Below are positions 1 through 64,000 of a DNA stretch of 64,000 nt, piece by piece. How positions within the stretch are numbered: position 1 is the first letter of the stretch; each line of letters starts with the position of its first letter. The notes under the pieces were generated by a model, which saw only the letters and a list, made by a program, of their open reading frames with translations, was not told where the DNA came from and ran no database searches. The stretch is from Tuwongella immobilis (GTDB lineage Bacteria; Planctomycetota; Planctomycetia; Gemmatales; Gemmataceae): the NCBI RefSeq assembly GCF_901538355.1, contig NZ_LR593887.1, positions 372,001 through 436,000 on the forward strand, in the 5' to 3' direction. Position numbers and translations under genes: made by a program.

Positions 1-1531
1 GCATTGGCGTGGCGCTCCCCTCGGGCACGACCAAGGCGATTCGGTCGCGGCAAACAGCGGGAAGCACATTCCAGGGCAAGAATGGATCGGTGGTATCAAT
101 CCAGATCCATTCGTTTTGAATCTGAGCGCGAACCAGGGCATGCGTTGCCCAGGGGGAGGGGATTGTCTCGACAATCTGGCCGTGGCTGCGCAATCCCAGG
201 GTGGCCACCTGCGCGGGGATTCCCGCCTCACGCAGCATCACCGCCAGCAATTGCGCGGAATCTTTGCAGTCTCCCCGGCGATCGAGCAGCACAGAATCGG
301 GGGCATGCGGTGTGAAATCGTGCGAATCTCCAAGCGAAATAAAGCGAACCGATTGACGAACCCAATCCGTCAGCGCGGCGGCTTTGGCTTGGGGCGTGTC
401 CAGCTTGGCGGTAATCTGTTTGACTTGCGCTTGAATACGAGCCGAGGAGACTTCGGCTCGTTGGCGATTGTCTCGCGTCCAATTTCCGACCGCGGGCCAA
501 TCGGCGAATGTGGAGACAGCAACGGCGACCTTCCAATCTTCTCGCGGTGGTTTTTCGCCATCGCGCGGCGTGGGGCGAAGCGTTTTCGCTTGCACGCGCA
601 ACTGTTTGATGCCGTCTTTGCTCTCCAGCGATTCTTGCACATCGCCCACGAGTGCGGCGGGTGGTTGAATCACCCGATAATGCAGCGGCTTGGATTCGGG
701 CACCTGCACGAACAAATCTTGTCGCAAGGTGGGGTACCATTCGTTCCCCAATCGGAATCGGCCAAACCACTCGCCGCCATATTCGGGATGTCGGCCCACG
801 GTTGTCCATTGCACATCAATGACATCGCCAATGGCCAGATCCGGCAGCGACAGAATCAATTCCTGCGCGGAATCGTCGATGAGCCAGGCTTCGGTGATCG
901 CGGCCCGGCGTCGCCAGCGGTGCGGTTCCACCGGGGCAATCGCGCCATCCGGCTTGTGGATGATCGCGGTGTGCATGGTCAGCGATTGCCAATGAGCATT
1001 CCATCGGATGCGACGGAATTCGGCTAATTGTTCAATCGCACGACGGCTATTGATGCGGATCACTTCATGCGTGGTCGATTCGACAACGCCATTGGGCAGC
1101 AGGCGGTGTCGTTGTCCGGCATACAGCACACAGGCGGCGGCATCGTTGCGATACGCCAATGGAATGGTCAGCGGCTCGGCGGGGGGATATGTCCAAGGCC
1201 AACTCGCGGGCGGTTCGGCGAGCGACACTTGGGGCAACGGCAGCGATTCGACCATTTCGGCGGGCAGTGGGAGCATCTCGGGCATGCCGGGCACCGGAAT
1301 CATGGGCGGCATTCCGGGGGGGGCAGTCGGCGGTGCAGTGGGCGGTGCAGTCGGCATGGGAATCGGGTCCATGCCCATGCCCATGTTCATGTCCCGAGTG
1401 GAGTCCATCCCCATTTTCGGCATGCCTTTGGGGGTGGGCTCGATCGGTGGCCCCGCGAAACCCGGCAGGGGCATGCCCAGGATCACCAGCCCGATCAGCC
1501 CAGCCAATTGTGTGGTTCCGCGAATCCGCAT
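1..1531 (-). CDS. DUF3857/transglutaminase-like exported protein, 3' end beyond window
   Basis: The reading frame is open from 1531 to the left edge (about 510 codons), so the C-terminus is missing. The start at 1531 gives a hydrophobic signal peptide (residues about 5-27). An in-frame ATG 14 codons upstream would place charged residues before it. Residues about 30-75 are rich in Met, Gly and Pro, with a PTAPPTAPP repeat. The middle resembles the DUF3857 domain that precedes bacterial transglutaminase cores. The core is recognised by RRGDCKDSAQLLAVMLREAG, with Cys422, His464 (ATHAL) and Asp479 (WIDTTD) in the order of a papain-like triad. It probably acts outside the cytoplasm as a protease or amidase. 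The substrate is unknown. It diverges from the kinase gene at 1731. Confidence 0.85.
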   Translation of the reverse strand, partial: MRIRGTTQLAGLIGLVILGMPLPGFAGPPIEPTPKGMPKMGMDSTRDMNMGMGMDPIPMPTAPPTAPPTAPPGMPPMIPVPGMPEMLPLPAEMVESLPLPQVSLAEPPASWPWTYPPAEPLTIPLAYRNDAAACVLYAGQRHRLLPNGVVESTTHEVIRINSRRAIEQLAEFRRIRWNAHWQSLTMHTAIIHKPDGAIAPVEPHRWRRRAAITEAWLIDDSAQELILSLPDLAIGDVIDVQWTTVGRHPEYGGEWFGRFRLGNEWYPTLRQDLFVQVPESKPLHYRVIQPPAALVGDVQESLESKDGIKQLRVQAKTLRPTPRDGEKPPREDWKVAVAVSTFADWPAVGNWTRDNRQRAEVSSARIQAQVKQITAKLDTPQAKAAALTDWVRQSVRFISLGDSHDFTPHAPDSVLLDRRGDCKDSAQLLAVMLREAGIPAQVATLGLRSHGQIVETIPSPWATHALVRAQIQNEWIWIDTTDPFLPWNVLPAVCRDRIALVVPEGSATPM

Positions 1532-1730
1532 GCGCTGCCAACCCCTTTTTGATGGAGGTTCCCAGTGGGGCATTGTCGCTTTATTGTGCGGTGGGCAAGC
1601 GTGCGATACAAGCCCCAATCGGGGATGCCGCGGTTTCATCGGATATTCGCTGGGCAAACGGGGGGGGAATGAGTACAATCGTGTCTGCTTGGTGAACCAA
1701 TGCTCGTTCCTCCGCCGCTGAGATCTTTCC

Positions 1731-3605
1731 ATGACATCGGATGTCTCGTCCGAATCGCCGGTTGATCGATTTTTGCGAGCCGTCCTGAAAAGTGGGCTGG
1801 TGGAGCGCTCCGTCCTGCAAAACGTGCTGCGGACCGCCCCGGCCAGCGCTCGCACGGATGCCACCGAACTGAGCCAATTTTTATTGCAAAACGGCTTGCT
1901 CACCGATTATCAACGCACGAAACTGCTACAAGGCGCCTGGCAGGGGCTGATTCTTGGGCCGTATCGGGTGATGCTTCCGCTGGGGCGCGGCGGCATGTCC
2001 ACGGTCTATCTGGCCAAAGATACTTCGCAGCCGCAAGAACGATTGGTGGCGCTGAAGGTGCTGCCGCCCAAGAAGGCCAAGCAAGAAGAACGAATGTTGG
2101 CCCGCTTCCAACGCGAGATGGATTTTGCCCAGCGATTGCAGCACCCCAATCTCACGCTCACCTACGCAGCGGGGGTGATCTCGCAGGTTTACTACATTGC
2201 CATGGAATATATTCGTGGCACGAGTTTGCAGCAGGCGGTGATCGAACAGGGGCCATTGCCGATTGGCCGAATCGCGCGATTATTCGCCGACGCCTGTGCC
2301 GGGTTGCAGGCCGCTCACGATGCCGGATTGATCCACCGCGATCTGAAGCCGTCCAATCTGATGGTCACTTCCGAAGGGTCGATGAAGATTCTCGACCTCG
2401 GGCTGGCGATGGTCGAAGGCGAAGAGCTGCCCAGCGACAAAACCATTGTCGGCGGCGCGGGTTACGTCGTTGGCACCATGGATTACATCGCCCCGGAACA
2501 AGCCGAAGATTCCACGGATGTGGATGCCCGCAGCGATTTGTACGCCCTGGGCGGAGCCATGTATTATGCCCTCACTGGTCGCCCGCCGTTTCCCGGTGGC
2601 TCGCGGCTGGATAAGATTCGACGGCATCTCAGCGAGTTTCCCGAACCAATCACCGAAATCAATCCGATGGTTCCGATTGATTTTGAGTTGATCGTAAATA
2701 CGTTGCTGGCCAAACGCCCCGAACGACGCTTTCAATCGGCGGCGCAATTGCGGGAAGCGCTGCTCCCCTGGGCCGATCCGCTGCCGTCGAGTCAGTCCCC
2801 GAGTGCGAATCTCCCCCGCAATCCGCAAGATTTGCTCCAGGAACTCGAAGAAGAACATTCGCACGATCGCTTTTCGTGGAATTCGATTCCGGTCATTCCA
2901 TATAGCGCGTCGGTGGGCAAAAGCGGCACCAACCCGACGCAATCGGGTGTGCTCGCCTCCGGTGGATCGACCGCGAGTAAAGATTCGGCCAAAGATACTG
3001 CCAAAGATTCGGCCAAAGATGCTGCGAAATCATCATCCGCGGCAAATGCTTCGAATATCGAATTGAGTCTGCCGACCAGCACCGCGTCTAACGCTACGGG
3101 GGGCAGTGGCGAAACCGCGACGCATCCCACGTCCAAGACAGCGATTGCGGCCCATTCGCAGCCAAATCCAACGGCGAAGCCCGTCGCGCCGCCGGTTACA
3201 ACTCCCACCTCGCAACCAATGCCCACCGCGCCAGTGGCACCCGCTGCTCCGGTCTCCGTTCCGTCGTCGTCGAACGCGCCGGTGGCGAACGCGATGCCTG
3301 AATCGGAAATTCCAACGGGCATTATTGTGCCATCGCCATTCACGACGCGCTCGAGTCGATCCCTGAAGCGGCCCGCCTCCGCAGCATCGCCCGCACCCGC
3401 TCCGCCTCAACCGACAAACGCAACCACTGCGCCAGCAACAACTTCCGATGCGACAATCGTCGGGACGCCGGATTCCGCTGGTCGAAGTGGATCAATTCTG
3501 TCGCGTCTTCGCACGAGCATGCAACGCCAGCCGTTGTTCTGGATCGTCGGTGGCGTGCTGCTGGCGATTATGCTGCTGACGTTCTTGTTTGCCGTCGTCT
3601 TTTGA
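1731..3605 (+). CDS. membrane-anchored Ser/Thr protein kinase (PknB-like)
   Basis: 624 residues. An N-terminal region (1-75) precedes a Hanks-type kinase domain at about 77-350. Visible motifs are the glycine loop GRGGMS (85-90), the ATP-binding Lys in VALK (109), HRDLKPSN (202-209) and the activation segment with GTMDYIAPE (248-256). The metal-binding motif reads DLG (222-224) instead of DFG, a substitution often seen in planctomycete kinases. The tail (about 355-595) is a low-complexity Ala/Pro/Ser/Thr linker with KDxA repeats. It ends in one transmembrane helix (about 600-624) with almost nothing after it, so the kinase is tail-anchored and faces the cytoplasm with no external sensor. The next gene (3612) is convergent, 6 bp away. 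Confidence 0.95.
   Translation: MTSDVSSESPVDRFLRAVLKSGLVERSVLQNVLRTAPASARTDATELSQFLLQNGLLTDYQRTKLLQGAWQGLILGPYRVMLPLGRGGMSTVYLAKDTSQPQERLVALKVLPPKKAKQEERMLARFQREMDFAQRLQHPNLTLTYAAGVISQVYYIAMEYIRGTSLQQAVIEQGPLPIGRIARLFADACAGLQAAHDAGLIHRDLKPSNLMVTSEGSMKILDLGLAMVEGEELPSDKTIVGGAGYVVGTMDYIAPEQAEDSTDVDARSDLYALGGAMYYALTGRPPFPGGSRLDKIRRHLSEFPEPITEINPMVPIDFELIVNTLLAKRPERRFQSAAQLREALLPWADPLPSSQSPSANLPRNPQDLLQELEEEHSHDRFSWNSIPVIPYSASVGKSGTNPTQSGVLASGGSTASKDSAKDTAKDSAKDAAKSSSAANASNIELSLPTSTASNATGGSGETATHPTSKTAIAAHSQPNPTAKPVAPPVTTPTSQPMPTAPVAPAAPVSVPSSSNAPVANAMPESEIPTGIIVPSPFTTRSSRSLKRPASAASPAPAPPQPTNATTAPATTSDATIVGTPDSAGRSGSILSRLRTSMQRQPLFWIVGGVLLAIMLLTFLFAVVF
2979..3026 (+). repeat. four 12-nt tandem repeats in the kinase linker
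   Basis: Four imperfect 12-nt units (AAAGATTCGGCC type) encode KDSA-KDTA-KDSA-KDAA in the low-complexity linker between the kinase domain and the membrane anchor. It is likely a slippage-prone spacer. Confidence 0.9.
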
Positions 3606-3611
3606 GTCGGC

Positions 3612-4244
3612 TCAGGTCGCATTCACCGATCGCAGGCGGAACAGCACCAACGCCGGGTCGGAATCTTCCCATCCATAGTCGCCGCGCTGAATGAGCAGTT
3701 CTCCCAACGGAAGTTGGAGCGTCACATGCTCCGTCTTGTCGGGATTGGCTCCATGATCGCAGCCGTTCATCAGCACCCATTCGGATTCCGTGATGCGGAA
3801 TGTGCCTTCGTCGGTCCAAGCGACTTGGGGCAACCGATGCCGGTCGGGGAGTCGGGCGCCGTTGACGAGCATGCGCTCGCTTGCCCACCAGAGAATGGGA
3901 TGCATTTCGGTGGCCAGAACGATTCCAAATCCCGGACCAATGGCAATGGATTGAGCGGCGGGGATGCCGCCCAGCGCACAGGCCCGATCGTAATCGGTTC
4001 GCGGCTGGGTAAAATCAAACGTGGTATCCATCACCCAATTGCCATCGGGAAGTTCCAAGTCGGGGAATTCATCCATATCGGTGGCGGGGCGATAGAAGCC
4101 GTGCCAATTCGGGAGCAGCGATCGCGGCACGAGAATCGGCGCGGCCCCGGCGAAATTCACCGCAATCACCGAATCATCTGGCGGAGACTCGGGCGGCTGA
4201 TTGGTTGATTCGGGCTGCGATTCGGGCTGCGATTCGGGCTGCAT
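3612..4244 (-). CDS. Imm21-like immunity protein
   Basis: 210 residues. The start at 4244 is chosen because AAGGA lies about 9 nt upstream. Earlier ATGs overlap the upstream gene and add an unrelated leader. After a short acidic repeat (QPESQPESQPES) the protein resembles immunity protein 21. It has the opening ILVPRSLLPNWHG, the central DYDRACALGG and the segment GIVLATEMHPILWWASE. Imm21 proteins neutralise polymorphic toxins by direct binding (family knowledge). No toxin gene lies next to it. It follows the gene at 4273-4836 by 28 bp on the same strand and is probably co-transcribed. The family call rests on motif resemblance. Confidence 0.65.
   Translation of the reverse strand: MQPESQPESQPESTNQPPESPPDDSVIAVNFAGAAPILVPRSLLPNWHGFYRPATDMDEFPDLELPDGNWVMDTTFDFTQPRTDYDRACALGGIPAAQSIAIGPGFGIVLATEMHPILWWASERMLVNGARLPDRHRLPQVAWTDEGTFRITESEWVLMNGCDHGANPDKTEHVTLQLPLGELLIQRGDYGWEDSDPALVLFRLRSVNAT
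4207..4242 (-). repeat. three perfect 12-nt tandem repeats
   Basis: GATTCGGGCTGC is repeated three times without change. On the minus strand it encodes QPES x3 at the N-terminus of the Imm21-like protein. Copy-number slippage would stay in frame. Confidence 0.95.
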
Positions 4245-4272
4245 GATGTGGGATTCCTTCACCATCGCGGAA

Positions 4273-4836
4273 TTATTCCGGGGGCATGGCCAATGCTTGA
4301 CCGTGGGCCAGGGCGTTTTCGCGGGTGTCCCAATCTTGGATGGTGGTTCCATTCTGCGAAAGTCGCCACTTCTTTCCGCGGGGGGCGATCCGAAATTGTC
4401 CGCACGGGCTAATCATGCTGCCATCGGCTTGGGTGGTCCAGGCAGCCGTTTGCAAGGCCGGGATGCGCTGGCCAGTGGTCATGCTCGTGCGAATGTCGTC
4501 GGGCGTGCCCCAGCCGATGCGGTTGCCGATGAATTGCCCCGATGCCAGATATTCGCCGGTCGGTGCGAAGACGGTCAGCCAGCCGTCTGTGGGTTCCATC
4601 CCTTCCACCAGAAGGAACAATTCGCCAATGGCGGATGGAAGCCGGTGCAAGCGTTGGGACATCTGCTCGGCTAACCATTCGGGGAGTGATTCGCGGTCGC
4701 GGAGCGTATCTTGAATCACTGTCGGGAGTTCCGACGGTAGGCCACTCCATTCGGGTTGCGGCCACTGGGGTGGATTGGCGGCATTGGCCAGGAATGCTTC
4801 GATGGTTTGGCAAGCGATTGATTCTGGTGATTTCAT
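4273..4836 (-). CDS. hypothetical protein upstream of the Imm21-like gene
   Basis: 187 residues with no signal peptide or membrane segment, so probably cytoplasmic. I do not recognise the family. The middle (GELFLLVEGMEPTDGWLTVF) and the end (GKKWRLSQNGTTIQDWDT) look like a small alpha/beta domain followed by a beta-rich module. Codon usage matches the host, and the next gene on this strand (Imm21-like) is 28 bp away. Conserved linkage could make it a second immunity protein or an accessory factor. That is inference from position only. Confidence 0.75.
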   Translation of the reverse strand: MKSPESIACQTIEAFLANAANPPQWPQPEWSGLPSELPTVIQDTLRDRESLPEWLAEQMSQRLHRLPSAIGELFLLVEGMEPTDGWLTVFAPTGEYLASGQFIGNRIGWGTPDDIRTSMTTGQRIPALQTAAWTTQADGSMISPCGQFRIAPRGKKWRLSQNGTTIQDWDTRENALAHGQALAMPPE

Positions 4837-4872
4837 GAGAATCCTCGATTGGAATCATCGGGACATTCACGC

Positions 4873-4904
4873 GGCCATCGGAGAGATTGTGGTCTCCGAT
4901 GGCC
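4873..4904 (-). terminator. hairpin downstream of the FGGY kinase
   Basis: A perfect 12-bp inverted repeat (GGCCATCGGAGA / TCTCCGATGGCC) with an 8-nt loop starts 14 bp after the kinase stop codon on the minus strand. There is no U-tract, so it may be a weak terminator or a 3'-end stabilising hairpin. Confidence 0.5.
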
Positions 4905-4917
4905 AGCGATGGTGGGA

Positions 4918-6450
4918 TTAGCGGGCTTGCAGCGCGGCTTTGAAGCGGGCCAAACCGTGGCGGTAGGCTTCGCGTTCGGCGGCGATCGGCTGCACCGGTT
5001 CGCGGAATTGGACCATCACCGAGACGGCATCGGCGACGGTGAACGGCTCGGCAATGCCCGCTTGTTTGCGACCGTGCGTCTCCATGGCGGCGAGTGCGGT
5101 GACGGCTGCGCCCAGTGCGGTCCCTTCGTTGGAGACGAGTCGCTTCAGCGGGCGATCCAGCACCGTGGCCAGAATTTCGCACATCAGGGCATTGCGCGTG
5201 ATGCCGCCGCTGATGCTGATTTCGCGGATATTCTGACCGGCGGCTTCGTGTTCTTCCACCCCCATGGCGATCAGATAGGCAATTGCTTCCAGCGCGGCCC
5301 GGAATCGCACACCCGCCGATGTGGGTTCACTCGGCAGCCATTCCACACGCGACCCCATGACGCCCAGCGATGGTTCCGCGAGCGCAAACGGCAACACGCC
5401 AACGCCATCGCATCCGGCGGGAACGGCTCGCGCGGCCGACTCCAGACCGGCCCAATCTGGATTGCGACCGACGATCGGATCGAGGAATTGCGCGCCGTTG
5501 CTGTAGCAGCGCATCCACAAATACGGGCCCCAATTCGTCGCCATGGCATCGAGCGTGCCCGGTTTGGGCAGCGACGACGACGACGAATTCACCACCGCGG
5601 AATTCCCCAGAATCACCGCCACTTGCCCGGCATCCACCGCGCCACCGCCGACCAGACCGGCCGCTTGATCGTCGAGCGTCGGGAAGATCAGCGGGCGTTG
5701 ATGGATCGGAATGCCCGCGTCCAGCGCCACCGATTCCGTCAGCGGCCCGATGGGTTCCATGGCATCCACCACCGTTGGCAGTTGATTCCAAGCCAATTCC
5801 CGATATTCGGCGGATTCCAAACAGTCGAGCATTTCCCGACGCCATTGATTGGTTCGCAGATCGAGAATGCCAGTCGAGGCAGCCGACGAACGGCTCGTCA
5901 CATCCATTCGCCCGGTGAGATACCCCGCCGCCAACGGGCCATGCGGCAGCATTTTCACGGTGCGCCGCCAATCGTCCGGCGAAAGCGTGGCCTCGTCTTT
6001 GACCAGATGCGACAGCGAATAGCGCACCGCCCACGGGCCACCGGTGAGTTCCTGGGCTTTGCCCGCACCCAGGCGAGCCTCCCCACGGGCGTGATATTCC
6101 AACAGGGTTTGATCGTTCCAACAAATGGCCCGACGAAGCGGATTGCCCGCCGCATCGACTCGGCCGGCGGTGTGGTGCGTGGCGCTAATTCCACCGGCGA
6201 CCCAGTGGGACAATCGACCGAGTTGGCGAAGTTGCGCGGCAATGGCGCGAGTGGTGGCGCGAGCTTGCCCTTCCAGTTGCATCAGGCTCAATTCCGCGAC
6301 GCCGCCGGCGGTCCAAAGGTCGGTCGGATACCGGGCTTCCGCCACGACCTGTCCCGCAAGGTCGAATGCCAGTGCCTTCACCGAACCAGTCGAAAAATCC
6401 CACCCGACAATCAGACTGTTCGGATCCAAAGTTCGCAACGACGCGGCCAT
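4918..6450 (-). CDS. FGGY-family carbohydrate kinase (xylulokinase-like)
   Basis: 510 residues, a typical FGGY length. The N-terminal lobe opens with the phosphate loop IVGWDFSTGSVKALAFD (about 14-30). The second lobe contains the family region EISISGGITRNALMCEILA followed by NEGTALGAAVTA, which forms the adenosine pocket. The enzyme should phosphorylate a sugar or polyol with ATP in the cytoplasm. Among FGGY kinases it looks most like the xylulokinase group, but the substrate cannot be read from sequence. AGGTGG lies 4 nt before the ATG. No sugar isomerase or transporter is adjacent. It diverges from the DUF1501 gene at 6737. Confidence 0.9.
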   Translation of the reverse strand: MAASLRTLDPNSLIVGWDFSTGSVKALAFDLAGQVVAEARYPTDLWTAGGVAELSLMQLEGQARATTRAIAAQLRQLGRLSHWVAGGISATHHTAGRVDAAGNPLRRAICWNDQTLLEYHARGEARLGAGKAQELTGGPWAVRYSLSHLVKDEATLSPDDWRRTVKMLPHGPLAAGYLTGRMDVTSRSSAASTGILDLRTNQWRREMLDCLESAEYRELAWNQLPTVVDAMEPIGPLTESVALDAGIPIHQRPLIFPTLDDQAAGLVGGGAVDAGQVAVILGNSAVVNSSSSSLPKPGTLDAMATNWGPYLWMRCYSNGAQFLDPIVGRNPDWAGLESAARAVPAGCDGVGVLPFALAEPSLGVMGSRVEWLPSEPTSAGVRFRAALEAIAYLIAMGVEEHEAAGQNIREISISGGITRNALMCEILATVLDRPLKRLVSNEGTALGAAVTALAAMETHGRKQAGIAEPFTVADAVSVMVQFREPVQPIAAEREAYRHGLARFKAALQAR

Positions 6451-6736
6451 GATTCCACCTAATGAGAGAGTTGCAGCGAGAATCGGTGACCGTCGTTGTA
6501 CCCGTTGGCCCGTCGATTCGCCACTGGGTGCGTGCGAGAAAGCGCGATTTCCGGGGCACTCCGCGTCGTTAGCCGCGATCCCGACGCATTCGGGGGGCTG
6601 GATTGGAGAAGTTTCTCATTTTGAAGATTTTCCGATTCCATTGGGCGGAAAAGCCGGGTATGGTTGGCTATCGATCCCTCGCACTCTCCTGCCTTCGGCT
6701 TGATCGCTGTCTCGAATGAATCGGGAGATTCACGCC

Positions 6737-8098
6737 ATGTCGTTTGCCAATCCCGCCTCGGCATCCCTTCGCCATCGTCCGCTATCGCGTCGGAACTTCT
6801 TGCAGATTGGGAGTTTAGGATTGGGCGGTTTGACGCTGCCGAATCTGCTCCGAGCGGAATCCACCGCCGGGGTGCGCTCCTCGCAAAAGTCGGTGATTTT
6901 GATTTATCTGGTGGGTGGGCCACCGCATCAGGATATGTTCGATCTCAAGCCGGATGCCCCGAAGGAAATCGCGGGGCCATGGAAGCCGATTCAGACGAAC
7001 GTGACCGGGATTCAGATTTGCGAGGCATTCCCTCGATTGGCCCAATTGATGGATAAAATGGTGATCGTGCGATCGCTGGTGGGCAACCAAGCCGATCACG
7101 ATGCCATTCAAGTCTACAACGGCTTCGATCCGCGCAAGCCCAAACCGTCGGGCGGCTGGCCGCAATTCGGCTCCGCAGTCGCCAAGTTGCAAGGCCCGGT
7201 TGATCCCTCCGTGCCGCCGTTCATCAGCCTGTGTTATACCTGCACGCACGGCCCGTACAACGAGCCGGGACCGGGCTATCTGGGGGCATCGTATTCGCCC
7301 TTCCGCCCGATGGGGCCGGCCCAGAAAGATATGATGCTCAATGGCGTGACGGTCAGTCAGTTGGCCGATCGCAAGAATCTGTTGCGGAGTTTCGATTCGA
7401 TCCGCCGCGAAGTCGACACCAACGGCATGCTCCGTGGCATGGATACCTTCAACGAGCAAGCGTTCGGTCTGCTCACTTCGTCGAAGCTGGCCGAAGCGAT
7501 GGATCTTTCCCGCGAGCCAGACAAGATTGTGAAGCGTTACGGCACCGGGAATCCGAAGATTCACATGGACGAAAACGGTGCGCCGCGGGTGCCGCAAAGT
7601 CTGCTGATGGCTCGCCGATTGATCGAAGCCGGTGCCCGCGTGGTGACGCTGAATTACAGCAAATGGGACTGGCACGGCGGCGCGAATAATTCGATCTTCA
7701 AGCGCGAAGCGGAAGATTTCCCCGTGTTCGATCAGTGTGTCTCCGCGCTGGTGGAAGATCTGCACAATCGCGGATTAGACAAAGATTGTACGGTGATTGT
7801 GATGGGCGAATTTGGTCGCACGCCGAAAATTAGCGACCAAGTTGGCCGCGATCACTGGCCGCAAGTCAATTGTGCGCTGATGTTTGGCGGCGGCATGACC
7901 ACCGGCCAAGTCATTGGGGCCACCGACAAGCAAGCGGGAATGGCCACGGCCCGTCCGGTGACATTTGGCGAACTGTTCGCCACGTTGTATCACAACCTTG
8001 GCATCGACCCCATGCAGACGACCATCACCGACTTGAACGGTCGGCCGCAATTCCTGGTGGCCGACCAAGCCGCCCCGATGCGCGAATTGATCGGCTGA
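6737..8098 (+). CDS. DUF1501 protein, Tat-exported
   Basis: 453 residues from the ATG at 6737, chosen because GGGAG lies 9 nt upstream. An ATG 21 bp earlier is in frame but lacks a ribosome site. A twin-arginine signal (RRNFLQIG, residues 18-25) leads into the sulfatase/alkaline-phosphatase-fold domain DUF1501, which is greatly expanded in planctomycetes. Typical segments are VILIYLVGGPPHQDMFDLKP near the start and VIVMGEFGRTPKI near the end. The fold suggests an extracytoplasmic metal-dependent hydrolase, but no member's reaction is firmly established to my knowledge. A second paralogue lies at 50305-51588. Confidence 0.93.
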   Translation: MSFANPASASLRHRPLSRRNFLQIGSLGLGGLTLPNLLRAESTAGVRSSQKSVILIYLVGGPPHQDMFDLKPDAPKEIAGPWKPIQTNVTGIQICEAFPRLAQLMDKMVIVRSLVGNQADHDAIQVYNGFDPRKPKPSGGWPQFGSAVAKLQGPVDPSVPPFISLCYTCTHGPYNEPGPGYLGASYSPFRPMGPAQKDMMLNGVTVSQLADRKNLLRSFDSIRREVDTNGMLRGMDTFNEQAFGLLTSSKLAEAMDLSREPDKIVKRYGTGNPKIHMDENGAPRVPQSLLMARRLIEAGARVVTLNYSKWDWHGGANNSIFKREAEDFPVFDQCVSALVEDLHNRGLDKDCTVIVMGEFGRTPKISDQVGRDHWPQVNCALMFGGGMTTGQVIGATDKQAGMATARPVTFGELFATLYHNLGIDPMQTTITDLNGRPQFLVADQAAPMRELIG

Positions 8099-8551
8099 CC
8101 CGCTCCGCCTCGGCGACGAATCACCCCAGTTCCGGCGACCCGCTGGCGCCCGGTCGGCACACCCTGCCGCCCCCGCCACGCCGGGCTGGGATGAACCGAT
8201 TCGGGAACGACAACAAGACGCAGCCATCCCCCGTGAGCCTGCCTGGAATTTCATCCGCAAATCGGCCCATTCGATCGTATCTCGGATATTCCATATGTCG
8301 GAATTTGTCGGCGTGGCGGCATCGGAATTGCGGAGGAAGTAAGGCGCACCTCGGCACGGCGCAAGTCGGTTGAGCCAGCCCGGAATCGGGACGAGGTGGT
8401 GAAGCATTCGCCAACGTGCGGCGTCCATCCCATGGGGAAGGAGCGTCGGGCGTCTGTTCGGATTTTCAGGAATTTTCCTCGCTTTGCTGGAGCAGGCGGG
8501 GTAACATCCTTCCTCATCGCGTTGCTCCAGCATTTCTGGGGAGAACCTGCC
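8099..8551 (+). other. 453-bp intergenic region
   Basis: I see no convincing gene, tRNA or strong terminator here. Open frames extend into it from both sides but lack ribosome sites and have no family resemblance. It probably carries the promoter of the oxidoreductase gene at 8552, but no clear -35/-10 pair is visible. Confidence 0.6.
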
Positions 8552-9901
8552 ATGTCCGATCTCGATCGTCGTGCCTTTGGGCGTTCCGCTGCGGTGGCTG
8601 CGGGCACGCTGTCGGCGCTGTCTGCCTCGGCACGCGCGGCCGGAAGCAATGAGCGGGTGCGGCTGGGGATCATCGGTGTCGGCAATCGCGGCGATCAATT
8701 GCTCAGCGCATTTCTGCCCCACAAGGATTGCGAAATCGTCTCCGTCTGCGATGTTTTCGAGCCGTATTTGGTGCCGGCACAAACCAAAGTCGGCGGCAAA
8801 GCGACGCTGGTGTCCGATTATCGCCGCATGCTCGATGCGAAAGATATTGATGCGATTATTATCGCGACGCCGGATCACTGGCATGCCTTACAATTCATCG
8901 AAGCCTGCCGCGCCGGTAAGCATGTCTATGTCGAAAAGCCGACGTCGTTGACCATCGGCGAAGGCAAGCGGATGGTCGAAGTCGCCAAAGAGACCAAGCG
9001 CATCACGCAGGTCGGGTTTATGCGGCGCTCGTCGGCATTTATTCAAGAAGCCGTCGAACTGATTCGCGGTGGGGCCATCGGCAAAGTGACCTCGGCGAAA
9101 TGCACGTTCCGCCGCAATGAAATGCCGATGGGCATTGGCAACCCCGCCGATGGGATGCCGCCGCCGGGACTGAACTGGGATTCCTGGCTGGGACCCGCGC
9201 CGAAGGTGCCGTTTAACGAAAACCGATGCTTGTACAAGTTTCGCTGGTTCGGGGCGTATTCCGGTGGGCAAGTGACCAATCAAGGTGCCCACTATATTGA
9301 TGTCATCCAGTGGGCGCTCGGCCAAGATGCGCCGAAGGGCTGTTTCGCCGCGGGTGGAAAATACGCGGTCGATGACAACCGGGATATTCCAGACACCATG
9401 GAAGCCGTTTGGCAGTATGACAGTGCCTTGGTGACGTATTCGCAATACAATGCCAATGGTGCCTCCACGAATTTGCGTGGGACCGACATGGAATTCCGGG
9501 GAACGACCGGGACGTTGTATCTGCAAGATGGCTTTGGCTGGGAGATTGTGCCGGAATCGAATCGGACCGAATCGGTGCCCGCGCTCAGTCCGATTGATCG
9601 AGCGGGGAACACCAAACAGGGGCGAGCGACGAAGCTGGTGGGCAAGCCGCGTGGCAACAAGGGGGCATCCAGCACGGAAGCCCACGCCCGCAATTTCTTG
9701 GATGCCATTCGCAAGGGCACGCCAACCACTTGCCCCATCGAAGTTGGGCATCGCTCCACCTCGGCGACGATTCTGGCCAAGATGGCACTCGCATGTGGGC
9801 GGTATTTGGCATGGGATGCGGCGGCGGAGCAAGTGGTCGGCGATGATGACGCCAACAAACTGCTGAACTACGAGTACCGCGCACCCTACCAACTGGGTTG
9901 A
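8552..9901 (+). CDS. Gfo/Idh/MocA family oxidoreductase, Tat-exported
   Basis: 449 residues from the ATG at 8552, preceded by GGGGAGA. The frame is open further upstream, but the added stretch is featureless. The N-terminus carries a twin-arginine signal (RRAFGRS, 6-12), then the NAD(P)-binding Rossmann motif GIIGVGNRG (39-47) and the family motif EKP (128-130) inside HVYVEKPTSL. Such proteins oxidise sugars or inositols. Tat-exported members, which fold with their cofactor before export, are common in planctomycetes (family knowledge). It is followed after 32 bp by the MBL hydrolase, and with the next three genes suggests sugar oxidation. The substrate is unknown. Confidence 0.93.
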   Translation: MSDLDRRAFGRSAAVAAGTLSALSASARAAGSNERVRLGIIGVGNRGDQLLSAFLPHKDCEIVSVCDVFEPYLVPAQTKVGGKATLVSDYRRMLDAKDIDAIIIATPDHWHALQFIEACRAGKHVYVEKPTSLTIGEGKRMVEVAKETKRITQVGFMRRSSAFIQEAVELIRGGAIGKVTSAKCTFRRNEMPMGIGNPADGMPPPGLNWDSWLGPAPKVPFNENRCLYKFRWFGAYSGGQVTNQGAHYIDVIQWALGQDAPKGCFAAGGKYAVDDNRDIPDTMEAVWQYDSALVTYSQYNANGASTNLRGTDMEFRGTTGTLYLQDGFGWEIVPESNRTESVPALSPIDRAGNTKQGRATKLVGKPRGNKGASSTEAHARNFLDAIRKGTPTTCPIEVGHRSTSATILAKMALACGRYLAWDAAAEQVVGDDDANKLLNYEYRAPYQLG

Positions 9902-9933
9902 TTCTGGGACGATGGCCACGTCAGGAGACGGTC

Positions 9934-10590
9934 ATGCAATCCTGGTTTGATGGTGTGCATTTGCTGGGGCGATACAATCCGCTCCGCACCGGCTGTTGGT
10001 TGTTGGAACATCAGGGCGAGGCGGCCATCCTCGAGATGCCGCCCACCCCCTGGTGGCGGCCTTCACCCGCAGTCGCAGCTCAGGCGGCTGTCGAACGCAT
10101 GGGGTTGCGGGTCAAATACCTGCTCTGTACCCATTCGCACATGGATCATTACAGTCGCCGGACGCTCTCCGAAATGCGGCGAGCGTTCCCGGCGGCGACC
10201 GTTTGTCTGCACGAAAGTTTTCAGGCGTCGCAACAAACGGCACCGGCGGATAGTCAGTGGATTACCGACGAATCCGAACTGAATCTCAGCGGCGAACCGC
10301 TGCTGCTGGTCCATGCCCCCAAGCATAGCACCAGCGACACGATGGTCATTTTCCGTGGCGCGATCTGTACCGGCGATTGGGAATTGAACACCATTCGATC
10401 GGTACACGATAGTTGGACTCCGGTTCCGCGAAGCATCAAATTGAAATCCATCGACCGGATGATTGATTTTGTGCAACGGCGGAATTATCACATTCATCGT
10501 GTCTATTCCGTTCATGCCAACGATCGCCGCGAACAGGTCGACTTCGTTGGTTTGATGCACGATACTCGCGTCGATCGGAAGTTCTGGTAA
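9934..10590 (+). CDS. MBL-fold metallo-hydrolase
   Basis: 218 residues. The start at 9934 follows AGGAGA with 5-nt spacing, a better site than the in-frame codon 36 bp upstream. The metallo-beta-lactamase signature HSHMDH (67-72) binds two metal ions, and downstream His/Asp ligands are probably in HAPKHSTSD and CTGDWE. No signal peptide is seen, so it is cytoplasmic. The stop overlaps the next ATG by one base (TAATG), implying translational coupling to the dehydrogenase. In this setting a sugar-lactonase role is plausible but inferred. Thioesterase or other ester hydrolysis is equally compatible with the fold. Confidence 0.88.
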   Translation: MQSWFDGVHLLGRYNPLRTGCWLLEHQGEAAILEMPPTPWWRPSPAVAAQAAVERMGLRVKYLLCTHSHMDHYSRRTLSEMRRAFPAATVCLHESFQASQQTAPADSQWITDESELNLSGEPLLLVHAPKHSTSDTMVIFRGAICTGDWELNTIRSVHDSWTPVPRSIKLKSIDRMIDFVQRRNYHIHRVYSVHANDRREQVDFVGLMHDTRVDRKFW

Positions 10591-11585
10591 TGCAACAAAT
10601 TACGTTGACCGAACCGGGGCGATTTGTTGCCGATTCGGTCGAAGCCCCCGGCGAACCGCCCATCGGGTTCGCTCGGGTGCGGATTCATCGCATTGGCGTG
10701 TGCGGCACCGATTTGCACGCCTTCGCCGGTCGGCAGCCGTTCTTTCGCTATCCGCGAATTCTCGGACACGAACTCGGTGTGGAAGTCCTTGCCGTTGGCG
10801 GGGATACATCGCACGTTGCCATTGGTGACCGCTGTGCGATCGAGCCGTATCTGAATTGCGGTGTCTGTCATGCCTGTGTGCGCAACAAGCCGAATTGCTG
10901 TGAGCGATTAGAAGTGCTGGGGGTGCATTCCGATGGCGGAATGCGCGGCCAGATTCTGGTGCCGATTGCGAAACTGCACCCCTCGGAAAATCTCACCTGG
11001 GATCAACTCGCACTGGTGGAAACGCTGGGCATTGGTCAGCATGCAGTGGAGCGAGCGCAACTCCATGCCGGGGAATCGGTTGTGATCGTTGGCGCGGGGC
11101 CAATCGGGCTGGCGACATTGCAGTTCGCCAAGGCCGCCGGCGCACAAGTCACGGTGCTGGAACCCAATCCGATGCGACGTGCGTTTGTGCAATCGACCTT
11201 TGGTGTCGATGCCCGCGAGCCATCGGACGATCATTGCTATGATGTCGTGTTTGATGCGACCGGCAACATCGCCGCCATGGAAGCCAGCGTCGCACGGGTG
11301 GCGTTTGGCGGCAAGTTGGTGTTTGTCGGGCTGGTGCAGGGGCGCATCTCCTTTGACGATCCGCTGTTCCATCGCCGCGAGATGACGATTTTGGCGAGTC
11401 GCAACTCGGCCAATGCGTTTCCGACGATCATGCGGATGATCGAGTCTGGCACGTTGGATACCACGCCTTGGATTACGCACCGACTTCTGCTAAGTGAGGT
11501 GCCGAGCCGCTTTCCCGAGCTGCCGCGGATTCCTGAGTTGGTCAAAGCGATGATCGAGGTGACGGATGTCGATGCCGATGCGTGA
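10590..11585 (+). CDS. zinc-dependent alcohol dehydrogenase, LgoD/YjjN-like
   Basis: 331 residues, a medium-chain dehydrogenase. The catalytic zinc site has Cys38 (GVCGTD) and His60-Glu61 (GHE). The structural zinc site is Cys90, Cys93, Cys96 and Cys104. The NAD(P) motif VGAGPIGLATL follows. The stretch GVCGTDLHAFAGRQPFFRYP closely resembles E. coli L-galactonate oxidoreductase LgoD (YjjN) as I know it. The gene starts inside the stop of the MBL hydrolase and its 3' end overlaps the next gene by 20 bp. It probably oxidises a sugar acid or sugar alcohol. The exact substrate is inferred by resemblance. Confidence 0.9.
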   Translation: MQQITLTEPGRFVADSVEAPGEPPIGFARVRIHRIGVCGTDLHAFAGRQPFFRYPRILGHELGVEVLAVGGDTSHVAIGDRCAIEPYLNCGVCHACVRNKPNCCERLEVLGVHSDGGMRGQILVPIAKLHPSENLTWDQLALVETLGIGQHAVERAQLHAGESVVIVGAGPIGLATLQFAKAAGAQVTVLEPNPMRRAFVQSTFGVDAREPSDDHCYDVVFDATGNIAAMEASVARVAFGGKLVFVGLVQGRISFDDPLFHRREMTILASRNSANAFPTIMRMIESGTLDTTPWITHRLLLSEVPSRFPELPRIPELVKAMIEVTDVDADA

Positions 11586-12537
11586 GTTGGGGCGAACTGG
11601 GCTGCGAGTGTCGATTCTCAGCCAGGGCGGGGCGGCATTCGGCGAGCAATACGGCAGCGTCACCTTGGAGCAGGCCCGCGCCACTGTGCAACGCGGCATC
11701 GATGCGGGCATCAACCTGATCGATACGTCGCCGTATTATGGGATGACTCGTTCCGAATCCGTTCTGGGCGAGATTCTCGCGGGTGGTCTGCGCGATCGCG
11801 TGCTGATCTGCACCAAGGCGGGCCGCTACGGGGTCGATCAATTCGATTTTTCCGCCAAGCGGATCACCACCAGCCTGGATGAATCGCTGCAACGGCTCCG
11901 CACCGATCATGTCGATATTCTGATCGCCCACGACATTGAATTCGCGGACAATTTCGAGCAAGTCTTTACCGAAACAGCCGATGCGCTGCATCGACTCAAG
12001 CAAACTGGCAAATGTCGGTTCATTGGCATGTCGGGCTACCCGCTGGGGATTTTGCGACAAGCGGTTGAGCGTTGTAGCCTTGATGTCGTGATCTCCTACG
12101 CGCATTGCACGCTGCAAAGCACCCGCCTCATTCATGATCTGCTTCCGGTGGCGGATGCTCACGGTGTGGGCATTCTCAACGGGAGTCCGCTGTCGTTGGG
12201 CTTGCTGACGCAGCAGGGGCCGCCGCCATGGCATCCGGCACCCGCTGCATTGAAAGCGGCTGCTCAGAAAGCGAGCGAATTCTGCCGCGGAAATGGTATC
12301 GACTTGTCCTATCTCGGAATGCAATTCTGCCTGGCGGAACATCGGGTGGCATCGACCATTACCGGGACGGCCCAAGTGCCCGAACTGGAAGTCAATCTGC
12401 GGGCAGTCGGGCAGGTGCCGGACCTGAAATTGGTCGAAGGGGTGAAGTCGATTTTCCGCGAGGCGGGGTTCTTGGACTACGCCTGGGAGAGCGGCCGATG
12501 GCGCGACTCCGAAACTGGGGCACCCAGCGTCGTCTAG
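11566..12537 (+). CDS. aldo/keto reductase, L-galactose/L-fucose dehydrogenase-like
   Basis: 323 residues. Three in-frame ATGs (11566, 11572, 11578) are possible. The first is chosen for the GAGGTG just upstream. The TIM-barrel AKR fold shows the expected tetrad: Asp in NLIDTSP, Tyr in YYGMTRSE, Lys in ICTKAGR and His in LIAHDIEF. The opening RELGRTGLRVSILSQGGA and the region after it resemble NAD-dependent L-galactose or L-fucose dehydrogenases. These oxidise the sugar to its lactone. Next to an MBL hydrolase (possible lactonase) and an LgoD-like enzyme it fits an oxidative 6-deoxy- or L-hexose pathway. That pathway is inference. Confidence 0.88.
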   Translation: MSMPMRELGRTGLRVSILSQGGAAFGEQYGSVTLEQARATVQRGIDAGINLIDTSPYYGMTRSESVLGEILAGGLRDRVLICTKAGRYGVDQFDFSAKRITTSLDESLQRLRTDHVDILIAHDIEFADNFEQVFTETADALHRLKQTGKCRFIGMSGYPLGILRQAVERCSLDVVISYAHCTLQSTRLIHDLLPVADAHGVGILNGSPLSLGLLTQQGPPPWHPAPAALKAAAQKASEFCRGNGIDLSYLGMQFCLAEHRVASTITGTAQVPELEVNLRAVGQVPDLKLVEGVKSIFREAGFLDYAWESGRWRDSETGAPSVV

Positions 12538-12601
12538 CCAATCGGCGATGGCTCACTAGCATGGCAGCACGGAAATCCCGATCTCTACCCAGGAAGTGGT
12601 C

Positions 12602-14167
12602 ATGACTGCATCACTGTGGAATCGCTATTGTACCTATCTTGTCAGCGATGCCGACTTGGGCCTGACGCTCGACATTAGCCGGATGCGTTTCCCCGATGGT
12701 TTCTTCGAGACGATGGAACCCGCGATGCAGCAGGCATTTGCGGCGATGGCCCAACTCGAGCAGGGGGCGATTGCAAATCCGGACGAGAATCGGATGGTGG
12801 GCCACTATTGGCTGCGCACCCCCGAATTGGCCCCGACAGCGGAAATCGCTCAATCGCTGAAATCGGGCGTTGATGCGATTGTTGCGTTTGCACACAAAGT
12901 CATTGCGGAAAAGAAGTTCCGACACATTCTGCACATCGGCATCGGCGGTTCCGCACTCGGCCCGCAATTCGTCGCCCAGGCGTTGGGCGAAGCCAATCAG
13001 CCGTTGAGCATTTCCTTTTTGGACAATACCGACCCCGATGGTTTTGACCGGGTGTTGGCCGAACTCAACGGCAAACTGCACGAGACACTGGTGACGGTGG
13101 TGTCGAAGTCTGGCAGCACGCCGGAGCCGAGCAACGCCATGCTGGAAGCCAAAGCGGCATTCCAAATGGCGGGGATTCCGTTTGCCGCCCACGCCGTCGC
13201 GATCACCATGCCCGGTAGCAAGTTAGATCAATTGGCCATCGCCGAGAAGTGGCTCGCCCGCTTCCCCATGCAAGATTGGGTGGGCGGCCGCACGTCGGTC
13301 ATGTCGGCGGTGGGGTTGGTGCCGGCTGCGCTCGTGGGGATTGATGTGCGAGCGTTCCTGGAAGGGGCCGCCGCCATGGATCGGCTCACCCGACAGACCA
13401 CCACCCGACAGAATCCAGCCGCCGTGCTTGCGCTGATGTGGTACTTTGCCGGTGATGGCAAAGGCAGCAAAGACATGGTGATTCTGCCGTACAAAGATCG
13501 ACTCGCGCTGTTTAGTAAGTACTTACAGCAATTGGTGATGGAGTCGCTCGGCAAAGAGCTGGATCGCACCGGAGCCGTGGTCAACCAGGGGATTGCCGTC
13601 TATGGCAACAAAGGTTCCACGGATCAGCATGCGTATATTCAGCAACTTCGGGACGGCGTGGCGAATTTCTTTGCGACGTTCATTCAAGTCCGCAAGGATC
13701 GTGCGGGGTTGTCGATTGCCGTGGAACCGGGAATCACCAGTGGGGATTATCTGCTGGGCTTCCTGCTGGGAACACGCCAAGCGTTGTACGAAAATGGTCG
13801 CGATTCGATCACGATTGCGATTGATGAACTGACGCCACGCACGTTGGGGGCGTTGATTGCACTGTATGAACGAGCGGTGGGGTTGTATGCGGAGTTGGTG
13901 AATATCAACGCGTATCATCAGCCGGGGGTTGAGGCAGGCAAGAAGGCGGCCTCGGCGATTTTGGGATTGAAGGCAAAGGTTCTCTCGGCCCTGCGACAGA
14001 CAACGGGTGGGCTGACTGCCGAAGCGGTGGCCAACCAGTTGGGCTTATCGCAGGAGGTCGAGACGATCTACCAAATACTCGATCACTTTGCCGTCAATCA
14101 CGCTTCCGGCGTAGTCCGCATCCAAGGCGGTGATCCGTTATCAACACTCTTTGCAGTTCGTGGTTGA
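12602..14167 (+). CDS. pgi: glucose-6-phosphate isomerase
   Basis: 521 residues, with the start at 12602 after AGGAAG. Diagnostic phosphosugar-isomerase segments are [16 protein letters not shown] and [13 protein letters not shown] (phosphate-binding Ser/Thr), and later [14 protein letters not shown] with the catalytic glutamate region. It interconverts glucose-6-phosphate and fructose-6-phosphate in the cytoplasm. The terminal part ([17 protein letters not shown]) looks like a short helix-turn-helix-like extension on the C-terminus, found in some bacterial forms. It lies 64 bp after the aldo/keto reductase and may be read from the same transcript. Confidence 0.95.
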
Positions 14168-14530
14168 TGAGACCAACCGAAAAGTCCCACTCGTCGGCTG
14201 GGCGCTTCCCAAATGAACCACTCCTGCGGGGAGCGTCGGGTCAGTCGGGCGAATCCGTCGCGGATGGCAACTGCCATTCGCACGCACGGGCCGAACTGGA
14301 TAGTTCGATTTTCGATGATCGATTCCGTCGATCGCAGAAAAACGGTTGCGAGCGTCCGTGTCGCAGAAGACCGCCACATCCGGTGGAGGAAGGTTGGGAA
14401 CCAATTGTTCGCAAACTTCCTTAACATGGTAAGCGAGCCTGTTGAGCGGTGTCCAGCAAGAAATTGAATTTCGTTGAATATTCACAATGAGCGGTTCAAG
14501 GTCGGGCTGATCCCGGCTGTGAGGATGGGT
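14168..14530 (+). other. 363-bp intergenic region
   Basis: No gene or RNA is supported here. A short GC stem (CTCC/GGAG near 14220) is too weak to call as a terminator. The aminotransferase promoter should lie in the second half, where the sequence turns AT-richer near 14450-14490, but no clear -35/-10 pair is visible. Confidence 0.55.
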
Positions 14531-15709
14531 ATGCTCGCCAAACGGGTGCAAGTCTTTTCAGAGTCGGTCATTCGGGAGATGACGCGGCTGGCCCAGGCGC
14601 ATCAGGCGATTAACCTGGGGCAGGGGATGCCGGATTTTCCCGCGCCGCAAATCATCAAAGATGCCGCGATTCAAGCGATTCAGGAAGATTTTAATCAATA
14701 TGCGATCACTTGGGGGGCACCCGGATTGCGGCGGGCAATCGCGGAGAAGATGCGTCGCTTCAACGGCATCGAATGCGACCCCGAGACGATGATTACCGTC
14801 TGCTGCGGGGCCACCGAGTGCATGATGGCCACCATGCTGGCGACGATTGATCCCGGCGACGAAGTGATTATCTTTCAGCCGTTTTATGAAAATTACGGTC
14901 CCGATGCGTTGCTCACCGGCGCGACTCCGCGATTTGTGCAACTCCGTCCGCCCGGTTGGGGATTCGATCCGGATGAACTGCGGGCCGCGTTCAATTCCAA
15001 AACTCGGGCGATCATTCTGAATACCCCGAACAATCCGACGGGGCATATCTTCACGCACGCGGAATTGTCGCTGATTGCGGAATTGTGCCAAGAGTATGAT
15101 GCGCTTGCGTTTGCGGATGAAATCTACGAATACATTCGCTACAGCGACAAGCCACATCTGAGCATTGCGACCTTGCCGGGAATGGCCGATCGAACGGTGA
15201 CCATCAGCGGGCTTTCCAAGACATTCAGCATCACCGGCTGGCGGCTGGGCTACTGCGTGGCGTCGCCCGAACTCACGACCGGGATTCGCAAGGCCCATGA
15301 TTTTTTGACCGTCGGAGCGCCGCATCCGCTGCAAGTGGCCGGTGCGGTGGCGATGGGGTTGCCGGATTCGTACTACACGAGTTTGTGCGAAGGGTATCGC
15401 AAACGGCGCGAGCTGTTTCTGCCGTATCTGCATCAAGCGGGGTTCACCGTGTATGAGCCGGAAGGCGCGTACTATGTCATGGTGGATATCCGCCCGTTGG
15501 GATTTGCGAACGACACCGCATTCGTGCAACAGATGATCCGCGAAATCGGCGTCAGCGCGGTGCCCGGCTCGAGTTTCTTTTCACCCAAAGAATCGGGCAG
15601 CCACCTGGTGCGGTTCATGTTTGCCAAGCGAGATGAAACGCTGCACGCCGCCGGCGAACGACTGCAACGGCTGCGAGCGTTGCGCCCGACAACCGTTTCC
15701 GGTCAGTAA
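14531..15709 (+). CDS. class I/II PLP-dependent aminotransferase
   Basis: 392 residues from 14531. GAGG lies 6 nt before this ATG, but directly abuts the ATG at 14525 and would be too close for it. Fold type I signature regions are INLGQGMPDFPAP near the start, NTPNNPTGH (substrate carboxylate and PLP contact) and SGLSKTFSITGWRLGY with the Schiff-base Lys. The sequence is closest to the group of methionine, kynurenine and glutamine aminotransferases / cysteine-conjugate beta-lyases (YbdL/KAT type). It is cytoplasmic. It is the last gene before the complex I operon and is separated from it by a promoter region. Confidence 0.92.
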   Translation: MLAKRVQVFSESVIREMTRLAQAHQAINLGQGMPDFPAPQIIKDAAIQAIQEDFNQYAITWGAPGLRRAIAEKMRRFNGIECDPETMITVCCGATECMMATMLATIDPGDEVIIFQPFYENYGPDALLTGATPRFVQLRPPGWGFDPDELRAAFNSKTRAIILNTPNNPTGHIFTHAELSLIAELCQEYDALAFADEIYEYIRYSDKPHLSIATLPGMADRTVTISGLSKTFSITGWRLGYCVASPELTTGIRKAHDFLTVGAPHPLQVAGAVAMGLPDSYYTSLCEGYRKRRELFLPYLHQAGFTVYEPEGAYYVMVDIRPLGFANDTAFVQQMIREIGVSAVPGSSFFSPKESGSHLVRFMFAKRDETLHAAGERLQRLRALRPTTVSGQ

Positions 15710-15810
15710 CTCCGGGCTGATCTGGACCGCAGAAATCGCGCGACAATCCACGATTGCAACCGGATTTGCAGCGTGGAACCATCGCCGGTGGGGAATGTGA
15801 AACTGTGCGC

Positions 15811-15838
15811 TTGACGCGACTCGTGCAGTGCCTAAGAT
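15811..15838 (+). promoter_or_regulatory. predicted sigma70-type promoter of the nuo operon
   Basis: TTGACG (15811-15816) and TAAGAT (15833-15838) are separated by 16 bp, a good match to the housekeeping consensus. Transcription would start near 15845, about 100 nt before nuoA. Confidence 0.6.
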
Positions 15839-15856
15839 ACGCTGCATGAGGAATCA

Positions 15857-15889
15857 GAACCCTCGACAATTGGTCGAGGTTCTCTTTTT
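15857..15889 (+). terminator. terminator-like leader hairpin upstream of nuoA
   Basis: GAACCCTCGAC (15857-15867) pairs with GTCGAGGTTC (15873-15882) with one bulged C, and is followed by TCTTTTT. This is the form of an intrinsic terminator. It lies about 10-15 nt after the predicted transcription start of the nuo operon and about 55 nt before nuoA. It could attenuate nuo, protect the 5' end, or terminate the upstream aminotransferase transcript. Confidence 0.65.
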
Positions 15890-15945
15890 AGCCGGGTTTG
15901 TGACTGAATTCACAAAGTCGTGCGTGCGACCCGAAAGGCATGCCC

Positions 15946-16392
15946 ATGGCACTACCCGAAGCGGTTCAGACTGCCGCTGGCCTGGAACCGGCATTTGATC
16001 TGACCAACTACTTCCCGATCTTCATCTACATGGTGGTCGTGGTGGGATTCGCGATTACGGCATTGCTGGTCACGCATTTGCCGATTTTGAAGCCGAATCG
16101 CCCGACAAAGACCAAGTTGATGCCCTATGAATCGGGTATGGATCCGATTGGCTCGGCTCAGATGCAGTTCGACGTGAAGTTTTATCTGATCGCGATTCTG
16201 TTTCTGGTCTTCGACGTGGAACTGTTGTTCTTGTATCCCTGGGCGACGATTGCCTACACGCCGGCGAATGCGGGTCCGGATTGGCGAGCCGCCTTCGGTG
16301 GTGTGGTGCTGATCGAAATTCTGTTTTTCCTCATGACCCTGGCCGTAGCGTACATTTATGCGTGGCGAAAGGGAGTGTTCCAATGGCGTTAA
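15946..16392 (+). CDS. nuoA: NADH-quinone oxidoreductase subunit A
   Basis: 148 residues, with the start at 15946 because AAAGG lies 7 nt upstream. The ATG at 15940 is too close to it. There are three transmembrane helices (about 20-45, 75-100, 115-140) and the family motif [11 protein letters not shown], followed by [26 protein letters not shown]. This inner-membrane subunit contacts the quinone-site region of complex I. Its last 10 bp overlap nuoB, so translation is probably coupled. It is the first gene of the operon. Confidence 0.96.
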
Positions 16393-16985
16393 ACGTCCCG
16401 GATTTTATGATCGCCCCCCTGGATTGGGCGGCGAATTACGTCCGCAAACATAGCCTGTGGCCCATGCCGTTCGCCACCGCTTGCTGCGGGATCGAACTGA
16501 TGGCAACCGCCTCGGCCCGTTACGATATCGCCCGCTTCGGCTCCGAAGCCATGCGATTCAGCCCCCGCCAATGCGATCTGATGATCGTCGCCGGGCGAGT
16601 CGTGATGAAGATGATTCCCGTGCTGCAACGCATTTGGCTGCAAATGCCCGAACCGAAGTGGTGCATCTCCATGGGAGCGTGTGCCTCGTCCGGCGGTGTG
16701 TTTGACACGTATGCGGTGGTGCAAGGGATCGACCGATTCATCCCCGTGGATGTGTATGTGCCCGGTTGCCCGCCGCGACCCGAGCAGCTCATTCGTGCCA
16801 TCTTGGATCTGCAAGAAAAGATCACCCAAACCGGCACGATCAACGCCCGCGAATTCGAGCAACGCACCAGCTACGAAGGGCCAGCAAACTTGGCTCGCGA
16901 ATTGTCCGCCACCGAAAAGATGGTGGTGCCCGGCGATTATCGCAGCGCCACCCGCTTGCGGGAATTGCCCGTTGTGAAGCAGTAA
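16383..16985 (+). CDS. nuoB: NADH-quinone oxidoreductase subunit B
   Basis: 200 residues starting inside the end of nuoA, with GGGAG upstream. The ligands of Fe-S cluster N2 are visible: the tandem Cys34-Cys35 in ATACCGIE, Cys100 in [10 protein letters not shown] and Cys129 in [11 protein letters not shown]2 passes electrons to quinone. The protein is peripheral, in the cytoplasmic arm. The tail of about 45 residues after the conserved core is longer than in the shortest homologues and ends ELPVVKQ. Confidence 0.96.
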
Positions 16986-17022
16986 TTCAAGAGTCGGTTC
17001 GGGATTCGGGAGAACGCGGATC

Positions 17023-17535
17023 ATGCCCAGTTATCTGGACAAACTCAAGGAACGCTTCGGGGCCGAGGCCATCACCCTATCGGCATTTACCCACAAGGGT
17101 GCCGTCATCAATCAGCGGGTGATTGTGCCAGTCGAGCAATTCCTGGATGTGATGAAGCTGCTGAAGCTGGAATGCGGCTTCGACATGCTGGCCGATGTGA
17201 CCTGCGTCGATTATCTGCAGTATCCCGATGCCCGCGACCGCTACGGGGTCATCTATCCGCTGACCAACACCAGCACCGGCGAACGGGTGGTGGTCAAGAC
17301 CTTCGTCAACGACCCTGATCCAGCGGTGCCTTCAGTCTACGACCTCTGGAAAGGGGCCGATTGGCTGGAACGCGAAGTCTACGACATGTACGGCATTCGC
17401 TTCGATGGGCACCCGGACCTGCGGCGGATTTTGATGCCGGACGAGTTCGCCTCGTACCCGCTGCGGAAAGATTACCCGCTACGTGGGAAGGCCGAACGGC
17501 ATAACTTCCCGATTTTGACGCGGGCCGACGGCTGA
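17023..17535 (+). CDS. nuoC: NADH-quinone oxidoreductase subunit C (30 kDa)
   Basis: 170 residues. The 30-kDa subunit signature is WLEREVYDMYGIRFDGHPDLRRIL, followed by YPLRKDYPLRG. It is a separate gene, not fused to nuoD as in E. coli. It lies in the peripheral arm between NuoB and NuoD. It begins 37 bp after nuoB and is followed by 153 bp before nuoD, one of the longest gaps inside the operon. Confidence 0.95.
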   Translation: MPSYLDKLKERFGAEAITLSAFTHKGAVINQRVIVPVEQFLDVMKLLKLECGFDMLADVTCVDYLQYPDARDRYGVIYPLTNTSTGERVVVKTFVNDPDPAVPSVYDLWKGADWLEREVYDMYGIRFDGHPDLRRILMPDEFASYPLRKDYPLRGKAERHNFPILTRADG

Positions 17536-17688
17536 TCCGGCTGACTGCCCGACTGGCTGTCCGAAGAATCGCCACTCGCGCATGCCCCTGCGCCGCTTTG
17601 CAACAACCCCGGCCTGCCGTGTGCGCGGTTTGCCGATGACAATCTCCGATCGATTCGTTGCTCTTGTGTTTGAGAAGGAACCGCGATC

Positions 17689-18921
17689 ATGCCATTGGAA
17701 GCGGTGCAAAGCGTCCTGGATCCGGTCGAAACTCCGGACAAGGAATATCTCTACACGCTGAATTTCGGGCCTCAGCACCCGGCCACGCACACCACGCTGC
17801 GTCTGATCCTCACCCTGGATGGTGAGACGATCGTGAAGGCCGTCCCCGATATTGGCTACCTCCACTCGGGCTTCGAGAAGTTGGGCGAAGACCTCGACTT
17901 CAACCAGTATGTGACCGTCGTCGATCGGATGAATTATATCTCGCCGATCGCCAACGAAATCGCTTGGCACAACGCCGTCGAAACGCTGCTGGGCATCGAG
18001 TTGACCCCCCGCTGCAAATACCTGCGCACCATCATCGCCGAGTTGGCCCGCATCAGCGACCACCTGCTTTGCGTTGGCGCGTGCGGCCTCGACTTGGGTG
18101 CCTTGACCGCGTTCTTGTATGCGTTCAACACCCGCGAGAAAATCTACGACATCTTCGAAACGATGTCCGGCCAACGCTTCCATCCCAGCTATTCCCGCGT
18201 TGGCGGGCTGATGCTGGATGTCACCGATGATTGGATCAGCAAGATTCGTCAGTTCGTCAAAGATTTCCCCAAGCCGCATAGCGAACTGACCCGCCTGCTG
18301 AACCGCAACCGCATCTTCGTGGATCGCACCAAAGATGTGGGCGTGCTGACCAAAGAAGAGGCGATCAACCGCAGCGCCAGCGGCCCGGTCGCGCGGGCCA
18401 GCGGTGTCGTGCGTGACCTGCGCAAGAACGAGCCGTATCTGGCCTATGGCGAACTGGCGGATAGCTTCAAGGTCATCGTCGGCAAAGACGGCGACTGCTA
18501 CACACGCTATCTCGTCCGCATGGCCGAGATGGAACAGTCCATGAAGATCATCGCCGCCGCCGTGGAGAATATCCCGACCGGGCCGGTGAATGTCGATGTG
18601 GATGAGAAGCAAGGTCTGCCCGATAAGAACGCGGTCTATCGCTCGATCGAAGGTCTGATTCAGCACTTCGAGATGATCATGACCAACCGCCGCTGGACGG
18701 CACCTGTGGATGAAGTCTACTCTGCGGTGGAAGCACCCAACGGCGAACTGGGCTTCTACATCGTCGGCGATGGAGAAGGGCGTGCCTATCGGGCCCGAAC
18801 TCGTCCGCCTTCGTTCATCCATTTCAGCATGTTCCCGCACCTGATCGAAGGGCACCAAATTTCGGACGTGCCGGCAGTGCTGGGTAGCCTGAATATCATT
18901 GCGGCCGAGTTGGATCGTTGA
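17689..18921 (+). CDS. nuoD: NADH-quinone oxidoreductase subunit D (49 kDa)
   Basis: 410 residues with AGGA upstream of the ATG. The N-terminus has NFGPQHPATHTTLRLIL, which lines the quinone pocket. GYLHSGFEKLGE, the region RVGGLMLDV and the C-terminal DPVLGSLNI-type end (here PAVLGSLNIIAAELDR) are all typical. It is related to the large subunit of [NiFe] hydrogenases but lacks the metal-binding cysteines. It is cytoplasmic and forms the quinone site with NuoB. nuoE starts 13 bp after its stop. Confidence 0.96.
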   Translation: MPLEAVQSVLDPVETPDKEYLYTLNFGPQHPATHTTLRLILTLDGETIVKAVPDIGYLHSGFEKLGEDLDFNQYVTVVDRMNYISPIANEIAWHNAVETLLGIELTPRCKYLRTIIAELARISDHLLCVGACGLDLGALTAFLYAFNTREKIYDIFETMSGQRFHPSYSRVGGLMLDVTDDWISKIRQFVKDFPKPHSELTRLLNRNRIFVDRTKDVGVLTKEEAINRSASGPVARASGVVRDLRKNEPYLAYGELADSFKVIVGKDGDCYTRYLVRMAEMEQSMKIIAAAVENIPTGPVNVDVDEKQGLPDKNAVYRSIEGLIQHFEMIMTNRRWTAPVDEVYSAVEAPNGELGFYIVGDGEGRAYRARTRPPSFIHFSMFPHLIEGHQISDVPAVLGSLNIIAAELDR

Positions 18922-18934
18922 GCGGAGTCGCCCC

Positions 18935-19411
18935 ATGCCAGTGTTAACCGAAGACATGAAGAATCGGATCCGCGGCTACCTGCCTTTGTATCCGACCAAA
19001 CAAGCCGTCACGCTGCCCGCGTTGCACCTGGTGCACGAAGAACTACGCTGTGTGCCGATGAAGGCGATTGAGGAAATCGCCGAGATTTTGGAACTCAGCC
19101 CGGCCCAGATTCACGACACGATGACCTTCTACGGATTCTTCAAAGACGAAGATCACAAGCAAGGTCGCTGCCGATTTTGGGTTTGTCGCGGCTTGGCCTG
19201 CATGCTGCGTGGCGGGTACGAGTTGCTGAATCATTGCTCCGAAAAGTTGCACCTCGCCCCGGGGGAAACCTCGGCTGATGGCAAGATCACGCTGGAATTC
19301 GCCGAGTGCATCGGTGCCTGCGATGGTGCCCCCGCGGTGTTGCTCAATGACGAACACGTCATGAATGTCACCCCCGAGAAGGCCGATCAGTTGATCGGCG
19401 GGTTGAAATAA
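18935..19411 (+). CDS. nuoE: NADH-quinone oxidoreductase subunit E (24 kDa)
   Basis: 158 residues from the ATG at 18935. Cluster N1a is bound by Cys84 and Cys89 (CRGLAC) and Cys125 and Cys129 (CIGAC) in the thioredoxin-like domain. An N-terminal helical domain precedes it. With NuoF and NuoG it forms the NADH-oxidising module in the cytoplasm. It lies 20 bp before nuoF. Confidence 0.96.
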   Translation: MPVLTEDMKNRIRGYLPLYPTKQAVTLPALHLVHEELRCVPMKAIEEIAEILELSPAQIHDTMTFYGFFKDEDHKQGRCRFWVCRGLACMLRGGYELLNHCSEKLHLAPGETSADGKITLEFAECIGACDGAPAVLLNDEHVMNVTPEKADQLIGGLK

Positions 19412-19431
19412 TTCCAACGGAGCCGAGAATC

Positions 19432-20775
19432 ATGGCCAAGTATGAACCGGTTCTGCTCGCCCGCATTCAGAAGCCCAACAGCCACAAGCTGGAAGGCTAT
19501 CGCAACGATGGCGGCTATTCGTCCTTCGAGCGAGCGATCAAGGAACTGAAGCCGGAACAAGTGATCGACACGGTTAAGAACGCAGGTCTGCGTGGCCGTG
19601 GCGGTGCGGGGTTCCCCACTGGGTTGAAGTGGACGTTCCTGCCCAAGGATCATCCCGGTCCGATTTATCTCTGCGTCAACGCGGATGAATCCGAGCCGTG
19701 CACATACAACAACCGCATTCTGATGGAAAAAGATCCCCATCAGGTGCTGGAAGGCGTGATGCTCGCCTGCTACGCCATCAAGTCGGAAAAGGCGTTCTTC
19801 TACATTCGCTACGAATATGGCACCGCCTTCCGCACGCTGAAAGCGGCCATCGAAGAATTGTACGCCGCCGGTCTGCTGGGCCGCAACATCCAAGGCACGG
19901 GCGTCAATCTGGACATCGTGCTGCATCGCGGTGCGGCGGCCTACATTTGCGGTGAAGAAACCGGGTTGATCGAATCGCTGGAAGGCAAGCGAGCCTGGCC
20001 GCGCATCAAGCCGCCGTTCCCGGCAATCGAAGGGGCATTCCGCAAGCCAACGATTGTCAACAATGTCGAAACCCTCGCCTGTGTCACACACATCATGCGC
20101 AAGGGCGTCGATTGGTTCAAGTCGCTGGGGGTAGCCCCCGATCCCAACAATCCGCGTGATGCGGGGAGCTTTGGGCCGAAATTGTACACCATCGCCGGTC
20201 ATGTCAACGAACCGAAATGCGTGGAACTGCCGATGGGCGTGACGCTTCGGGAGTTGATCGACAAGCATGGCGGCGGGGTGTGGAAGGGCCGTAAGGTCAA
20301 AGCCGCCAATCCGGGTGGGTTGTCGATGGGCTTCGTGACCGAATCGGAACTCGATATTCCGCTCGATTTCAACGGGCCGGGCAAAGTCGGCTGCCTGGGT
20401 TTGGGCACGGCGGCGATTACCGTGATCGATGATCAGACCAGCATGGTCGATGTGCTGCACAACGTCTGCCAATTCTACGCGCATGAATCGTGCGGCCAAT
20501 GCACGCCTTGCCGGGAAGGCACGGGTTGGATGCTCAAGATCACCGACCGGCTGCGCTCCGGACAAGGTCGCCGGGAAGACTTGGATATCTTGGTGGAAGT
20601 CGCGGATCGGATCGGTATCATGCCAGGAACGACGATTTGCGGCTTGTCGGATGGTGCCGGTTGGCCGGTGAAAACCGCCATTCGGAAATTCCGCAAGGAA
20701 TTCGAAGATGCGATTCGCGGTGGTCAACCCAGCCCGATTCGTGCTTCGCTGCCGGTGCTGGCCGGGGCGCACTAA
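19432..20775 (+). CDS. nuoF: NADH-quinone oxidoreductase subunit F (51 kDa)
   Basis: 447 residues. The FMN/NADH-binding glycine motif GRGGAGFPTGLKW, the segment NADESEPCTYNNR and the cluster N3 motif ESCGQCTPCREGTGWM are all present, with the fourth Cys ligand in TTICGLSDG. It oxidises NADH and passes electrons through FMN to the Fe-S chain. It is the last gene before an unusual lipoprotein gene that separates it from nuoG. Confidence 0.97.
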   Translation: MAKYEPVLLARIQKPNSHKLEGYRNDGGYSSFERAIKELKPEQVIDTVKNAGLRGRGGAGFPTGLKWTFLPKDHPGPIYLCVNADESEPCTYNNRILMEKDPHQVLEGVMLACYAIKSEKAFFYIRYEYGTAFRTLKAAIEELYAAGLLGRNIQGTGVNLDIVLHRGAAAYICGEETGLIESLEGKRAWPRIKPPFPAIEGAFRKPTIVNNVETLACVTHIMRKGVDWFKSLGVAPDPNNPRDAGSFGPKLYTIAGHVNEPKCVELPMGVTLRELIDKHGGGVWKGRKVKAANPGGLSMGFVTESELDIPLDFNGPGKVGCLGLGTAAITVIDDQTSMVDVLHNVCQFYAHESCGQCTPCREGTGWMLKITDRLRSGQGRREDLDILVEVADRIGIMPGTTICGLSDGAGWPVKTAIRKFRKEFEDAIRGGQPSPIRASLPVLAGAH

Positions 20776-20828
20776 GCGTTCTGCCGCGTCGACTTGGGCT
20801 GAAAATCGCCGAACGGGGGGATCGCATC

Positions 20829-21506
20829 ATGCGTGTGCTGCTCGTGATCGGACTATCGCTAGGTTTGGCGTCGGGCTGCAAAAAAGCCATGGACGCCCTC
20901 GATAAAGATGCCCAAGTGGGCGCGGATGAGAAATCCAAGACGCTCCAGGAATATCTGCGGACGCCGCCACCCGCGCAGCCGTCCGCACCGCCGATGATGG
21001 CGGGGAACAACCCGCAAGGCAACGCGCCGCAAGCCGGAAATCCGACGGGAAATCCGAACGTGCGGCCGAATCCGGTGATGGGTGGCAACCCACCGCCGCA
21101 ACAGCAACCGACACCGCCTCAGCCGATGAATCCAAATCCTGGAATCGGTGCGGCTCAAGGTGGTTCGGGTGGGGCGGCTCAGGCGGTTCGCGGGGCAGTG
21201 CGTCGCACGGTATCCGCGAATGATTTGGCGAACCTGCGCATTTACATCGAATCGGCATCGCTGGCGAGTGGTTCGATGCCCGGGCCGCAACAGATTCTTG
21301 CGGATGTGTCGCGGGATTTGCCCGGCGTGGTGAAGGCGGTGCAAGAAGGGTCGCTGGTGCTGACTGGTATTCGTCAGCGCGAAGGGGTGTGGGCCTATGA
21401 AGCGGCCGCGCTCAGCCAAGCGAATGGCGGCATGGTGCTGACCAATAACGGGGTCGAGCGCATGTCGCCGCAGCAGTTGCAGCAAGCCTTGCAATTGCAG
21501 CGATAA
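20829..21506 (+). CDS. proline-rich lipoprotein inserted between nuoF and nuoG
   Basis: 225 residues. The signal peptide ends in a lipobox, LASGC, with Cys17 as the predicted lipidation site. A Pro/Asn/Gln-rich linker (about 50-125) joins it to a compact C-terminal domain (about 130-225) containing NDLANLRIYIESASLASG and VVKAVQEGSLVLTGIRQREGVWAYE. The family is not one I can name. It is exported and membrane-attached, unlike the cytoplasmic NuoF and NuoG on either side. It is followed by an intrinsic terminator-like hairpin 75 bp after its stop. It may be a complex I accessory factor or an unrelated passenger. Confidence 0.85.
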   Translation: MRVLLVIGLSLGLASGCKKAMDALDKDAQVGADEKSKTLQEYLRTPPPAQPSAPPMMAGNNPQGNAPQAGNPTGNPNVRPNPVMGGNPPPQQQPTPPQPMNPNPGIGAAQGGSGGAAQAVRGAVRRTVSANDLANLRIYIESASLASGSMPGPQQILADVSRDLPGVVKAVQEGSLVLTGIRQREGVWAYEAAALSQANGGMVLTNNGVERMSPQQLQQALQLQR

Positions 21507-21580
21507 GCGAATTTTCGGATGGGAGTGCGATCGGTTCTTCGGGGCCGGTCGCCGGTTTGGGAAGTGGTTTCTCATGGATC

Positions 21581-21604
21581 CCGGGCGTCCTCCGCCCGGT
21601 TTTT
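21581..21604 (+). terminator. intrinsic terminator just upstream of nuoG
   Basis: CCGGGCG (21581-21587), a 5-nt loop and CGCCCGG (21593-21599) form a perfect 7-bp GC stem followed by TTTTT (21600-21604). It lies between the lipoprotein gene and nuoG, only 16 nt before the nuoG ATG, and would limit read-through into nuoG-N unless it is attenuated or nuoG has its own promoter upstream. Confidence 0.75.
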
Positions 21605-21620
21605 CTTCAGGTGGACGGCC

Positions 21621-23348
21621 ATGGCCATCGTTTATGTGAACGACCAGCCGGTAGACATCGGGAATGAGCGGCTGAACCTGATCGAGGCCGCGGAAAAGGC
21701 CGGCGTGTTCATTCCGCACTACTGCTGGCACCCGGCGTTGAGCGTGGTCGCTAGCTGCCGGATGTGCTTGGTGGAAACCGGCGAACGCAAGCCGGACGGC
21801 ACCATCCTGATGCAGCCCAAAGTGGTGCCCGGCTGTCAAACGCCTGCCCGCGATGGGACGATCATCATCACCGGGGAATACGGCAAAGCGCCCGCGACGG
21901 GGGCCGCTGCCGAGCCGCTGCCGTATCCTGCAAACTACCGCCCCGGCGACAAGGCCAAGAAATCGCAAGCCGACACTCTGGAAAATCTGCTGCTCAATCA
22001 CCCGTTGGATTGTCCGGTTTGTGACAAGGCCGGCGAGTGCAAGCTGCAAGACTTCAGCTTCAAATACGGCCGCAGTCAATCGCGGCTGGTGGACGAAAAG
22101 AACACCCCGCCGAATAAGCCGAACCTCAGCGAACGCATCGCGTTGTTCACCGACCGATGCATCATGTGTTCCCGATGTGTGCGCTTCACCCGCGAAGTGG
22201 CTGGCACCTCGGAATTGCAGATTGTCAATCGCGGCAATCATGCTGAAATCGACGTGTTCCCCGGTCGGCCGCTCAACAACAAGCTCTCCGGCAACGTCGT
22301 CGATCTCTGCCCGGTTGGTGCGTTGGGCAGCAAAGACTTCTTGTACAAGCAGCGCGTGTGGTTCCTGAAGACGACCCCGAGCATTTGCGCGGGTTGCTCG
22401 ACCGGCTGCGCGATCGATGTCGATGCCAACAAGGATATCGTGTTCCGACTGCGGGCCCGATTCAATCCGCAAGCCCAAGGGCACTTCATCTGCGATGAGG
22501 GGCGTTGGGGCTATCACTATGTCAATTCCGCCGAGCGACATACGCGGGCGTTCGGTCGCAAAGACGGCGAACTGAAGCCGGTTAGCTACGCGGATGCGCT
22601 GTCGGGCATTCGCGTCGATCTGGCCAACGCCGTCGCCGAGAAGCCGGAAAGCGTGGTCTTCGCGCTGTCGCCATTCCTGACGGTGGAAGAGGCGTATCTG
22701 CTGGCGAGCTATGCCAAGAGCCTGTCGCCGAATGTCAAGTTGGTGTTGGGGCCGGTGCCGGTGGTTGGCCAAGACGACACCTTCCCGAAGAATTGGAAGG
22801 GCGAGCCGGTTCAACCGGTGAAGTTCACGATTCGAGCGGAAAAGGCACCGAATCGCCTGGGTGTGGAAGCGGTGTTGAAGCACTTCCAAGGGGACGTGAT
22901 TCCGCTGAACAATCTGAACGAATCGGTGGCCCGTGGCCAGGTGAAGACGCTGTTTTTGAGCGGTGGCTATCCGGCTGTGGGGTGGCTGAACGACTTTGAA
23001 ACCAATATCCTGAAGACGATTCCGACGCTGATCGTTCAGGATTTGTTCCGCACGGAACTGAGCAAGTCTGCGAAGTGGGTTTTGCCGGCGGCGAGCTTTG
23101 CGGAGAAAGACGGCACGTTCGTCAATCACGCGGGGCTGGCCCAGGCTTTGCGTCGGGTGGTGAAATCGCCCGGCGAAGTGCGAACGGAAGGCCAAGTGGC
23201 AGCCGATCTGAGCGGCCGCAAGGGCTTGCTGCATGTGCCGACGATTCGCAAGGAAATTGCCGCGGCGATCCCGGCGTTGTCTGTGCTCGGCGGCGAGCTG
23301 GGCGAACATGGTGTGAAACTGTCGGCCCCCGCGATGGCCACCGTCTGA
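21621..23348 (+). CDS. nuoG: NADH-quinone oxidoreductase subunit G (75 kDa), short form with N7-type site
   Basis: 575 residues from the ATG at 21621, which follows AGGTGG. Cluster ligands are visible: 2Fe-2S N1b at Cys35, Cys46, Cys49 and Cys72; N5 at His127, Cys131, Cys134 and Cys140; N4 at Cys180, Cys183, Cys186 and Cys230; and an N7-type site at Cys256, Cys259, Cys263 and Cys291. The molybdopterin-oxidoreductase-like C-terminal half is much shorter than in E. coli NuoG (over 900 residues). It acts in the cytoplasmic electron-transfer arm. nuoH follows after 24 bp. Confidence 0.96.
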   Translation: MAIVYVNDQPVDIGNERLNLIEAAEKAGVFIPHYCWHPALSVVASCRMCLVETGERKPDGTILMQPKVVPGCQTPARDGTIIITGEYGKAPATGAAAEPLPYPANYRPGDKAKKSQADTLENLLLNHPLDCPVCDKAGECKLQDFSFKYGRSQSRLVDEKNTPPNKPNLSERIALFTDRCIMCSRCVRFTREVAGTSELQIVNRGNHAEIDVFPGRPLNNKLSGNVVDLCPVGALGSKDFLYKQRVWFLKTTPSICAGCSTGCAIDVDANKDIVFRLRARFNPQAQGHFICDEGRWGYHYVNSAERHTRAFGRKDGELKPVSYADALSGIRVDLANAVAEKPESVVFALSPFLTVEEAYLLASYAKSLSPNVKLVLGPVPVVGQDDTFPKNWKGEPVQPVKFTIRAEKAPNRLGVEAVLKHFQGDVIPLNNLNESVARGQVKTLFLSGGYPAVGWLNDFETNILKTIPTLIVQDLFRTELSKSAKWVLPAASFAEKDGTFVNHAGLAQALRRVVKSPGEVRTEGQVAADLSGRKGLLHVPTIRKEIAAAIPALSVLGGELGEHGVKLSAPAMATV

Positions 23349-23372
23349 CTCTGACCGCAAGGAATCTCGACG

Positions 23373-24623
23373 ATGCCCAGCTTTAGTCTGCTGTTCACGC
23401 TCTTCATCATTGCGGTGGTGATGGGCGTGATCCTCAACACGGTCGCCTACCTCATTTATGTCGAGCGGAAAATCTCGGCATACATGCAAGAACGCATCGG
23501 GCCCAACCGCGTCGGCCCATTCGGGCTGATTCAACCGTTGGTCGATGGTGCGAAGATGTTCCTCAAAGAGGACATCATCCCCAAGCATGTGGATCGCGTT
23601 TTCTATCTGCTGGCACCGGGAGTCGCGGCGGCCACGGCCTTGTTTGCCTTCGTTGTGGTCCCGTTCGGCCCGACGACTCCACCGCCGGCTCCCGTGGTTG
23701 TGACCGCCGAGATGACTCCGGCAGAAGCAGTCAATGCGTTCAACAAGACCCAAGAAGCCTATCAATCGCAAACCAGCTATGTGATTGCACCGGGCATCAA
23801 CATTGGCATGCTGTTCACGTTCGCCATCGGTTCGCTGGCGGTGTACGGCATCATCCTGGGCGGTTGGTCCGCTGGGAGCAAATACGCCTTTTTGGGTGCG
23901 TTGCGCAGCTCGGCACAGATCATCAGTTACGAAATCCCGTTGGGGCTGTCGATTCTGGGCGTTGTGCTCCTGATTGGCTCCTTCAATTTGGAAACCGTGA
24001 TTAATTGGCAGACACAACATGGTTGGATGGTGTTGTATCAGCCGCTGGCGTTCTTGATCTTCCTGACGGCGGTTTTCGCGGAATGCAATCGCTTGCCGTT
24101 CGACTTGCCGGAAGCGGAACAGGAACTGGTCGGCGGGTATCACACGGAATACTCGTCGCTGAAGTTCGGTCTGTTCTATCTGGGCGAATACACGCACATG
24201 ATTACCACCAGCGCGCTGGCGTCGATCGTCTTCTTCGGCGGTTGGCACATGCCGTTTGTGAGCGAGTGGGTGACACCCGGTTCGCTGGCGGATATCGCCA
24301 TCAAGTTTGCCGCGCTCATGGGCAAGATCACGTTCTTCATTCTGTTCTACATGCTGGTGCGTTGGACGATTCCGCGCTTCCGATTCGACCAGCTCATGGG
24401 CTTGGCCTGGCAGGTGATGGTGCCGTTGGCCACGCTGAACATTCTGTGTGTGATGTTGGTCCGCGAATTCCTGATGCCGGAAAGCTTCAACAGCAACGGC
24501 TGGATTCTGACGGCAGCCTCGTTTGGATTGTTTGCCATCTCGGCGTTGATTTCGACTACTGCAACCCCGGGACGCCGGATGCCGGCTCGCAAGCCGACCC
24601 CGCAAGTTCCCGCAGGCGTTTGA
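23373..24623 (+). CDS. nuoH: NADH-quinone oxidoreductase subunit H, with enlarged loop
   Basis: 416 residues against about 325 in E. coli. Eight or more transmembrane helices are expected. ERKISAYMQERIGPNRVGP (about 31-49) and AECNRLPFDLPEAEQELVGGYHTEYS are diagnostic of the quinone-channel subunit. Between PFGP (97-100) and GINIGMLF (from 141) lies an extra hydrophilic segment that makes this loop about 25 residues longer than in E. coli. The C-terminus is also extended and basic. It is an inner-membrane protein. A strong hairpin separates it from nuoI. Confidence 0.95.
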   Translation: MPSFSLLFTLFIIAVVMGVILNTVAYLIYVERKISAYMQERIGPNRVGPFGLIQPLVDGAKMFLKEDIIPKHVDRVFYLLAPGVAAATALFAFVVVPFGPTTPPPAPVVVTAEMTPAEAVNAFNKTQEAYQSQTSYVIAPGINIGMLFTFAIGSLAVYGIILGGWSAGSKYAFLGALRSSAQIISYEIPLGLSILGVVLLIGSFNLETVINWQTQHGWMVLYQPLAFLIFLTAVFAECNRLPFDLPEAEQELVGGYHTEYSSLKFGLFYLGEYTHMITTSALASIVFFGGWHMPFVSEWVTPGSLADIAIKFAALMGKITFFILFYMLVRWTIPRFRFDQLMGLAWQVMVPLATLNILCVMLVREFLMPESFNSNGWILTAASFGLFAISALISTTATPGRRMPARKPTPQVPAGV

Positions 24624-24633
24624 ACCATTCATT

Positions 24634-24672
24634 GCCCCCTTGGTGGTCTTCGCAACCGACCGCCAAGGGGGC
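24634..24672 (+). promoter_or_regulatory. 15-bp hairpin between nuoH and nuoI
   Basis: GCCCCCTTGGTGGTC (24634-24648) pairs with GACCGCCAAGGGGGC (24658-24672) along 15 bp with a single G-U wobble and a 9-nt loop. No U-tract follows, so it is more likely an mRNA processing or stability element than a terminator. It ends 18 nt before the nuoI start. Confidence 0.65.
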
Positions 24673-24689
24673 CGATTTGAAAAGGCGGC

Positions 24690-25271
24690 ATGCGCATGGC
24701 AGTCATCGACGAAAAAGACGTAATCACCATCTCGGCCCCCAAGTTGGGCTTCTGGGATAAGCTGTACGTTCCCGCGATTCTGGAAGGGCTTTCCATCACC
24801 GGGAAGCACATTCTGGGACCGAAAACGACGGAACAATATCCGGAACAAGAACCGGACTTGCCCGCGAATTATCGCGGCGTGCATCGGCTGAATCGGGATG
24901 AAGAAGGGCGTGTCCGCTGCGTGGCCTGCTACATGTGCTCGACCGCATGCCCGGCCCACTGCATCGACATTGTCGCGGCACCTTCTCCGTGGGGAGATCG
25001 TGAAAAATATCCCGAGACCTTTGTCATCGACGAGTTGCGCTGTATCTATTGCGGCATGTGCGAAGAAGCCTGCCCGGTCGATGCGATCGAACTGACCGGG
25101 CTCTACGATCTGACCGGGCTTTCCCGCGAACAAATGCTGTTCGACAAGGAAAAACTGCTCAGCGTTTGGGACGAAACGCACACGAATCCCAAAGACCCGG
25201 TGCGTACTCGGGTGGGCAAGCTAGGCCCGGCGGCCGAGTTGCCAGTTGTGCCAGCGGGCGATAAGAAGTGA
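24690..25271 (+). CDS. nuoI: NADH-quinone oxidoreductase subunit I (23 kDa ferredoxin-like)
   Basis: 193 residues. Two 4Fe-4S motifs (N6a and N6b) are visible: Cys77, 80, 83, 87 (CVACYMCSTACP) and Cys118, 121, 124, 128 (CIYCGMCEEACP). The start is 24690 or 24696. AAAGG spacing is 4 nt for the first and 10 nt for the second. The tail is rich in Lys and Pro. It links NuoG clusters to N2 in NuoB on the cytoplasmic face. Confidence 0.96.
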   Translation: MRMAVIDEKDVITISAPKLGFWDKLYVPAILEGLSITGKHILGPKTTEQYPEQEPDLPANYRGVHRLNRDEEGRVRCVACYMCSTACPAHCIDIVAAPSPWGDREKYPETFVIDELRCIYCGMCEEACPVDAIELTGLYDLTGLSREQMLFDKEKLLSVWDETHTNPKDPVRTRVGKLGPAAELPVVPAGDKK

Positions 25272-25331
25272 TTCGCTGGCTCGCTTCGGCTGGGTACTCG
25301 CGTTGACTCCTTGCACGACGAAAGGCTGTCC

Positions 25332-26414
25332 ATGAACGGGCCGCTCTTACTGCCGATCACACTCGGTTTTCTGAGTATCTTCACACTGTTGCCCCGCACC
25401 CGGTTGGGATCTCCCATTCCGGGCGCGCTGCTGGGGCTTGCCGCCCTGGTTTCTCTGGGGGCATACCTGCTGGGCACCACGACTGGCCGCCCACTGGTGA
25501 CCGTGGAAGAACTCCTCTTCTACGCATTCGCCGGAAAAGCCATCCTCTTTGCCGGTCTGATGATCGTGCAGCGCAATCCGGCTCGATCCGCCATCGCCTT
25601 TGCGGTGGTGATTCTGTCGGTCTGCGGGCTGTTCCTGCTGCAGGGGGCACCGTTCCTGTTCGCCGCCACGCTGATTATCTACGCGGGGGCGATCATCGTG
25701 ACGTTCTTGTTTGTGCTGATGCTCTCCGCACAATCGGGCTATTCCTTCTCCGATGCCAACGACCGCTCCCGCGAGCCGTTCCTGGCCTCGCTGGTGGGGT
25801 TCGTGTTGCTGGGCGTGCTGCTGGTAGTACTGCAACGGGCCTACGATCAACGCAGCTTGGATCGCTTGCTGCTGCTGGCCAATAACGCCAGCCGAGCCAC
25901 AACTGCCGATGAATTGCAAGCGGTGATTCCCACTCCGGTGGCTTACCTGGAATCGCTGCGGCGGGAAGTGGATCTGATTCAGATGCCGGTCGAAAAGGGC
26001 ACCGATGACGATCTCCGCTCGAAATTCGACATGCTGCAAGCGGCCATCGAATCGTTGAAGCAGACCCTGCAATCGCCGCCCGATGCCGCACAATGGGAAT
26101 CCAAGGTGCAACAGCCGTTGGTCGAACTGACCAAATTGGGCCGCGATGTGCAACGCAGCGTGAACGATCCGCTGATTCGCAATCAAAAGATGCTGGAATC
26201 GACCAAGACGGTTGTTTCGTCCGGCTATGGGGCGAGCCTGCCGGCCTCTCCGAGCGGCTTGCGGGAACTGCCGGCCGCGAACGTGCCTGCGTTGGGACGC
26301 ACGCTGTTTTCCGATCATTTGCTGACCGTGGAACTGGCGGGAACCCTGCTTCTGGTCGCCACCATTGGGGCGATCCTGATCGCAAGTGACCGACCGCTGA
26401 GGAACCCTGTATGA
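25332..26414 (+). CDS. nuoJ: NADH-quinone oxidoreductase subunit J with large soluble insertion
   Basis: 360 residues from 25332 (AAAGG 7 nt upstream). NuoJ is normally 165-200 residues. Here two extra hydrophobic segments (about 4-48) precede the usual core (about 60-170), which includes the conserved LIIYAGAIIVTFLFVLML (115-132, the pi-bulge helix region). Residues about 170-322 are a hydrophilic, probably helical insertion (for example DLRSKFDMLQAAIESLKQTL). The final canonical helix, LFSDHLLTVELAGTLLLVAT, follows it. The stop overlaps the nuoK start (ATGA). Confidence 0.93.
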   Translation: MNGPLLLPITLGFLSIFTLLPRTRLGSPIPGALLGLAALVSLGAYLLGTTTGRPLVTVEELLFYAFAGKAILFAGLMIVQRNPARSAIAFAVVILSVCGLFLLQGAPFLFAATLIIYAGAIIVTFLFVLMLSAQSGYSFSDANDRSREPFLASLVGFVLLGVLLVVLQRAYDQRSLDRLLLLANNASRATTADELQAVIPTPVAYLESLRREVDLIQMPVEKGTDDDLRSKFDMLQAAIESLKQTLQSPPDAAQWESKVQQPLVELTKLGRDVQRSVNDPLIRNQKMLESTKTVVSSGYGASLPASPSGLRELPAANVPALGRTLFSDHLLTVELAGTLLLVATIGAILIASDRPLRNPV

Positions 26415-26833
26415 TTTCGCTCTACCACTACCTCGCGGTGGGTGCGGCCCTGTTCGCACTCGGCCTGATTGGGTTTCTGTCGCGGCGGAACCTCATTCTG
26501 ATGTTCCTGTCCGCCGAAATGATGCTGCAAGGCGTCACCTTGAATTTGGTGGCGTTCTCGCGCTACCACACGAATATGTCCGGCCAAGTGTTCACGCTGT
26601 TTGTGGTCACGGTGGCCGCCTGTGAAGCAGGACTGGCGATGGCGTTGATTCTGATGCTGTACAAACGCAAGAAATCGCTGGATGTTAGCTTGTGGCAAGA
26701 TCTCCGCGAACCGGGCCAAGACGCGACGATCGATAGCGATCCGCTGCCGCCGGAACCCGAACGCGAAGCCTACCCGACGCTGACCCCGGCTGGTCGTGAA
26801 CCCGCTCGCAACCAGGAGGCAACCTATGTCTGA
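26411..26833 (+). CDS. nuoK: NADH-quinone oxidoreductase subunit K with C-terminal extension
   Basis: 140 residues, while NuoK is usually about 100. Three helices with the proton-path glutamates are present: SAEMMLQGVTLNLVAF and VTVAACEAGLAMALI. After about residue 97 comes a soluble, acidic, Pro-rich tail (SDPLPPEPEREAYPTLTP) that is not part of the family core. Start and stop overlap its neighbours: ATGA with nuoJ, and 8 bp with nuoL. Confidence 0.94.
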   Translation: MISLYHYLAVGAALFALGLIGFLSRRNLILMFLSAEMMLQGVTLNLVAFSRYHTNMSGQVFTLFVVTVAACEAGLAMALILMLYKRKKSLDVSLWQDLREPGQDATIDSDPLPPEPEREAYPTLTPAGREPARNQEATYV

Positions 26834-28793
26834 GACGCAGTTGCTCTGGGCGATTCCCGGGTTGCCACTTCTGGCCGCCCTGATCGCCGCCTGCATGGCC
26901 TTCACCAAGCAACGCAATCTCGCCCATTTGCCGGTGCTGATCGCGTTCCCCATGGCGTGCATTTGCTCCTTCCAGGCCATCCTGGCGCTCGACGCCAGCC
27001 ATGTGAGCCTGACCACCGAATCGGTCACCTGGTTCGAGGCGGGGAAAATCTCCGTCGGATTCGGACTCGCCGTCGATGGATTGTCCGCGCTGATGCTCAC
27101 CGTCATTACCTTCGTCGGGAGCTTCATCGCCCTGTTCTCCATCGGCTACATGCATCACAGTGGCGGCTACGCTCGCTACTTCGCCGTGCTGAGCCTGTTC
27201 GTTGCCAGCATGTGCTTGCTGGTGATGGCTGATAATTTCCTGGTGCTGTTTGCCGGCTGGGAAGGCGTGGGGGTGTGCAGCTACTTGCTGGTGGGGTACT
27301 ACTTCGCCAAGCCCGCTGCCGCTCATGCCGCTCGCAAGGCGTTCCTGGTGACGCGATTGGGCGATATTGGCCTGATTATTGGCATTTTCTTGCTGTGGCA
27401 AGCCACCGGATTCTCGCTGCAATTTGAGCGCATTTTCTCGGCAGATTTCCTGGAAATCGCCAAGCAGAATCCCAAGACGATTACCGCTGCCTGCCTGCTG
27501 ATTTTCTGCGGGGCGATCGGCAAGTCGGCTCAGTTTCCGCTGTATGTCTGGTTGCCCGATGCGATGGAAGGCCCAACCCCCGCCTCCGCGCTCATTCACG
27601 CCGCCACCATGGTGACCGCAGGTGTGTATCTGCTGGCCCGTTGTGCGCCGTTGTTTGTGCTGTCGCCGATTGCTCAAGCGATCGTGGCCACCGTGGGGGT
27701 GACGACCGCATTCCTGGCGGCATTCATCGCACTGACGCAGCACGATCTCAAGCGTGTGCTGGCCTATTCGACCGTGAGTCAATTGGGCTTCATGTTCTTC
27801 GCCCTCGGCTGCGGGACGCCCAGCTTGGTGCAAATGGCCGTCTCGGCCGCGATTTTCCACCTGTTCACGCACGCGTTCTTCAAGGCGGTGCTGTTCTTGT
27901 CCGCCGGGTCGGTGATGCACGCCATGGGCGATGTCATCGACATGCGGAAGTTCAGCGGGCTGCGAAAGCTGATGCCGGTGACACACCTGACCTTCTTGGC
28001 CGGTGCATTGGCGTTGGCTGGAGTTCCCTTGCTGTCCGGTTTCTGGAGCAAAGAAGCGATCTTCGGCGTGGCTTTGGAAATTTCGGAAGCGAATGGCCCG
28101 TACTCGACGCTGTACGGTGCGCTGCTGATTACCGCGATTGCCACCGCCGGGATGACCGCATTCTACACCTTCCGGGCCTACTACCGCACCTTCTGGGGGC
28201 CGCTGGTGGTGCCGCCCGAAGCGGGACATCACGCCCATGAATCGCCGCGGATCATGCGGGTGCCGCTGATTGTGCTGGCGGTCGGCTCGCTGGCGATCGG
28301 TGCAGTCATGGGACCGCTCACGCATCAGTTCGAGCATTTGATCGAAAAGGCCGATCCGCTGACGCAAGTGGCCGAGATCACCCACGTGCATGCCTCGCAT
28401 GAGCATGCCGAAAGCCCCTGGCTGCTGCTGACGAGCATCGTCGTGGCGCTGGGCGGGGTGGGTCTGGCAACGCTGCTCTACGCATGGCCGAATCGCATCG
28501 CCGACACGGCTGCCAAGGTGTTGAAGCTGCCATACTATCTGTCGGTGAATCGACTGTATTTGGACGAAATCTATCAATTCTTCTTCGCCAAGGGGCTTGC
28601 GCTTCTGGCCTGGGTGAGTTGGGGATTGGATTACGTGATCGACGGGATTGCCCAAGTGTTTGCGGCAATGCCCCGCGTGTTGGGCCGCGTGCTGCAACCG
28701 ATTCAACTGGGATTGGTGCAGTTCTACGCACTCGCCATGGTGACGGGCCTGGTGGGGTTCTTGTGCTTCTTGGTGTTGTCAACGGGGCGCTGA
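26826..28793 (+). CDS. nuoL: NADH-quinone oxidoreductase subunit L (antiporter-like)
   Basis: 655 residues from 26826, preceded by a near-perfect AGGAGG. It is a Mrp-antiporter-like subunit with about 16 helices. Key segments are FAGWEGVGVCSYLLVGYYF (with the conserved Glu), SAQFPLYVWLPDAMEGPTPASALIHAATMV and AYSTVSQLGFM. The end carries the lateral helix region that braces NuoM and NuoN. It translocates protons in the inner membrane. Confidence 0.96.
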   Translation: MSETQLLWAIPGLPLLAALIAACMAFTKQRNLAHLPVLIAFPMACICSFQAILALDASHVSLTTESVTWFEAGKISVGFGLAVDGLSALMLTVITFVGSFIALFSIGYMHHSGGYARYFAVLSLFVASMCLLVMADNFLVLFAGWEGVGVCSYLLVGYYFAKPAAAHAARKAFLVTRLGDIGLIIGIFLLWQATGFSLQFERIFSADFLEIAKQNPKTITAACLLIFCGAIGKSAQFPLYVWLPDAMEGPTPASALIHAATMVTAGVYLLARCAPLFVLSPIAQAIVATVGVTTAFLAAFIALTQHDLKRVLAYSTVSQLGFMFFALGCGTPSLVQMAVSAAIFHLFTHAFFKAVLFLSAGSVMHAMGDVIDMRKFSGLRKLMPVTHLTFLAGALALAGVPLLSGFWSKEAIFGVALEISEANGPYSTLYGALLITAIATAGMTAFYTFRAYYRTFWGPLVVPPEAGHHAHESPRIMRVPLIVLAVGSLAIGAVMGPLTHQFEHLIEKADPLTQVAEITHVHASHEHAESPWLLLTSIVVALGGVGLATLLYAWPNRIADTAAKVLKLPYYLSVNRLYLDEIYQFFFAKGLALLAWVSWGLDYVIDGIAQVFAAMPRVLGRVLQPIQLGLVQFYALAMVTGLVGFLCFLVLSTGR

Positions 28794-28796
28794 CGC

Positions 28797-30482
28797 ATGC
28801 CGAACGAGTCGCTTTACAAGCTGCTAGTCATCGCCTTGCTGGCGCTGCCGGTGGTGGCTGCCGCCGTGGTGATGACGCTGGGCCGCACCAGCGTGAGCCG
28901 TGCTCGCATGTCGAGCCTGCTCTTGGCCCTGGTGCATTTGGGCCTGACCCTGTCGTTGGTGTTCCCGGTGATGCCGGTGCTGGCCGAACGCACCCTGACG
29001 GCGAACACGGTATTTGACCCGATTCTGGTGACCAAGGCGACGCTGTTGCCCATCGCAACGCAAGCCAACGCCACCGGGGTGCAATTCTTCATCGGCATCG
29101 ATGGCCTGAATCTCTGGCTGGTGGCACTCTCCAGCGTGATGATGATTCCGGTCATTCTGGTGTCCTGGCATGGCATCCAAGATCGGGCGGCCAGTTTCTA
29201 TGCATGGCTGTTTCTGCTGCAATCCGCCACCATTGGCCTCTTCCTGGCCTTTGACTTGGTGCTGTTTTACGCGTTCTTCGAACTGACGCTCATTCCGATG
29301 TTCTTCCTGATTGGCCAATGGGGCATCGGGGCGGCGCGTCGGGATGCCGCTCGGAAGTTCTTCCTCTACACGCTGGCGGGGTCGCTCATTACCCTCGTCG
29401 GCTTGGTGGGCACCGTGCTGACGTTGGGCGGCTTGGCCGGCGGAAAGCTGACCTTTGCCATCCCCGAACTTGTGCAGCAAGTGCAAACCGTGACCACCTC
29501 CAGCGAGGCCAACAAAACTGCCTGGGCCAATGCCCAAGTGTGGCTGTTCATCGCCTTGCTGATGGGCTTCGCGGTCAAGATTCCGATTGTGCCGCTGCAC
29601 TCGTGGTTGCCATCCGCGTACAGCGAATCGCCCGCCGGTGTGACCGTGTTCCTGTCCGCGCTGCTGGCAAAGATGGGGACATTCGGCTTGCTGCGGGTGG
29701 TGATGCCGCTGACGCCGGATGCCACGCTGAGCTTCGGGTTGCCGGTCGTCGGCTCGCTCGCCGCCTTTGCGATTCTGTACGGGGCGCTGGTGGCCTACGC
29801 TCAGACCGACATGAAGAAGATGATCGCCTACAGCTCCATCTCGCACTTGGCGTTCTGCGTGCTGGCACTGATGGCCTTCAATACCGAAGGCATGAGCGGC
29901 GGTCTGCTGCACATGGTCAACCACGGAATCAGCACCGGGGCGTTGTTTGTGCTGGTGGGGCTGATGGTCGATCGCTACTCGACGCATTCGATGGCGTCGT
30001 ACAGCGGTCTGATGACCAAGCTGCCAATCTTCTCGCTGTTCATGATGATTCTGACGCTGGCCAGCATCGGCCTGCCGGGGTTGTGCAACTTCGTCAGCGA
30101 AATGCTGATGTTGGGCAGTCTGTTTGATATGCGAAATCCCTCGGTGAAGGGCTTTGCCTTCGCGGGGATCGCCGGGTTCGGCATCTTCCTGAGCGCCTGG
30201 TACATGCTGACGATGATTCAGCGCGTCTTCTTCGGGCCGGTTCGGGAGCCGATTCGGGTGAACCTGCCGCCTGCGAAAGACCTGAACAGCCGCGAAATTT
30301 GGGCGGTCGCTCCGTTGGTGGTGCTGTGTGTGCTGTTGGGCTGCAAGCCGCAACCGTTCCTGCAGGTGATGAAGCCGGAAATCACCGCGTTGTCTCAAGT
30401 GGCGAATGCTGCACGGGATCGGGTTCCGACGACCTCGCCCGGCCAGACGCCGACCGGATCCGCCACCGCGAGTGTGCGTTAA
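28797..30482 (+). CDS. nuoM: NADH-quinone oxidoreductase subunit M (antiporter-like)
   Basis: 561 residues starting 3 bp after the nuoL stop. Conserved segments are FYAFFELTLIPMFFLIGQWG (with Glu), VKIPIVPLHSWLPSAYSESPAG and IAYSSISHLAFCVL. It has about 14 transmembrane helices. A short Thr/Pro/Ser-rich tail follows the last helix. It is a proton-pumping membrane subunit. Confidence 0.96.
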   Translation: MPNESLYKLLVIALLALPVVAAAVVMTLGRTSVSRARMSSLLLALVHLGLTLSLVFPVMPVLAERTLTANTVFDPILVTKATLLPIATQANATGVQFFIGIDGLNLWLVALSSVMMIPVILVSWHGIQDRAASFYAWLFLLQSATIGLFLAFDLVLFYAFFELTLIPMFFLIGQWGIGAARRDAARKFFLYTLAGSLITLVGLVGTVLTLGGLAGGKLTFAIPELVQQVQTVTTSSEANKTAWANAQVWLFIALLMGFAVKIPIVPLHSWLPSAYSESPAGVTVFLSALLAKMGTFGLLRVVMPLTPDATLSFGLPVVGSLAAFAILYGALVAYAQTDMKKMIAYSSISHLAFCVLALMAFNTEGMSGGLLHMVNHGISTGALFVLVGLMVDRYSTHSMASYSGLMTKLPIFSLFMMILTLASIGLPGLCNFVSEMLMLGSLFDMRNPSVKGFAFAGIAGFGIFLSAWYMLTMIQRVFFGPVREPIRVNLPPAKDLNSREIWAVAPLVVLCVLLGCKPQPFLQVMKPEITALSQVANAARDRVPTTSPGQTPTGSATASVR

Positions 30483-30497
30483 CAGGAGTTTCTCCCC

Positions 30498-32072
30498 GTG
30501 AATCAGTTGCACTCCGATGCGGTCGATCAAACTCTCCGCCTCGTGTTTCAAGGGGTGGTCCCCGAAATCGTGCTGGTGGTGACGGCCTGCGTGCTGTTCC
30601 TGCTGGGCACGCTGCGGGCCGGTCGAGCCATGGCCATGCCGTTGGCCATGCTCGGTCTGCTGGGGGCTGCCATCGCGGCGGCATTCGTGAAGTTCCCCGA
30701 CCCGGCGCTGATGATTCCGACGATCGCGCCGCTGTCGTTCGATCCGTTGGCCATCTATCTTCGCTGCGTTGTCATCATTAGTGGGGCACTCTACCTGCTG
30801 GTGGCCACCGCCGAGAACACGGGCCGCAGTCAGCCGGAATACCTTGGCTGCTTGCTGGTGGCCATCGCGGGCTTGTCGCTGTCTTGCGCGGCGAACGATT
30901 TGGTGACGATCTTCCTCAGCCTGGAAATGATCTCGATTCCGACCTATGTGATGCTGTACCTGGGGCGGAACGATCGTCAGGGGCAAGAAGCGGCCGTCAA
31001 ATACTTCCTGCTCAGCATTCTCTCGTCCGCGTTCCTGCTGTTCGGGTTCAGCTACCTGTACGGCATGACTGGCGTGACCAACGTGACCGCGCTGCTGAAA
31101 CTGATGCCCGCCATGGCTTCATCGCCCGCTGCGATTCTCGCGCTGGTGGCGGTGATTATGGTGCTGGCTGGCATCGGCTTCCGACTCACGGCGGTTCCGT
31201 TCCACTTCTACGCTCCGGACGTTTATCAAGGAGCCCCCACTGGAGTGGTGTCGTTCCTGGCGTATGCTCCGAAGGTGGCCGGTTTCGCTGTGCTGTTCCG
31301 CCTGTTTGCGGTGACGACCAATCTGGAAGCGCCGATCTATCCGAATCCGGACAAGATCGCGATTCTGCTGTGGGTGATGGCCGCCATTACCATGACGCTG
31401 GGCAACGTGCTGGCCTTGTTGCAAGACAACATCCGCCGACTGTTGGCCTACTCCAGTGTGGCCCACGCGGGGTACATGCTCATGGGCTTGGCCGCCGCCA
31501 CGCAACCGGCCGCTGCCGTCACGGGCGATCCGTTCATCAGCGGCAGCGAAGCGATTCTGTTCTACCTGGTGGCATACGGGGCGATGACCATCGGCTTCTT
31601 TGCGGTGCTGATGAATCTTGGCACCCCGGAACGTCCGATCGACGCGATTGATGAGCTGGCCGGAGTCGGACAATCGCATCCGTTTTTGGGCATCAGCTCG
31701 GCCATTTTCCTGTTCAGCCTGATGGGGCTGCCCGCGACGGCGGGATTTGCGGGCAAGTTCTTCCTGTTCGCCGGGACGATGAACGTGCCGACGACCGGCA
31801 GCATGGGCTCGCTGTATCAGGTGTTGGTGCTGGTCGCTGCGGTGAACGCCGCGATCGGGGCATACTACTATCTGCGCGTGCTGGGGGTGATGTACCTGCG
31901 CTCGACGCTGTCGCCGTTGACCACGACGCCGAAAGCGCCGCTGGTGCTGGCGATTGTCATCTGCGTGCTGATTACGATTGGTTTCGGCGTCTATCCGTGG
32001 CCGCTGGTGGCCGAAGCGGAATTCGCCGTCCAACCGCTGATTCTGCCGCCTGCGGTCGCCCTGGGTCAGTGA
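30498..32072 (+). CDS. nuoN: NADH-quinone oxidoreductase subunit N (antiporter-like)
   Basis: 524 residues, last gene of the operon, starting with GTG at 30498. AGGAG lies 9 nt upstream and no ATG fits better. Family segments are FLSLEMISIPTYVMLYLG (with Glu), LTAVPFHFYAPDVYQGAP and LLAYSSVAHAGYMLMGL. It has about 14 helices and is proton-pumping. A strong hairpin follows 58 bp after the stop. Confidence 0.96.
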   Translation: MNQLHSDAVDQTLRLVFQGVVPEIVLVVTACVLFLLGTLRAGRAMAMPLAMLGLLGAAIAAAFVKFPDPALMIPTIAPLSFDPLAIYLRCVVIISGALYLLVATAENTGRSQPEYLGCLLVAIAGLSLSCAANDLVTIFLSLEMISIPTYVMLYLGRNDRQGQEAAVKYFLLSILSSAFLLFGFSYLYGMTGVTNVTALLKLMPAMASSPAAILALVAVIMVLAGIGFRLTAVPFHFYAPDVYQGAPTGVVSFLAYAPKVAGFAVLFRLFAVTTNLEAPIYPNPDKIAILLWVMAAITMTLGNVLALLQDNIRRLLAYSSVAHAGYMLMGLAAATQPAAAVTGDPFISGSEAILFYLVAYGAMTIGFFAVLMNLGTPERPIDAIDELAGVGQSHPFLGISSAIFLFSLMGLPATAGFAGKFFLFAGTMNVPTTGSMGSLYQVLVLVAAVNAAIGAYYYLRVLGVMYLRSTLSPLTTTPKAPLVLAIVICVLITIGFGVYPWPLVAEAEFAVQPLILPPAVALGQ

Positions 32073-32417
32073 CAATCCCCGCAGCCGGTGCCGATCATCG
32101 CCCTGCCATGCGAATCTGAGACCGAATCGATCATCCTCCGCGAGTCCGCCTCGGCGACTTTCGGAGGATGATTCCGTTTCGGTGATCCATTGCCCAGTTG
32201 ATGTCGCAGCCAAGTCAATTGATGCAATTTGGCGTTGAGCCGCATTCGAGAATTGCAGCAAATCGAAATTTCTGACAATCTGCTTGCTGTCGAGACGCGA
32301 GTCGGTACGATTGATCGGTCGATGGGATTCGGTCGATGCGAGTGAGCGGATCATCCGCGCACGCCGCGAAAAACCATCTCAGATGCCGACCACATCGAAA
32401 ATACAAAGGAGTTGACG
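32073..32417 (+). other. 345-bp region between nuoN and the next gene
   Basis: It contains the operon-end hairpin at 32130-32172 and the upstream region of the small secreted protein gene. No other gene or RNA is supported. Confidence 0.6.
32130..32172 (+). terminator. hairpin at the end of the nuo operon
   Basis: ATCATCCTCCG (32130-32140) and CGGAGGATGAT (32162-32172) form a perfect 11-bp stem. A smaller CGAG/CTCG stem sits inside the loop, and TCCGTTTC follows. It is a terminator without a strong U-run. Confidence 0.65.
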
Positions 32418-32849
32418 ATGAAACGGATGATGCGCCGAGTGATCTGCTTGGCCGGCTTGGGAATGCTATTGGGCGGATTTGTGCATGGTGAAGACGGGAA
32501 CAAACAACCGGAACCGATCATCGTGAAAAAAATCCTGAGCGTGGACTACTCGATTCAGAAAATCAACCCGCCGAATTTGGTCGTCTCGGTTGTCGGGCAA
32601 GTGCCCACGGGGGGCTACACCAAGCCGACGTTGGTCCGGACGATTTACGTGACCCCGCCGGAAGATGGCATCCAAGAATACACGCTGATGGTGGTGCCTC
32701 CGACTGGTGTGGTGACCAATGCCCTGGCAAAAGTGAAGGCCGAAGACACCTGGAAGGGCTACACCAAAGAAGCTCCCTGGGTGAAAGGTGTCCGTATTCT
32801 GGGCGTCGGCAAAGGCATCCTGGAGAAACGCTTCACCGATCCGAAATGA
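32418..32849 (+). CDS. small exported hypothetical protein
   Basis: 143 residues. AAAGGA lies 7 nt before the ATG. A signal peptide (about 1-24, ending FVHGED) is followed by a soluble domain with a beta-rich pattern (SVVGQVPTGGYTKPTLVRTIYVTPPEDGIQEYTLMVVPP) and ends in a basic tail. I do not recognise the family. It is likely periplasmic. No operon partner is evident, since the next gene on this strand is more than 200 bp away. Confidence 0.8.
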   Translation: MKRMMRRVICLAGLGMLLGGFVHGEDGNKQPEPIIVKKILSVDYSIQKINPPNLVVSVVGQVPTGGYTKPTLVRTIYVTPPEDGIQEYTLMVVPPTGVVTNALAKVKAEDTWKGYTKEAPWVKGVRILGVGKGILEKRFTDPK

Positions 32850-33062
32850 GTCACTCGCCAAATCATCCGCCGATTGCTCGTGTTGCCGAATTTTGGAAAA
32901 TGAGTGTATCCCGCTGATGCGGTTGGGGATCGAATGGGGACGAACCTCGATTCACGCCGCGTTCGGAGAGTCGGTCGATTCGGCAGGTTCGTCTCATTCG
33001 ACTCCCCGAATGCCGCTGCAACGGGGGGCGAATCGCGGGAATCGGCGGTCAGGAGCATGCGA

Positions 33063-33785
33063 ATGACTCGGAATTCAGACGAACAGGCGAGCGATCAGGG
33101 GCGTGAGCCGAACGATGTTGTCCGAACGACCCGGCGGGGATTTCTCGCTGGCTCGCTGGCCATGGGTGGGGTGATCGGAGTGGGAACCGACATTGCTGCG
33201 GCTGATCGAACGATGGGCGAATCCAACAGCAATCCGCGGCTATTTCGCTTTGTCGGCGGGCGAATCGGTGGCTGGGTGGTGCGTTCATCGCGAGCGGTGA
33301 TCGGCGAGGGGCTGCCATCCGTGGAGCGACTCGATCTGGGAAGCGGAACGACGGCGATTCCAGACGGGGCGAAGTGGATTCTCCGCGGCGTGACCAGCAA
33401 TCCCCGATACACCACGCGAACCGAGAAAGAGCAATTGGTCCGCAAACAGGCGGCGCTGGGGCGGCCCGAAGCGACCTTGTCGGCGTTGATCCCGATTCGC
33501 AAATCCGCCAAATGGTGGGAATTGACCCAAGACGAACGCCGCGACATCTTCGAATCGCAATCGAAACATACGACGATTGGCCTGAAATATCTCCCCGAAA
33601 TTGCTCGACGATTGCACCACTGTCGAGATTTAAGCGAACCCGAACCATTCGATTTTATCACGCTGTTTGATTACGCCAAAGCCGATGAATCGGCGTTTGA
33701 TGATCTGCTGGCCGCCTTGCGTGCCACCGCGGAATGGAAATTCGTCGAGCGCGAAGTGGACATCCGCCTGGAACGAGCCAGCTGA
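33063..33785 (+). CDS. cld: chlorite dismutase family protein (short, lineage II type), Tat-exported
   Basis: 240 residues from 33063 (AGGAG 7 nt upstream). A twin-arginine signal (RRGFLAGSLAMGG, 24-36) precedes a domain that closely follows the short chlorite dismutase of Nitrobacter winogradskyi as I know it: ALIPIRKSAKWWELTQDERR, LKYLPEIARRLHHCRDL and WKFVEREVDIRL. The proximal heme ligand His169 and distal Arg182 sit 13 residues apart, as His114 and Arg127 do in that enzyme. It should bind heme b and split chlorite into chloride and O2 outside the cytoplasm. Another heme-dependent detoxifying role is possible. No (per)chlorate reductase genes are nearby. Confidence 0.85.
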   Translation: MTRNSDEQASDQGREPNDVVRTTRRGFLAGSLAMGGVIGVGTDIAAADRTMGESNSNPRLFRFVGGRIGGWVVRSSRAVIGEGLPSVERLDLGSGTTAIPDGAKWILRGVTSNPRYTTRTEKEQLVRKQAALGRPEATLSALIPIRKSAKWWELTQDERRDIFESQSKHTTIGLKYLPEIARRLHHCRDLSEPEPFDFITLFDYAKADESAFDDLLAALRATAEWKFVEREVDIRLERAS

Positions 33786-33867
33786 ACGACTCGCGACTTG
33801 GCCCCGACGTTGAGCGAATTCGCCCGCCGGGGAAAATGTCAGGAGAAATGTCGGGGCGGATGGAAGT

Positions 33868-33910
33868 GCCGATGCCGGAGATTGACCGCATTCCCACTCG
33901 CGGCATCGGC
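33868..33910 (-). terminator. hairpin downstream of the RNA ligase gene
   Basis: GCCGATGCCG (33868-33877) and CGGCATCGGC (33901-33910) form a perfect 10-bp stem with a 23-nt loop, 5 bp after the RNA ligase stop on the minus strand. No U-tract is present. It may serve both convergent genes. Confidence 0.4.
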
Positions 33911-33914
33911 GGGC

Positions 33915-35078
33915 TTACCATTCTTCCGGGAGTTGGAGCGCATCGCACAGGCGATCGATTGGCCAGCTTCGCAGGAATCGGGTCAACGCATCGCGGGCGA
34001 TTGCTTCCGGTCGGCCGATGGTGACGAAGCTGGCGGCGCGTTCGACTGGTGGAGCCGAATCGCGTTCCAATCGCTGGGCCAATGCTTTGCGGTCGCTCAT
34101 TCCCATCGTCCAAAATTGGGTGCGTTCCCACAGCGAATCGCGTAGCGCGGCAAAGCGATTCGCAATCAGCGCAAGCCGTTCTGCCGCTTCGGGATAGTAC
34201 GCAATCACTTCGCTGGATTCGCCCGCCAGCCAGACCGTCAGCAATGATTTTCCGCTCAGTTTCCCCAGCAAATGATGCATTGCCAGATAGCGCGGCGATT
34301 TCACTTTGACGCGGAAGCCTGTCTGCCGATCGCGGACGATCACCCCCTCGAAATCATCGGGAAATGCCTGGAGCAACTCCCGAATCGCCTCCCGATCCGG
34401 CAGCGCGGGCCACCGACGCGGGCGGCGCACCCCGATCTCCCCGGCCAGGGCATCGAGTTGATCTTCGGATGCCTCGGCGAGCGTGTCGAGTTGTCGTGCC
34501 CCAATCAGCACCAACCCGAGTTCCTCGGCGGTGTAGCGAGTAATCACGGGCCGCAGTTTGTGCAGAAACTCAAACGTCCAAGTGTAGTTGGTGTGCTCGG
34601 GGCGAAAGCGGATGCGCTGCAAGAACGTGCGGGCTTGTTCCAGCAGTCGGAATTCTTCGCCGTCGAATCCCTTGCTCAGGAAGCCAATATCCGTGAGCGA
34701 GAGCATGCGCCGCGTGTGCCAAATCGGTGCCGCCGGATTCCGGGTCGGAAACGAGACGCTGAGCATCGATCCATCGAGTTTTTCGAGAATATCGCTGTTG
34801 GCGAAATCGACCGGGTGTGCGTGCGACTCGCCATAATTGGCGAAACGGCGAAACGGCATGCTCCAAATGGCGGCGGAGAGCCGATCGACCACCAAACCAC
34901 GGGCCAGGGAACTGACCGGATTCGGGGCCGCTGCTTGGCGATAATTCAGAATCACCGCGTTGGATTTTTCCAACTTCGAAATGCTGTGCTGTTCCAGAAA
35001 GTCGGCATCATCGGCTCGAACGGCGTCGAGCAGCCGTTGGAGATGCACGGAATCGGTGGAATCGAAGGCGTACCACAT
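33915..35078 (-). CDS. T4 Rnl1-like ATP-dependent RNA ligase
   Basis: 387 residues, close to the size of phage T4 RNA ligase 1. Covalent nucleotidyltransferase motifs are in order: motif I KLDGS with the adenylylated Lys100, the upstream SSLARGLVVD (equivalent to the Rnl1 ARG segment), FEFLHKLRP (motif IIIa), FEGVIVRD (motif IV) and FRVKVKSPRYL (motif V). The enzyme seals 5'-phosphate and 3'-OH RNA ends. In T4 it repairs tRNA cut by host anticodon nucleases (established). There is no polynucleotide kinase/phosphatase or nuclease gene beside it. Base composition matches the host chromosome. Confidence 0.88.
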   Translation of the reverse strand: MWYAFDSTDSVHLQRLLDAVRADDADFLEQHSISKLEKSNAVILNYRQAAAPNPVSSLARGLVVDRLSAAIWSMPFRRFANYGESHAHPVDFANSDILEKLDGSMLSVSFPTRNPAAPIWHTRRMLSLTDIGFLSKGFDGEEFRLLEQARTFLQRIRFRPEHTNYTWTFEFLHKLRPVITRYTAEELGLVLIGARQLDTLAEASEDQLDALAGEIGVRRPRRWPALPDREAIRELLQAFPDDFEGVIVRDRQTGFRVKVKSPRYLAMHHLLGKLSGKSLLTVWLAGESSEVIAYYPEAAERLALIANRFAALRDSLWERTQFWTMGMSDRKALAQRLERDSAPPVERAASFVTIGRPEAIARDALTRFLRSWPIDRLCDALQLPEEW

Positions 35079-35128
35079 GGCAAGTCACTCCCGAGTTGTG
35101 GGATGGAGTGAATGGCCGGGGGGCGGGT

Positions 35129-35959
35129 TCATTCCGACGGTTGGCGGGTGGTCCGCGATTTCTGGATGACGAATTCGAATGCCTCGATCGCGTCGTCGTA
35201 GGTGGTGGAGTGTCCGCCTTGTTCGCGGTGGCGGTGCATGACGGGTCGATTGAGCGTCTTCAGCACGGCCATCAGCCGCGAGACGCTGCCCGGCGGAACA
35301 ATGTCGTCTTTGCCGCCGGTGGTGCAGGCGATTGGCATGGTCAGTCGTTCGGGCCAGTATTCGGCACTTCGCTTTTTGTATTCTTCGGGAATCCGTTCTT
35401 TGGTTCCGCCGAACGATGCCTGAATCGCGTCTTGGAAGCGATCGAATTCGAAATGATTCGCCAGCCCGTTCATCGACACAACCCCTGTCACCGCTTGGGG
35501 ATGCATCGCGGCAAAGCTCAGCGCACTGGTGCCACCCATCGAGCCACCACACAGATACACGTGGCGAATGCGGAATTGGGATTTCGATTCGGCGATGATT
35601 TGCAGCAGGTCGGCTTCCGCAGCAGGCCCCATCCACGAGGTGCGCGCGCGATAATCGGGCGAGATGTAGAGCATCCCGTATCGGGAGGCAATGTCACGAG
35701 CGGCCCGGCATTCATCGCGTGGATCTTTGGCAAACTGCCAGCGATCGCTGCCATGACCATGCAGCGCAATCAACAGATCGACCGGCTTGCGACGGTCTGC
35801 GGGCTGAATGCGAATGTACCGCTGTTCGGTACGGTCATGCGTTGATTGGAACGCGACGTCTTCCAATTCCGGCGGGGCCGCGTGCAGCGTGATCGAGATC
35901 GCGGGGAGCAACACGCCGGTCAACACGATCGACAGAATCCAAGTCGGTTTCCCCAGCAT
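35129..35959 (-). CDS. exported alpha/beta hydrolase (esterase-like)
   Basis: 276 residues from 35959 (GGGAAG upstream). A hydrophobic signal peptide (about 6-27, ending LHAAPP) precedes an alpha/beta-hydrolase core: LLIALHGHGSDRW (oxyanion region), the nucleophile elbow GGSMGG, Asp in TTGGKDDIVPPGS and His in REQGGHSTTYDD. It probably cleaves esters or short peptides outside the cytoplasm, similar to feruloyl-esterase/PHB-depolymerase-like proteins. It lies 50 bp upstream of the RNA ligase gene on the same strand. Confidence 0.88.
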   Translation of the reverse strand: MLGKPTWILSIVLTGVLLPAISITLHAAPPELEDVAFQSTHDRTEQRYIRIQPADRRKPVDLLIALHGHGSDRWQFAKDPRDECRAARDIASRYGMLYISPDYRARTSWMGPAAEADLLQIIAESKSQFRIRHVYLCGGSMGGTSALSFAAMHPQAVTGVVSMNGLANHFEFDRFQDAIQASFGGTKERIPEEYKKRSAEYWPERLTMPIACTTGGKDDIVPPGSVSRLMAVLKTLNRPVMHRHREQGGHSTTYDDAIEAFEFVIQKSRTTRQPSE

Positions 35960-36075
35960 GCGCTTCCCCGTGTGATGCAATGGCGTGTGATGTAATGATC
36001 GGAATGATTCCGGAATACGGAATCGGTTGCGTGTGCGTCGTCGCGCGGTCGTGTCGTTACGGCGAATGGGTCGGA

Positions 36076-36867
36076 TCAGAATTCGCCGGTGCCCCGTTTG
36101 GACCACCAGGGGAGTTGGGAGCCGCCATCGACGCTGATGGTGCTGCCGGTGATGTAGCCGGAGGCGGGATCGACGAGGAACGCCACCGCGCGAGCGATTT
36201 CGGCGGGCTGCGCGAGTCGGCCCAAGGGGAGCGACTTCGAGGCTTGCTGCAACGTCTCATCGGTAAAGAATTTGCGTTCGCCGCCGGTGTCGGTCCATCC
36301 AGGGTGAACGACGTTGACGCGGATCTTGTGGCCGACCAGTTCCATGGCGGCGGTGCGGGCCATGATATCGTTGGCGGCTTTGGCCATGTTGTAGGCCATG
36401 CACGCGGGGAAGGCGGTGTGCGCGTGGGGGGAACTGATGATGACGACGTTGCCGCCGTTGCCCTGACGCACCATTTGATTGCAGGCGGAGCGCATGCCGT
36501 AGAAGGCTCCCCACATGCTCACGTCGATCGTGCGGCGGAATCCGTCCAAGTTGGCGGTCAGGAATGGTTCGCGGTCCGAATAGACGGCAGACGAAACAAA
36601 GATATCCAGGCGACCAAGTTGGGCGACAATGTCGGCGACCATCGCTTCGACGGCGTCGGCATCGGCAATATCGACTTGGCAGAGGATCGCCTTGCGGCCC
36701 ATCGCGCGGATCTGTTCCGCGGTTTGGGCCGCCGCTTCGGGCAGGGTGAAGTAGTTGAGTGCGACATCGGCTCCGGCCTGGGCAAGGGCGATTGCAGTCG
36801 CTTGGCCGATACCTGAAGATGCCCCCGTGACGAGGGCGACTTGACCGGAGAGCCGTGCTTCACTCAT
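36076..36867 (-). CDS. short-chain dehydrogenase/reductase
   Basis: 263 residues. The classical SDR motifs are present: TGASSGIG cofactor loop (14-21), a catalytic Ser in VVIISSPHAH and Tyr-x3-Lys in MAYNMAKAAND. The C-terminal DPASGYITGSTISVDGG is typical of glucose-1-dehydrogenase/3-oxoacyl-reductase-like SDRs. It is cytoplasmic. The substrate is unknown. It lies 12 bp from the FHA gene on the same strand, so the two are probably co-transcribed. Confidence 0.92.
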   Translation of the reverse strand: MSEARLSGQVALVTGASSGIGQATAIALAQAGADVALNYFTLPEAAAQTAEQIRAMGRKAILCQVDIADADAVEAMVADIVAQLGRLDIFVSSAVYSDREPFLTANLDGFRRTIDVSMWGAFYGMRSACNQMVRQGNGGNVVIISSPHAHTAFPACMAYNMAKAANDIMARTAAMELVGHKIRVNVVHPGWTDTGGERKFFTDETLQQASKSLPLGRLAQPAEIARAVAFLVDPASGYITGSTISVDGGSQLPWWSKRGTGEF

Positions 36868-36879
36868 TCTGGTTGCCTT

Positions 36880-37293
36880 TCAATCATCATCATTGGTGGA
36901 GCGTCGCCGCGTCAGGCCCGCACGTTCCAGAAGCGATTGTTTCATGAAATCCCCCTCTTCGGCGAGAATTTCTTCCAAAGCTTCTTGGCTGTCGGAGGCC
37001 ATGACGTATTCGATGCGGTAACCCATTTTGGCGATGGTCACCAGATCGCCGGGACGAAGCACTTTGGGCGTGGAAATCTTTTCGTGATTCACTTTCACGC
37101 CGTTGGTGCTTTTCAAGTCTCGAATATACCAGATTCCGCCGCGATAGGTGAGTTCGCAATGCAAGCTGGAGACATTGGGAAATCGCAGGCAGATGTCACA
37201 GGATTCACGGCGTCCAACGGTGAGGACGGGTTTGGTGAGCGGAATGGCGTCTCCACCACCCAGCGGCACCAGTTGCCCTTGGGGTTTCATCAT
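36880..37293 (-). CDS. FHA-domain protein
   Basis: 137 residues from 37293 (GGAG 8 nt upstream, with ATGATG start codons). A forkhead-associated domain covers about 25-95, with VGRRESCDICLRFPNVSSLHCEL and DLKSTNGVKVN. Together these supply the Gly-Arg, Ser-x2-His and Asn-Gly residues that hold phosphothreonine. It probably reads the output of a Ser/Thr kinase. The C-terminus is acidic and ends in DDD. It is cytoplasmic. Confidence 0.9.
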   Translation of the reverse strand: MMKPQGQLVPLGGGDAIPLTKPVLTVGRRESCDICLRFPNVSSLHCELTYRGGIWYIRDLKSTNGVKVNHEKISTPKVLRPGDLVTIAKMGYRIEYVMASDSQEALEEILAEEGDFMKQSLLERAGLTRRRSTNDDD

Positions 37294-37444
37294 GAGAGAG
37301 GCTCCACGGCCGAGAGGATAAGCATTCAGACGAGGGTAAAATTTGTCGAAGGCCGAGTCAATGCAAAATTCGCAAGAAGAACAATAATCGATGCTCGGAA
37401 ATCCGACGCCGCTATTATAGCCATGCCGAGTGTCGAGAAACAGA

Positions 37445-37480
37445 CAACCCCTGACTTGCACGAATGCAGGCCAGGGGTTG
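37445..37480 (-). terminator. terminator hairpin after the GYP-rich protein gene
   Basis: CAACCCCTG (37445-37453) and CAGGGGTTG (37472-37480) form a perfect 9-bp stem with a nested TGCA/TGCA stem. On the minus strand TCTGTTTCTC follows. It ends the transcript from 37958 and separates it from the FHA gene. Confidence 0.65.
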
Positions 37481-37511
37481 CAGGAAGTCGATTCGGAAGA
37501 ATCAGCAGCGA

Positions 37512-37958
37512 TTAGCGGCCCGGAACATACGGCACACCGTAACCGGGGAAGCCGTTGAGCGGCATGCCAGGAGCGTAGGGCATGCCATAGGGGCTGGGCG
37601 GAGCGGAGTACGGTCCCATCAGCGGGGCCGGGGTCAGGAAGTGGGCATCATACGGCCAGTAGAGGTACCAAGGAGCGGCTTGGAACCCTTGAGCCGGAGC
37701 CACGCGACCGAGTTTGGCACCCAGGCTGGAGACGATCGGCATGTTATCGATGTAGACCGGGCCGGAGCCGGGCACCCATCCTTGTTTGTTGACGTGGCCA
37801 TGAGCGGGGCCGTAGGGACCGTTGCCATAAACCGGAGCGAAGAATTCCGAGCCGGTGTAGCCACGCGGGCCGGAGAACGGAGCGGCCAGACCGTTGGCCG
37901 ATGCGCTGCTGGCCGTGCCCAGGCCAACCAGGATTCCCAGCATCATTGCAATTCGCAT
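37512..37958 (-). CDS. small secreted Gly/Tyr/Pro-rich protein
   Basis: 148 residues. GGGAAG precedes the ATG. A signal peptide (1-21, ending SASANG) is followed by a sequence dominated by Gly, Pro, Tyr and Ala (for example GNGPYGPAHGHVNKQGW and PYGMPYAPGMPLNGFPGYG) with no catalytic motif. It is likely a structural cell-surface or matrix protein. The function is unknown. A similar product is encoded at 38198. Confidence 0.85.
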   Translation of the reverse strand: MRIAMMLGILVGLGTASSASANGLAAPFSGPRGYTGSEFFAPVYGNGPYGPAHGHVNKQGWVPGSGPVYIDNMPIVSSLGAKLGRVAPAQGFQAAPWYLYWPYDAHFLTPAPLMGPYSAPPSPYGMPYAPGMPLNGFPGYGVPYVPGR

Positions 37959-38138
37959 GGATTGCTTCCCTTTTCGATCATCCCTGAACCAGGTGACACA
38001 TCTCCCGACGAGAGCGTCCTGTCACGACGATCATGCGCCACAAACCGCGAGTCCGCCAAATTTCTGGGGGGCGAGAATTCTCGAAGATTCGCGCGGGATT
38101 GGGCATAACCGCTACAAACGCGCCAGGCGATAAACGAA

Positions 38139-38169
38139 CCAGGCGGCCTTCGCGAGGAAGACCGCCTGG
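38139..38169 (-). terminator. terminator after the gene at 38198
   Basis: CCAGGCGG (38139-38146) and CCGCCTGG (38162-38169), extended by CTTC/GAAG inside, form a strong hairpin. On the minus strand TTCGTTTAT follows. It starts 28 bp after the stop codon. Confidence 0.75.
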
Positions 38170-38197
38170 ACGTGTGATTCCAATTCCGATGGAGCGA

Positions 38198-38584
38198 TTA
38201 TTCTTGGAACGGCACCGGCGTGCCATCGGGATAGTACAGCTTCGCGGCGACTTTCCGCGAGGCGGGATAACCCCCGTGCCACGTCGGGTAGACCGGGTAG
38301 GCCCAGGTGTACGATCCCGGCGTATAGAAGGCCGAGGCGACATACGGCTGATACGGCGAATATCCGTATTGGCCCATGATGTACGGCGTCCAATCGTACA
38401 GCTTATCGTGCCCCTGGTGGCTGGGCATGATGAACGGGATGCCCAGATTGATGAATCGATGATTCAGCGCCATGCCGCCCAGCGTGCCGAAGGGGGCGTA
38501 GCCGGGATTTTCCGCTCGGCTGGTCGATTGCATGCCACACAGCAGCGCCAGCGTCAGACCGGCAAACAGGAACATCCGTTTCAT
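38198..38584 (-). CDS. small secreted Tyr/Pro/Gly-rich protein
   Basis: 128 residues from the ATG at 38584. The signal peptide (1-24, ending STSRAE) is clear. The mature part is rich in Tyr, Pro and Gly (GQYGYSPYQPYVASAFYTPG) and ends with KLYYPDGTPVPFQE. It resembles the neighbour at 37512 in composition and probably in role (surface or matrix protein), but no family can be named. It has its own terminator. Confidence 0.82.
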   Translation of the reverse strand: MKRMFLFAGLTLALLCGMQSTSRAENPGYAPFGTLGGMALNHRFINLGIPFIMPSHQGHDKLYDWTPYIMGQYGYSPYQPYVASAFYTPGSYTWAYPVYPTWHGGYPASRKVAAKLYYPDGTPVPFQE

Positions 38585-38751
38585 GGTAGGGAGCATCCTC
38601 ATCTCACGATACTTGCCGGTTCGGCGATGCCGAGCATCCAGTCCCGAAGCCGGTCTCCTGCCAGCATGCCCCATAGCCATCCACCGGACCAGCAGTCGCC
38701 CCGCGTTTTTCGGGGCATTTCTGCATCGCTCCCTCGGTGCAATCCGCACGA

Positions 38752-41616
38752 TCATTCCAAGTCGATCTGCACGGTGAGCATTTCCGATGCCGCGAACTCC
38801 AACGGCACCCGATCATCGGTGAGCGACAGATCCAACACCCCGCCATTGAGCGGGTCGATTCGTTGCACCCGAGCGGGGTTGCGGAAGCAGGTCCATTCCG
38901 CCAAGCCGCTGAAGCCGCTGGTTTCGATGAATCGGGCAATCATCGAACGCGGTGAGCCGCCGACCGAGAGATTCGGACGCATGCTGGTGAGCAGCAAATT
39001 CGGGGCGTCGAGATGGAACAGCCACCCGGTTGGGCCGATGTGCGGCGGGCCTTTTTCGGTTGGCACCGCAATGACGGGGGTGATCCACCCTTGGGCCGCA
39101 GGAGCGAGTTGTTCGCGGTCCAACACGAGGCCAAACTCGAACGAGCGTTCTATTTCGCCTTGCGGAATCAGAATCGAATCCAGCATGCGGGTGCCATGCT
39201 TTTGATGGAACGGTAGCCCGCCGGTGAGAATGGCGCTGGAGCTGCGTCCCAGGCGGACATCGAGGAAATCCGGCGTGACGGGCCGCATCGTTTGCGTCAT
39301 CGTCGAATAGCCGTTGTGCCCACGGAAGAGGCCGGATCGTTCATCTCGCCAGGCGAACCGCGCACCAAAATACGCATGCCAGGGGTAGCCTTCGGGGGGA
39401 TTGACTGGTTCCAGGTCGATCTTAAGTTCCAACACGGGGCGACCGAGCCACGCGCGAATGCGCTGCCGGAATTTCGCCAAGGTTTCGCCATGTTCGGTCT
39501 GCAATTCGCCTTCGCTGATGACTTCGCCGAGTGCGGCACCGCTGATGGTGGCTTCCACCCGGCTGGCGACCATCTTGCTGCCCGGCTGGTACAGCAACTG
39601 CTGCCCCAGGCGATTGGTGCGGGTGCGGCTGTCTCGGAAGGCGCGGAGAGCGCCGGTTTGCGGGTCGAGTTCCGCCTCGAAAAATTCGTTGCGAACGGTG
39701 GTGCCATCCGCCATTTTCAGTCGCGGTTTCGGGGCGGCCGTGCCGGGGGCTTCACGCGGAATCCAGGCGAAGCCCAGCGGCGGAATTTCGACCACCAATC
39801 GGGCAATTCCGGCATCGAATTGCGCGGCTTTGATCGGGCCATCCACCGGAATCGGGCCGCGAATGTCGTCGCGTTCCAGCACAATCCGCCGGGTGAAACT
39901 GCACGGATTGAGCAGCATCAGGCCGGGGCGTTGATCGGTGGCCCGCACTTGCAAGCGAGCGGCGACTTGCTCGGCGGATTGCTGCAACACGGTGGCCAGC
40001 GATTCGGCCAGCGGATCATCGCCACGGCTGCCATCGACATTCGGCGGGGGCAATTGCGGGCCGCGTCGTTCGAGTGACGCTTCCAGCGTCGCCAATTCAT
40101 CCAAGATGGCTTGCTCGGCGGCGCTGGGGGGGCCCCCTTGCAAGGTGCGGTAAATGGTGGCAAGGGTGAACGCGGAATCGAGTTTGCGACGCAGTTGGGC
40201 ATGCTGCACAAACCCGCTGACGCAATCGGGTTGGTTGTTGCTGCTGCGCGTGTCGAGATCATCGGCAAAGAATTCATCCGCAGTCGCCGCCCCGACATAT
40301 TCGCCGGCCAACGCCTCGTTGAAGTATCGGCCAAAGGTCGTCCAGGTGCCCAATGCCGGAGCCAATTGCGACAACGCCAGCCAGTCTTCGTAGCATTCGA
40401 CGGCCGGTTTCCCCTCGTGCATCAAAGCAACGGTCGGGGCCGTGTCTTGGCTGATCGATTGTTGCAGCGTGTAGACCAAATTGAAGAAGGTTTGCGCATC
40501 ATGGGCCGGCAGCGGCATCCGTGTGAAGGCATCGATCGTTCGACCATCCGGGGCCGACCAGTTGACCACGGTGGCGCGATAATTCGGCATCACGGCGTTA
40601 TCAAACGTCAGCATCAGCCCATGCCGAATCCCTTCCGCCTGAAGGAATTGCGGCAACTGCGGATGATATGCCGACGATTGCCGAGCGAAAATCGAAATCG
40701 GTCGCCCCAGAATCGATTCGCTCAGGGCTTTGCCTTCGCGCAGATTCCACAATTGCGATTCCAACGGCAGCAGCGAATCGGGCCGATCGCAGAGAATGCC
40801 GCCGACCACATCCACCAGCGGCTGTTCCACATCGGCGAGTAATTTTTCCTTCAATTCCGCCAATCGTTCGGGGTGATCCTGCTCCAATCGCTGGAGTTGC
40901 TGACCGTTGGCGAGCAGATTCAGCGGCACCCCTTGCTGCAAACTCGCGGGCCACGCCCAATCGCTGGTCGCCTCCGGCAGCCGCACCACATCCAACAAGT
41001 GCATGGTGATGGGATAGAGAATTTCCCGGGCGGATTGCAATCGTTCGGCGGCGGAGCGCAGATGCATCTGCACCTGTTCGGCGGAATCGGGCTGCAACAG
41101 GGCTTCCACGGCCTGCGTGAGATCATTCCAGAAATCGTCAACGGCCAATAAATGATCGTGGCTCATCGCATCGAACAGCGATTCGATCACCATGTAGCCG
41201 TAACCCAGACCGAAGAACGGCCGGAGTTGTTCCATCGGCAAATCGAGCAGTTTCAGCGTCGCTTCATCGACATTCGGCATGCTCCGCAGACCGGCGACGA
41301 GATTTTCCAGCGTCTGGGCCCGATCCGCAGTCGCGGTAAAGGCGAGCGCACCGGCAATCTTCACTCGCTGCGGCCAATCATCGGGTTGAAACAGCGTCGG
41401 GGCATCCGGCAGGGCGAAAATTTGACCTTCCTGCGGGGATTCGTGATCGTAAGGCGAATTGACTTGGGGCGGCTGAATTCCCCCGCGCAGCACTGCCGGG
41501 TGCCACAACACCAGCGCCCCATGAAGCCAGGCCCGCATTTCGTCATCATTGAGAATGATTGGATGATGCGTTGGCAGGCGATAAGGACTCAGCAGAAACG
41601 CAGAACGCTCGCTCAT
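38752..41616 (-). CDS. large GH38-like (alpha-mannosidase-type) protein
   Basis: 954 residues from 41616, where the frame gains a sensible N-terminus (MSERSAFLLSPYRLPTHHP). The C-terminal third carries the beta-sandwich pattern of family 38 glycosidases, for example VRNEFFEAELDPQTGALRAF, followed by PEGYPWHAYFGARFAW. The N-terminal two-thirds look like a diverged deacetylase/GH38-type barrel, but I cannot point to the usual metal-binding His-x-Asp pair with certainty. No signal peptide is seen. It may be an active glycosidase of unknown specificity or an inactive relative. There are no carbohydrate genes beside it. Confidence 0.7.
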   Translation of the reverse strand: MSERSAFLLSPYRLPTHHPIILNDDEMRAWLHGALVLWHPAVLRGGIQPPQVNSPYDHESPQEGQIFALPDAPTLFQPDDWPQRVKIAGALAFTATADRAQTLENLVAGLRSMPNVDEATLKLLDLPMEQLRPFFGLGYGYMVIESLFDAMSHDHLLAVDDFWNDLTQAVEALLQPDSAEQVQMHLRSAAERLQSAREILYPITMHLLDVVRLPEATSDWAWPASLQQGVPLNLLANGQQLQRLEQDHPERLAELKEKLLADVEQPLVDVVGGILCDRPDSLLPLESQLWNLREGKALSESILGRPISIFARQSSAYHPQLPQFLQAEGIRHGLMLTFDNAVMPNYRATVVNWSAPDGRTIDAFTRMPLPAHDAQTFFNLVYTLQQSISQDTAPTVALMHEGKPAVECYEDWLALSQLAPALGTWTTFGRYFNEALAGEYVGAATADEFFADDLDTRSSNNQPDCVSGFVQHAQLRRKLDSAFTLATIYRTLQGGPPSAAEQAILDELATLEASLERRGPQLPPPNVDGSRGDDPLAESLATVLQQSAEQVAARLQVRATDQRPGLMLLNPCSFTRRIVLERDDIRGPIPVDGPIKAAQFDAGIARLVVEIPPLGFAWIPREAPGTAAPKPRLKMADGTTVRNEFFEAELDPQTGALRAFRDSRTRTNRLGQQLLYQPGSKMVASRVEATISGAALGEVISEGELQTEHGETLAKFRQRIRAWLGRPVLELKIDLEPVNPPEGYPWHAYFGARFAWRDERSGLFRGHNGYSTMTQTMRPVTPDFLDVRLGRSSSAILTGGLPFHQKHGTRMLDSILIPQGEIERSFEFGLVLDREQLAPAAQGWITPVIAVPTEKGPPHIGPTGWLFHLDAPNLLLTSMRPNLSVGGSPRSMIARFIETSGFSGLAEWTCFRNPARVQRIDPLNGGVLDLSLTDDRVPLEFAASEMLTVQIDLE

Positions 41617-41705
41617 GGCAGCACCGCAGGCGGGAGAGACGATCCTCGCCGACCAGCCAACCCTCGCTCTGGTCTGCGAGCCAAGAAACTCCCGTGCAGT
41701 ATAGC

Positions 41706-41730
41706 AAATTCCGCCGCCGGTGTCTGGAAT
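41706..41730. repeat. 25-nt direct repeat, copy 1
   Basis: The 25 bases starting AAATTCCGCCGCCGG are identical to 44117-44141. Here only one arm of the hairpin seen at the second copy is present. Confidence 0.9.
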
Positions 41731-41758
41731 CGCTTGTGTGTTTGCAATTGAATCGCAG

Positions 41759-41787
41759 GCAGGATGCCGCAAGCGACGGCATCCTGC
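41759..41787 (-). terminator. hairpin downstream of the DUF1559 gene
   Basis: GCAGGATGCCG (41759-41769) and CGGCATCCTGC (41777-41787) form a perfect 11-bp stem with a 7-nt loop. It lies 14 bp after the DUF1559 stop on the minus strand. There is no U-tract. Confidence 0.6.
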
Positions 41788-41800
41788 TCAGCAAGAGGAA

Positions 41801-42730
41801 TTACTCGAGATTCGCAATGACCTCTCCCCCCGCGATCGAAACCATGGGACCAATGATGTTCGATTGAGAATAACGGATGAATCGGACCGACCCATCTGCC
41901 AGAAGCCAATTTGCGCCTTGAGGATGAAAACTCCAAAAGCGAAAGCGATCGCATGCGGAGCGAATGTCACCAGGACCATAGACATCGCTCCGGACGAAAG
42001 AGCAAGGGTCAGCCAATGAGATTGCAAGGGCACCAAAATCCATACAGGAAAATGGGCCGTAGCTATCCGGGATATATCGGTAAAGGGGATACCACCAGCC
42101 AGCGAGGAGGTTTTCTGGTGGTGGTCGTTCACCAACAAAGAGAGTGTTGCTGGTGCCATCTCGAATTTCTGAAACGTTCCAGCCAGCGGAAGCAACCATC
42201 ATCCCCAGTTGAGGTAAATCGTCGGGTTTCGAACTGTCACGCCAGACAATTATCCCTAAATAGGACGAGTAGGCAGCTTGCACTCCCTTGCTATCCGCAC
42301 CTGGTGAATAGAGTCGACTATCTGCGGGGCAAATCCAGAGTTTGATGGTCGCACGACTGCCACGGTGTGATTTGTAAACCTGGAATTTATCTGGGTATAA
42401 CCGACAATCTTCTTCCGCTTGGCGATACAGTGATTCTTGTTCGATATCTGGCAGAATTAAGGATTGCCAACTCAGCATGTCGAACGGTGTTTGCCCCGAT
42501 TTGTTCGGATTGCGACCGGGTGGAAATCGATCGTGTCGGCCATGGAATTGATGGAGTGCCAGCCCCATTTGCCGAAGATTGTTCTGGCAGTTTGAGCGGG
42601 CAGCCGCCGTGCGTACCGATTGGACCGCGCTCAACAAGAGGCCAATGAGGATACCGAGGATCGAAATGACAACGAGCAATTCGATGAGCGTGAATGCGGT
42701 TCGCTTCATCCCGTGAAGGTTTATCGACAT
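41801..42730 (-). CDS. DUF1559 pseudopilin-like protein (H-x9-DG)
   Basis: 309 residues from 42730 (AAGGAAG 7 nt upstream). The type IV pilin-like methylation/cleavage segment FTLIELLVVISILGILIGLLL starts near residue 12. The planctomycete-type DUF1559 domain follows, with NCQNNLRQMGLALHQFH, and the C-terminal H-x9-DG motif is complete (HPQGANWLLADGS). These proteins are processed like type II secretion pseudopilins and are present in many copies in planctomycetes (family knowledge). The role is unknown, probably at the cell envelope. Confidence 0.93.
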   Translation of the reverse strand: MSINLHGMKRTAFTLIELLVVISILGILIGLLLSAVQSVRTAAARSNCQNNLRQMGLALHQFHGRHDRFPPGRNPNKSGQTPFDMLSWQSLILPDIEQESLYRQAEEDCRLYPDKFQVYKSHRGSRATIKLWICPADSRLYSPGADSKGVQAAYSSYLGIIVWRDSSKPDDLPQLGMMVASAGWNVSEIRDGTSNTLFVGERPPPENLLAGWWYPLYRYIPDSYGPFSCMDFGALAISLADPCSFVRSDVYGPGDIRSACDRFRFWSFHPQGANWLLADGSVRFIRYSQSNIIGPMVSIAGGEVIANLE

Positions 42731-42895
42731 GATTACTCTTCCTTGATTTCCAATGTGCATTTCTGGCAATCATTGAATTCGATATCGATCTGCATCTCTG
42801 AACTTGGCAACCGAATCAAATATCAGTGACAATTACTGCGATCATTTGGAATCAGATCGATTGCGGGATCAATTGATATCACGCACCCAACTGAG

Positions 42896-43936
42896 TTAAG
42901 CAAGTTTCGCATTCCGAACTCGCATATAAATCAAGGCAATGAAAATGAGAACAACGGCCACGATGACAATGACGCGGATCGTTGTGAGACTCTGCGGTTT
43001 CGTTTCGGGAAACAAGGTTGGCTTTTCTGGAGTCATTGGAGGCAGGAGTTTCTCTTCAGGAGAAATTCGCATTCCATCCGAGCTAACGATGTACTGGGTT
43101 CCTGAAATTTTGTCACGTACCGGAGTAGAACCAGGATAATTGATCTGAAATCGTTGGTTCGAGATGGGTTTATTGAGAATTAGTGAAGTTACTGTGCCCT
43201 TCGCAGTTGGCGGAGGATTATCCGAGTCACCGAAGGAATATAAATACTCGGTGGGAAAGTATACATTGTCTTGGTTGCTGAATGATTTGATTTCGTAAAT
43301 ACCAGTAAATGATCGATCGCTACTGGAGAGTTTCATAATCACTTTCGTTGCAAGAAAGTGTTCTGGAGAGATAAATATTGTGATGTGTGCCGGAGTCGGT
43401 TCGTACTCATCCTTCAAATCGGCTTCGATAACAATTTGGCCGCTTCGCTGACTGATTGTTTTGTTGAGCGATTTGCTTATCAAGTGTTCGAGCGTGACAA
43501 AGCCATCCGGTGATTTAATTGGAAAGGTTAGCAGTCCCCAGGACCATGGGGAACGGGTAGATGGGGATTCGACCTGATCTGTGTCGATCTCTGCACCAGC
43601 CTCGAAGGTTTTTGGTGATGCTGATTGGTATTTTTTTTGAAGTCGTTGTTGAATGTTATTTTTTCGTAAAAGTGTGAAAGTTGAATTAGAATGCGAATAG
43701 TCAATTCGAATCCCAGTTGGTGATTTCTCGAAAACTCCGGTCGTTTTCGGGACGGAGTCCGCCAATGGTGACGATTCGACCGCCTCCCACGTGTAACGGC
43801 AACTACAAGAAATAATCGATTCCCGTGCCGCTTGATGTGCTTGAATAACGCTCTCAAATGTTAACGGAGCAGCGTGTGCGGATGAAAAAACGGTAATCCA
43901 TAAAACTGCTGCGAAAAACTGTGGCTTGCGTAACAT
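42896..43936 (-). CDS. membrane-anchored exported protein, paralogue of 44169-45347
   Basis: 346 residues from 43936 (GAGGTAA upstream). A signal peptide (ending SSAHAAP) precedes a large extracytoplasmic domain. One transmembrane helix near the C-terminus (about 312-335, IRVIVIVAVVLIFIALIYM) is followed by a short basic tail. It shares with the next gene an early motif, ARESIISCSCRYTWE, and WSWGLLTFPIK. The C-x-C pair is conserved in both. Its sequence is AT-richer than most neighbours. I do not recognise the family. Confidence 0.85.
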   Translation of the reverse strand: MLRKPQFFAAVLWITVFSSAHAAPLTFESVIQAHQAARESIISCSCRYTWEAVESSPLADSVPKTTGVFEKSPTGIRIDYSHSNSTFTLLRKNNIQQRLQKKYQSASPKTFEAGAEIDTDQVESPSTRSPWSWGLLTFPIKSPDGFVTLEHLISKSLNKTISQRSGQIVIEADLKDEYEPTPAHITIFISPEHFLATKVIMKLSSSDRSFTGIYEIKSFSNQDNVYFPTEYLYSFGDSDNPPPTAKGTVTSLILNKPISNQRFQINYPGSTPVRDKISGTQYIVSSDGMRISPEEKLLPPMTPEKPTLFPETKPQSLTTIRVIVIVAVVLIFIALIYMRVRNAKLA

Positions 43937-44116
43937 TCGTTTACCTCGATGAAGATCACACGATGCACGGAGGGAGAGCATGTATCTCGATGGAATCGAT
44001 CGCTACCGTCATTGAATTTGTTTCACCCCAGATGACTCATCTCGGACGGTTCACGCGTATTTTGATTTAGTGATTGGATCGATCAGGCATTGGTGATTCT
44101 CGGTTGTGAGGATTGT

Positions 44117-44141
44117 AAATTCCGCCGCCGGTGTCTGGAAT
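44117..44141. repeat. 25-nt direct repeat, copy 2
   Basis: Identical to 41706-41730. Here it forms one arm of a perfect terminator-like hairpin. Confidence 0.9.
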
Positions 44142-44160
44142 TGGCTCCGGCGGCGGAATT
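44118..44160 (-). terminator. 14-bp hairpin downstream of the 44169 gene
   Basis: AATTCCGCCGCCGG (44118-44131) and CCGGCGGCGGAATT (44147-44160) form a perfect 14-bp stem that begins 8 bp after the stop codon of the minus-strand gene. Confidence 0.75.
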
Positions 44161-44168
44161 CTTCTCGA

Positions 44169-45347
44169 TTAGCCTCGGGCGGCGATGCGGCGGGTTCCGC
44201 TCAGCACAATCAGCAGGCTGATGAGCATCAAGGCACACAAGAGCGTCCATTTCACCGCGGAATTCGTCGGAGCCGTCGGGATGGGAGTGAGATCCTCGAA
44301 CGGTGCTTCGTAAGTCCAGGTGAGGTTTGGAATCATCTTGTCAGCCGGATTCGAGTATGTCCATGTGACGTTCGGGATGTGATTGGCGTTGATGGGTTGT
44401 CCGAGTGCTTCGAGTTCGTTGATTGGTTTGCCAGTCGCGTCCACTCGATAGGTCGTTTGCGTTACCGAGTTGAACAGGACGGCGGGTTGCGTGTATTGCA
44501 CTTGGAATGCATCTGCGGGAATTGGGCGATTGAGCACAATTTCCGAAACTTCACATGCCTCGGTTCTTCGCATGTTCCCGTTCCAATCGATCGACGATTC
44601 CGTGCGGTCCGGGAAGAGAATTCCATTCTGATTGACGAAGGATTTCACTCGGAAATCGGAACGAACTGTCTTCGCTGGGACATCGAATTGGATCTGCATG
44701 CGAGTGGCGAGATACCCATATTTGGCGGCCAACGTGATGGTGACGCGGAAGGGATTGGTTCCGGTCATCCGGGTCGAACGCGTTGGAAATTCGGCGGAAA
44801 TCACAATCACGTCGCCGGTTTCATCGGTTGCGCGGCGTGCGGTCGAGTGATGGGCCTTTGCCAGGTAGGCTTCCAGCGGCAGATGGCCCGCGAGTTCCGG
44901 CAGGGGGAACACCAGCAATCCGTGAATCCAGGGATCGCGGAGATGCTCAGACGGCGAGGGCGATTGCTCCAGGCGATAGGCACGAGGACGTTCTTTCGTC
45001 GATGCAACGGGTTCCGCTTCGGTCTCAAAGCGGACGGCGGTTCCCGGAGTCCAGATGCAGTGAGAGACGGTGTTTTCCGCCCGAACTTCAATCCGCTGCA
45101 TCTCTCCTTGTCGGAGATAGCTTCCCGTCGCCGCTGGGGGCGCATTCGCGGTTTCAGATGCCAGGGTTTCCCAGCGATACTTGCATTGGCAAGATGTGAT
45201 GGCATCACGAGTTGCGACGTGGGATCGAATCGCAAGATCCAGCAGCGATTCCGGGGCCGCCGCGTGACCGGAACCGGCCAGCAGCAACATGCCGCTGAAA
45301 ATCATGGAAGTGGAAATGAGAGCCGAGTGCAACGCTTGCGCGGACAT
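44169..45347 (-). CDS. membrane-anchored exported protein, paralogue of 42896-43936
   Basis: 392 residues from 45347 (AAGGAGGG, 4-nt spacing). A signal peptide (ending GHAAAP) is followed by a large external domain and a C-terminal helix (about 362-384) with a short Arg-rich tail. It shares ARDAITSCQCKYRWE and DPWIHGLLVFPLPEL with its paralogue. A duplicated short element, NVTWTYSNP / NLTWTYEAP, lies before the helix. The function is unknown. The domain may be a lipoprotein-carrier-like beta structure, but I cannot confirm that. Confidence 0.85.
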   Translation of the reverse strand: MSAQALHSALISTSMIFSGMLLLAGSGHAAAPESLLDLAIRSHVATRDAITSCQCKYRWETLASETANAPPAATGSYLRQGEMQRIEVRAENTVSHCIWTPGTAVRFETEAEPVASTKERPRAYRLEQSPSPSEHLRDPWIHGLLVFPLPELAGHLPLEAYLAKAHHSTARRATDETGDVIVISAEFPTRSTRMTGTNPFRVTITLAAKYGYLATRMQIQFDVPAKTVRSDFRVKSFVNQNGILFPDRTESSIDWNGNMRRTEACEVSEIVLNRPIPADAFQVQYTQPAVLFNSVTQTTYRVDATGKPINELEALGQPINANHIPNVTWTYSNPADKMIPNLTWTYEAPFEDLTPIPTAPTNSAVKWTLLCALMLISLLIVLSGTRRIAARG

Positions 45348-45477
45348 GATTCCCTCCTTGGATTGCATCAAAGGTTGTTTGGCAGTGATTCGTCCTTTCA
45401 ATCACGCGATACGATTAGACAATCCCGCTTCTGAGTTGTCGAGAGAGAAATTGAGTTTTTTGTGAATGATTCGCGTC

Positions 45478-46629
45478 CTATGGTTGTGCGTTGCTCGAAG
45501 CGAGGGAGAGGGTGCCGGAGAGGGAATTGGCGCTGGAATTCGGTTGATTCGGGGTCGGCTTTTGGGTGATGACGGTTTGACGCAGGCGGATCAGGTGGCG
45601 GGCGACGGCTCGGAGGTGGTTGAAAAAGGTGCAGAACCGCAGCACTTCCGGCAGCGGTACGGTGAGTGTCACCCCGGTGTGGCGGAGTCGGTCGAAGGCA
45701 TCATCGGCACGTTTGCGGGCGGCTTCCAGATCGTCGCCGAAATCGGTCAGCACGGGCACGCCGTGAAGCTGCCCGGTGAGGCCGTCTAGCAGACTGAGCG
45801 TCAGCACGATCAGATCCCGCAGCGGATGTTCCATGTGCCGTGGAAATGTGTCGTTTCGCAGGCTTTCTTGGGCGTGAATCAGCCCTTCGACGTGGTGTTC
45901 CAATTCATCGCATTGATGCAAAATCGCGGTCCAGAGTGCGACTTCGTCTCGATGGTTGCCTGGCTCGCGTTGCAAGTCGCCGAACAGGGTGCGCAGCGCC
46001 ATGTTGGTGGCGACCAAGTCGGTTCGCATGAGTTCGAGTTGGACATCGGTGAGCGGCGTGGCGGGGCGGGGGGCACCTTGGCAAATCCCCTCCACGACGG
46101 AGCCGGTGAGCGGGTACAACTCGCGGATCTGCGCGAGAAATTTCGCCAGGGTATCGCGCAGGTCGGTCCGCGCAAGTGCTGGCCAAATGAGGCTTTGCAC
46201 CAAAATGGCGATGGTCATGCCGAACATGACATCGAGAAATCGAACCGTCGCCAATCCCCAGGGGCCGAGTTCCTGGCTGGTGGTGAGCATGACGACGGCG
46301 GCCGTGCTTCCCGCCAGGCGGTTACTTTCTTGCAGATTCAGCGCGGTACATACGCCGATGGTCAGCCCGACACCCAGAGCCAATGGCCCGACACCGCTGC
46401 CCAATAGCGATGCGACAAATGCTCCGAAGACGGCCCCGAATGCGGTGCCAACGGCCCGCGAACCGACCGCTTTGAGCACGCTCCCCAGATTGGATTGCAT
46501 CACCAGCACGGCGGAGATCACCGCCCAGACGTGGTGGGTGCGATCTTCCAGCGGCGAGGCATCGCAGATAATCCAGGTCAGGCCACCGGCAAGCCCGGTC
46601 TTCAGAGCATGTCGAATCGTCGGATTCAT
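45478..46629 (-). CDS. FUSC-family (aromatic acid exporter-like) membrane protein
   Basis: 383 residues. The N-terminal half holds five or six transmembrane segments with the FUSC pattern: HVWAVISAVLVMQSNLGSVL, then GSRAVGTAFGAVFGAFVASLLG and FGMTIAILVQSLIWP. The C-terminal half is a cytoplasmic helical domain. FUSC proteins export aromatic acids or other organic anions (family knowledge). The start overlaps the patatin stop (ATGA), so the two are translationally coupled. Half-size members probably work as dimers. Confidence 0.88.
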   Translation of the reverse strand: MNPTIRHALKTGLAGGLTWIICDASPLEDRTHHVWAVISAVLVMQSNLGSVLKAVGSRAVGTAFGAVFGAFVASLLGSGVGPLALGVGLTIGVCTALNLQESNRLAGSTAAVVMLTTSQELGPWGLATVRFLDVMFGMTIAILVQSLIWPALARTDLRDTLAKFLAQIRELYPLTGSVVEGICQGAPRPATPLTDVQLELMRTDLVATNMALRTLFGDLQREPGNHRDEVALWTAILHQCDELEHHVEGLIHAQESLRNDTFPRHMEHPLRDLIVLTLSLLDGLTGQLHGVPVLTDFGDDLEAARKRADDAFDRLRHTGVTLTVPLPEVLRFCTFFNHLRAVARHLIRLRQTVITQKPTPNQPNSSANSLSGTLSLASSNAQP

Positions 46630-47810
46630 ACGGCGAACTTTCGCTGGGTGAGATATTCCGTCATGGCACAGCGACCGGAATTAATCAGGGCATCAAAGCG
46701 TTCTTGCGACATCTCGAATTCCAGTGCCGAGAATCCCTGCGTGGGAATGCGGCAAATCAGGGCATCGAGCGGCTTGAGGGCGTCTTGCTCCCAACGAGTG
46801 AGGGTATCGACCAGTCGCCCGATGCGTAAGTCGAGTTTGCCCATTCCGGCGGCGCCATTGCCCGGATTGCCATTCATTCCGGGTGGAGGAATTTGGTCGT
46901 CTAGCAACAGCCCAATGGTGTGGGCTTCGCCAGCGGGGGGCGGGCCCATCACTTGGCGGACCATCGGTTCGTCGGGCTTCAGATACAGTTGCAGCGGCAT
47001 TTCCAGCATGGCGGCCCCATCCACCAGCACATGCCCGGTCATTGGCTGGTTGAGATATTTCCCCCAGTGGGCAGGCCAAACGATTTCCTGCCAGACCAAC
47101 GGAATGCTGAGCGACATGCGAACGGCCTGGACGGCAGGGCAATCCGGTGCGGTGCGGTGATTCAGGAACAACGCCCGTTTTTCGGTGGTGTCGGCGGTGA
47201 CGAAGGTGACATCGCGTCCGGTTGCTTGGAACAATTGGGCGAGCGTCCAATCGGCGGTGAAGCCACGAACTTGGGTCGCGACGCGTTTGCTGAGCCAATC
47301 GATGGCGGTTTCCGACGAGTAGAATCCGCCGAATTCCAGGAACGATGCAAGCGAGGCGAGTCGAGGCCCGGCGGCGTGTTCGATCATGGCTTCCAGGACG
47401 GCGGTTCGCAGCTCATCGCGGTGTGGTGCGGCGGCGACGCGCAGCCCGAATGCGACTCGGGGAAGTTTCTCCGAGAGTTTGCCCATGACGCGATCGATGA
47501 CCGTATCCAAGAACGATCGTCCTAGGCGGCGGATTTCGCTATCGGGCTGCCGCATCGCTTCTTTCAGCGGCTCGGCATCCGGCGGGGCGAGCAGTTGCGC
47601 CAGCGCCGTGCGATCGGCTCCGTTGGGGCCGAGAATGCCGATCAGTTCCTTGGCGGTGTATCCCGCAGCCAAGAATAACGCGCCAATTGCCCCGGCGGAG
47701 GTGCCGATCACCCGCCGCACGCGATGCTTGCGCTGCAGCACCTCGACCGCGCCCATGAAGGCCATGCCTTTGCTGCCGCCGCTGCTGAGGATTACATCAA
47801 AGTCTGCCAT
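46626..47810 (-). CDS. patatin-like phospholipase
   Basis: 394 residues from 47810, with AGGAG upstream. The frame is open far upstream, but that stretch has no coding character. The patatin fold shows the oxyanion motif SSGGSKGMAF (about 9-18), the nucleophile in GTSAG and the catalytic Asp in LVDGA. These lipid acyl hydrolases cleave phospholipids. The protein lacks a signal peptide. Its stop overlaps the start of the FUSC transporter gene, suggesting a linked membrane role. Confidence 0.9.
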   Translation of the reverse strand: MADFDVILSSGGSKGMAFMGAVEVLQRKHRVRRVIGTSAGAIGALFLAAGYTAKELIGILGPNGADRTALAQLLAPPDAEPLKEAMRQPDSEIRRLGRSFLDTVIDRVMGKLSEKLPRVAFGLRVAAAPHRDELRTAVLEAMIEHAAGPRLASLASFLEFGGFYSSETAIDWLSKRVATQVRGFTADWTLAQLFQATGRDVTFVTADTTEKRALFLNHRTAPDCPAVQAVRMSLSIPLVWQEIVWPAHWGKYLNQPMTGHVLVDGAAMLEMPLQLYLKPDEPMVRQVMGPPPAGEAHTIGLLLDDQIPPPGMNGNPGNGAAGMGKLDLRIGRLVDTLTRWEQDALKPLDALICRIPTQGFSALEFEMSQERFDALINSGRCAMTEYLTQRKFAV

Positions 47811-47857
47811 GACTCGCCGCTCCTGGTGTCCACTCTGCGTCGTGCTTCCTGCGGGAA

Positions 47858-48340
47858 TTACGATTCGATGGGCAATTGTTGGTATAATTGAAACGGAATC
47901 GGTTGCAAGCCGAGTCGTTCGTAGGTGCGTTGAGCGGCATGATTCTCCTGTTCGACATAGAGACGCAGGCCAATCACATCGCCTTCCTGGCGCGCGGCTT
48001 GTTTCATGGCCGCCACCAACGAGGAGAACACGCCCATGCGGCGAAATTGCGCATCCACATAGACACTTTGCAGCCACCAGAACCAGCCATTTCGCCAGTC
48101 GGACCATTCGCGGGTGATCTGCAACTGGCCAACGACGGGTCCGGATTCGCCGTGGGTGGCCACCCAATATCGGCCGCGTCCCACCGGGTCGGCCAGCAGT
48201 GCGGCCACGCCGGGTTCCACGATGCGCGGGTCAAGCGTGTGGTGCTCGCTTTCCCAGGCGAGTTTGCAGTTGAAATCGACCAGTGTGGCCAGATCATCCA
48301 TGCGGGCCGGACGAACGGTAATTGGAGTCTGCTGCGACAT
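47858..48340 (-). CDS. GNAT-family N-acetyltransferase
   Basis: 160 residues. The GNAT fold includes ITVRPARMDDLATLVDF at the start, the acetyl-CoA loop region VDAQFRRMGVFSSLV (a diverged Q/R-x-x-G-x-G/A) and the terminal NHAAQRTYERLGLQP. It acetylates an unknown amine substrate in the cytoplasm. AAAGG precedes the ATG. It is 47 bp upstream of the patatin gene on the same strand and divergent from apt. Confidence 0.9.
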   Translation of the reverse strand: MSQQTPITVRPARMDDLATLVDFNCKLAWESEHHTLDPRIVEPGVAALLADPVGRGRYWVATHGESGPVVGQLQITREWSDWRNGWFWWLQSVYVDAQFRRMGVFSSLVAAMKQAARQEGDVIGLRLYVEQENHAAQRTYERLGLQPIPFQLYQQLPIES

Positions 48341-48409
48341 CAGGGTTGCCTTTCCCAGGCGAGTTCATAGGGTGTAATGCGTCTGACCGCACCCGTGAGG
48401 ATTCCGCCA

Positions 48410-48922
48410 ATGAATCTGGCCGATTATATTCGGGACATCCCTGATTTTCCCAAACCGGGGATTCTATTCAAGGATATTACCCCATTGTTGGCATCGCCCC
48501 AAGCGTTTGGCCATGCGGTGGATCAGATGGCGGCCCATTATGAATCGCATGCGATTGATGCGATTGCCGCTGCCGAGGCTCGCGGATTTCTGATCGCCGC
48601 ACCCTTGGCCTTGCGTCTGAATAAGCCATTGGTCCCGCTGCGCAAGCCCGGCAAACTGCCGTATCGCACCTATTCGTTGAAATACGATTTGGAATACGGT
48701 TCCGCCGAACTGCAAATGCACATCGACAGCGTCACCCCTGGTGCCCGTGTGCTGCTGGTGGATGATCTGTTGGCCACCGGCGGAACCATGGCCGCTGGCG
48801 CTCAGTTGATTCAACAAGCCGGGGCCAATATCGCGGGCTTTGGGTTCCTGGTGGAGTTGGCGTTTCTGAATGGGCGCGAACGTCTTCCGCAGGCAGCAGT
48901 CTATTCGTTATTGACTTACTGA
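48410..48922 (+). CDS. apt: adenine phosphoribosyltransferase
   Basis: 170 residues from 48410 (GAGG 9 nt upstream). The hallmarks of Apt are DIPDFPKPGILFKDITPLL near the start, AAAEARGFLIAAPLA, RKPGKLPYRTYSLKYDLEYG and the PRPP-binding loop VLLVDDLLATGGTM. It salvages adenine to AMP using PRPP. It heads an apparent operon with hisI and hisG, whose enzymes also handle PRPP and adenylate derivatives. Confidence 0.95.
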   Translation: MNLADYIRDIPDFPKPGILFKDITPLLASPQAFGHAVDQMAAHYESHAIDAIAAAEARGFLIAAPLALRLNKPLVPLRKPGKLPYRTYSLKYDLEYGSAELQMHIDSVTPGARVLLVDDLLATGGTMAAGAQLIQQAGANIAGFGFLVELAFLNGRERLPQAAVYSLLTY

Positions 48923-48949
48923 GTGGCGATTGCTGCCAAGGACGTGACG

Positions 48950-49327
48950 ATGATTGAACTGGATTTTGACAAAGCCGGCGGGCTGGTCAGCGCCATCGCT
49001 CAAGATGTGGAAACTGGCCAAGTGCTGATGATTGCGTGGATGAACCGCGAGGCCTTTGAAGAAACCGTCCGCACCGGCCGCGCGGTGTATTACTCCCGTA
49101 GCCGCAAGAAGTTATGGCGCAAAGGCGAAGAAAGCGGCAATGTGCAACAAGTGCATGAAATCTTCGTGGATTGTGACACCGATGCCGTGCTGCTGAAAGT
49201 CAAGCAGATCGGCGGAGCGGCCTGCCACGAAGGGTACGCCAGTTGCTTTTTCCGCAAAGTCGAAGGCGATGAACTGACCGTCATCGGCGAGCGTATTTTT
49301 GATCCGAAAAAGGTATACTCCTCATGA
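48950..49327 (+). CDS. hisI: phosphoribosyl-AMP cyclohydrolase
   Basis: 125 residues from 48950 (AAGGA upstream). Signature segments are [40 protein letters not shown], the metal ligands in [11 protein letters not shown] and [13 protein letters not shown] with its Cys. It catalyses the third step of histidine synthesis. It is the HisI-only form, not fused to HisE. Its stop overlaps the hisG start (ATGA). Confidence 0.95.
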
Positions 49328-50205
49328 GCGAGCCGAAACAGCTCAAATTGGGCATCCCCGCAGGCAGCCTGCAAGAAGCGACCGCGGAACTGATGCGTCG
49401 CGCAGGCTACAAAATCACCTTCGCGAGCCGAAGCTACTACCCCGTGGTGGATGATCCCGAACTGCATCTGACGCTCATTCGAGCGCAAGAAATGGCCCGC
49501 TATGTCGAAAATGGCTCGCTGGATTGCGGCTTGACCGGGTTGGACTGGATTCTGGAAAACGACGCCAAAGTGGTGGAAATGACCGAGCTGGTGTTCAGCA
49601 AAGTCAGCCGCCGACCCGTGCGCTGGGTGCTGGCGGTGCCCAATGATTCCCCCATTCAGGGGCCAAAGGATCTGCAAGGCAAGCGCATCGCCACCGAAGT
49701 GGTCAACCTGACCCGACGTTGGCTGGCGGAACATGGCGTGACCGCGAATGTCGAATTTTCCTGGGGGGCGACCGAGGTGAAGCCGCCGCGATTGGCCGAC
49801 GCCATCGTGGAAGTCACCGAAACGGGGTCCTCGTTGCGGGCCAACAATCTGCGCATTGTCTGCGATCTGCTCACCAGCACCCCGCGATTTATCGCCAACC
49901 AAGCCGCATTCGATGATCCCTGGAAGCGGCAAAAAATGGACGACTTGATTCTCATGCTCAAAGGCGCAATGGCCGCCGAGGGGCGAGTCGGGTTGATGCT
50001 CAACGTCCGCAAGGCCGACCTGCCACGCGTGCTGGCGATTCTCCCCGCGTTGCAGAACCCCACCATTTCGCCCCTGGCCAACGACGATTGGGTCGCCGTT
50101 AATACGATTATCGAAGAAGATACCGTCCGCCATATCATCCCGCAGCTCAAGGCCGCCGGCGGTGCAGGCATCGTCGAATATCCGTTGTCCAAGATCATCG
50201 ATTGA
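49324..50205 (+). CDS. hisG: ATP phosphoribosyltransferase, long form
   Basis: 293 residues, the long form with a C-terminal regulatory domain, which does not need HisZ. The catalytic domain shows [25 protein letters not shown] and [19 protein letters not shown], then the PRPP loop [15 protein letters not shown]. The C-terminal ACT-like domain ([20 protein letters not shown] and so on) normally binds histidine for feedback control. It is the first enzyme of histidine synthesis and the last gene of this small operon. Confidence 0.95.
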
Positions 50206-50230
50206 TCGACGAGTGGACTCCGCAAACCAC

Positions 50231-50276
50231 ACCGTCCCGGCGAATGATTCCGAAGTGGAATGTTCGCCGGGACGGT
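50231..50276. terminator. bidirectional terminator between convergent genes
   Basis: ACCGTCCCGGCGAA (50231-50244) and TTCGCCGGGACGGT (50263-50276) form a perfect 14-bp stem. Its loop contains a further ATTCC/GGAAT pairing. It sits between hisG (+) and the DUF1501 gene (-). Confidence 0.8.
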
Positions 50277-50304
50277 TCGTTGCGGACCCTTGCGGAATGC
50301 GGCG

Positions 50305-51588
50305 TTATGCCAGGACTTCCTTCACGGCTTCGCCGCCATCGACGATGCGGATGCCGCGGCCGTCGGTCTCGATTTTTTGGCGGGGGTTAATGCCCAACAC
50401 TTCGCACAGGGTGCAAAACAGATCTTGCACGCTGACGGGGCGTTCGGCAATTTCGCGGCCCTGCGAATCGGTTTTGCCCACGACCACGCCGGGCTTAATT
50501 CCGGCCCCGGCGAGGATTCCGTTGAAGGCGCGGCCATAATGATCGCGGCCGTTATTGCCGTTGATGGTCGGAGTGCGGCCGAATTCGCCGGTCCAGATCA
50601 CCAGCGTTTTGTTCAGCCGACCGCGCTGCTTCAGGTCTTCCAGCAGCGTCGAAAATCCCGCATCCACCACCGACGACAGCCGTTCGTGCCCCTCGAAATT
50701 TTCCCGGTGGGTGTCCCAGTTGCCATGGCTGACTTCAACGAACGGAACGCCCACTTCGGTCAATCGCCGAGCGAGTAAGCAGCCTTGGCCAAAGGAGTTG
50801 CGACCGTAGCGATCGCGCAACGAGTCCTTTTCTTCGGACAGGTCAAATTCCTTCAGCTTGGGCGACAGCACGAGTCGGGCTGCGGCGTCGTTGATCGCCT
50901 GATGATCCTTCACCAGCGATTTCGCACCGGCGGCGGCAAAGTCTTGCTCCAATTTCGCGGTCAATCGCAAGCGGCGTTGCAGGGCTTCCTTGGTCATGCC
51001 TGCGGGGAGTTGTGTATTCACCGGTGGCCGAGTGGGATCGGTAATCACGAACGGAGCGACGGATTTGCTCAAATAGCCGCTCCCGGCGGCGGGGTTCCCG
51101 GCAATCGCCACGAAGGGCGGCAGATCCGACCCGGTTCCGCCCGATTCTTGAGCGACGATCGATCCAAAGTGCGGATATTTCACCGATCCGCTGATTTTGT
51201 ACCCGGTCCGCAACAGATATTGCGCGGAGGGGTGATTCACGTCCCGCGAATTCAGCGAACGAATCAACGCAACTCGATTCATCATCGCGGCCATTTTCGG
51301 CCAATATTCGGCGATTTGCACCCCCGGAATGCTGGTCGAAATTCCCTTGGTGGGGCCACCCGTCGGCGTGCCCGGCTTGGGGTCGAACGTCTCGAATTGG
51401 CTGGGGGCACCTTGCATGAACAGCAGAATCACGGAGAGATCCCGCTTGCGGAGTTCCGGCCCCGCCGCCCGAAGCCGCTCCCGCAGGCTCAGCCCGCTCA
51501 GCCCCGCCAGCATGCCAGCCCCCAAAAACGACCGGCGGCTCACCAGCCCGTCCGGATTCATCGTCAATTGCACGTCGTTCAGTGACAT
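50305..51588 (-). CDS. DUF1501 protein, Tat-exported
   Basis: 427 residues with AAAGGA upstream. The twin-arginine signal RRSFLGAG (18-25) precedes the DUF1501 domain: VILLFMQGAPSQFETFDPKPG, NHPSAQYLLRTGY and LVIWTGEFGRTPTING. It is a paralogue of the product at 6737. It lies 31 bp downstream of the DUF1549/DUF1553 gene on the same strand. This pairing is a recurrent planctomycete arrangement (family knowledge). The reaction is unknown, probably extracytoplasmic hydrolysis. Confidence 0.94.
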   Translation of the reverse strand: MSLNDVQLTMNPDGLVSRRSFLGAGMLAGLSGLSLRERLRAAGPELRKRDLSVILLFMQGAPSQFETFDPKPGTPTGGPTKGISTSIPGVQIAEYWPKMAAMMNRVALIRSLNSRDVNHPSAQYLLRTGYKISGSVKYPHFGSIVAQESGGTGSDLPPFVAIAGNPAAGSGYLSKSVAPFVITDPTRPPVNTQLPAGMTKEALQRRLRLTAKLEQDFAAAGAKSLVKDHQAINDAAARLVLSPKLKEFDLSEEKDSLRDRYGRNSFGQGCLLARRLTEVGVPFVEVSHGNWDTHRENFEGHERLSSVVDAGFSTLLEDLKQRGRLNKTLVIWTGEFGRTPTINGNNGRDHYGRAFNGILAGAGIKPGVVVGKTDSQGREIAERPVSVQDLFCTLCEVLGINPRQKIETDGRGIRIVDGGEAVKEVLA

Positions 51589-51619
51589 GATTGTGGTCCT
51601 TTCGATTCTTCGCGGAGGG

Positions 51620-53686
51620 TTAACGGCGCGTTCGGAATTCCGTGGAGTTAATCAGACTCCATTGCAAATCTTCAAAGGCGGCGGCCCGATCTTGCATCGC
51701 CCGGATGTGATCCAAGCAGGTGTTCATTTCCCGATCCGTGGGGCGACGGCCCAGCGTGCGCTCATACAGCGTTCGCACGGCGACTCGGTTGTCGGTGGTT
51801 TGCTGCAACATTCGGCCCAGATTGGTGAAGCGGGTGGCTTTCATGTATCCGTTGAGCATGCTGTTGTTCATCAGCATCAGCGCTTGCGGCACGGTGGCTT
51901 CCACTTCATCCACTGGTTTGGAGAGGTCGAAGTTGAACAACTGCTCGAATGCGGATCGGAACGAAGGGGGGAATCGGCCCACGCTGGGCGTTGCGCCGGG
52001 CAGGCGCATTTCACCGTTGATCGGTCCCAACGCGCGATTCAGAGCGCCCCACAAATCGCTTCCCCGCAGCGGGGCCGGGCGAACTCCCGCGAAGTTGAGA
52101 TGCTCCTCGGGGGTGGCACCGAGTTGGAATTCGCGTTGATACGCCTCCGTATTCATGATGACGCGGAACACGGAGCGAATGTCAAAGTTGCTGCCAACGA
52201 ATCCTGCCGCAAGTCGATTCAGCACTTCGGGATAGGTCACATCTTGCAGCGGACCAAGATTATCCACGGGGCTGACAAAGGTTTGGCCCATCAGGTCATG
52301 CCAGGTGCGATTCACGAATGCCGCGGGGAAGTAGTAATTCGCCGGATCGGTCACCCAATCGGCCAGCGATTTGCGGCGGTCCAGGTCGCTTGTGCGGCTG
52401 GAAACGGACTTGCCATTCAGGAAGAACGCCGGCTCGACGGCATGCGTGACCTTGGGATCATCCAAATCGGGCTGGCGATAATCTCCGAACCCCCGCGAGC
52501 TGAGCCGCAGCTCAAAGCCACCCGATTTCGTCAATTGCGGCGGCAGTGCTTGGCCATTGGTGCGGCCAAAGAACGCGGCAAACTGATGGAATTGATCGCG
52601 CTTCCAAACATCATTCGGGGCATCATGGCATTGCGAACATTGGATGTTGATGCCCAAGAAGACGCGGGCGACATCATTGGCCCGTTCCACCGGCCCTTCT
52701 TCACGCAGGTGAGCGAGGAGGAATCCGAGATTGCCCTTTTCGCGGGTCTCTTGCGGCGTCATCGTCCCTTCGGCGGTGAGCAAATCGCGGGTGATGCTGG
52801 CCCAATCGCGGTTCTTTTGGAACTGATCGGTCAGCCAACTTTCCAAACCTTGCTCACGTGGCCGCACCAGAAACGCATTCTGCGCTGTCGCTCGGGAGAG
52901 CATAATTTCTCGCCAGGCTTTGGCTTGGCGTTGCGCGAATTCCGGGCTCGCGAGCAATCGATCGATCAATTCCGCGCGTTTGGTCGGGGAGCGATCGGCA
53001 ACAAATTGACGCAATTCCGTATCGGGCGGCAGTGTGCCACACAGATCGATCCAGACACGCCGGGCGAAAATTTCATCGGAACAGGGCTTGGCCGGCTTCA
53101 ACTCATCTTCGGCCTGGGCGGCTTTGAGCAACGCATCGATTTCCGCCGCGCTGGTGGCTGTTTTGGGAACGCTGGCCCATTCGGGGGGGATCACGGCGAC
53201 GCCTTCGGAATCCGGAGCAGCCGGGAATCGGTGCTTGCGGGCCACTTCTTCGCTAATTCCCTGGACAGCGGGCTTCTTTTCCGGGGTTTCCGGCTTGGAA
53301 TTGGGCATCAATTTGGGGAAAAATTTGCCGAGTTTCCCAAATTTCTCCCCATCGGGTTTGGCGAATCCCTTGGCAAATCGGCTCAGTGCCGACATGCGGT
53401 CGAATTCGAGATTGTCGATGTGTCCATCTTGATTGCCATCGAAGCGGTTGAACGCTTGCTGAATGGCTTGCTTGTTATCCTTGAAGCGGGGGAGCATGCC
53501 CGCGAATGCTTCGTATTCGGATTTGCTGATGCGGCCATCGGAATCGCGATCGATTCGCTTGAAAATCGCATCGCTGGAAGGGGCCGACTTCGGGGTCGGT
53601 TCTTCGCCATAGCTGGCGGTGGCGGTGATGCCGAGGATGCCGAGCAGAAACGCAAGGCAACGAATCATCGGGGTGATGGGCTTCAT
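51620..53686 (-). CDS. DUF1549/DUF1553 protein with EF-hands and a CxxCH motif
   Basis: 688 residues from 53686. A signal peptide (ending ASYGEEP) is followed by two EF-hand-like calcium loops (DRDSDGRISKSE and DGNQDGHIDNLE, about 45-100) and a Lys/Pro-rich linker. The DUF1549 domain (RRVWIDLCGTLPPDTELRQF) contains CSQCH, which has the form of a c-type heme or metal site. The DUF1553 domain follows (RKSLADWVTDPANYYFPAAFVNRTW). These large exported proteins are characteristic of planctomycetes and pair with DUF1501 proteins, as here. Polymer degradation or binding is the usual guess. Confidence 0.93.
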   Translation of the reverse strand: MKPITPMIRCLAFLLGILGITATASYGEEPTPKSAPSSDAIFKRIDRDSDGRISKSEYEAFAGMLPRFKDNKQAIQQAFNRFDGNQDGHIDNLEFDRMSALSRFAKGFAKPDGEKFGKLGKFFPKLMPNSKPETPEKKPAVQGISEEVARKHRFPAAPDSEGVAVIPPEWASVPKTATSAAEIDALLKAAQAEDELKPAKPCSDEIFARRVWIDLCGTLPPDTELRQFVADRSPTKRAELIDRLLASPEFAQRQAKAWREIMLSRATAQNAFLVRPREQGLESWLTDQFQKNRDWASITRDLLTAEGTMTPQETREKGNLGFLLAHLREEGPVERANDVARVFLGINIQCSQCHDAPNDVWKRDQFHQFAAFFGRTNGQALPPQLTKSGGFELRLSSRGFGDYRQPDLDDPKVTHAVEPAFFLNGKSVSSRTSDLDRRKSLADWVTDPANYYFPAAFVNRTWHDLMGQTFVSPVDNLGPLQDVTYPEVLNRLAAGFVGSNFDIRSVFRVIMNTEAYQREFQLGATPEEHLNFAGVRPAPLRGSDLWGALNRALGPINGEMRLPGATPSVGRFPPSFRSAFEQLFNFDLSKPVDEVEATVPQALMLMNNSMLNGYMKATRFTNLGRMLQQTTDNRVAVRTLYERTLGRRPTDREMNTCLDHIRAMQDRAAAFEDLQWSLINSTEFRTRR

Positions 53687-54104
53687 ATTCCCTAGCTCCG
53701 AGCCAACAAAGGCCACGCGGATAAGACGAATCTGAAGCAATCAACCCCGACTGATTCCAATTGTTACAGTGCCAAGACCAGGATGCCGGATAAATTTTTG
53801 CCCTCGATTCCGCGTCCGGCATTCCTCGCTGAAGTGACGAGTGTTGCCGCGGATTTCACGGGTGATTGACGGGCGGATTTCGTCGATCGGGCAGGGAGTG
53901 GGGATGCAGTCATCACGCTCACAGGGGGGCGAGACGCGAATGGCTACCCGTTCCATACCTGGCGTGGTCACTCAAGCAGCTACCCCACGCGCATCGGCCG
54001 CGGGAATGCTTCGACTTGAAACGTACAGTCAGTTGGGCGATGATTCATTCCAGTTGAAGGACAACCAGTGACTGAGAAACCGATATGCAATGGGGATTGC
54101 GATC
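53687..54104 (+). other. 418-bp intergenic region at the left edge of the accessory island
   Basis: The first half is probably the upstream region of the DUF1549/1553 gene. Around 53900-54015 a short open frame includes GRDANGYPF, which vaguely recalls Rhs text, but I cannot support a gene. Base composition shifts to AT-rich after about 54090. Confidence 0.5.
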
Positions 54105-54608
54105 ATGAGATCCTTTCTGTACTGGGCTTTAAGTGTCCTGCTTGCTATTTCGTTGGTATTTCTTTTGAAATTCATATCTTTTGTGAACTGCTTATTTGCA
54201 AACGAAAAAGAAATTCAGTTTTTCCAAGACTGGGTTTCTCGCAAGGTTGATTGTAAAATCAAGTCGATCGAGTTAACTTTCCACAAGATTAATCAGGTTG
54301 TGGTAATATCGGACGATGATCGTCTCGCAATACTCGCTGATTATATTCGCTCTGCAAAAATCGATTCAAACATCACCAAAACTGTATTTCTCCCAACAAT
54401 GGAAATGGCAATCAATTTTTCAAACGGGATACAAGTCCCTATCCTAACACAAATAGCTAGACATGAATCAATTATTACTTTCACCTACCCAATAATTAGT
54501 TATTCAGATAGCGATTTTTATGTGCTTCGTTTTGAAAACAGATCTATTTCCCCCAAAATTATTGATTTATACCACAACACTCTCGGAGTCTGTGCAAAGG
54601 TAAAATAA
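54105..54608 (+). CDS. hypothetical membrane-anchored protein, candidate immunity gene
   Basis: 167 residues from 54105 (GGGGA 9 nt upstream; an in-frame ATG lies at 54090). An N-terminal transmembrane helix (about 5-28, rich in Leu, Val and Phe) is followed by a soluble domain with no recognised motif. The sequence is AT-rich and unlike the neighbouring core genes. It lies just left of the first Rhs fragment. By position it may be a leftover immunity gene of a tip now lost. That is inference. Confidence 0.7.
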   Translation: MRSFLYWALSVLLAISLVFLLKFISFVNCLFANEKEIQFFQDWVSRKVDCKIKSIELTFHKINQVVVISDDDRLAILADYIRSAKIDSNITKTVFLPTMEMAINFSNGIQVPILTQIARHESIITFTYPIISYSDSDFYVLRFENRSISPKIIDLYHNTLGVCAKVK

Positions 54609-54717
54609 TCGCATGTGATGTTGCAGCGACGATAGAACAGGTCTGCTCCATGAGATCCCTTTGTTTTGCACTTGATGCGATCGATAAGCATCCCATCGAT
54701 CAAATTAGGGGAGTGAG

Positions 54718-55289
54718 ACGGGCCAACCGGATGTCCTCGATGCCTGGAACCGCCTGGTTGCGGTGAAGGACGCGACCAATGATGTCATCCGCCCACTGTG
54801 GCAGGGCTTACGACTCGACGACGCGAGCGGACTCTACCACGCCCGCAACCGAGACGTGAGCACGACGCTGGGCCGCCCGCTGCAACGCGACCCGATCGGC
54901 TTCGCCGCGGGCGATGTCAACGTCTACCGCTGGCTGGGCAACGGGCCGATGGGGTTGGTGGATCCGTTGGGGTTGTTTGGTATCCGCTATTTTATACTCT
55001 GGGGGGCGCTCAGATTACATTGAGGGTGAAATTTATCGGACGCTGTCAATGGACGATTCCAGGAGATGGATTTAAAGTTCATGTCACCATTGAAGACGGG
55101 TATGATTTTTATAGATCAAAGAAGAGAGAGTTAGCTTCGAAATGGTATTCTGCAGCTGCCAAGGAACAAGAGGCAGGACGAGGGGAAAAGTTTAATTGGA
55201 CTCACTCGTATTCAACAATTATGACGGTACATGATTATCGACGACTTCCTCCTCCTCCTCTTCCAGATGGGCCTCTTGGTTCATACTGA
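54718..55289 (+). pseudogene. Rhs fragment A: core terminus plus frame-broken tip
   Basis: The frame is open from 54718 without a start codon. It begins with Rhs text (DAWNRLVAVKD), jumps at 54787 to IRPLWQGLRLDDASGLYHAR, and reaches the classic Rhs core end GRPLQRDPIGFAAGDVNVYRWLGNGP-x-x-LVDPLGL. The tip after it stops at 55023, but the -1 frame continues through a run of six G (55001-55006) as GAQITLRVKFIGRCQW and on to 55289, ending in a Pro-rich tail. So it is either frameshifted or needs slippage. The middle of the core present in the other copies is absent. It is a silent, headless copy. Confidence 0.75.
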
Positions 55290-55346
55290 CTCCAAAGACA
55301 GGTCTCGTTCCAATCGATTTAAGCAATTGTGCGGAAAGGATGTTCC

Positions 55347-55805
55347 ATGCGGAGATTCCTGTTAGGCTTCCTGGTGTCGTCGGTGTTCTCGATTTATTTG
55401 CTTCTCACTGCAAAAGGAACATGTAATGAGTTAGTTGAGAAGATACGATTGGGGAAAAATCCGCTAATAATCAAATCAATTCAAATAAATGATCAACAAC
55501 CAGAAAAAAACTTGGAAGTCACAAACTGGTTCGAATCATTCATGATTGATTCAAAGTCGGGCCATTCTGGCTATAATGAAACTGTTGGGGGGAGGACTGA
55601 TTTTATCACAATCCACACTTCGAGCTGGCCACCATTCCAGATCAGGTTACGATTCAAACGATGTGGCCATATACTCTATTTGTGGTGGTCTACTCATGAT
55701 GTCTGGCAAAATGAGCCTGACTATTACTACCTCGATGTCGATGAGGATAAACTCCCTCCGAAAGTGAAGTTGATTTTCGATATCCCCCAATTGAAGAGGA
55801 AATAG
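55347..55805 (+). CDS. small exported protein, candidate immunity to tip A
   Basis: 152 residues from 55347 (GGAAAGGA 6 nt upstream). A signal peptide or N-terminal anchor (MRRFLLGFLVSSVFSIYLLL) precedes an AT-rich-encoded soluble domain with ETVGGRTDFITIHTSSWPP and HILYLWWSTHDVW. No family is recognised. It follows Rhs tip A by 57 bp, the normal place for an immunity gene. Export would suit a toxin acting in the envelope. This is inference. Confidence 0.7.
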   Translation: MRRFLLGFLVSSVFSIYLLLTAKGTCNELVEKIRLGKNPLIIKSIQINDQQPEKNLEVTNWFESFMIDSKSGHSGYNETVGGRTDFITIHTSSWPPFQIRLRFKRCGHILYLWWSTHDVWQNEPDYYYLDVDEDKLPPKVKLIFDIPQLKRK

Positions 55806-55934
55806 AATTAAACAATTGTTCTTCGGTGGCTGTCATCGTCTTTGTTAGCACCAAATGCCCGCTCGGGCAACCGGTTGTGGTGTGAGAACTTCCTCAACGT
55901 CAGCCTGAGCAATGGTCTCTTGAGTAACTCATGA

Positions 55935-56489
55935 AATGGTTGCAGCAAGGCCAAGCAGCACAAAGATGGAGATCACGCCCAACTCGAAACGCGGACTCAC
56001 AATCGGCTCAATGAAATTGGCAACATTGGTGGGAATCCGCTCAGTTATGATGCCAACGGCAATCTGTTAACCGACGAGAACGGCCAACAGTATGTCTACG
56101 ATGCCTGGAATCGCCTGGTTGCGGTGAAGGATTCGTTAGGTGTCACGATAACGGAATATCAGTATGATGGCCTCAATCGTCGCGTGATCGAAGAATCCGG
56201 CAGCGGCGTGAACCATCTGCTGGTTTCGCAGGGCTGGCAAGTGTTGGAGGAACGTGCGGATTCGAGTTCCACACCGCACACCCAATATGTATACAGCCCG
56301 GTGTATATCGACGCGATCATCACGATCACTCGAGATAGCGACGCGAATGGCAGCCTGGATCAGCGTCTCTGGGTGGTCCAAGACAGCAACTGGAACGTGA
56401 CGGCCTTGCTCAACGATTCGGGCATCGTTGTCGAACACACCTGGATCAACGATGTCGAATTGCAGGGCTACGCTTCTGCTCCAGCCTGA
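55935..56489 (+). pseudogene. Rhs fragment B: YD-repeat core without start or normal end
   Basis: The frame opens at 55935 after a stop and has no start codon. It contains clear YD repeats: LETRTHNRLNEIG, LSYDANGNLLTDENGQQYVYDAWNRLVAV, YQYDGLNRRVIEE and TALLNDSGIVVE. At 56436 the homology to fragments C and D stops, and a short unrelated end (HTWINDVELQGYASAPA) leads to TGA. The terminal GLYHARNR...VDPxGL segment is missing. It is therefore a truncated core piece, not an expressed gene. Confidence 0.8.
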
Positions 56490-56568
56490 GAATTACTTCG
56501 CGATATCCCGAAACTGAATTGATTTGCAATTGAACTTGCCATTCTGTTTATCATGGGAGCGATCGGAA

Positions 56569-57582
56569 ATGCTAAGTCAAATCATGATTTTGTGCTCAAT
56601 TCTCGCATGCTCTTCTAGCAAAGAGAAAGATGAGATCATCGTGCGTCGGGAATTCGGTGACTCTGCAGATATCCGCCTCACAATCGGAATTCCATTTCAC
56701 TGCTGGGTCGTTACAAGACCCAAAAAAGAAAAACAATGGGAATATCTTCTCGTCAATAAGACAAACCATGCTGTACTCCGCGTCCTTGGTGAGGGCTCGA
56801 GATACTCTGACTTTAAATATCTTCCGCAGTTCCCTCGTCTCATTCAGATCATCAATGATACTCAGGTAACGATTTTCGATTTGAAGTCCAATCGTGATCC
56901 GGTGACTTTTGAAATTCGAAATGATGGTCATCAAGCCTTATGGTTTATGAATGGAACAAAGTTAGTATTTGCCGGAGCAGATGGTACGGTTGAAATTCAC
57001 GACTATCCAAGTGGAAAAATGCTCAACAGGTGGGTAGCCAGTGATGATAAAGAGGGGCTGGGGCAAATGATCTCCTTCCTGGAAGTATCCTCGGATGGCA
57101 ACCATCTTATTACAGGAAGTGGGAACGATTTGAGAGTCTGGAAGATCGACACAGGCGAATTAGTTCATGATTTCAAAGTTGTTCGTTCGGCACGGGTATA
57201 CTATTTCTCACCGAATAAAGAGACGATCGTTGCTCTTGAATGGCCAGAGTTCATTGATATTTGCCAACTTGCAAATGGTCGATCAGCTAGAATTTCGCTA
57301 CGACATCGAGCGACTTGCGTAAAATTTTCTCCGGATTCGAAACAATTCGTCGTGGGGACGGGGGATCCTTATAGCATTTTCGCCGTCTATCCATTGTTGA
57401 GGGCTCGAGGTTCTGTCGAGTTATTCACAATCGATCCACCGACGCATAAAATCTCCCGAAAAAGGCATTCCGCTGATGTGACGAAGATTGAAATCAGTCC
57501 TGATCAAAAAACGATCACCACAACGGATAGTCAAAATCAGACCATCATTCACAAGTTGTCTGATTTTTATCTTGTCAAGTAA
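56569..57582 (+). CDS. beta-propeller (WD40-like) lipoprotein, candidate immunity protein
   Basis: 337 residues from 56569 (GGGAG 9 nt upstream). A short lipoprotein signal ends in SILAC, with Cys14 as the predicted lipidation site. The rest is a set of WD40-like blades, for example LEVSSDGNHLITGSGNDLRVWKIDTGELV, TCVKFSPDSKQFVVGTG and KIEISPDQKTITTTDSQ. It is a rigid binding scaffold outside the cytoplasm. It lies between Rhs fragments B and C. A second propeller protein follows fragment C at 58821. Confidence 0.8.
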   Translation: MLSQIMILCSILACSSSKEKDEIIVRREFGDSADIRLTIGIPFHCWVVTRPKKEKQWEYLLVNKTNHAVLRVLGEGSRYSDFKYLPQFPRLIQIINDTQVTIFDLKSNRDPVTFEIRNDGHQALWFMNGTKLVFAGADGTVEIHDYPSGKMLNRWVASDDKEGLGQMISFLEVSSDGNHLITGSGNDLRVWKIDTGELVHDFKVVRSARVYYFSPNKETIVALEWPEFIDICQLANGRSARISLRHRATCVKFSPDSKQFVVGTGDPYSIFAVYPLLRARGSVELFTIDPPTHKISRKRHSADVTKIEISPDQKTITTTDSQNQTIIHKLSDFYLVK

Positions 57583-57632
57583 TCGGAAAATTTTGTTGAT
57601 TCTAGCAACGTCAATTTCAAAAATCGTGAGGT

Positions 57633-58802
57633 AGATGGCCTCAATCATTGTGTGATCGAAGAATCCGGCAGCGGCGTGAACCATCTGCTGGTTTCGCAGG
57701 GCTGGCAAGTGTTGGAGGAACGTGCGGATTCGAGTTCCACACCGCACACGCGGTATGTATCAGCCCGGTATATATCGATGCGGTGATCACGATCACTCGG
57801 GATAGCGACGCGAACGGCAGCCTGGATCAGCGTCTGTGGGTGGTCCAAGCCACCAACTGGAACGTGACGGCTCTGCTCAACGATTCGGGCATCGTTGTCG
57901 AACGCTATGCCTACGATGCCTATGGTGCCGTGACGATCCTCGATGCCGCCTGAGCGGTCAAAGCCGGCGGCAGCGATACCGCGATCCGCCCACTGTGGCA
58001 AGGCTTACAACTCGACGATGTGAGCGGACTCTACCACGCCCGCAACCGCGAAGTCAGCGCAACGCTGGGCCGCCCGCTGCAGCGTGACCCGATTGGCTTC
58101 GCCGCAGGCGATGTCAACGTCTACCGTTGGGTGGGGAATGGGCCGATTGGGGCGGTAGATCCGTTTGGGTTGCAAGGGAAGGTTTATGTCTATGCTTTTG
58201 AAGGTTTATTCGGAAGGGTGCCAGGCTTTCTTCAAGCAATGTCGAAAGCCAACCCTAGTGGGAAGAATGATCATTGATTCAATCGAGAGTCGTGGGGTCG
58301 AAGTGAACTATAACTATTACTCTTGGTTTGGGGCGAATGCAGAAAGCCACGTAAGCACAACTGTGAGGAAGATAGTCGATAAAAAAGTCTGTGGCGAAGA
58401 AATTATCATCGTTGGTTTTAGTTGGGGAGGAATCACAGCTGCGAGAATTGCAAAAATGTGTCTTCAAAAATGAACTATCAATTTAGCCTCGTCTTTACAA
58501 TTGATCCAGTTCCCACTGCTCGTCCCTTTGAACCTTCGTTGGAAAAAGGTTTCAATGCAATTCAATATGCACAACAATGGTTGAATTATTATCAACAAAG
58601 CGATACAAGATCTCTTCCGGGAGGGATTGCTCGAGGAAGAGAAATAAGCGGAGCATCGAACATACTCGTAACCGAGAATGAGTTCATTATGAACAACTTA
58701 AATCCAAAGCATGGACACGCGGCAATTACAGATTATCAGACATTACTAGATGATTTGTCATTGAGTGTGTCGAATGTAGCAGCTTCTGTAATGGACTATT
58801 GA
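57633..58802 (+). pseudogene. Rhs fragment C with broken lipase-like tip
   Basis: The core copy starts at GLNHCVIEESGSGVNHLL. A one-base deletion near 57757-57760 relative to fragment B shifts the frame, and an in-frame TGA lies at 57951-57953. The core end GRPLQRDPIGFAAGDVNVYRW and VDPFGL (to about 58169) is intact. The tip runs over three frames: VYVYAFEGLFGRVPG, then IIDSIESRGVEVNYNYYSW and IIIVGFSWGGITAARIA, then FSLVFTIDPVP and HGHAAITDY. Together these make a serine-hydrolase pattern (Ser in GFSWGG, Asp in TIDP, His in HGHAA). Shifts lie near 58245-58277 and at CAAAAATGA (about 58465-58473). Confidence 0.75.
57828..58169 (+). repeat. 342-bp direct repeat, copy in Rhs fragment C
   Basis: It aligns without any gap to 60058-60399 (constant offset of 2230 bp) from CAGCGTCTGTGGG through the VDPxGL codons. 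Only scattered substitutions are seen. Confidence 0.85.
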
Positions 58803-58820
58803 ATCACTCGAGAATTAATC

Positions 58821-59825
58821 ATGACAAGACTCCTATTGTGTCAGATTTTTGTCATTCTATTGGGGGGACTCCGCCATGAAAATCTACTTGCCGATCAACC
58901 TTCACGGACAGAACTGAAAGTGAGTCCCGACCTCGGTGTGTCAAAAGTAGCGATTTCTGAAACAGGTGGATTGATTGCCTTTGCTTGTGAAGTTCCTGTG
59001 CTTCGAGATGACAAACGCAGTCGGACTCAGATTCGGTTGTTCAAAATGAACGATTACAAGTTGATTACGACGATTGATTGCCCCGGAAGACTGATTAGTT
59101 CGCTCCAGTTCACGAAAGATGCACGATACCTTTTGACTTGTGATTCTAGTGGATCTTGCATCGTTTGGAATGTGAAAGACAAGAGCAAAGTCGGGACTTT
59201 CATTGGACAAAATGGGGAATATTCAGTGGCGGTCATCACGAGTGATGGTCGTTATGTGGTAATTAACGACGAACATGGCAACTGCACATTCTGGGATGTG
59301 GCAACCTCAAAAAAAATCCGCGAGCTTAACGACAGGAAATTAGCCTGCTACGCCATGATCATAAAATCAGACGATAGTTTAGTTGTAATGGCTGGGCCAA
59401 GCGGACGAGTCACTTTCATTGACGTGAAATCGGGGCGAATTCAGAAAGATTTCGATTCCATGTTGGGTGCCATCGGTAGCATTGCTTTGAGTCCAGACAA
59501 CACGAAATTGCTCATTTGTGGAGTTTCAGGGACCACTCTCCTCTGGGATATTGAGGGAAATTTCGATATCGCGAACTGGTCCACGCCCAAACAACGCCCT
59601 CTCGTATGCGCATTTCGATCTGATGGCAAACAAGTGGCAATCGGTACTGTAAGCGGATACATCGTTCTTCTTTCAGTCGATAAAGAGGCAAAGGTTGTAT
59701 CCATGACTCTCCAATCGAAAGGGCTGATGATCACTGGGCTAATTTACTTAGGAACTGAGAAATCGTTCATATCATGCTCATTGACCGAGCCAAATGCCGA
59801 TCTCTGGAAAAATTGGCCAGATTGA
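58821..59825 (+). CDS. exported WD40-like beta-propeller protein, candidate immunity to tip C
   Basis: 334 residues. The signal peptide (about 1-24) is followed by blades such as SSLQFTKDARYLLTCDSSGSCIVWNVKDK, YSVAVITSDGRYVVINDEHGN and GSIALSPDNTKLLICGVSGTTLLWD. It starts 18 bp after the end of the lipase-like tip, the expected site for an immunity gene. It is AT-rich. With the lipoprotein at 56569 it makes two propeller proteins in one Rhs island. Immunity function is inferred from position only. Confidence 0.82.
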   Translation: MTRLLLCQIFVILLGGLRHENLLADQPSRTELKVSPDLGVSKVAISETGGLIAFACEVPVLRDDKRSRTQIRLFKMNDYKLITTIDCPGRLISSLQFTKDARYLLTCDSSGSCIVWNVKDKSKVGTFIGQNGEYSVAVITSDGRYVVINDEHGNCTFWDVATSKKIRELNDRKLACYAMIIKSDDSLVVMAGPSGRVTFIDVKSGRIQKDFDSMLGAIGSIALSPDNTKLLICGVSGTTLLWDIEGNFDIANWSTPKQRPLVCAFRSDGKQVAIGTVSGYIVLLSVDKEAKVVSMTLQSKGLMITGLIYLGTEKSFISCSLTEPNADLWKNWPD

Positions 59826-60057
59826 TGGCACACGAGTGTAGCGAACATTTTTTATCTCGTTATTTCTGATACAGATTAAGCATTAAGGACGGCCCTTATT
59901 AGCCATAGCGAACCCATTTAAATTCTCGTTTGTTCGACGAGGATTGGTCCATGTGGTATGTGAGTCTTTGCCCCCGGATTGGGAGGAAATGACCGACTAG
60001 GACGCGACATAAGCCGGAACCGATTGACGAGAACATTCGCCTCGCTGAGCGACTTTT

Positions 60058-60399
60058 CAGCGTCTGTGGGTGGTCCAAGACAGCAACTGGAACGTGACGG
60101 CCTTGCTCAACGATCCGGGCATCGTTGTCGAACGCTATGCCTACGATGCCTATGGTGCCGTGACGATCCTCGATGCCGCCTGAGCGGTCAAAGCCGGCGG
60201 CAGCGATACCGCGATCCGCCCACTGTGGCAGGGCTTACGACTCGACGACGCGAGCGGACTCTACCACGCCCGCAACCGCGAAGTCAGCGCAACGCTGGGC
60301 CGCCCGCTGCAGCGTGACCCGATTGGCTTTGCGGCGGGGGATGTCAATGTCTACCGCTGGCTGGGCAACGGGCCGATTGGGGCGATGGATCCGCTGGGG
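60058..60399 (+). repeat. 342-bp direct repeat, copy in Rhs fragment D
   Basis: Counterpart of 57828-58169. It includes the same in-frame TGA (60181-60183). Its left end at 60058 begins abruptly after unrelated sequence. Confidence 0.85.
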
Positions 60400-60894
60400 T
60401 TGGCTGACGATCGGAATATTCGACCTTCAGGTGCCGAGAACATGACCTTGGAGGAAGTCCAGCGAAAAGTCGATTCACTGAATCAACAAAAAAAACAGGT
60501 TGAGAGAGAATTGACGCGAACCAAAGACAAAATTCGCCGAAGCGAACTCATGAAAGAGAAAGACAAGCTGAACTCCCAACTCAAGGAATGGGACGCTGAA
60601 CTGAAAACTCGGAAAAGAAATGATCGTGATGGTCATCCTGGAAGAGGAGAGAAACAAAGACAACAAAATGCATGTCCAGATGGTAAAGATTCAAACAGCA
60701 AATTTTCTCACCTTCGGTTACTTCGGAGAGGCAATATTCTCTTCGACTTTCTTGATCTAGCGGACGCTGCAAATGCCGATGCCCCCGTACCAGGTGCTCA
60801 GTTCTTACGTCAAGAATATCAGCTCGCATGTGTAAAAATCTGGTGGAAACTCCCGAATGGAAGCGTTATCGTTGAGACCAGAAGATCCAGATGA
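60058..60894 (+). pseudogene. Rhs fragment D: core terminus fused in frame to an intact coiled-coil tip
   Basis: After the shared TGA at 60181 the frame is open from 60184 to 60894. It runs through IRPLWQGLRLDDASGLYHAR and GRPLQRDPIGFAAGDVNVYRW to MDPLGL (the family Val is Met here). The tip continues uninterrupted: a strongly charged coiled coil (VQRKVDSLNQQKKQVERELT to LNSQLKEWDAELKTR), then a basic stretch with DRDGHPGRGEKQRQQ and a terminal QEYQLACVKIWWKLPNGSV. There is no ribosome site or start at its head, although an ATG at 60385 could start the tip alone. The tip family is unrecognised. Confidence 0.75.
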
Positions 60895-60985
60895 CAAAAG
60901 TCCGGATCATGAGGATTGCGTGGTTTGAGATTTGAGTGATTTTGAATGCGTGATGTGTCTGAAAGATATTTTTTTAGGTGCAACC

Positions 60986-61489
60986 ATGATAAAATTAACT
61001 CTTCCTCCACATCCTTGCACAGATGACGAATGGGAAAAAGTATGTGATTTTTCTGGTTGCTATATGCGAGCAATGTTTGTTACGCCAGATTCAGTCATTG
61101 CAGAGCAATCAAGACACGATTGCTATCATTACATCAACGAGTTGATTGAAACCTACGGAAATCATCCTGTTCTATTAGAGACTCAAGCTCGATTTTGCAA
61201 AACGTCGGAACAAGCGATTCAAAAGCTTCAAGAGGCACTTTTTCTTGCTCAAAGCAAGACGATGCCGACATTTTCCATAAGGGAGGCTCTTGCAGGAAAA
61301 TATGAGGTTCAAGGGGATCACCAAAAAGCCCTTGAAGTCCATGCTGGAATATTAGTCGAAGTAGTACATAATTACGAGGCGTTGAAATCTTGGCTAAGTG
61401 ATTTCACTTCGCTAGATTATTTTGTAAATCGCGAAAATTCCGAAATCGACGTATCGAATAACCAAATTAAATCAGAGAATCTCTTTTGA
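60986..61489 (+). CDS. cytoplasmic hypothetical protein, candidate immunity to tip D
   Basis: 167 residues from 60986 (AGGTG 5 nt upstream). No signal or membrane segment is seen. It looks helical, with a TPR-like feel (ALAGKYEVQGDHQKALEVHAGILVEV), and starts with KLTLPPHPCTDDEWEKVCDF. It follows tip D by 91 bp. It is the only partner gene in the island that seems cytoplasmic, so tip D may act inside cells. This is inference from position and predicted location. Confidence 0.72.
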   Translation: MIKLTLPPHPCTDDEWEKVCDFSGCYMRAMFVTPDSVIAEQSRHDCYHYINELIETYGNHPVLLETQARFCKTSEQAIQKLQEALFLAQSKTMPTFSIREALAGKYEVQGDHQKALEVHAGILVEVVHNYEALKSWLSDFTSLDYFVNRENSEIDVSNNQIKSENLF

Positions 61490-61525
61490 GATTCGATAAA
61501 TCTTAAATCGCTTAGACAGTACCCC

Positions 61526-61595
61526 GTGCCGTGACGATCCTCGATGCCGCCTGAGCGGTCAAAGCCGGCGGCAGCGATACCGCCATCCGCCCACT
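61526..61595 (+). pseudogene. Rhs remnant E (70 bp)
   Basis: The 70 bases match fragments C and D with one visible mismatch to C (G to C at 61584). They include the codons ILDAA, the shared in-frame TGA (61552-61554), KAGGSDT and ATCCGCCCACT, where the match ends. It is flanked on both sides by unrelated AT-rich sequence. Confidence 0.85.
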
Positions 61596-61907
61596 TCGGT
61601 GTTCAGTATTGATTTGTAATTTGGTCGATGATTGGTTCTCCTCGTGATAAACACTTTGGGAGCCGACGATGAAAAAGTATGCGGAACGATCAAGGTGAGA
61701 AGGGGAATTGACGATTCACCACCGCAGACGCCCGAATCAATCCCCCGACTCTACCCAGCAGTACAAGATGGTTGATGTGCTAGAGCCTTCATAGTAAGAA
61801 TATGTTTCATGAATTAGAAATACGCAATTTTGTGATTCACGGCTTCCGCTTCCAGATCGATTTCAACTGTGCTCACTCACAATCATAAACTGGAATGGCT
61901 GAAAATT
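61596..61907 (+). other. 312-bp region after Rhs remnant E
   Basis: AT-rich, with no supported gene. A short frame from about 61669 starts KKYAER and ends after nine codons. It could be a trace of a transposase start but is far too short to call. Confidence 0.5.
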
Positions 61908-62417
61908 ATGAAATATATAACTGTAAAATACTTGCTCTTATCAATCCTGATAATCGTTGGGATTATACTGGCCGCGATCTTATATTGGGTGTATAAAGAG
62001 ATCTTTCCCTCAACGAAAGGTGTAGTGATTCATGGAGAGATGGGCAATCTACAGATTGTTTGCATCGGGGAAACTCTTGGCACTCAAATCAAGCCAATTT
62101 CCATTTTTGCCCCTGGTTTGTTAGGATTTGGTGATCATATCAACTTAGGATTTAGTTTTTTTAGTTTACAAAGAGCTTACTCAGAGAAAGACAAGTGGCT
62201 TTCTCTGCTCATCGATGGAAATTGCAATCCGGATTGTCTTGTGATTTACTCCAATAACAAGCTCGAGCGGATTCCTTTGATGAGCCTACCAGCAAAGAGG
62301 GAACCTTATTTACAAAGATATCGTCTCGAACTTAACCGTCCCCAAGTCATTCCACTGGAGGCTTTGACTCATGGAACAGAAGAAGTCAGACAGAGACTCA
62401 AGCCAGAAAATAACTAA
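61908..62417 (+). CDS. hypothetical membrane-anchored protein, candidate immunity gene
   Basis: 169 residues from 61908. Start evidence is weak (GGAATGG about 13 nt upstream). A long N-terminal transmembrane helix (about 7-29) precedes a soluble domain with GVVIHGEMGNLQIVCIGE and INLGFSFFSLQRAYSEKDKW. It is AT-rich like the rest of the island. It lies right of Rhs remnant E, whose tip is gone. It may be an orphan immunity gene. No family is recognised. Confidence 0.68.
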   Translation: MKYITVKYLLLSILIIVGIILAAILYWVYKEIFPSTKGVVIHGEMGNLQIVCIGETLGTQIKPISIFAPGLLGFGDHINLGFSFFSLQRAYSEKDKWLSLLIDGNCNPDCLVIYSNNKLERIPLMSLPAKREPYLQRYRLELNRPQVIPLEALTHGTEEVRQRLKPENN

Positions 62418-62553
62418 GACCATCCAGTATCGCATTCGATTGGCTCTCGGGCAGTGATTGACATTTGATCTCGACGTTGAGGGTTTCGAGTTCGTCAAGT
62501 TGCAAGATACTTGGACACTCACCAGATCTATGTGGTTTTCTTCGGATTCTTTG

Positions 62554-62650
62554 ATGATTACCCGTGATTCCATCCCGTTTTCCATCATTCTCCCCGTGTT
62601 GAATGGGGAGTTGCTGTTGTCTCGGGCGCTGCACTCGATTCAGACGCAAT
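62554..62650 (+). pseudogene. 5' fragment of a family 2 glycosyltransferase
   Basis: From the ATG at 62554 the text reads RDSIPFSIILPVLNGELLLS and then RALHSIQTQSL, the classic nucleotide-sugar-binding start of GT2 enzymes. After about 62650 the resemblance ends and the frame becomes Cys/Arg-rich and meaningless. It is a truncated remnant at the right edge of the island. Confidence 0.6.
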
Positions 62651-62776
62651 CGCTCTTGGGGCAGGGCGAGCGTTCCCGGCGTTCCGATCCACCGTGTCGG
62701 CCACAGTGGATCGCCGATCTGCCCCAGATCCACCGATGTCTCGGCTGCATCGAGCATTCGCAGTTGCGGCACCGGA

Positions 62777-64000
62777 TCATGTGGGATGATGCAGCAGGTA
62801 GGTTTGATAGCCGCCGGAGAGATTGTTCACGGAGAAGCCCGCTTGTGTGAGCACCCGCGTGGCGAGGTAGCCGCGCTGACCCACTTGGCAGTAGGCGACA
62901 ATTGGGCGATCGCGTGGCAATTCGTGCAGCCGTTGCCGCAACTCATCCACCGGGAGATTCACCGCGTCGGGAATGTGTCCCTTGGCGTATTCCAACGGGG
63001 TGCGGACATCCACGACCCATGGCACGAGTCCGGAGGCGGCTGGAGCGGAATCGCGGGCGGCGGCCAATTCTTCCCAGTTGATTTGCGGGTGTTCGCCGCG
63101 TAATCGACCCGCTGCGACAAATCCCAACATATTGATGGGGTCTTTGGCCGAGCCAAACTGCGGAGCGTAGCACAACTCGGATTCTTCGAGTTGATACACG
63201 GTCATTCCCGCTTGAATGGCCATCGCCAACACGTCAATCCGTTTATCGACTCCCGCTCCGCCAACCCCCTGGGCACCCAGAATCTTGCCAGTGTCGGGAT
63301 CGTACAGCAGCTTCAGCGTCATCCCTTCTGCGCCGGGATAGTAACTCGCATGATGGGCCGGGTGAATGTACGCCTTCAGATACGGGCGATTGAGTCGCTT
63401 GAGTGTCTTTTCCGAGGAGCCGGTCATTGCTCCGATCTTGCCGAAAAAGCCGACAATTGCGGTGCCTTGCGTGCCGCGATAGCGCGTATCTCGGCCGAAT
63501 ACCTGATCGGCGGCAATGCGGCCTTGCCGATTCGCTGGTCCCGCCAGGGGCACCTGGGTGCGCTCCTGGCTGTTGAAATCGACGGTTTCGATGACATCGC
63601 CGACAGCGTAAATATCCGGGTCTGAGGTTTGCAGTCGGTCGTTGACGCGAATTCCGCCGCGTGGACCGGTTTCCAGCCCGGCGTCTACCGCCAGCTTGTT
63701 CTCGGGCCGCACGCCAATGCCCAAAATCACTACCTGAGCGGGGAGCGATTCACCCGATGCCAGTTCGACAATCAGCCCATCCGGCCCGGTGCGGATGGCA
63801 CGGGTGGAATCGTTGAGTTTCAGTTGCACGCCGTGTTGGCGCAGCGTGGCCGCCAGTGGAGTGGTCATTTCCGGATCAAACGGCGTGAGAATTTGCGGAT
63901 TCCGTTCGATGACCGTGGTCTGAATGCCCCGATGCACCATATTTTCCGCCAATTCCAGGCCGATGAATCCGGCCCCCACCAACACCACCTGCTTGGTGCC
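62777..64000 (-). CDS. CoA-disulfide-reductase-like FAD oxidoreductase with C-terminal rhodanese, 5' end beyond window
   Basis: The frame is open to the right edge, so the N-terminus, including the expected catalytic Cys of this family, lies outside. What is present starts at the NAD(P)-binding motif VVLVGAGFIGLELAENM. It continues through the FAD-contact region SDPDIYAVGDVIET, a dimerisation domain with ASYYPGAEGMTLKLLYDP, and a rhodanese domain of about 100 residues with VVDVRTPLEYAKGHIPDAVNLP and the catalytic Cys in YCQVGQRGY. Such CoADR-RHD fusions reduce CoA-disulfides, persulfides or polysulfides with NAD(P)H (family knowledge). Confidence 0.9.
   Translation of the reverse strand, partial: GTKQVVLVGAGFIGLELAENMVHRGIQTTVIERNPQILTPFDPEMTTPLAATLRQHGVQLKLNDSTRAIRTGPDGLIVELASGESLPAQVVILGIGVRPENKLAVDAGLETGPRGGIRVNDRLQTSDPDIYAVGDVIETVDFNSQERTQVPLAGPANRQGRIAADQVFGRDTRYRGTQGTAIVGFFGKIGAMTGSSEKTLKRLNRPYLKAYIHPAHHASYYPGAEGMTLKLLYDPDTGKILGAQGVGGAGVDKRIDVLAMAIQAGMTVYQLEESELCYAPQFGSAKDPINMLGFVAAGRLRGEHPQINWEELAAARDSAPAASGLVPWVVDVRTPLEYAKGHIPDAVNLPVDELRQRLHELPRDRPIVAYCQVGQRGYLATRVLTQAGFSVNNLSGGYQTYLLHHPT

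What the first reader, a model, noticed from the sequence alone, without database searches (positions are those of the whole stretch)
20776..21620. Lipoprotein gene and intrinsic terminator interrupt the complex I operon before nuoG
Between nuoF and nuoG lies an unrelated exported lipoprotein gene followed by a perfect GC hairpin with five T, only 16 nt from the nuoG start codon. Complex I needs equal amounts of its subunits, so a terminator here implies regulated read-through, a hidden promoter, or a role for the lipoprotein in the complex.
Basis: seen in the sequence. Interest (0 to 1): 0.6.

Follow-up and report, generated by a model that had tools for sequence, protein, structure and literature searches.

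The report
Pilin-partner lipoprotein inside complex I operon
A small membrane-anchored protein gene is widely kept in the middle of the respiratory complex I gene cluster of one group of planctomycete bacteria, and in this genome it is followed by a strong hairpin that may partly stop transcription; the gene looks inherited rather than a chance intruder, and the hairpin is a local, untested extra.

Summary
A 225-aa lipoprotein ORF (20829-21506) lies between nuoF and nuoG. A perfect 7-bp G+C hairpin plus TTTTT (21581-21604) ends 16 nt before the nuoG ATG (21621). It is the only hairpin of that strength in 464 kb sampled of this genome.

The lipoprotein is not an unrelated intruder. Its C-terminal domain lies at the nuoF-nuoG junction in 63 of 91 loci fetched from the order, always on the nuo strand, with dN/dS 0.034-0.271 in 13 pairs. 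It belongs to an uncatalogued family of small lipoproteins. In 13 of 13 loci tested away from nuo, the gene directly upstream encodes an N_methyl + DUF1559 pseudopilin. The nuo copy is an orphan of that pairing.

The hairpin is not part of the conserved arrangement: 4 of 60 related spacers have a T-tailed hairpin, in two lineages.

Best reading: an old passenger or accessory gene, plus a lineage-specific leaky terminator or stem-loop that may lower nuoG-N relative to nuoA-F. No RNA data were available, so termination is inferred. A complex I role for the lipoprotein is open; the one link tested (NuoJ length) gave no independent support, with only 4 independent pairs.

The parts
19432..20775 (+). 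nuoF (447 aa)
   Evidence: Pfam Complex1_51K 3.6e-45
20829..21506 (+). lipoprotein gene: signal peptide with lipobox (LASG-C, by eye), Pro/Gly/Asn-rich linker, C-terminal domain
   Evidence: ORF and N-terminus; no Pfam or NCBIfam family
21165..21497 (+). C-terminal domain shared with the DUF1559-partner lipoproteins; helices plus four strands in the model
   Evidence: family HMM, AlphaFold2 on 9 sequences, pLDDT 84.8, pTM 0.75, hhalign to partner lipoproteins
21527..21552 (+). stem-loop 1, 11 bp with a UUCG loop, no T tail
   Evidence: p 0.045 in the spacer; z -1.8
21581..21604 (+). stem-loop 2: perfect 7-bp G+C hairpin plus TTTTT, intrinsic-terminator-like
21609..21614 (+). Shine-Dalgarno-like AGGTGG of nuoG (read by eye)
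   Evidence: sequence
21621..23348 (+). nuoG (575 aa)
   Evidence: Pfam Fer4_Nqo3 2.7e-25, NADH-G_4Fe-4S_3 7.1e-15, Molybdopterin 1.2e-16
15940..32072 (+). complex I operon nuoA-N around the feature; nuoC, M, N named from order and recall only
   Evidence: ORFs; Pfam for A, B, D, E, F, G, H; I, J, K found again in relatives by tblastn

Best explanation
Two things of different age sit here. (1) An exported lipoprotein gene that was probably already between nuoF and nuoG in the ancestor of this order and has been kept in most lineages. It belongs to a family of small lipoproteins that elsewhere follow N_methyl-DUF1559 pseudopilin genes, and it was probably recruited from such a pair into the nuo operon. 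It is co-transcribed with nuo and makes an envelope lipoprotein whose work lies most likely outside the complex I core. (2) A hairpin that arose in this lineage, which most likely acts as a leaky intrinsic terminator: part of the transcripts end after the lipoprotein gene and the rest read through into nuoG-N, so the nuoA-F-lipoprotein part would be made in some excess. Shown: gene, synteny, strand, selection on the domain, family kinship, hairpin strength, rarity in relatives. Inferred: ancestral presence (the tree cannot tell gain from loss), recruitment from a pseudopilin pair, co-transcription, partial termination, the effect on subunit ratio, the site of action of the lipoprotein.
For: Domain in 63 of 91 fetched nuoF-nuoG loci, all 78 copies on the nuo strand, in both families of the order. 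F-G gap of 350 nt or more in 64 of 87 loci against 1 of 58 (H-I) and 3 of 53 (I-J); about 3 of 59 at G-H. dN/dS 0.034-0.271 in 13 pairs. Lipobox-like N-terminus in 52 of 78 copies by a strict pattern, 22 hydrophobic without it, 4 neither (fused copies share an N-terminus). Absent in 17 of 17 outgroup loci where both genes were found. Family link: hhalign 99.5% over 97 columns to 9 lipoproteins elsewhere, whose upstream gene is N_methyl + SBP_bac_10 in 13 of 13 loci tested. Hairpin: unique strength in 464 kb, dG -14.6, T tail on the + strand. Precedent: internal stem-loops with termination efficiencies of 20.7-96.1% set operon ratios in Clostridia (PMC9045158, abstract and one results section read).
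Against: No RNA evidence. Stem-loops in this spacer are no more frequent across relatives than in nuoH-I/I-J spacers (8 of 44 against 18 of 79 at p<0.05), and T-tailed ones occur in only 4 of 60, so no conserved control exists here. T-tailed strong hairpins are only about two-fold over shuffles in this genome (26 against 11-17), so intrinsic termination may be little used. The whole spacer folds no better than shuffles (z -0.66). Complex I subunits work 1:1 (recalled), so a strong terminator would be costly.
Confidence: 0.5

Rival explanations
1. The hairpins do not terminate in vivo; they are mRNA features. Stem-loop 1 (UUCG loop) and stem-loop 2 protect or mark a processed 3' end of the nuoF-lipoprotein segment, or keep the nuoG start region open, so ratios are set by decay, not by termination.
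For: Two tandem stem-loops; stem-loop 2 ends just before the nuoG Shine-Dalgarno-like site without covering it. A structured RNA named nuoG is listed for enterobacteria (RF01748; table entry seen in PMC2864571). Selective RNA processing is reported to set subunit ratios in Clostridium cellulolyticum (PMC4423207, search listing and start of abstract only).
Against: The T5 tail directly after the stem is the mark of a terminator, not of a processing hairpin; no Rfam family reaches its gathering score in the window; not conserved in relatives.
Confidence: 0.3
2. The lipoprotein is a periplasmic accessory or assembly factor of complex I in this order, touching the enlarged NuoH/NuoJ loops.
For: Widely kept position in the operon, purifying selection, long NuoH (416 aa) and NuoJ (367 aa); NuoJ of 262-266 aa in six genomes, all without the lipoprotein at nuo.
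Against: The short NuoJ is one clade on the tree; independent pairs give no support (4 pairs, median p 1), a test too small to exclude a link. Long NuoH/NuoJ also occur without the lipoprotein. At least 7 presence/absence changes. Family members elsewhere go with pseudopilin genes, not with respiration.
Confidence: 0.15
3. The hairpin is a chance or neutral sequence; the operon is transcribed evenly.
For: Rare in relatives (4 of 60); shuffled DNA gives such a hairpin about once per 1.4 Mb scanned (2 in 6 x 464 kb), so a few are expected genome-wide.
Against: Its place in a spacer, on the coding strand, with T5 directly after a perfect G+C stem is unlikely by chance; another lineage (G009, G010, G012, one genus) has its own T-tailed hairpin in the same spacer.
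Confidence: 0.15

Closest known systems
Internal intrinsic terminators that set operon stoichiometry (ABC importers of cellulolytic Clostridia, PMC9045158)
   Same: Stem-loop with a T-rich tail between genes of one operon, downstream of an exported-protein gene
   Different: There termination and ratios were measured; here only sequence. The known cases recur across operons; this one is confined to one lineage.
N_methyl-DUF1559 (SBP_bac_10) pseudopilins and their neighbouring small lipoproteins in Planctomycetes
   Same: The nuo lipoprotein shares its C-terminal domain with lipoproteins encoded directly after DUF1559 genes; part of the domain also resembles the DUF1559 segment after the pilin helix (hhalign 96.3%, 62 columns, against 11 DUF1559 proteins of this genome)
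   Different: No prepilin helix, lipobox instead, and it sits alone in the nuo operon without a pseudopilin partner
nuoG RNA motif (Rfam RF01748, enterobacteria)
   Same: RNA structure linked to nuoG
   Different: No Rfam match at gathering score in this window; different phylum, simple hairpins
Bacterial complex I accessory subunits such as Thermus Nqo16 (PMC8762328, passages)
   Same: Non-core protein linked to complex I
   Different: Nqo16 wedges between peripheral-arm subunits; this one is predicted to be exported and lipid-anchored, and no binding is shown

Membership tests
Intrinsic (Rho-independent) terminator | G+C-rich hairpin directly followed by a T run | tested here: met
   7 of 7 G-C pairs, loop 5, TTTTT directly after
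Intrinsic (Rho-independent) terminator | stable fold beyond chance | tested here: met
   dG -14.6, z -2.9; unique in 464 kb
Intrinsic (Rho-independent) terminator | transcripts end in the T run | not testable with these tools
   no RNA data available
Bacterial lipoprotein | signal peptide with lipobox cysteine | tested here: met
   MRVLLVIGLSLGLASG|C; pattern met in 52 of 78 family copies, the window copy among them. Lipidation itself not tested, no signal-peptide program run
DUF1559-partner lipoprotein family (named here) | shared C-terminal domain with lipoproteins next to DUF1559 genes | tested here: met
   hhalign 99.5%, 97 columns for the broad alignment A1 (57 of 78 copies); 97.5%, 93 columns for the close nuo group A2 (12 copies)
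DUF1559-partner lipoprotein family (named here) | located directly after an N_methyl-DUF1559 gene | tested here: not met
   the nuo copy follows nuoF; 13 of 13 tested loci elsewhere do meet it
DUF1559 / SBP_bac_10 (PF07596) proper | match over the Pfam cut-off | tested here: not met
   no match for the window protein; 10 of 57 family members match weakly, best E 2.9e-4
GspG/pseudopilin fold | structural match to solved pseudopilins | tested here: inconclusive
   Foldseek best E 0.55 (LexA); type IV pilin PilA5 at Z 2.8, rmsd 5.8, 83 aligned in the second look
Complex I accessory subunit | bound to the complex | not testable with these tools
   synteny only
nuoG RNA motif RF01748 | match to the Rfam model | tested here: not met
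   0 matches at gathering score in the window; no permissive search was run

The most novel reading that the evidence does not exclude
In this planctomycete order complex I has taken up a lipoprotein from the pseudopilin-partner family as a periplasmic accessory or assembly factor, and in this lineage a leaky terminator right after it splits the operon so that the NADH-module front part plus the lipoprotein is made in excess over nuoG and the membrane arm, giving a control point for assembly.
Probability: 0.1. Interest if true: 0.65.

Novelty: new variant of a known kind. Interest (0 to 1): 0.36.

Why it matters
It gives an order-wide variant of one of the best-known operons, shows that the nuoF|nuoG junction has taken in different extra genes in several planctomycete lineages, and points to a small lipoprotein family that pairs with the greatly amplified DUF1559 pseudopilins, whose function is unknown. 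If the hairpin works, it would be an internal terminator in a complex whose subunits should be made in equal numbers.

Tried and rejected
Repeat element: the hairpin core has no second exact copy in the genome (three others at 3 mismatches), so it is not a dispersed repeat.

Conserved terminator: rejected; T-tailed hairpins are in 4 of 60 X-nuoG spacers, 1 of 53 H-I and 0 of 52 I-J (reverse strand: 1, 0, 0). A looser scan found the same four plus G030, which lacks the lipoprotein. Stem strength in the X-nuoG spacer does not exceed control spacers.

Known RNA family: none at gathering score; no permissive search was run.

NuoJ/NuoH co-evolution with the lipoprotein: looked promising (short NuoJ in six genomes, all without it) but is a single clade; 4 independent pairs give no support and could not have reached significance. 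The tree was a quick one of 60 rows with 9 open branches; G066 was not counted.

Fold: the model is confident but Foldseek and VIA-align gave no clear relative. No pseudopilin is in the 50 Foldseek rows shown, and PilA5 is weak at Z 2.8; this neither shows nor excludes the fold. The link to DUF1559 rests on profiles; the 9 partner lipoproteins against DUF1559 directly gave no support (0.7%). The DUF1559 alignment held 11 proteins from 30 loci, two of them identical.

Rows dropped: of 102 genomes in the order, 11 were not fetched because nuoF or nuoG was missing or the two were on separate contigs; of the 91 fetched loci, 4 (G018, G091, G095, G096) show only one of the two ends. G065 and G066 (2.5-kb gaps) had weak matches to the first, longer model but none to the domain model and count as without it. 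G016 and G019 have gaps with other ORFs. Of 20 outgroup loci, 3 lack a detectable nuoG. One search found 18 family places away from nuo in 30 genomes; 14 had loci, 13 were tested (L317 was not). In one search one tested ORF (L316) was the wrong neighbour and the right one was tested. In L318-L320 the small gene itself was placed by the match, not by an ORF printed. hhalign E-values are for single comparisons; the HMM was built iteratively on the same loci, so the most distant members (E near 1e-12) are less sure. dN/dS is Nei-Gojobori on the domain only, with high dS in some pairs. Papers: no listing on a nuoF-nuoG lipoprotein or terminator in planctomycetes turned up in six searches (best 10-15 rows each); that is absence in those listings only. 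That the window is Tuwongella immobilis (6.69 Mb) is recalled and not confirmed.

Full report
What is there. The complex I operon runs on the + strand from nuoA (15940) to nuoN (ends 32072; nuoC, M and N named from order and recall). Between nuoF (ends 20775) and nuoG (ATG 21621) lies an 845-nt gap with one ORF on that strand, 20829-21506, 225 aa. Its start reads as a signal sequence with a lipobox cysteine, then a Pro/Gly/Asn-rich linker, then a domain of about 110 aa. Pfam finds nothing in it and neither does NCBIfam. After its stop come a stem-loop with a UUCG loop (21527-21552) and then the hairpin of the finding (21581-21599) with TTTTT, 16 nt before nuoG.

Is the hairpin more than chance? 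In 464 kb of this genome it is the only one with at least 7 pairs, at least 6 G-C and T5; six shuffles gave two in all. Weaker T-tailed hairpins are only about two-fold over shuffles (26 against 11-17), and a loose scan of 15000-34000 shows no excess at all (14 against 18.0), so this genome seems to use intrinsic terminators sparingly. The hairpin core has no second exact copy in the genome. No promoter-like site of the sigma-70 kind was found on the + strand between nuoF and nuoG, though planctomycete promoters may differ.

The lipoprotein looks like an inherited member of the operon. In 102 genomes of the order, NuoF and NuoG were mapped and 91 junctions were fetched. A domain model found the lipoprotein domain in 63 of 91, 78 copies, all on the nuo strand, some in tandem or fused. 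The gap is 350 nt or more in 64 of 87 junctions with both ends, against 1 of 58 at nuoH-I and 3 of 53 at nuoI-J, and about 3 of 59 at nuoG-H. The domain evolves fast (identity to the window copy 11-46% in 57 of the 78 copies) but under purifying selection (dN/dS 0.034-0.271 in 13 close pairs). It occurs in both families of the order; on a quick tree of 60 genomes at least 7 changes of presence are needed, most simply an old gene lost several times, though the tree cannot tell gain from loss. It was found in 0 of 17 outgroup junctions with both genes. Four of those hold other genes at the same place: three a nucleotidyltransferase-like gene (DUF6036/AbiEii by Pfam in the two scanned, one of them just under the cut-off) and one a 23S rRNA IVP protein. 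The nuoF|nuoG junction thus takes in extra genes repeatedly.

What the lipoprotein is. At E up to 1e-9 the same domain occurs away from nuo in 11 of 25 genomes that lack it at nuo, and in 3 of 5 genomes with it that were searched (G010, G036, G094), as small proteins of about 130-145 aa with lipobox-like starts where an ORF was read. In 13 of 13 such loci tested the gene directly upstream encodes an N_methyl-DUF1559 pseudopilin (13 of 18 places found). Profile comparison joins nine of them to the nuo copies over 97 columns at 99.5%. Part of the nuo domain also resembles the segment of DUF1559 pseudopilins after the pilin helix (hhalign 96.3%, 62 columns); in the own genome the domain model has 96 further hits at E up to 1, mostly over its first 40 positions, and the top ones coincide in place with DUF1559 genes. 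GspG similarity is weak. Partner lipoproteins against DUF1559 directly show no such link, so descent from a pseudopilin is a suggestion, while kinship with the partner lipoproteins is well supported. The Tuwongella proteome paper says that such pseudopilin genes are often flanked by genes with type I or II signal peptides (PMC8567305, section 18 read). In this genome the nuo copy is the only match over nearly the whole model. A predicted structure of the domain is confident (pLDDT 84.8) but no solved fold matched clearly.

The hairpin is local. Of 60 lipoprotein-nuoG spacers 4 have a T-tailed hairpin: this one, and three genomes of one other genus with their own, 66-67 nt before nuoG. Stem-loops as such are not richer here than in other nuo spacers (8 of 44 against 18 of 79). 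So the arrangement nuoF-lipoprotein-nuoG exists without a T-tailed hairpin in 56 of 60.

How it most likely works. The operon is read through from nuoA to nuoN, with the lipoprotein made as a passenger or accessory. In this lineage a fraction of polymerases stops at 21600-21605, giving more nuoA-F-lipoprotein message than nuoG-N message. Internal stem-loops of this kind have measured termination efficiencies of 20.7-96.1% in Clostridia (PMC9045158). The step from sequence to termination is inferred. The lipoprotein stop lies 74 nt before the hairpin, so its translation would not be expected to disturb it. The rival reading is that the stem-loops act on mRNA stability or processing.

A role in complex I? 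NuoH and NuoJ are long in this order; that this is longer than usual and that the extra parts face the periplasm is recalled, apart from an insert visible in the NuoH Pfam match. The only correlation seen, short NuoJ in six genomes without the lipoprotein, is a single clade and gives no independent support, in a test of 4 pairs that could not have reached significance. The pairing of the family with pseudopilins elsewhere argues for an envelope role. I hold a complex I role at 0.15.

Verdict. The sequence observation is right; the idea of a foreign insertion is not borne out; the idea of an operon-internal terminator is plausible for this lineage and untested.

Noticed in passing
L258, L257, L265 (G149, G155, G256), nuoF-nuoG gap: In three outgroup planctomycete families the same junction holds a nucleotidyltransferase-like gene; by Pfam DUF6036/AbiEii in L258 and DUF6036 just under the cut-off in L265, L257 not scanned
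   Followed up: partly
L250 (G148) 417-818 and L080 (G016): A 23S rRNA intervening-sequence protein gene (Pfam) in one nuoF-nuoG gap; in another a small ORF that looks like a GxxExxY protein (recalled, not scanned)
   Followed up: partly
window 15811-15940: Ahead of nuoA: a promoter-like TTGACG-16-TAAGAT (15811-15838), then a hairpin 15861-15879 with TTCTCTTTTT, then nuoA at 15940; either the terminator of the upstream gene or an attenuator in the nuo leader
   Followed up: no
window 21574-21639: A 21-codon ORF spans the hairpin and overlaps the nuoG start; a possible leader peptide or chance (sequence)
   Followed up: no
L311-L316, L318-L321, L323-L325: An uncatalogued family of small lipoproteins directly downstream of N_methyl-DUF1559 pseudopilin genes, 13 of 13 loci tested; a candidate functional partner of DUF1559 proteins, which are the largest paralogue group of Planctopirus limnophila (PMC10632474, passage)
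   Followed up: partly
window 25311-26414 and 23373-24623: NuoJ (367 aa) and NuoH (416 aa) are long here and in most relatives measured; one clade of six genomes has NuoJ of only 262-266 aa
   Followed up: partly
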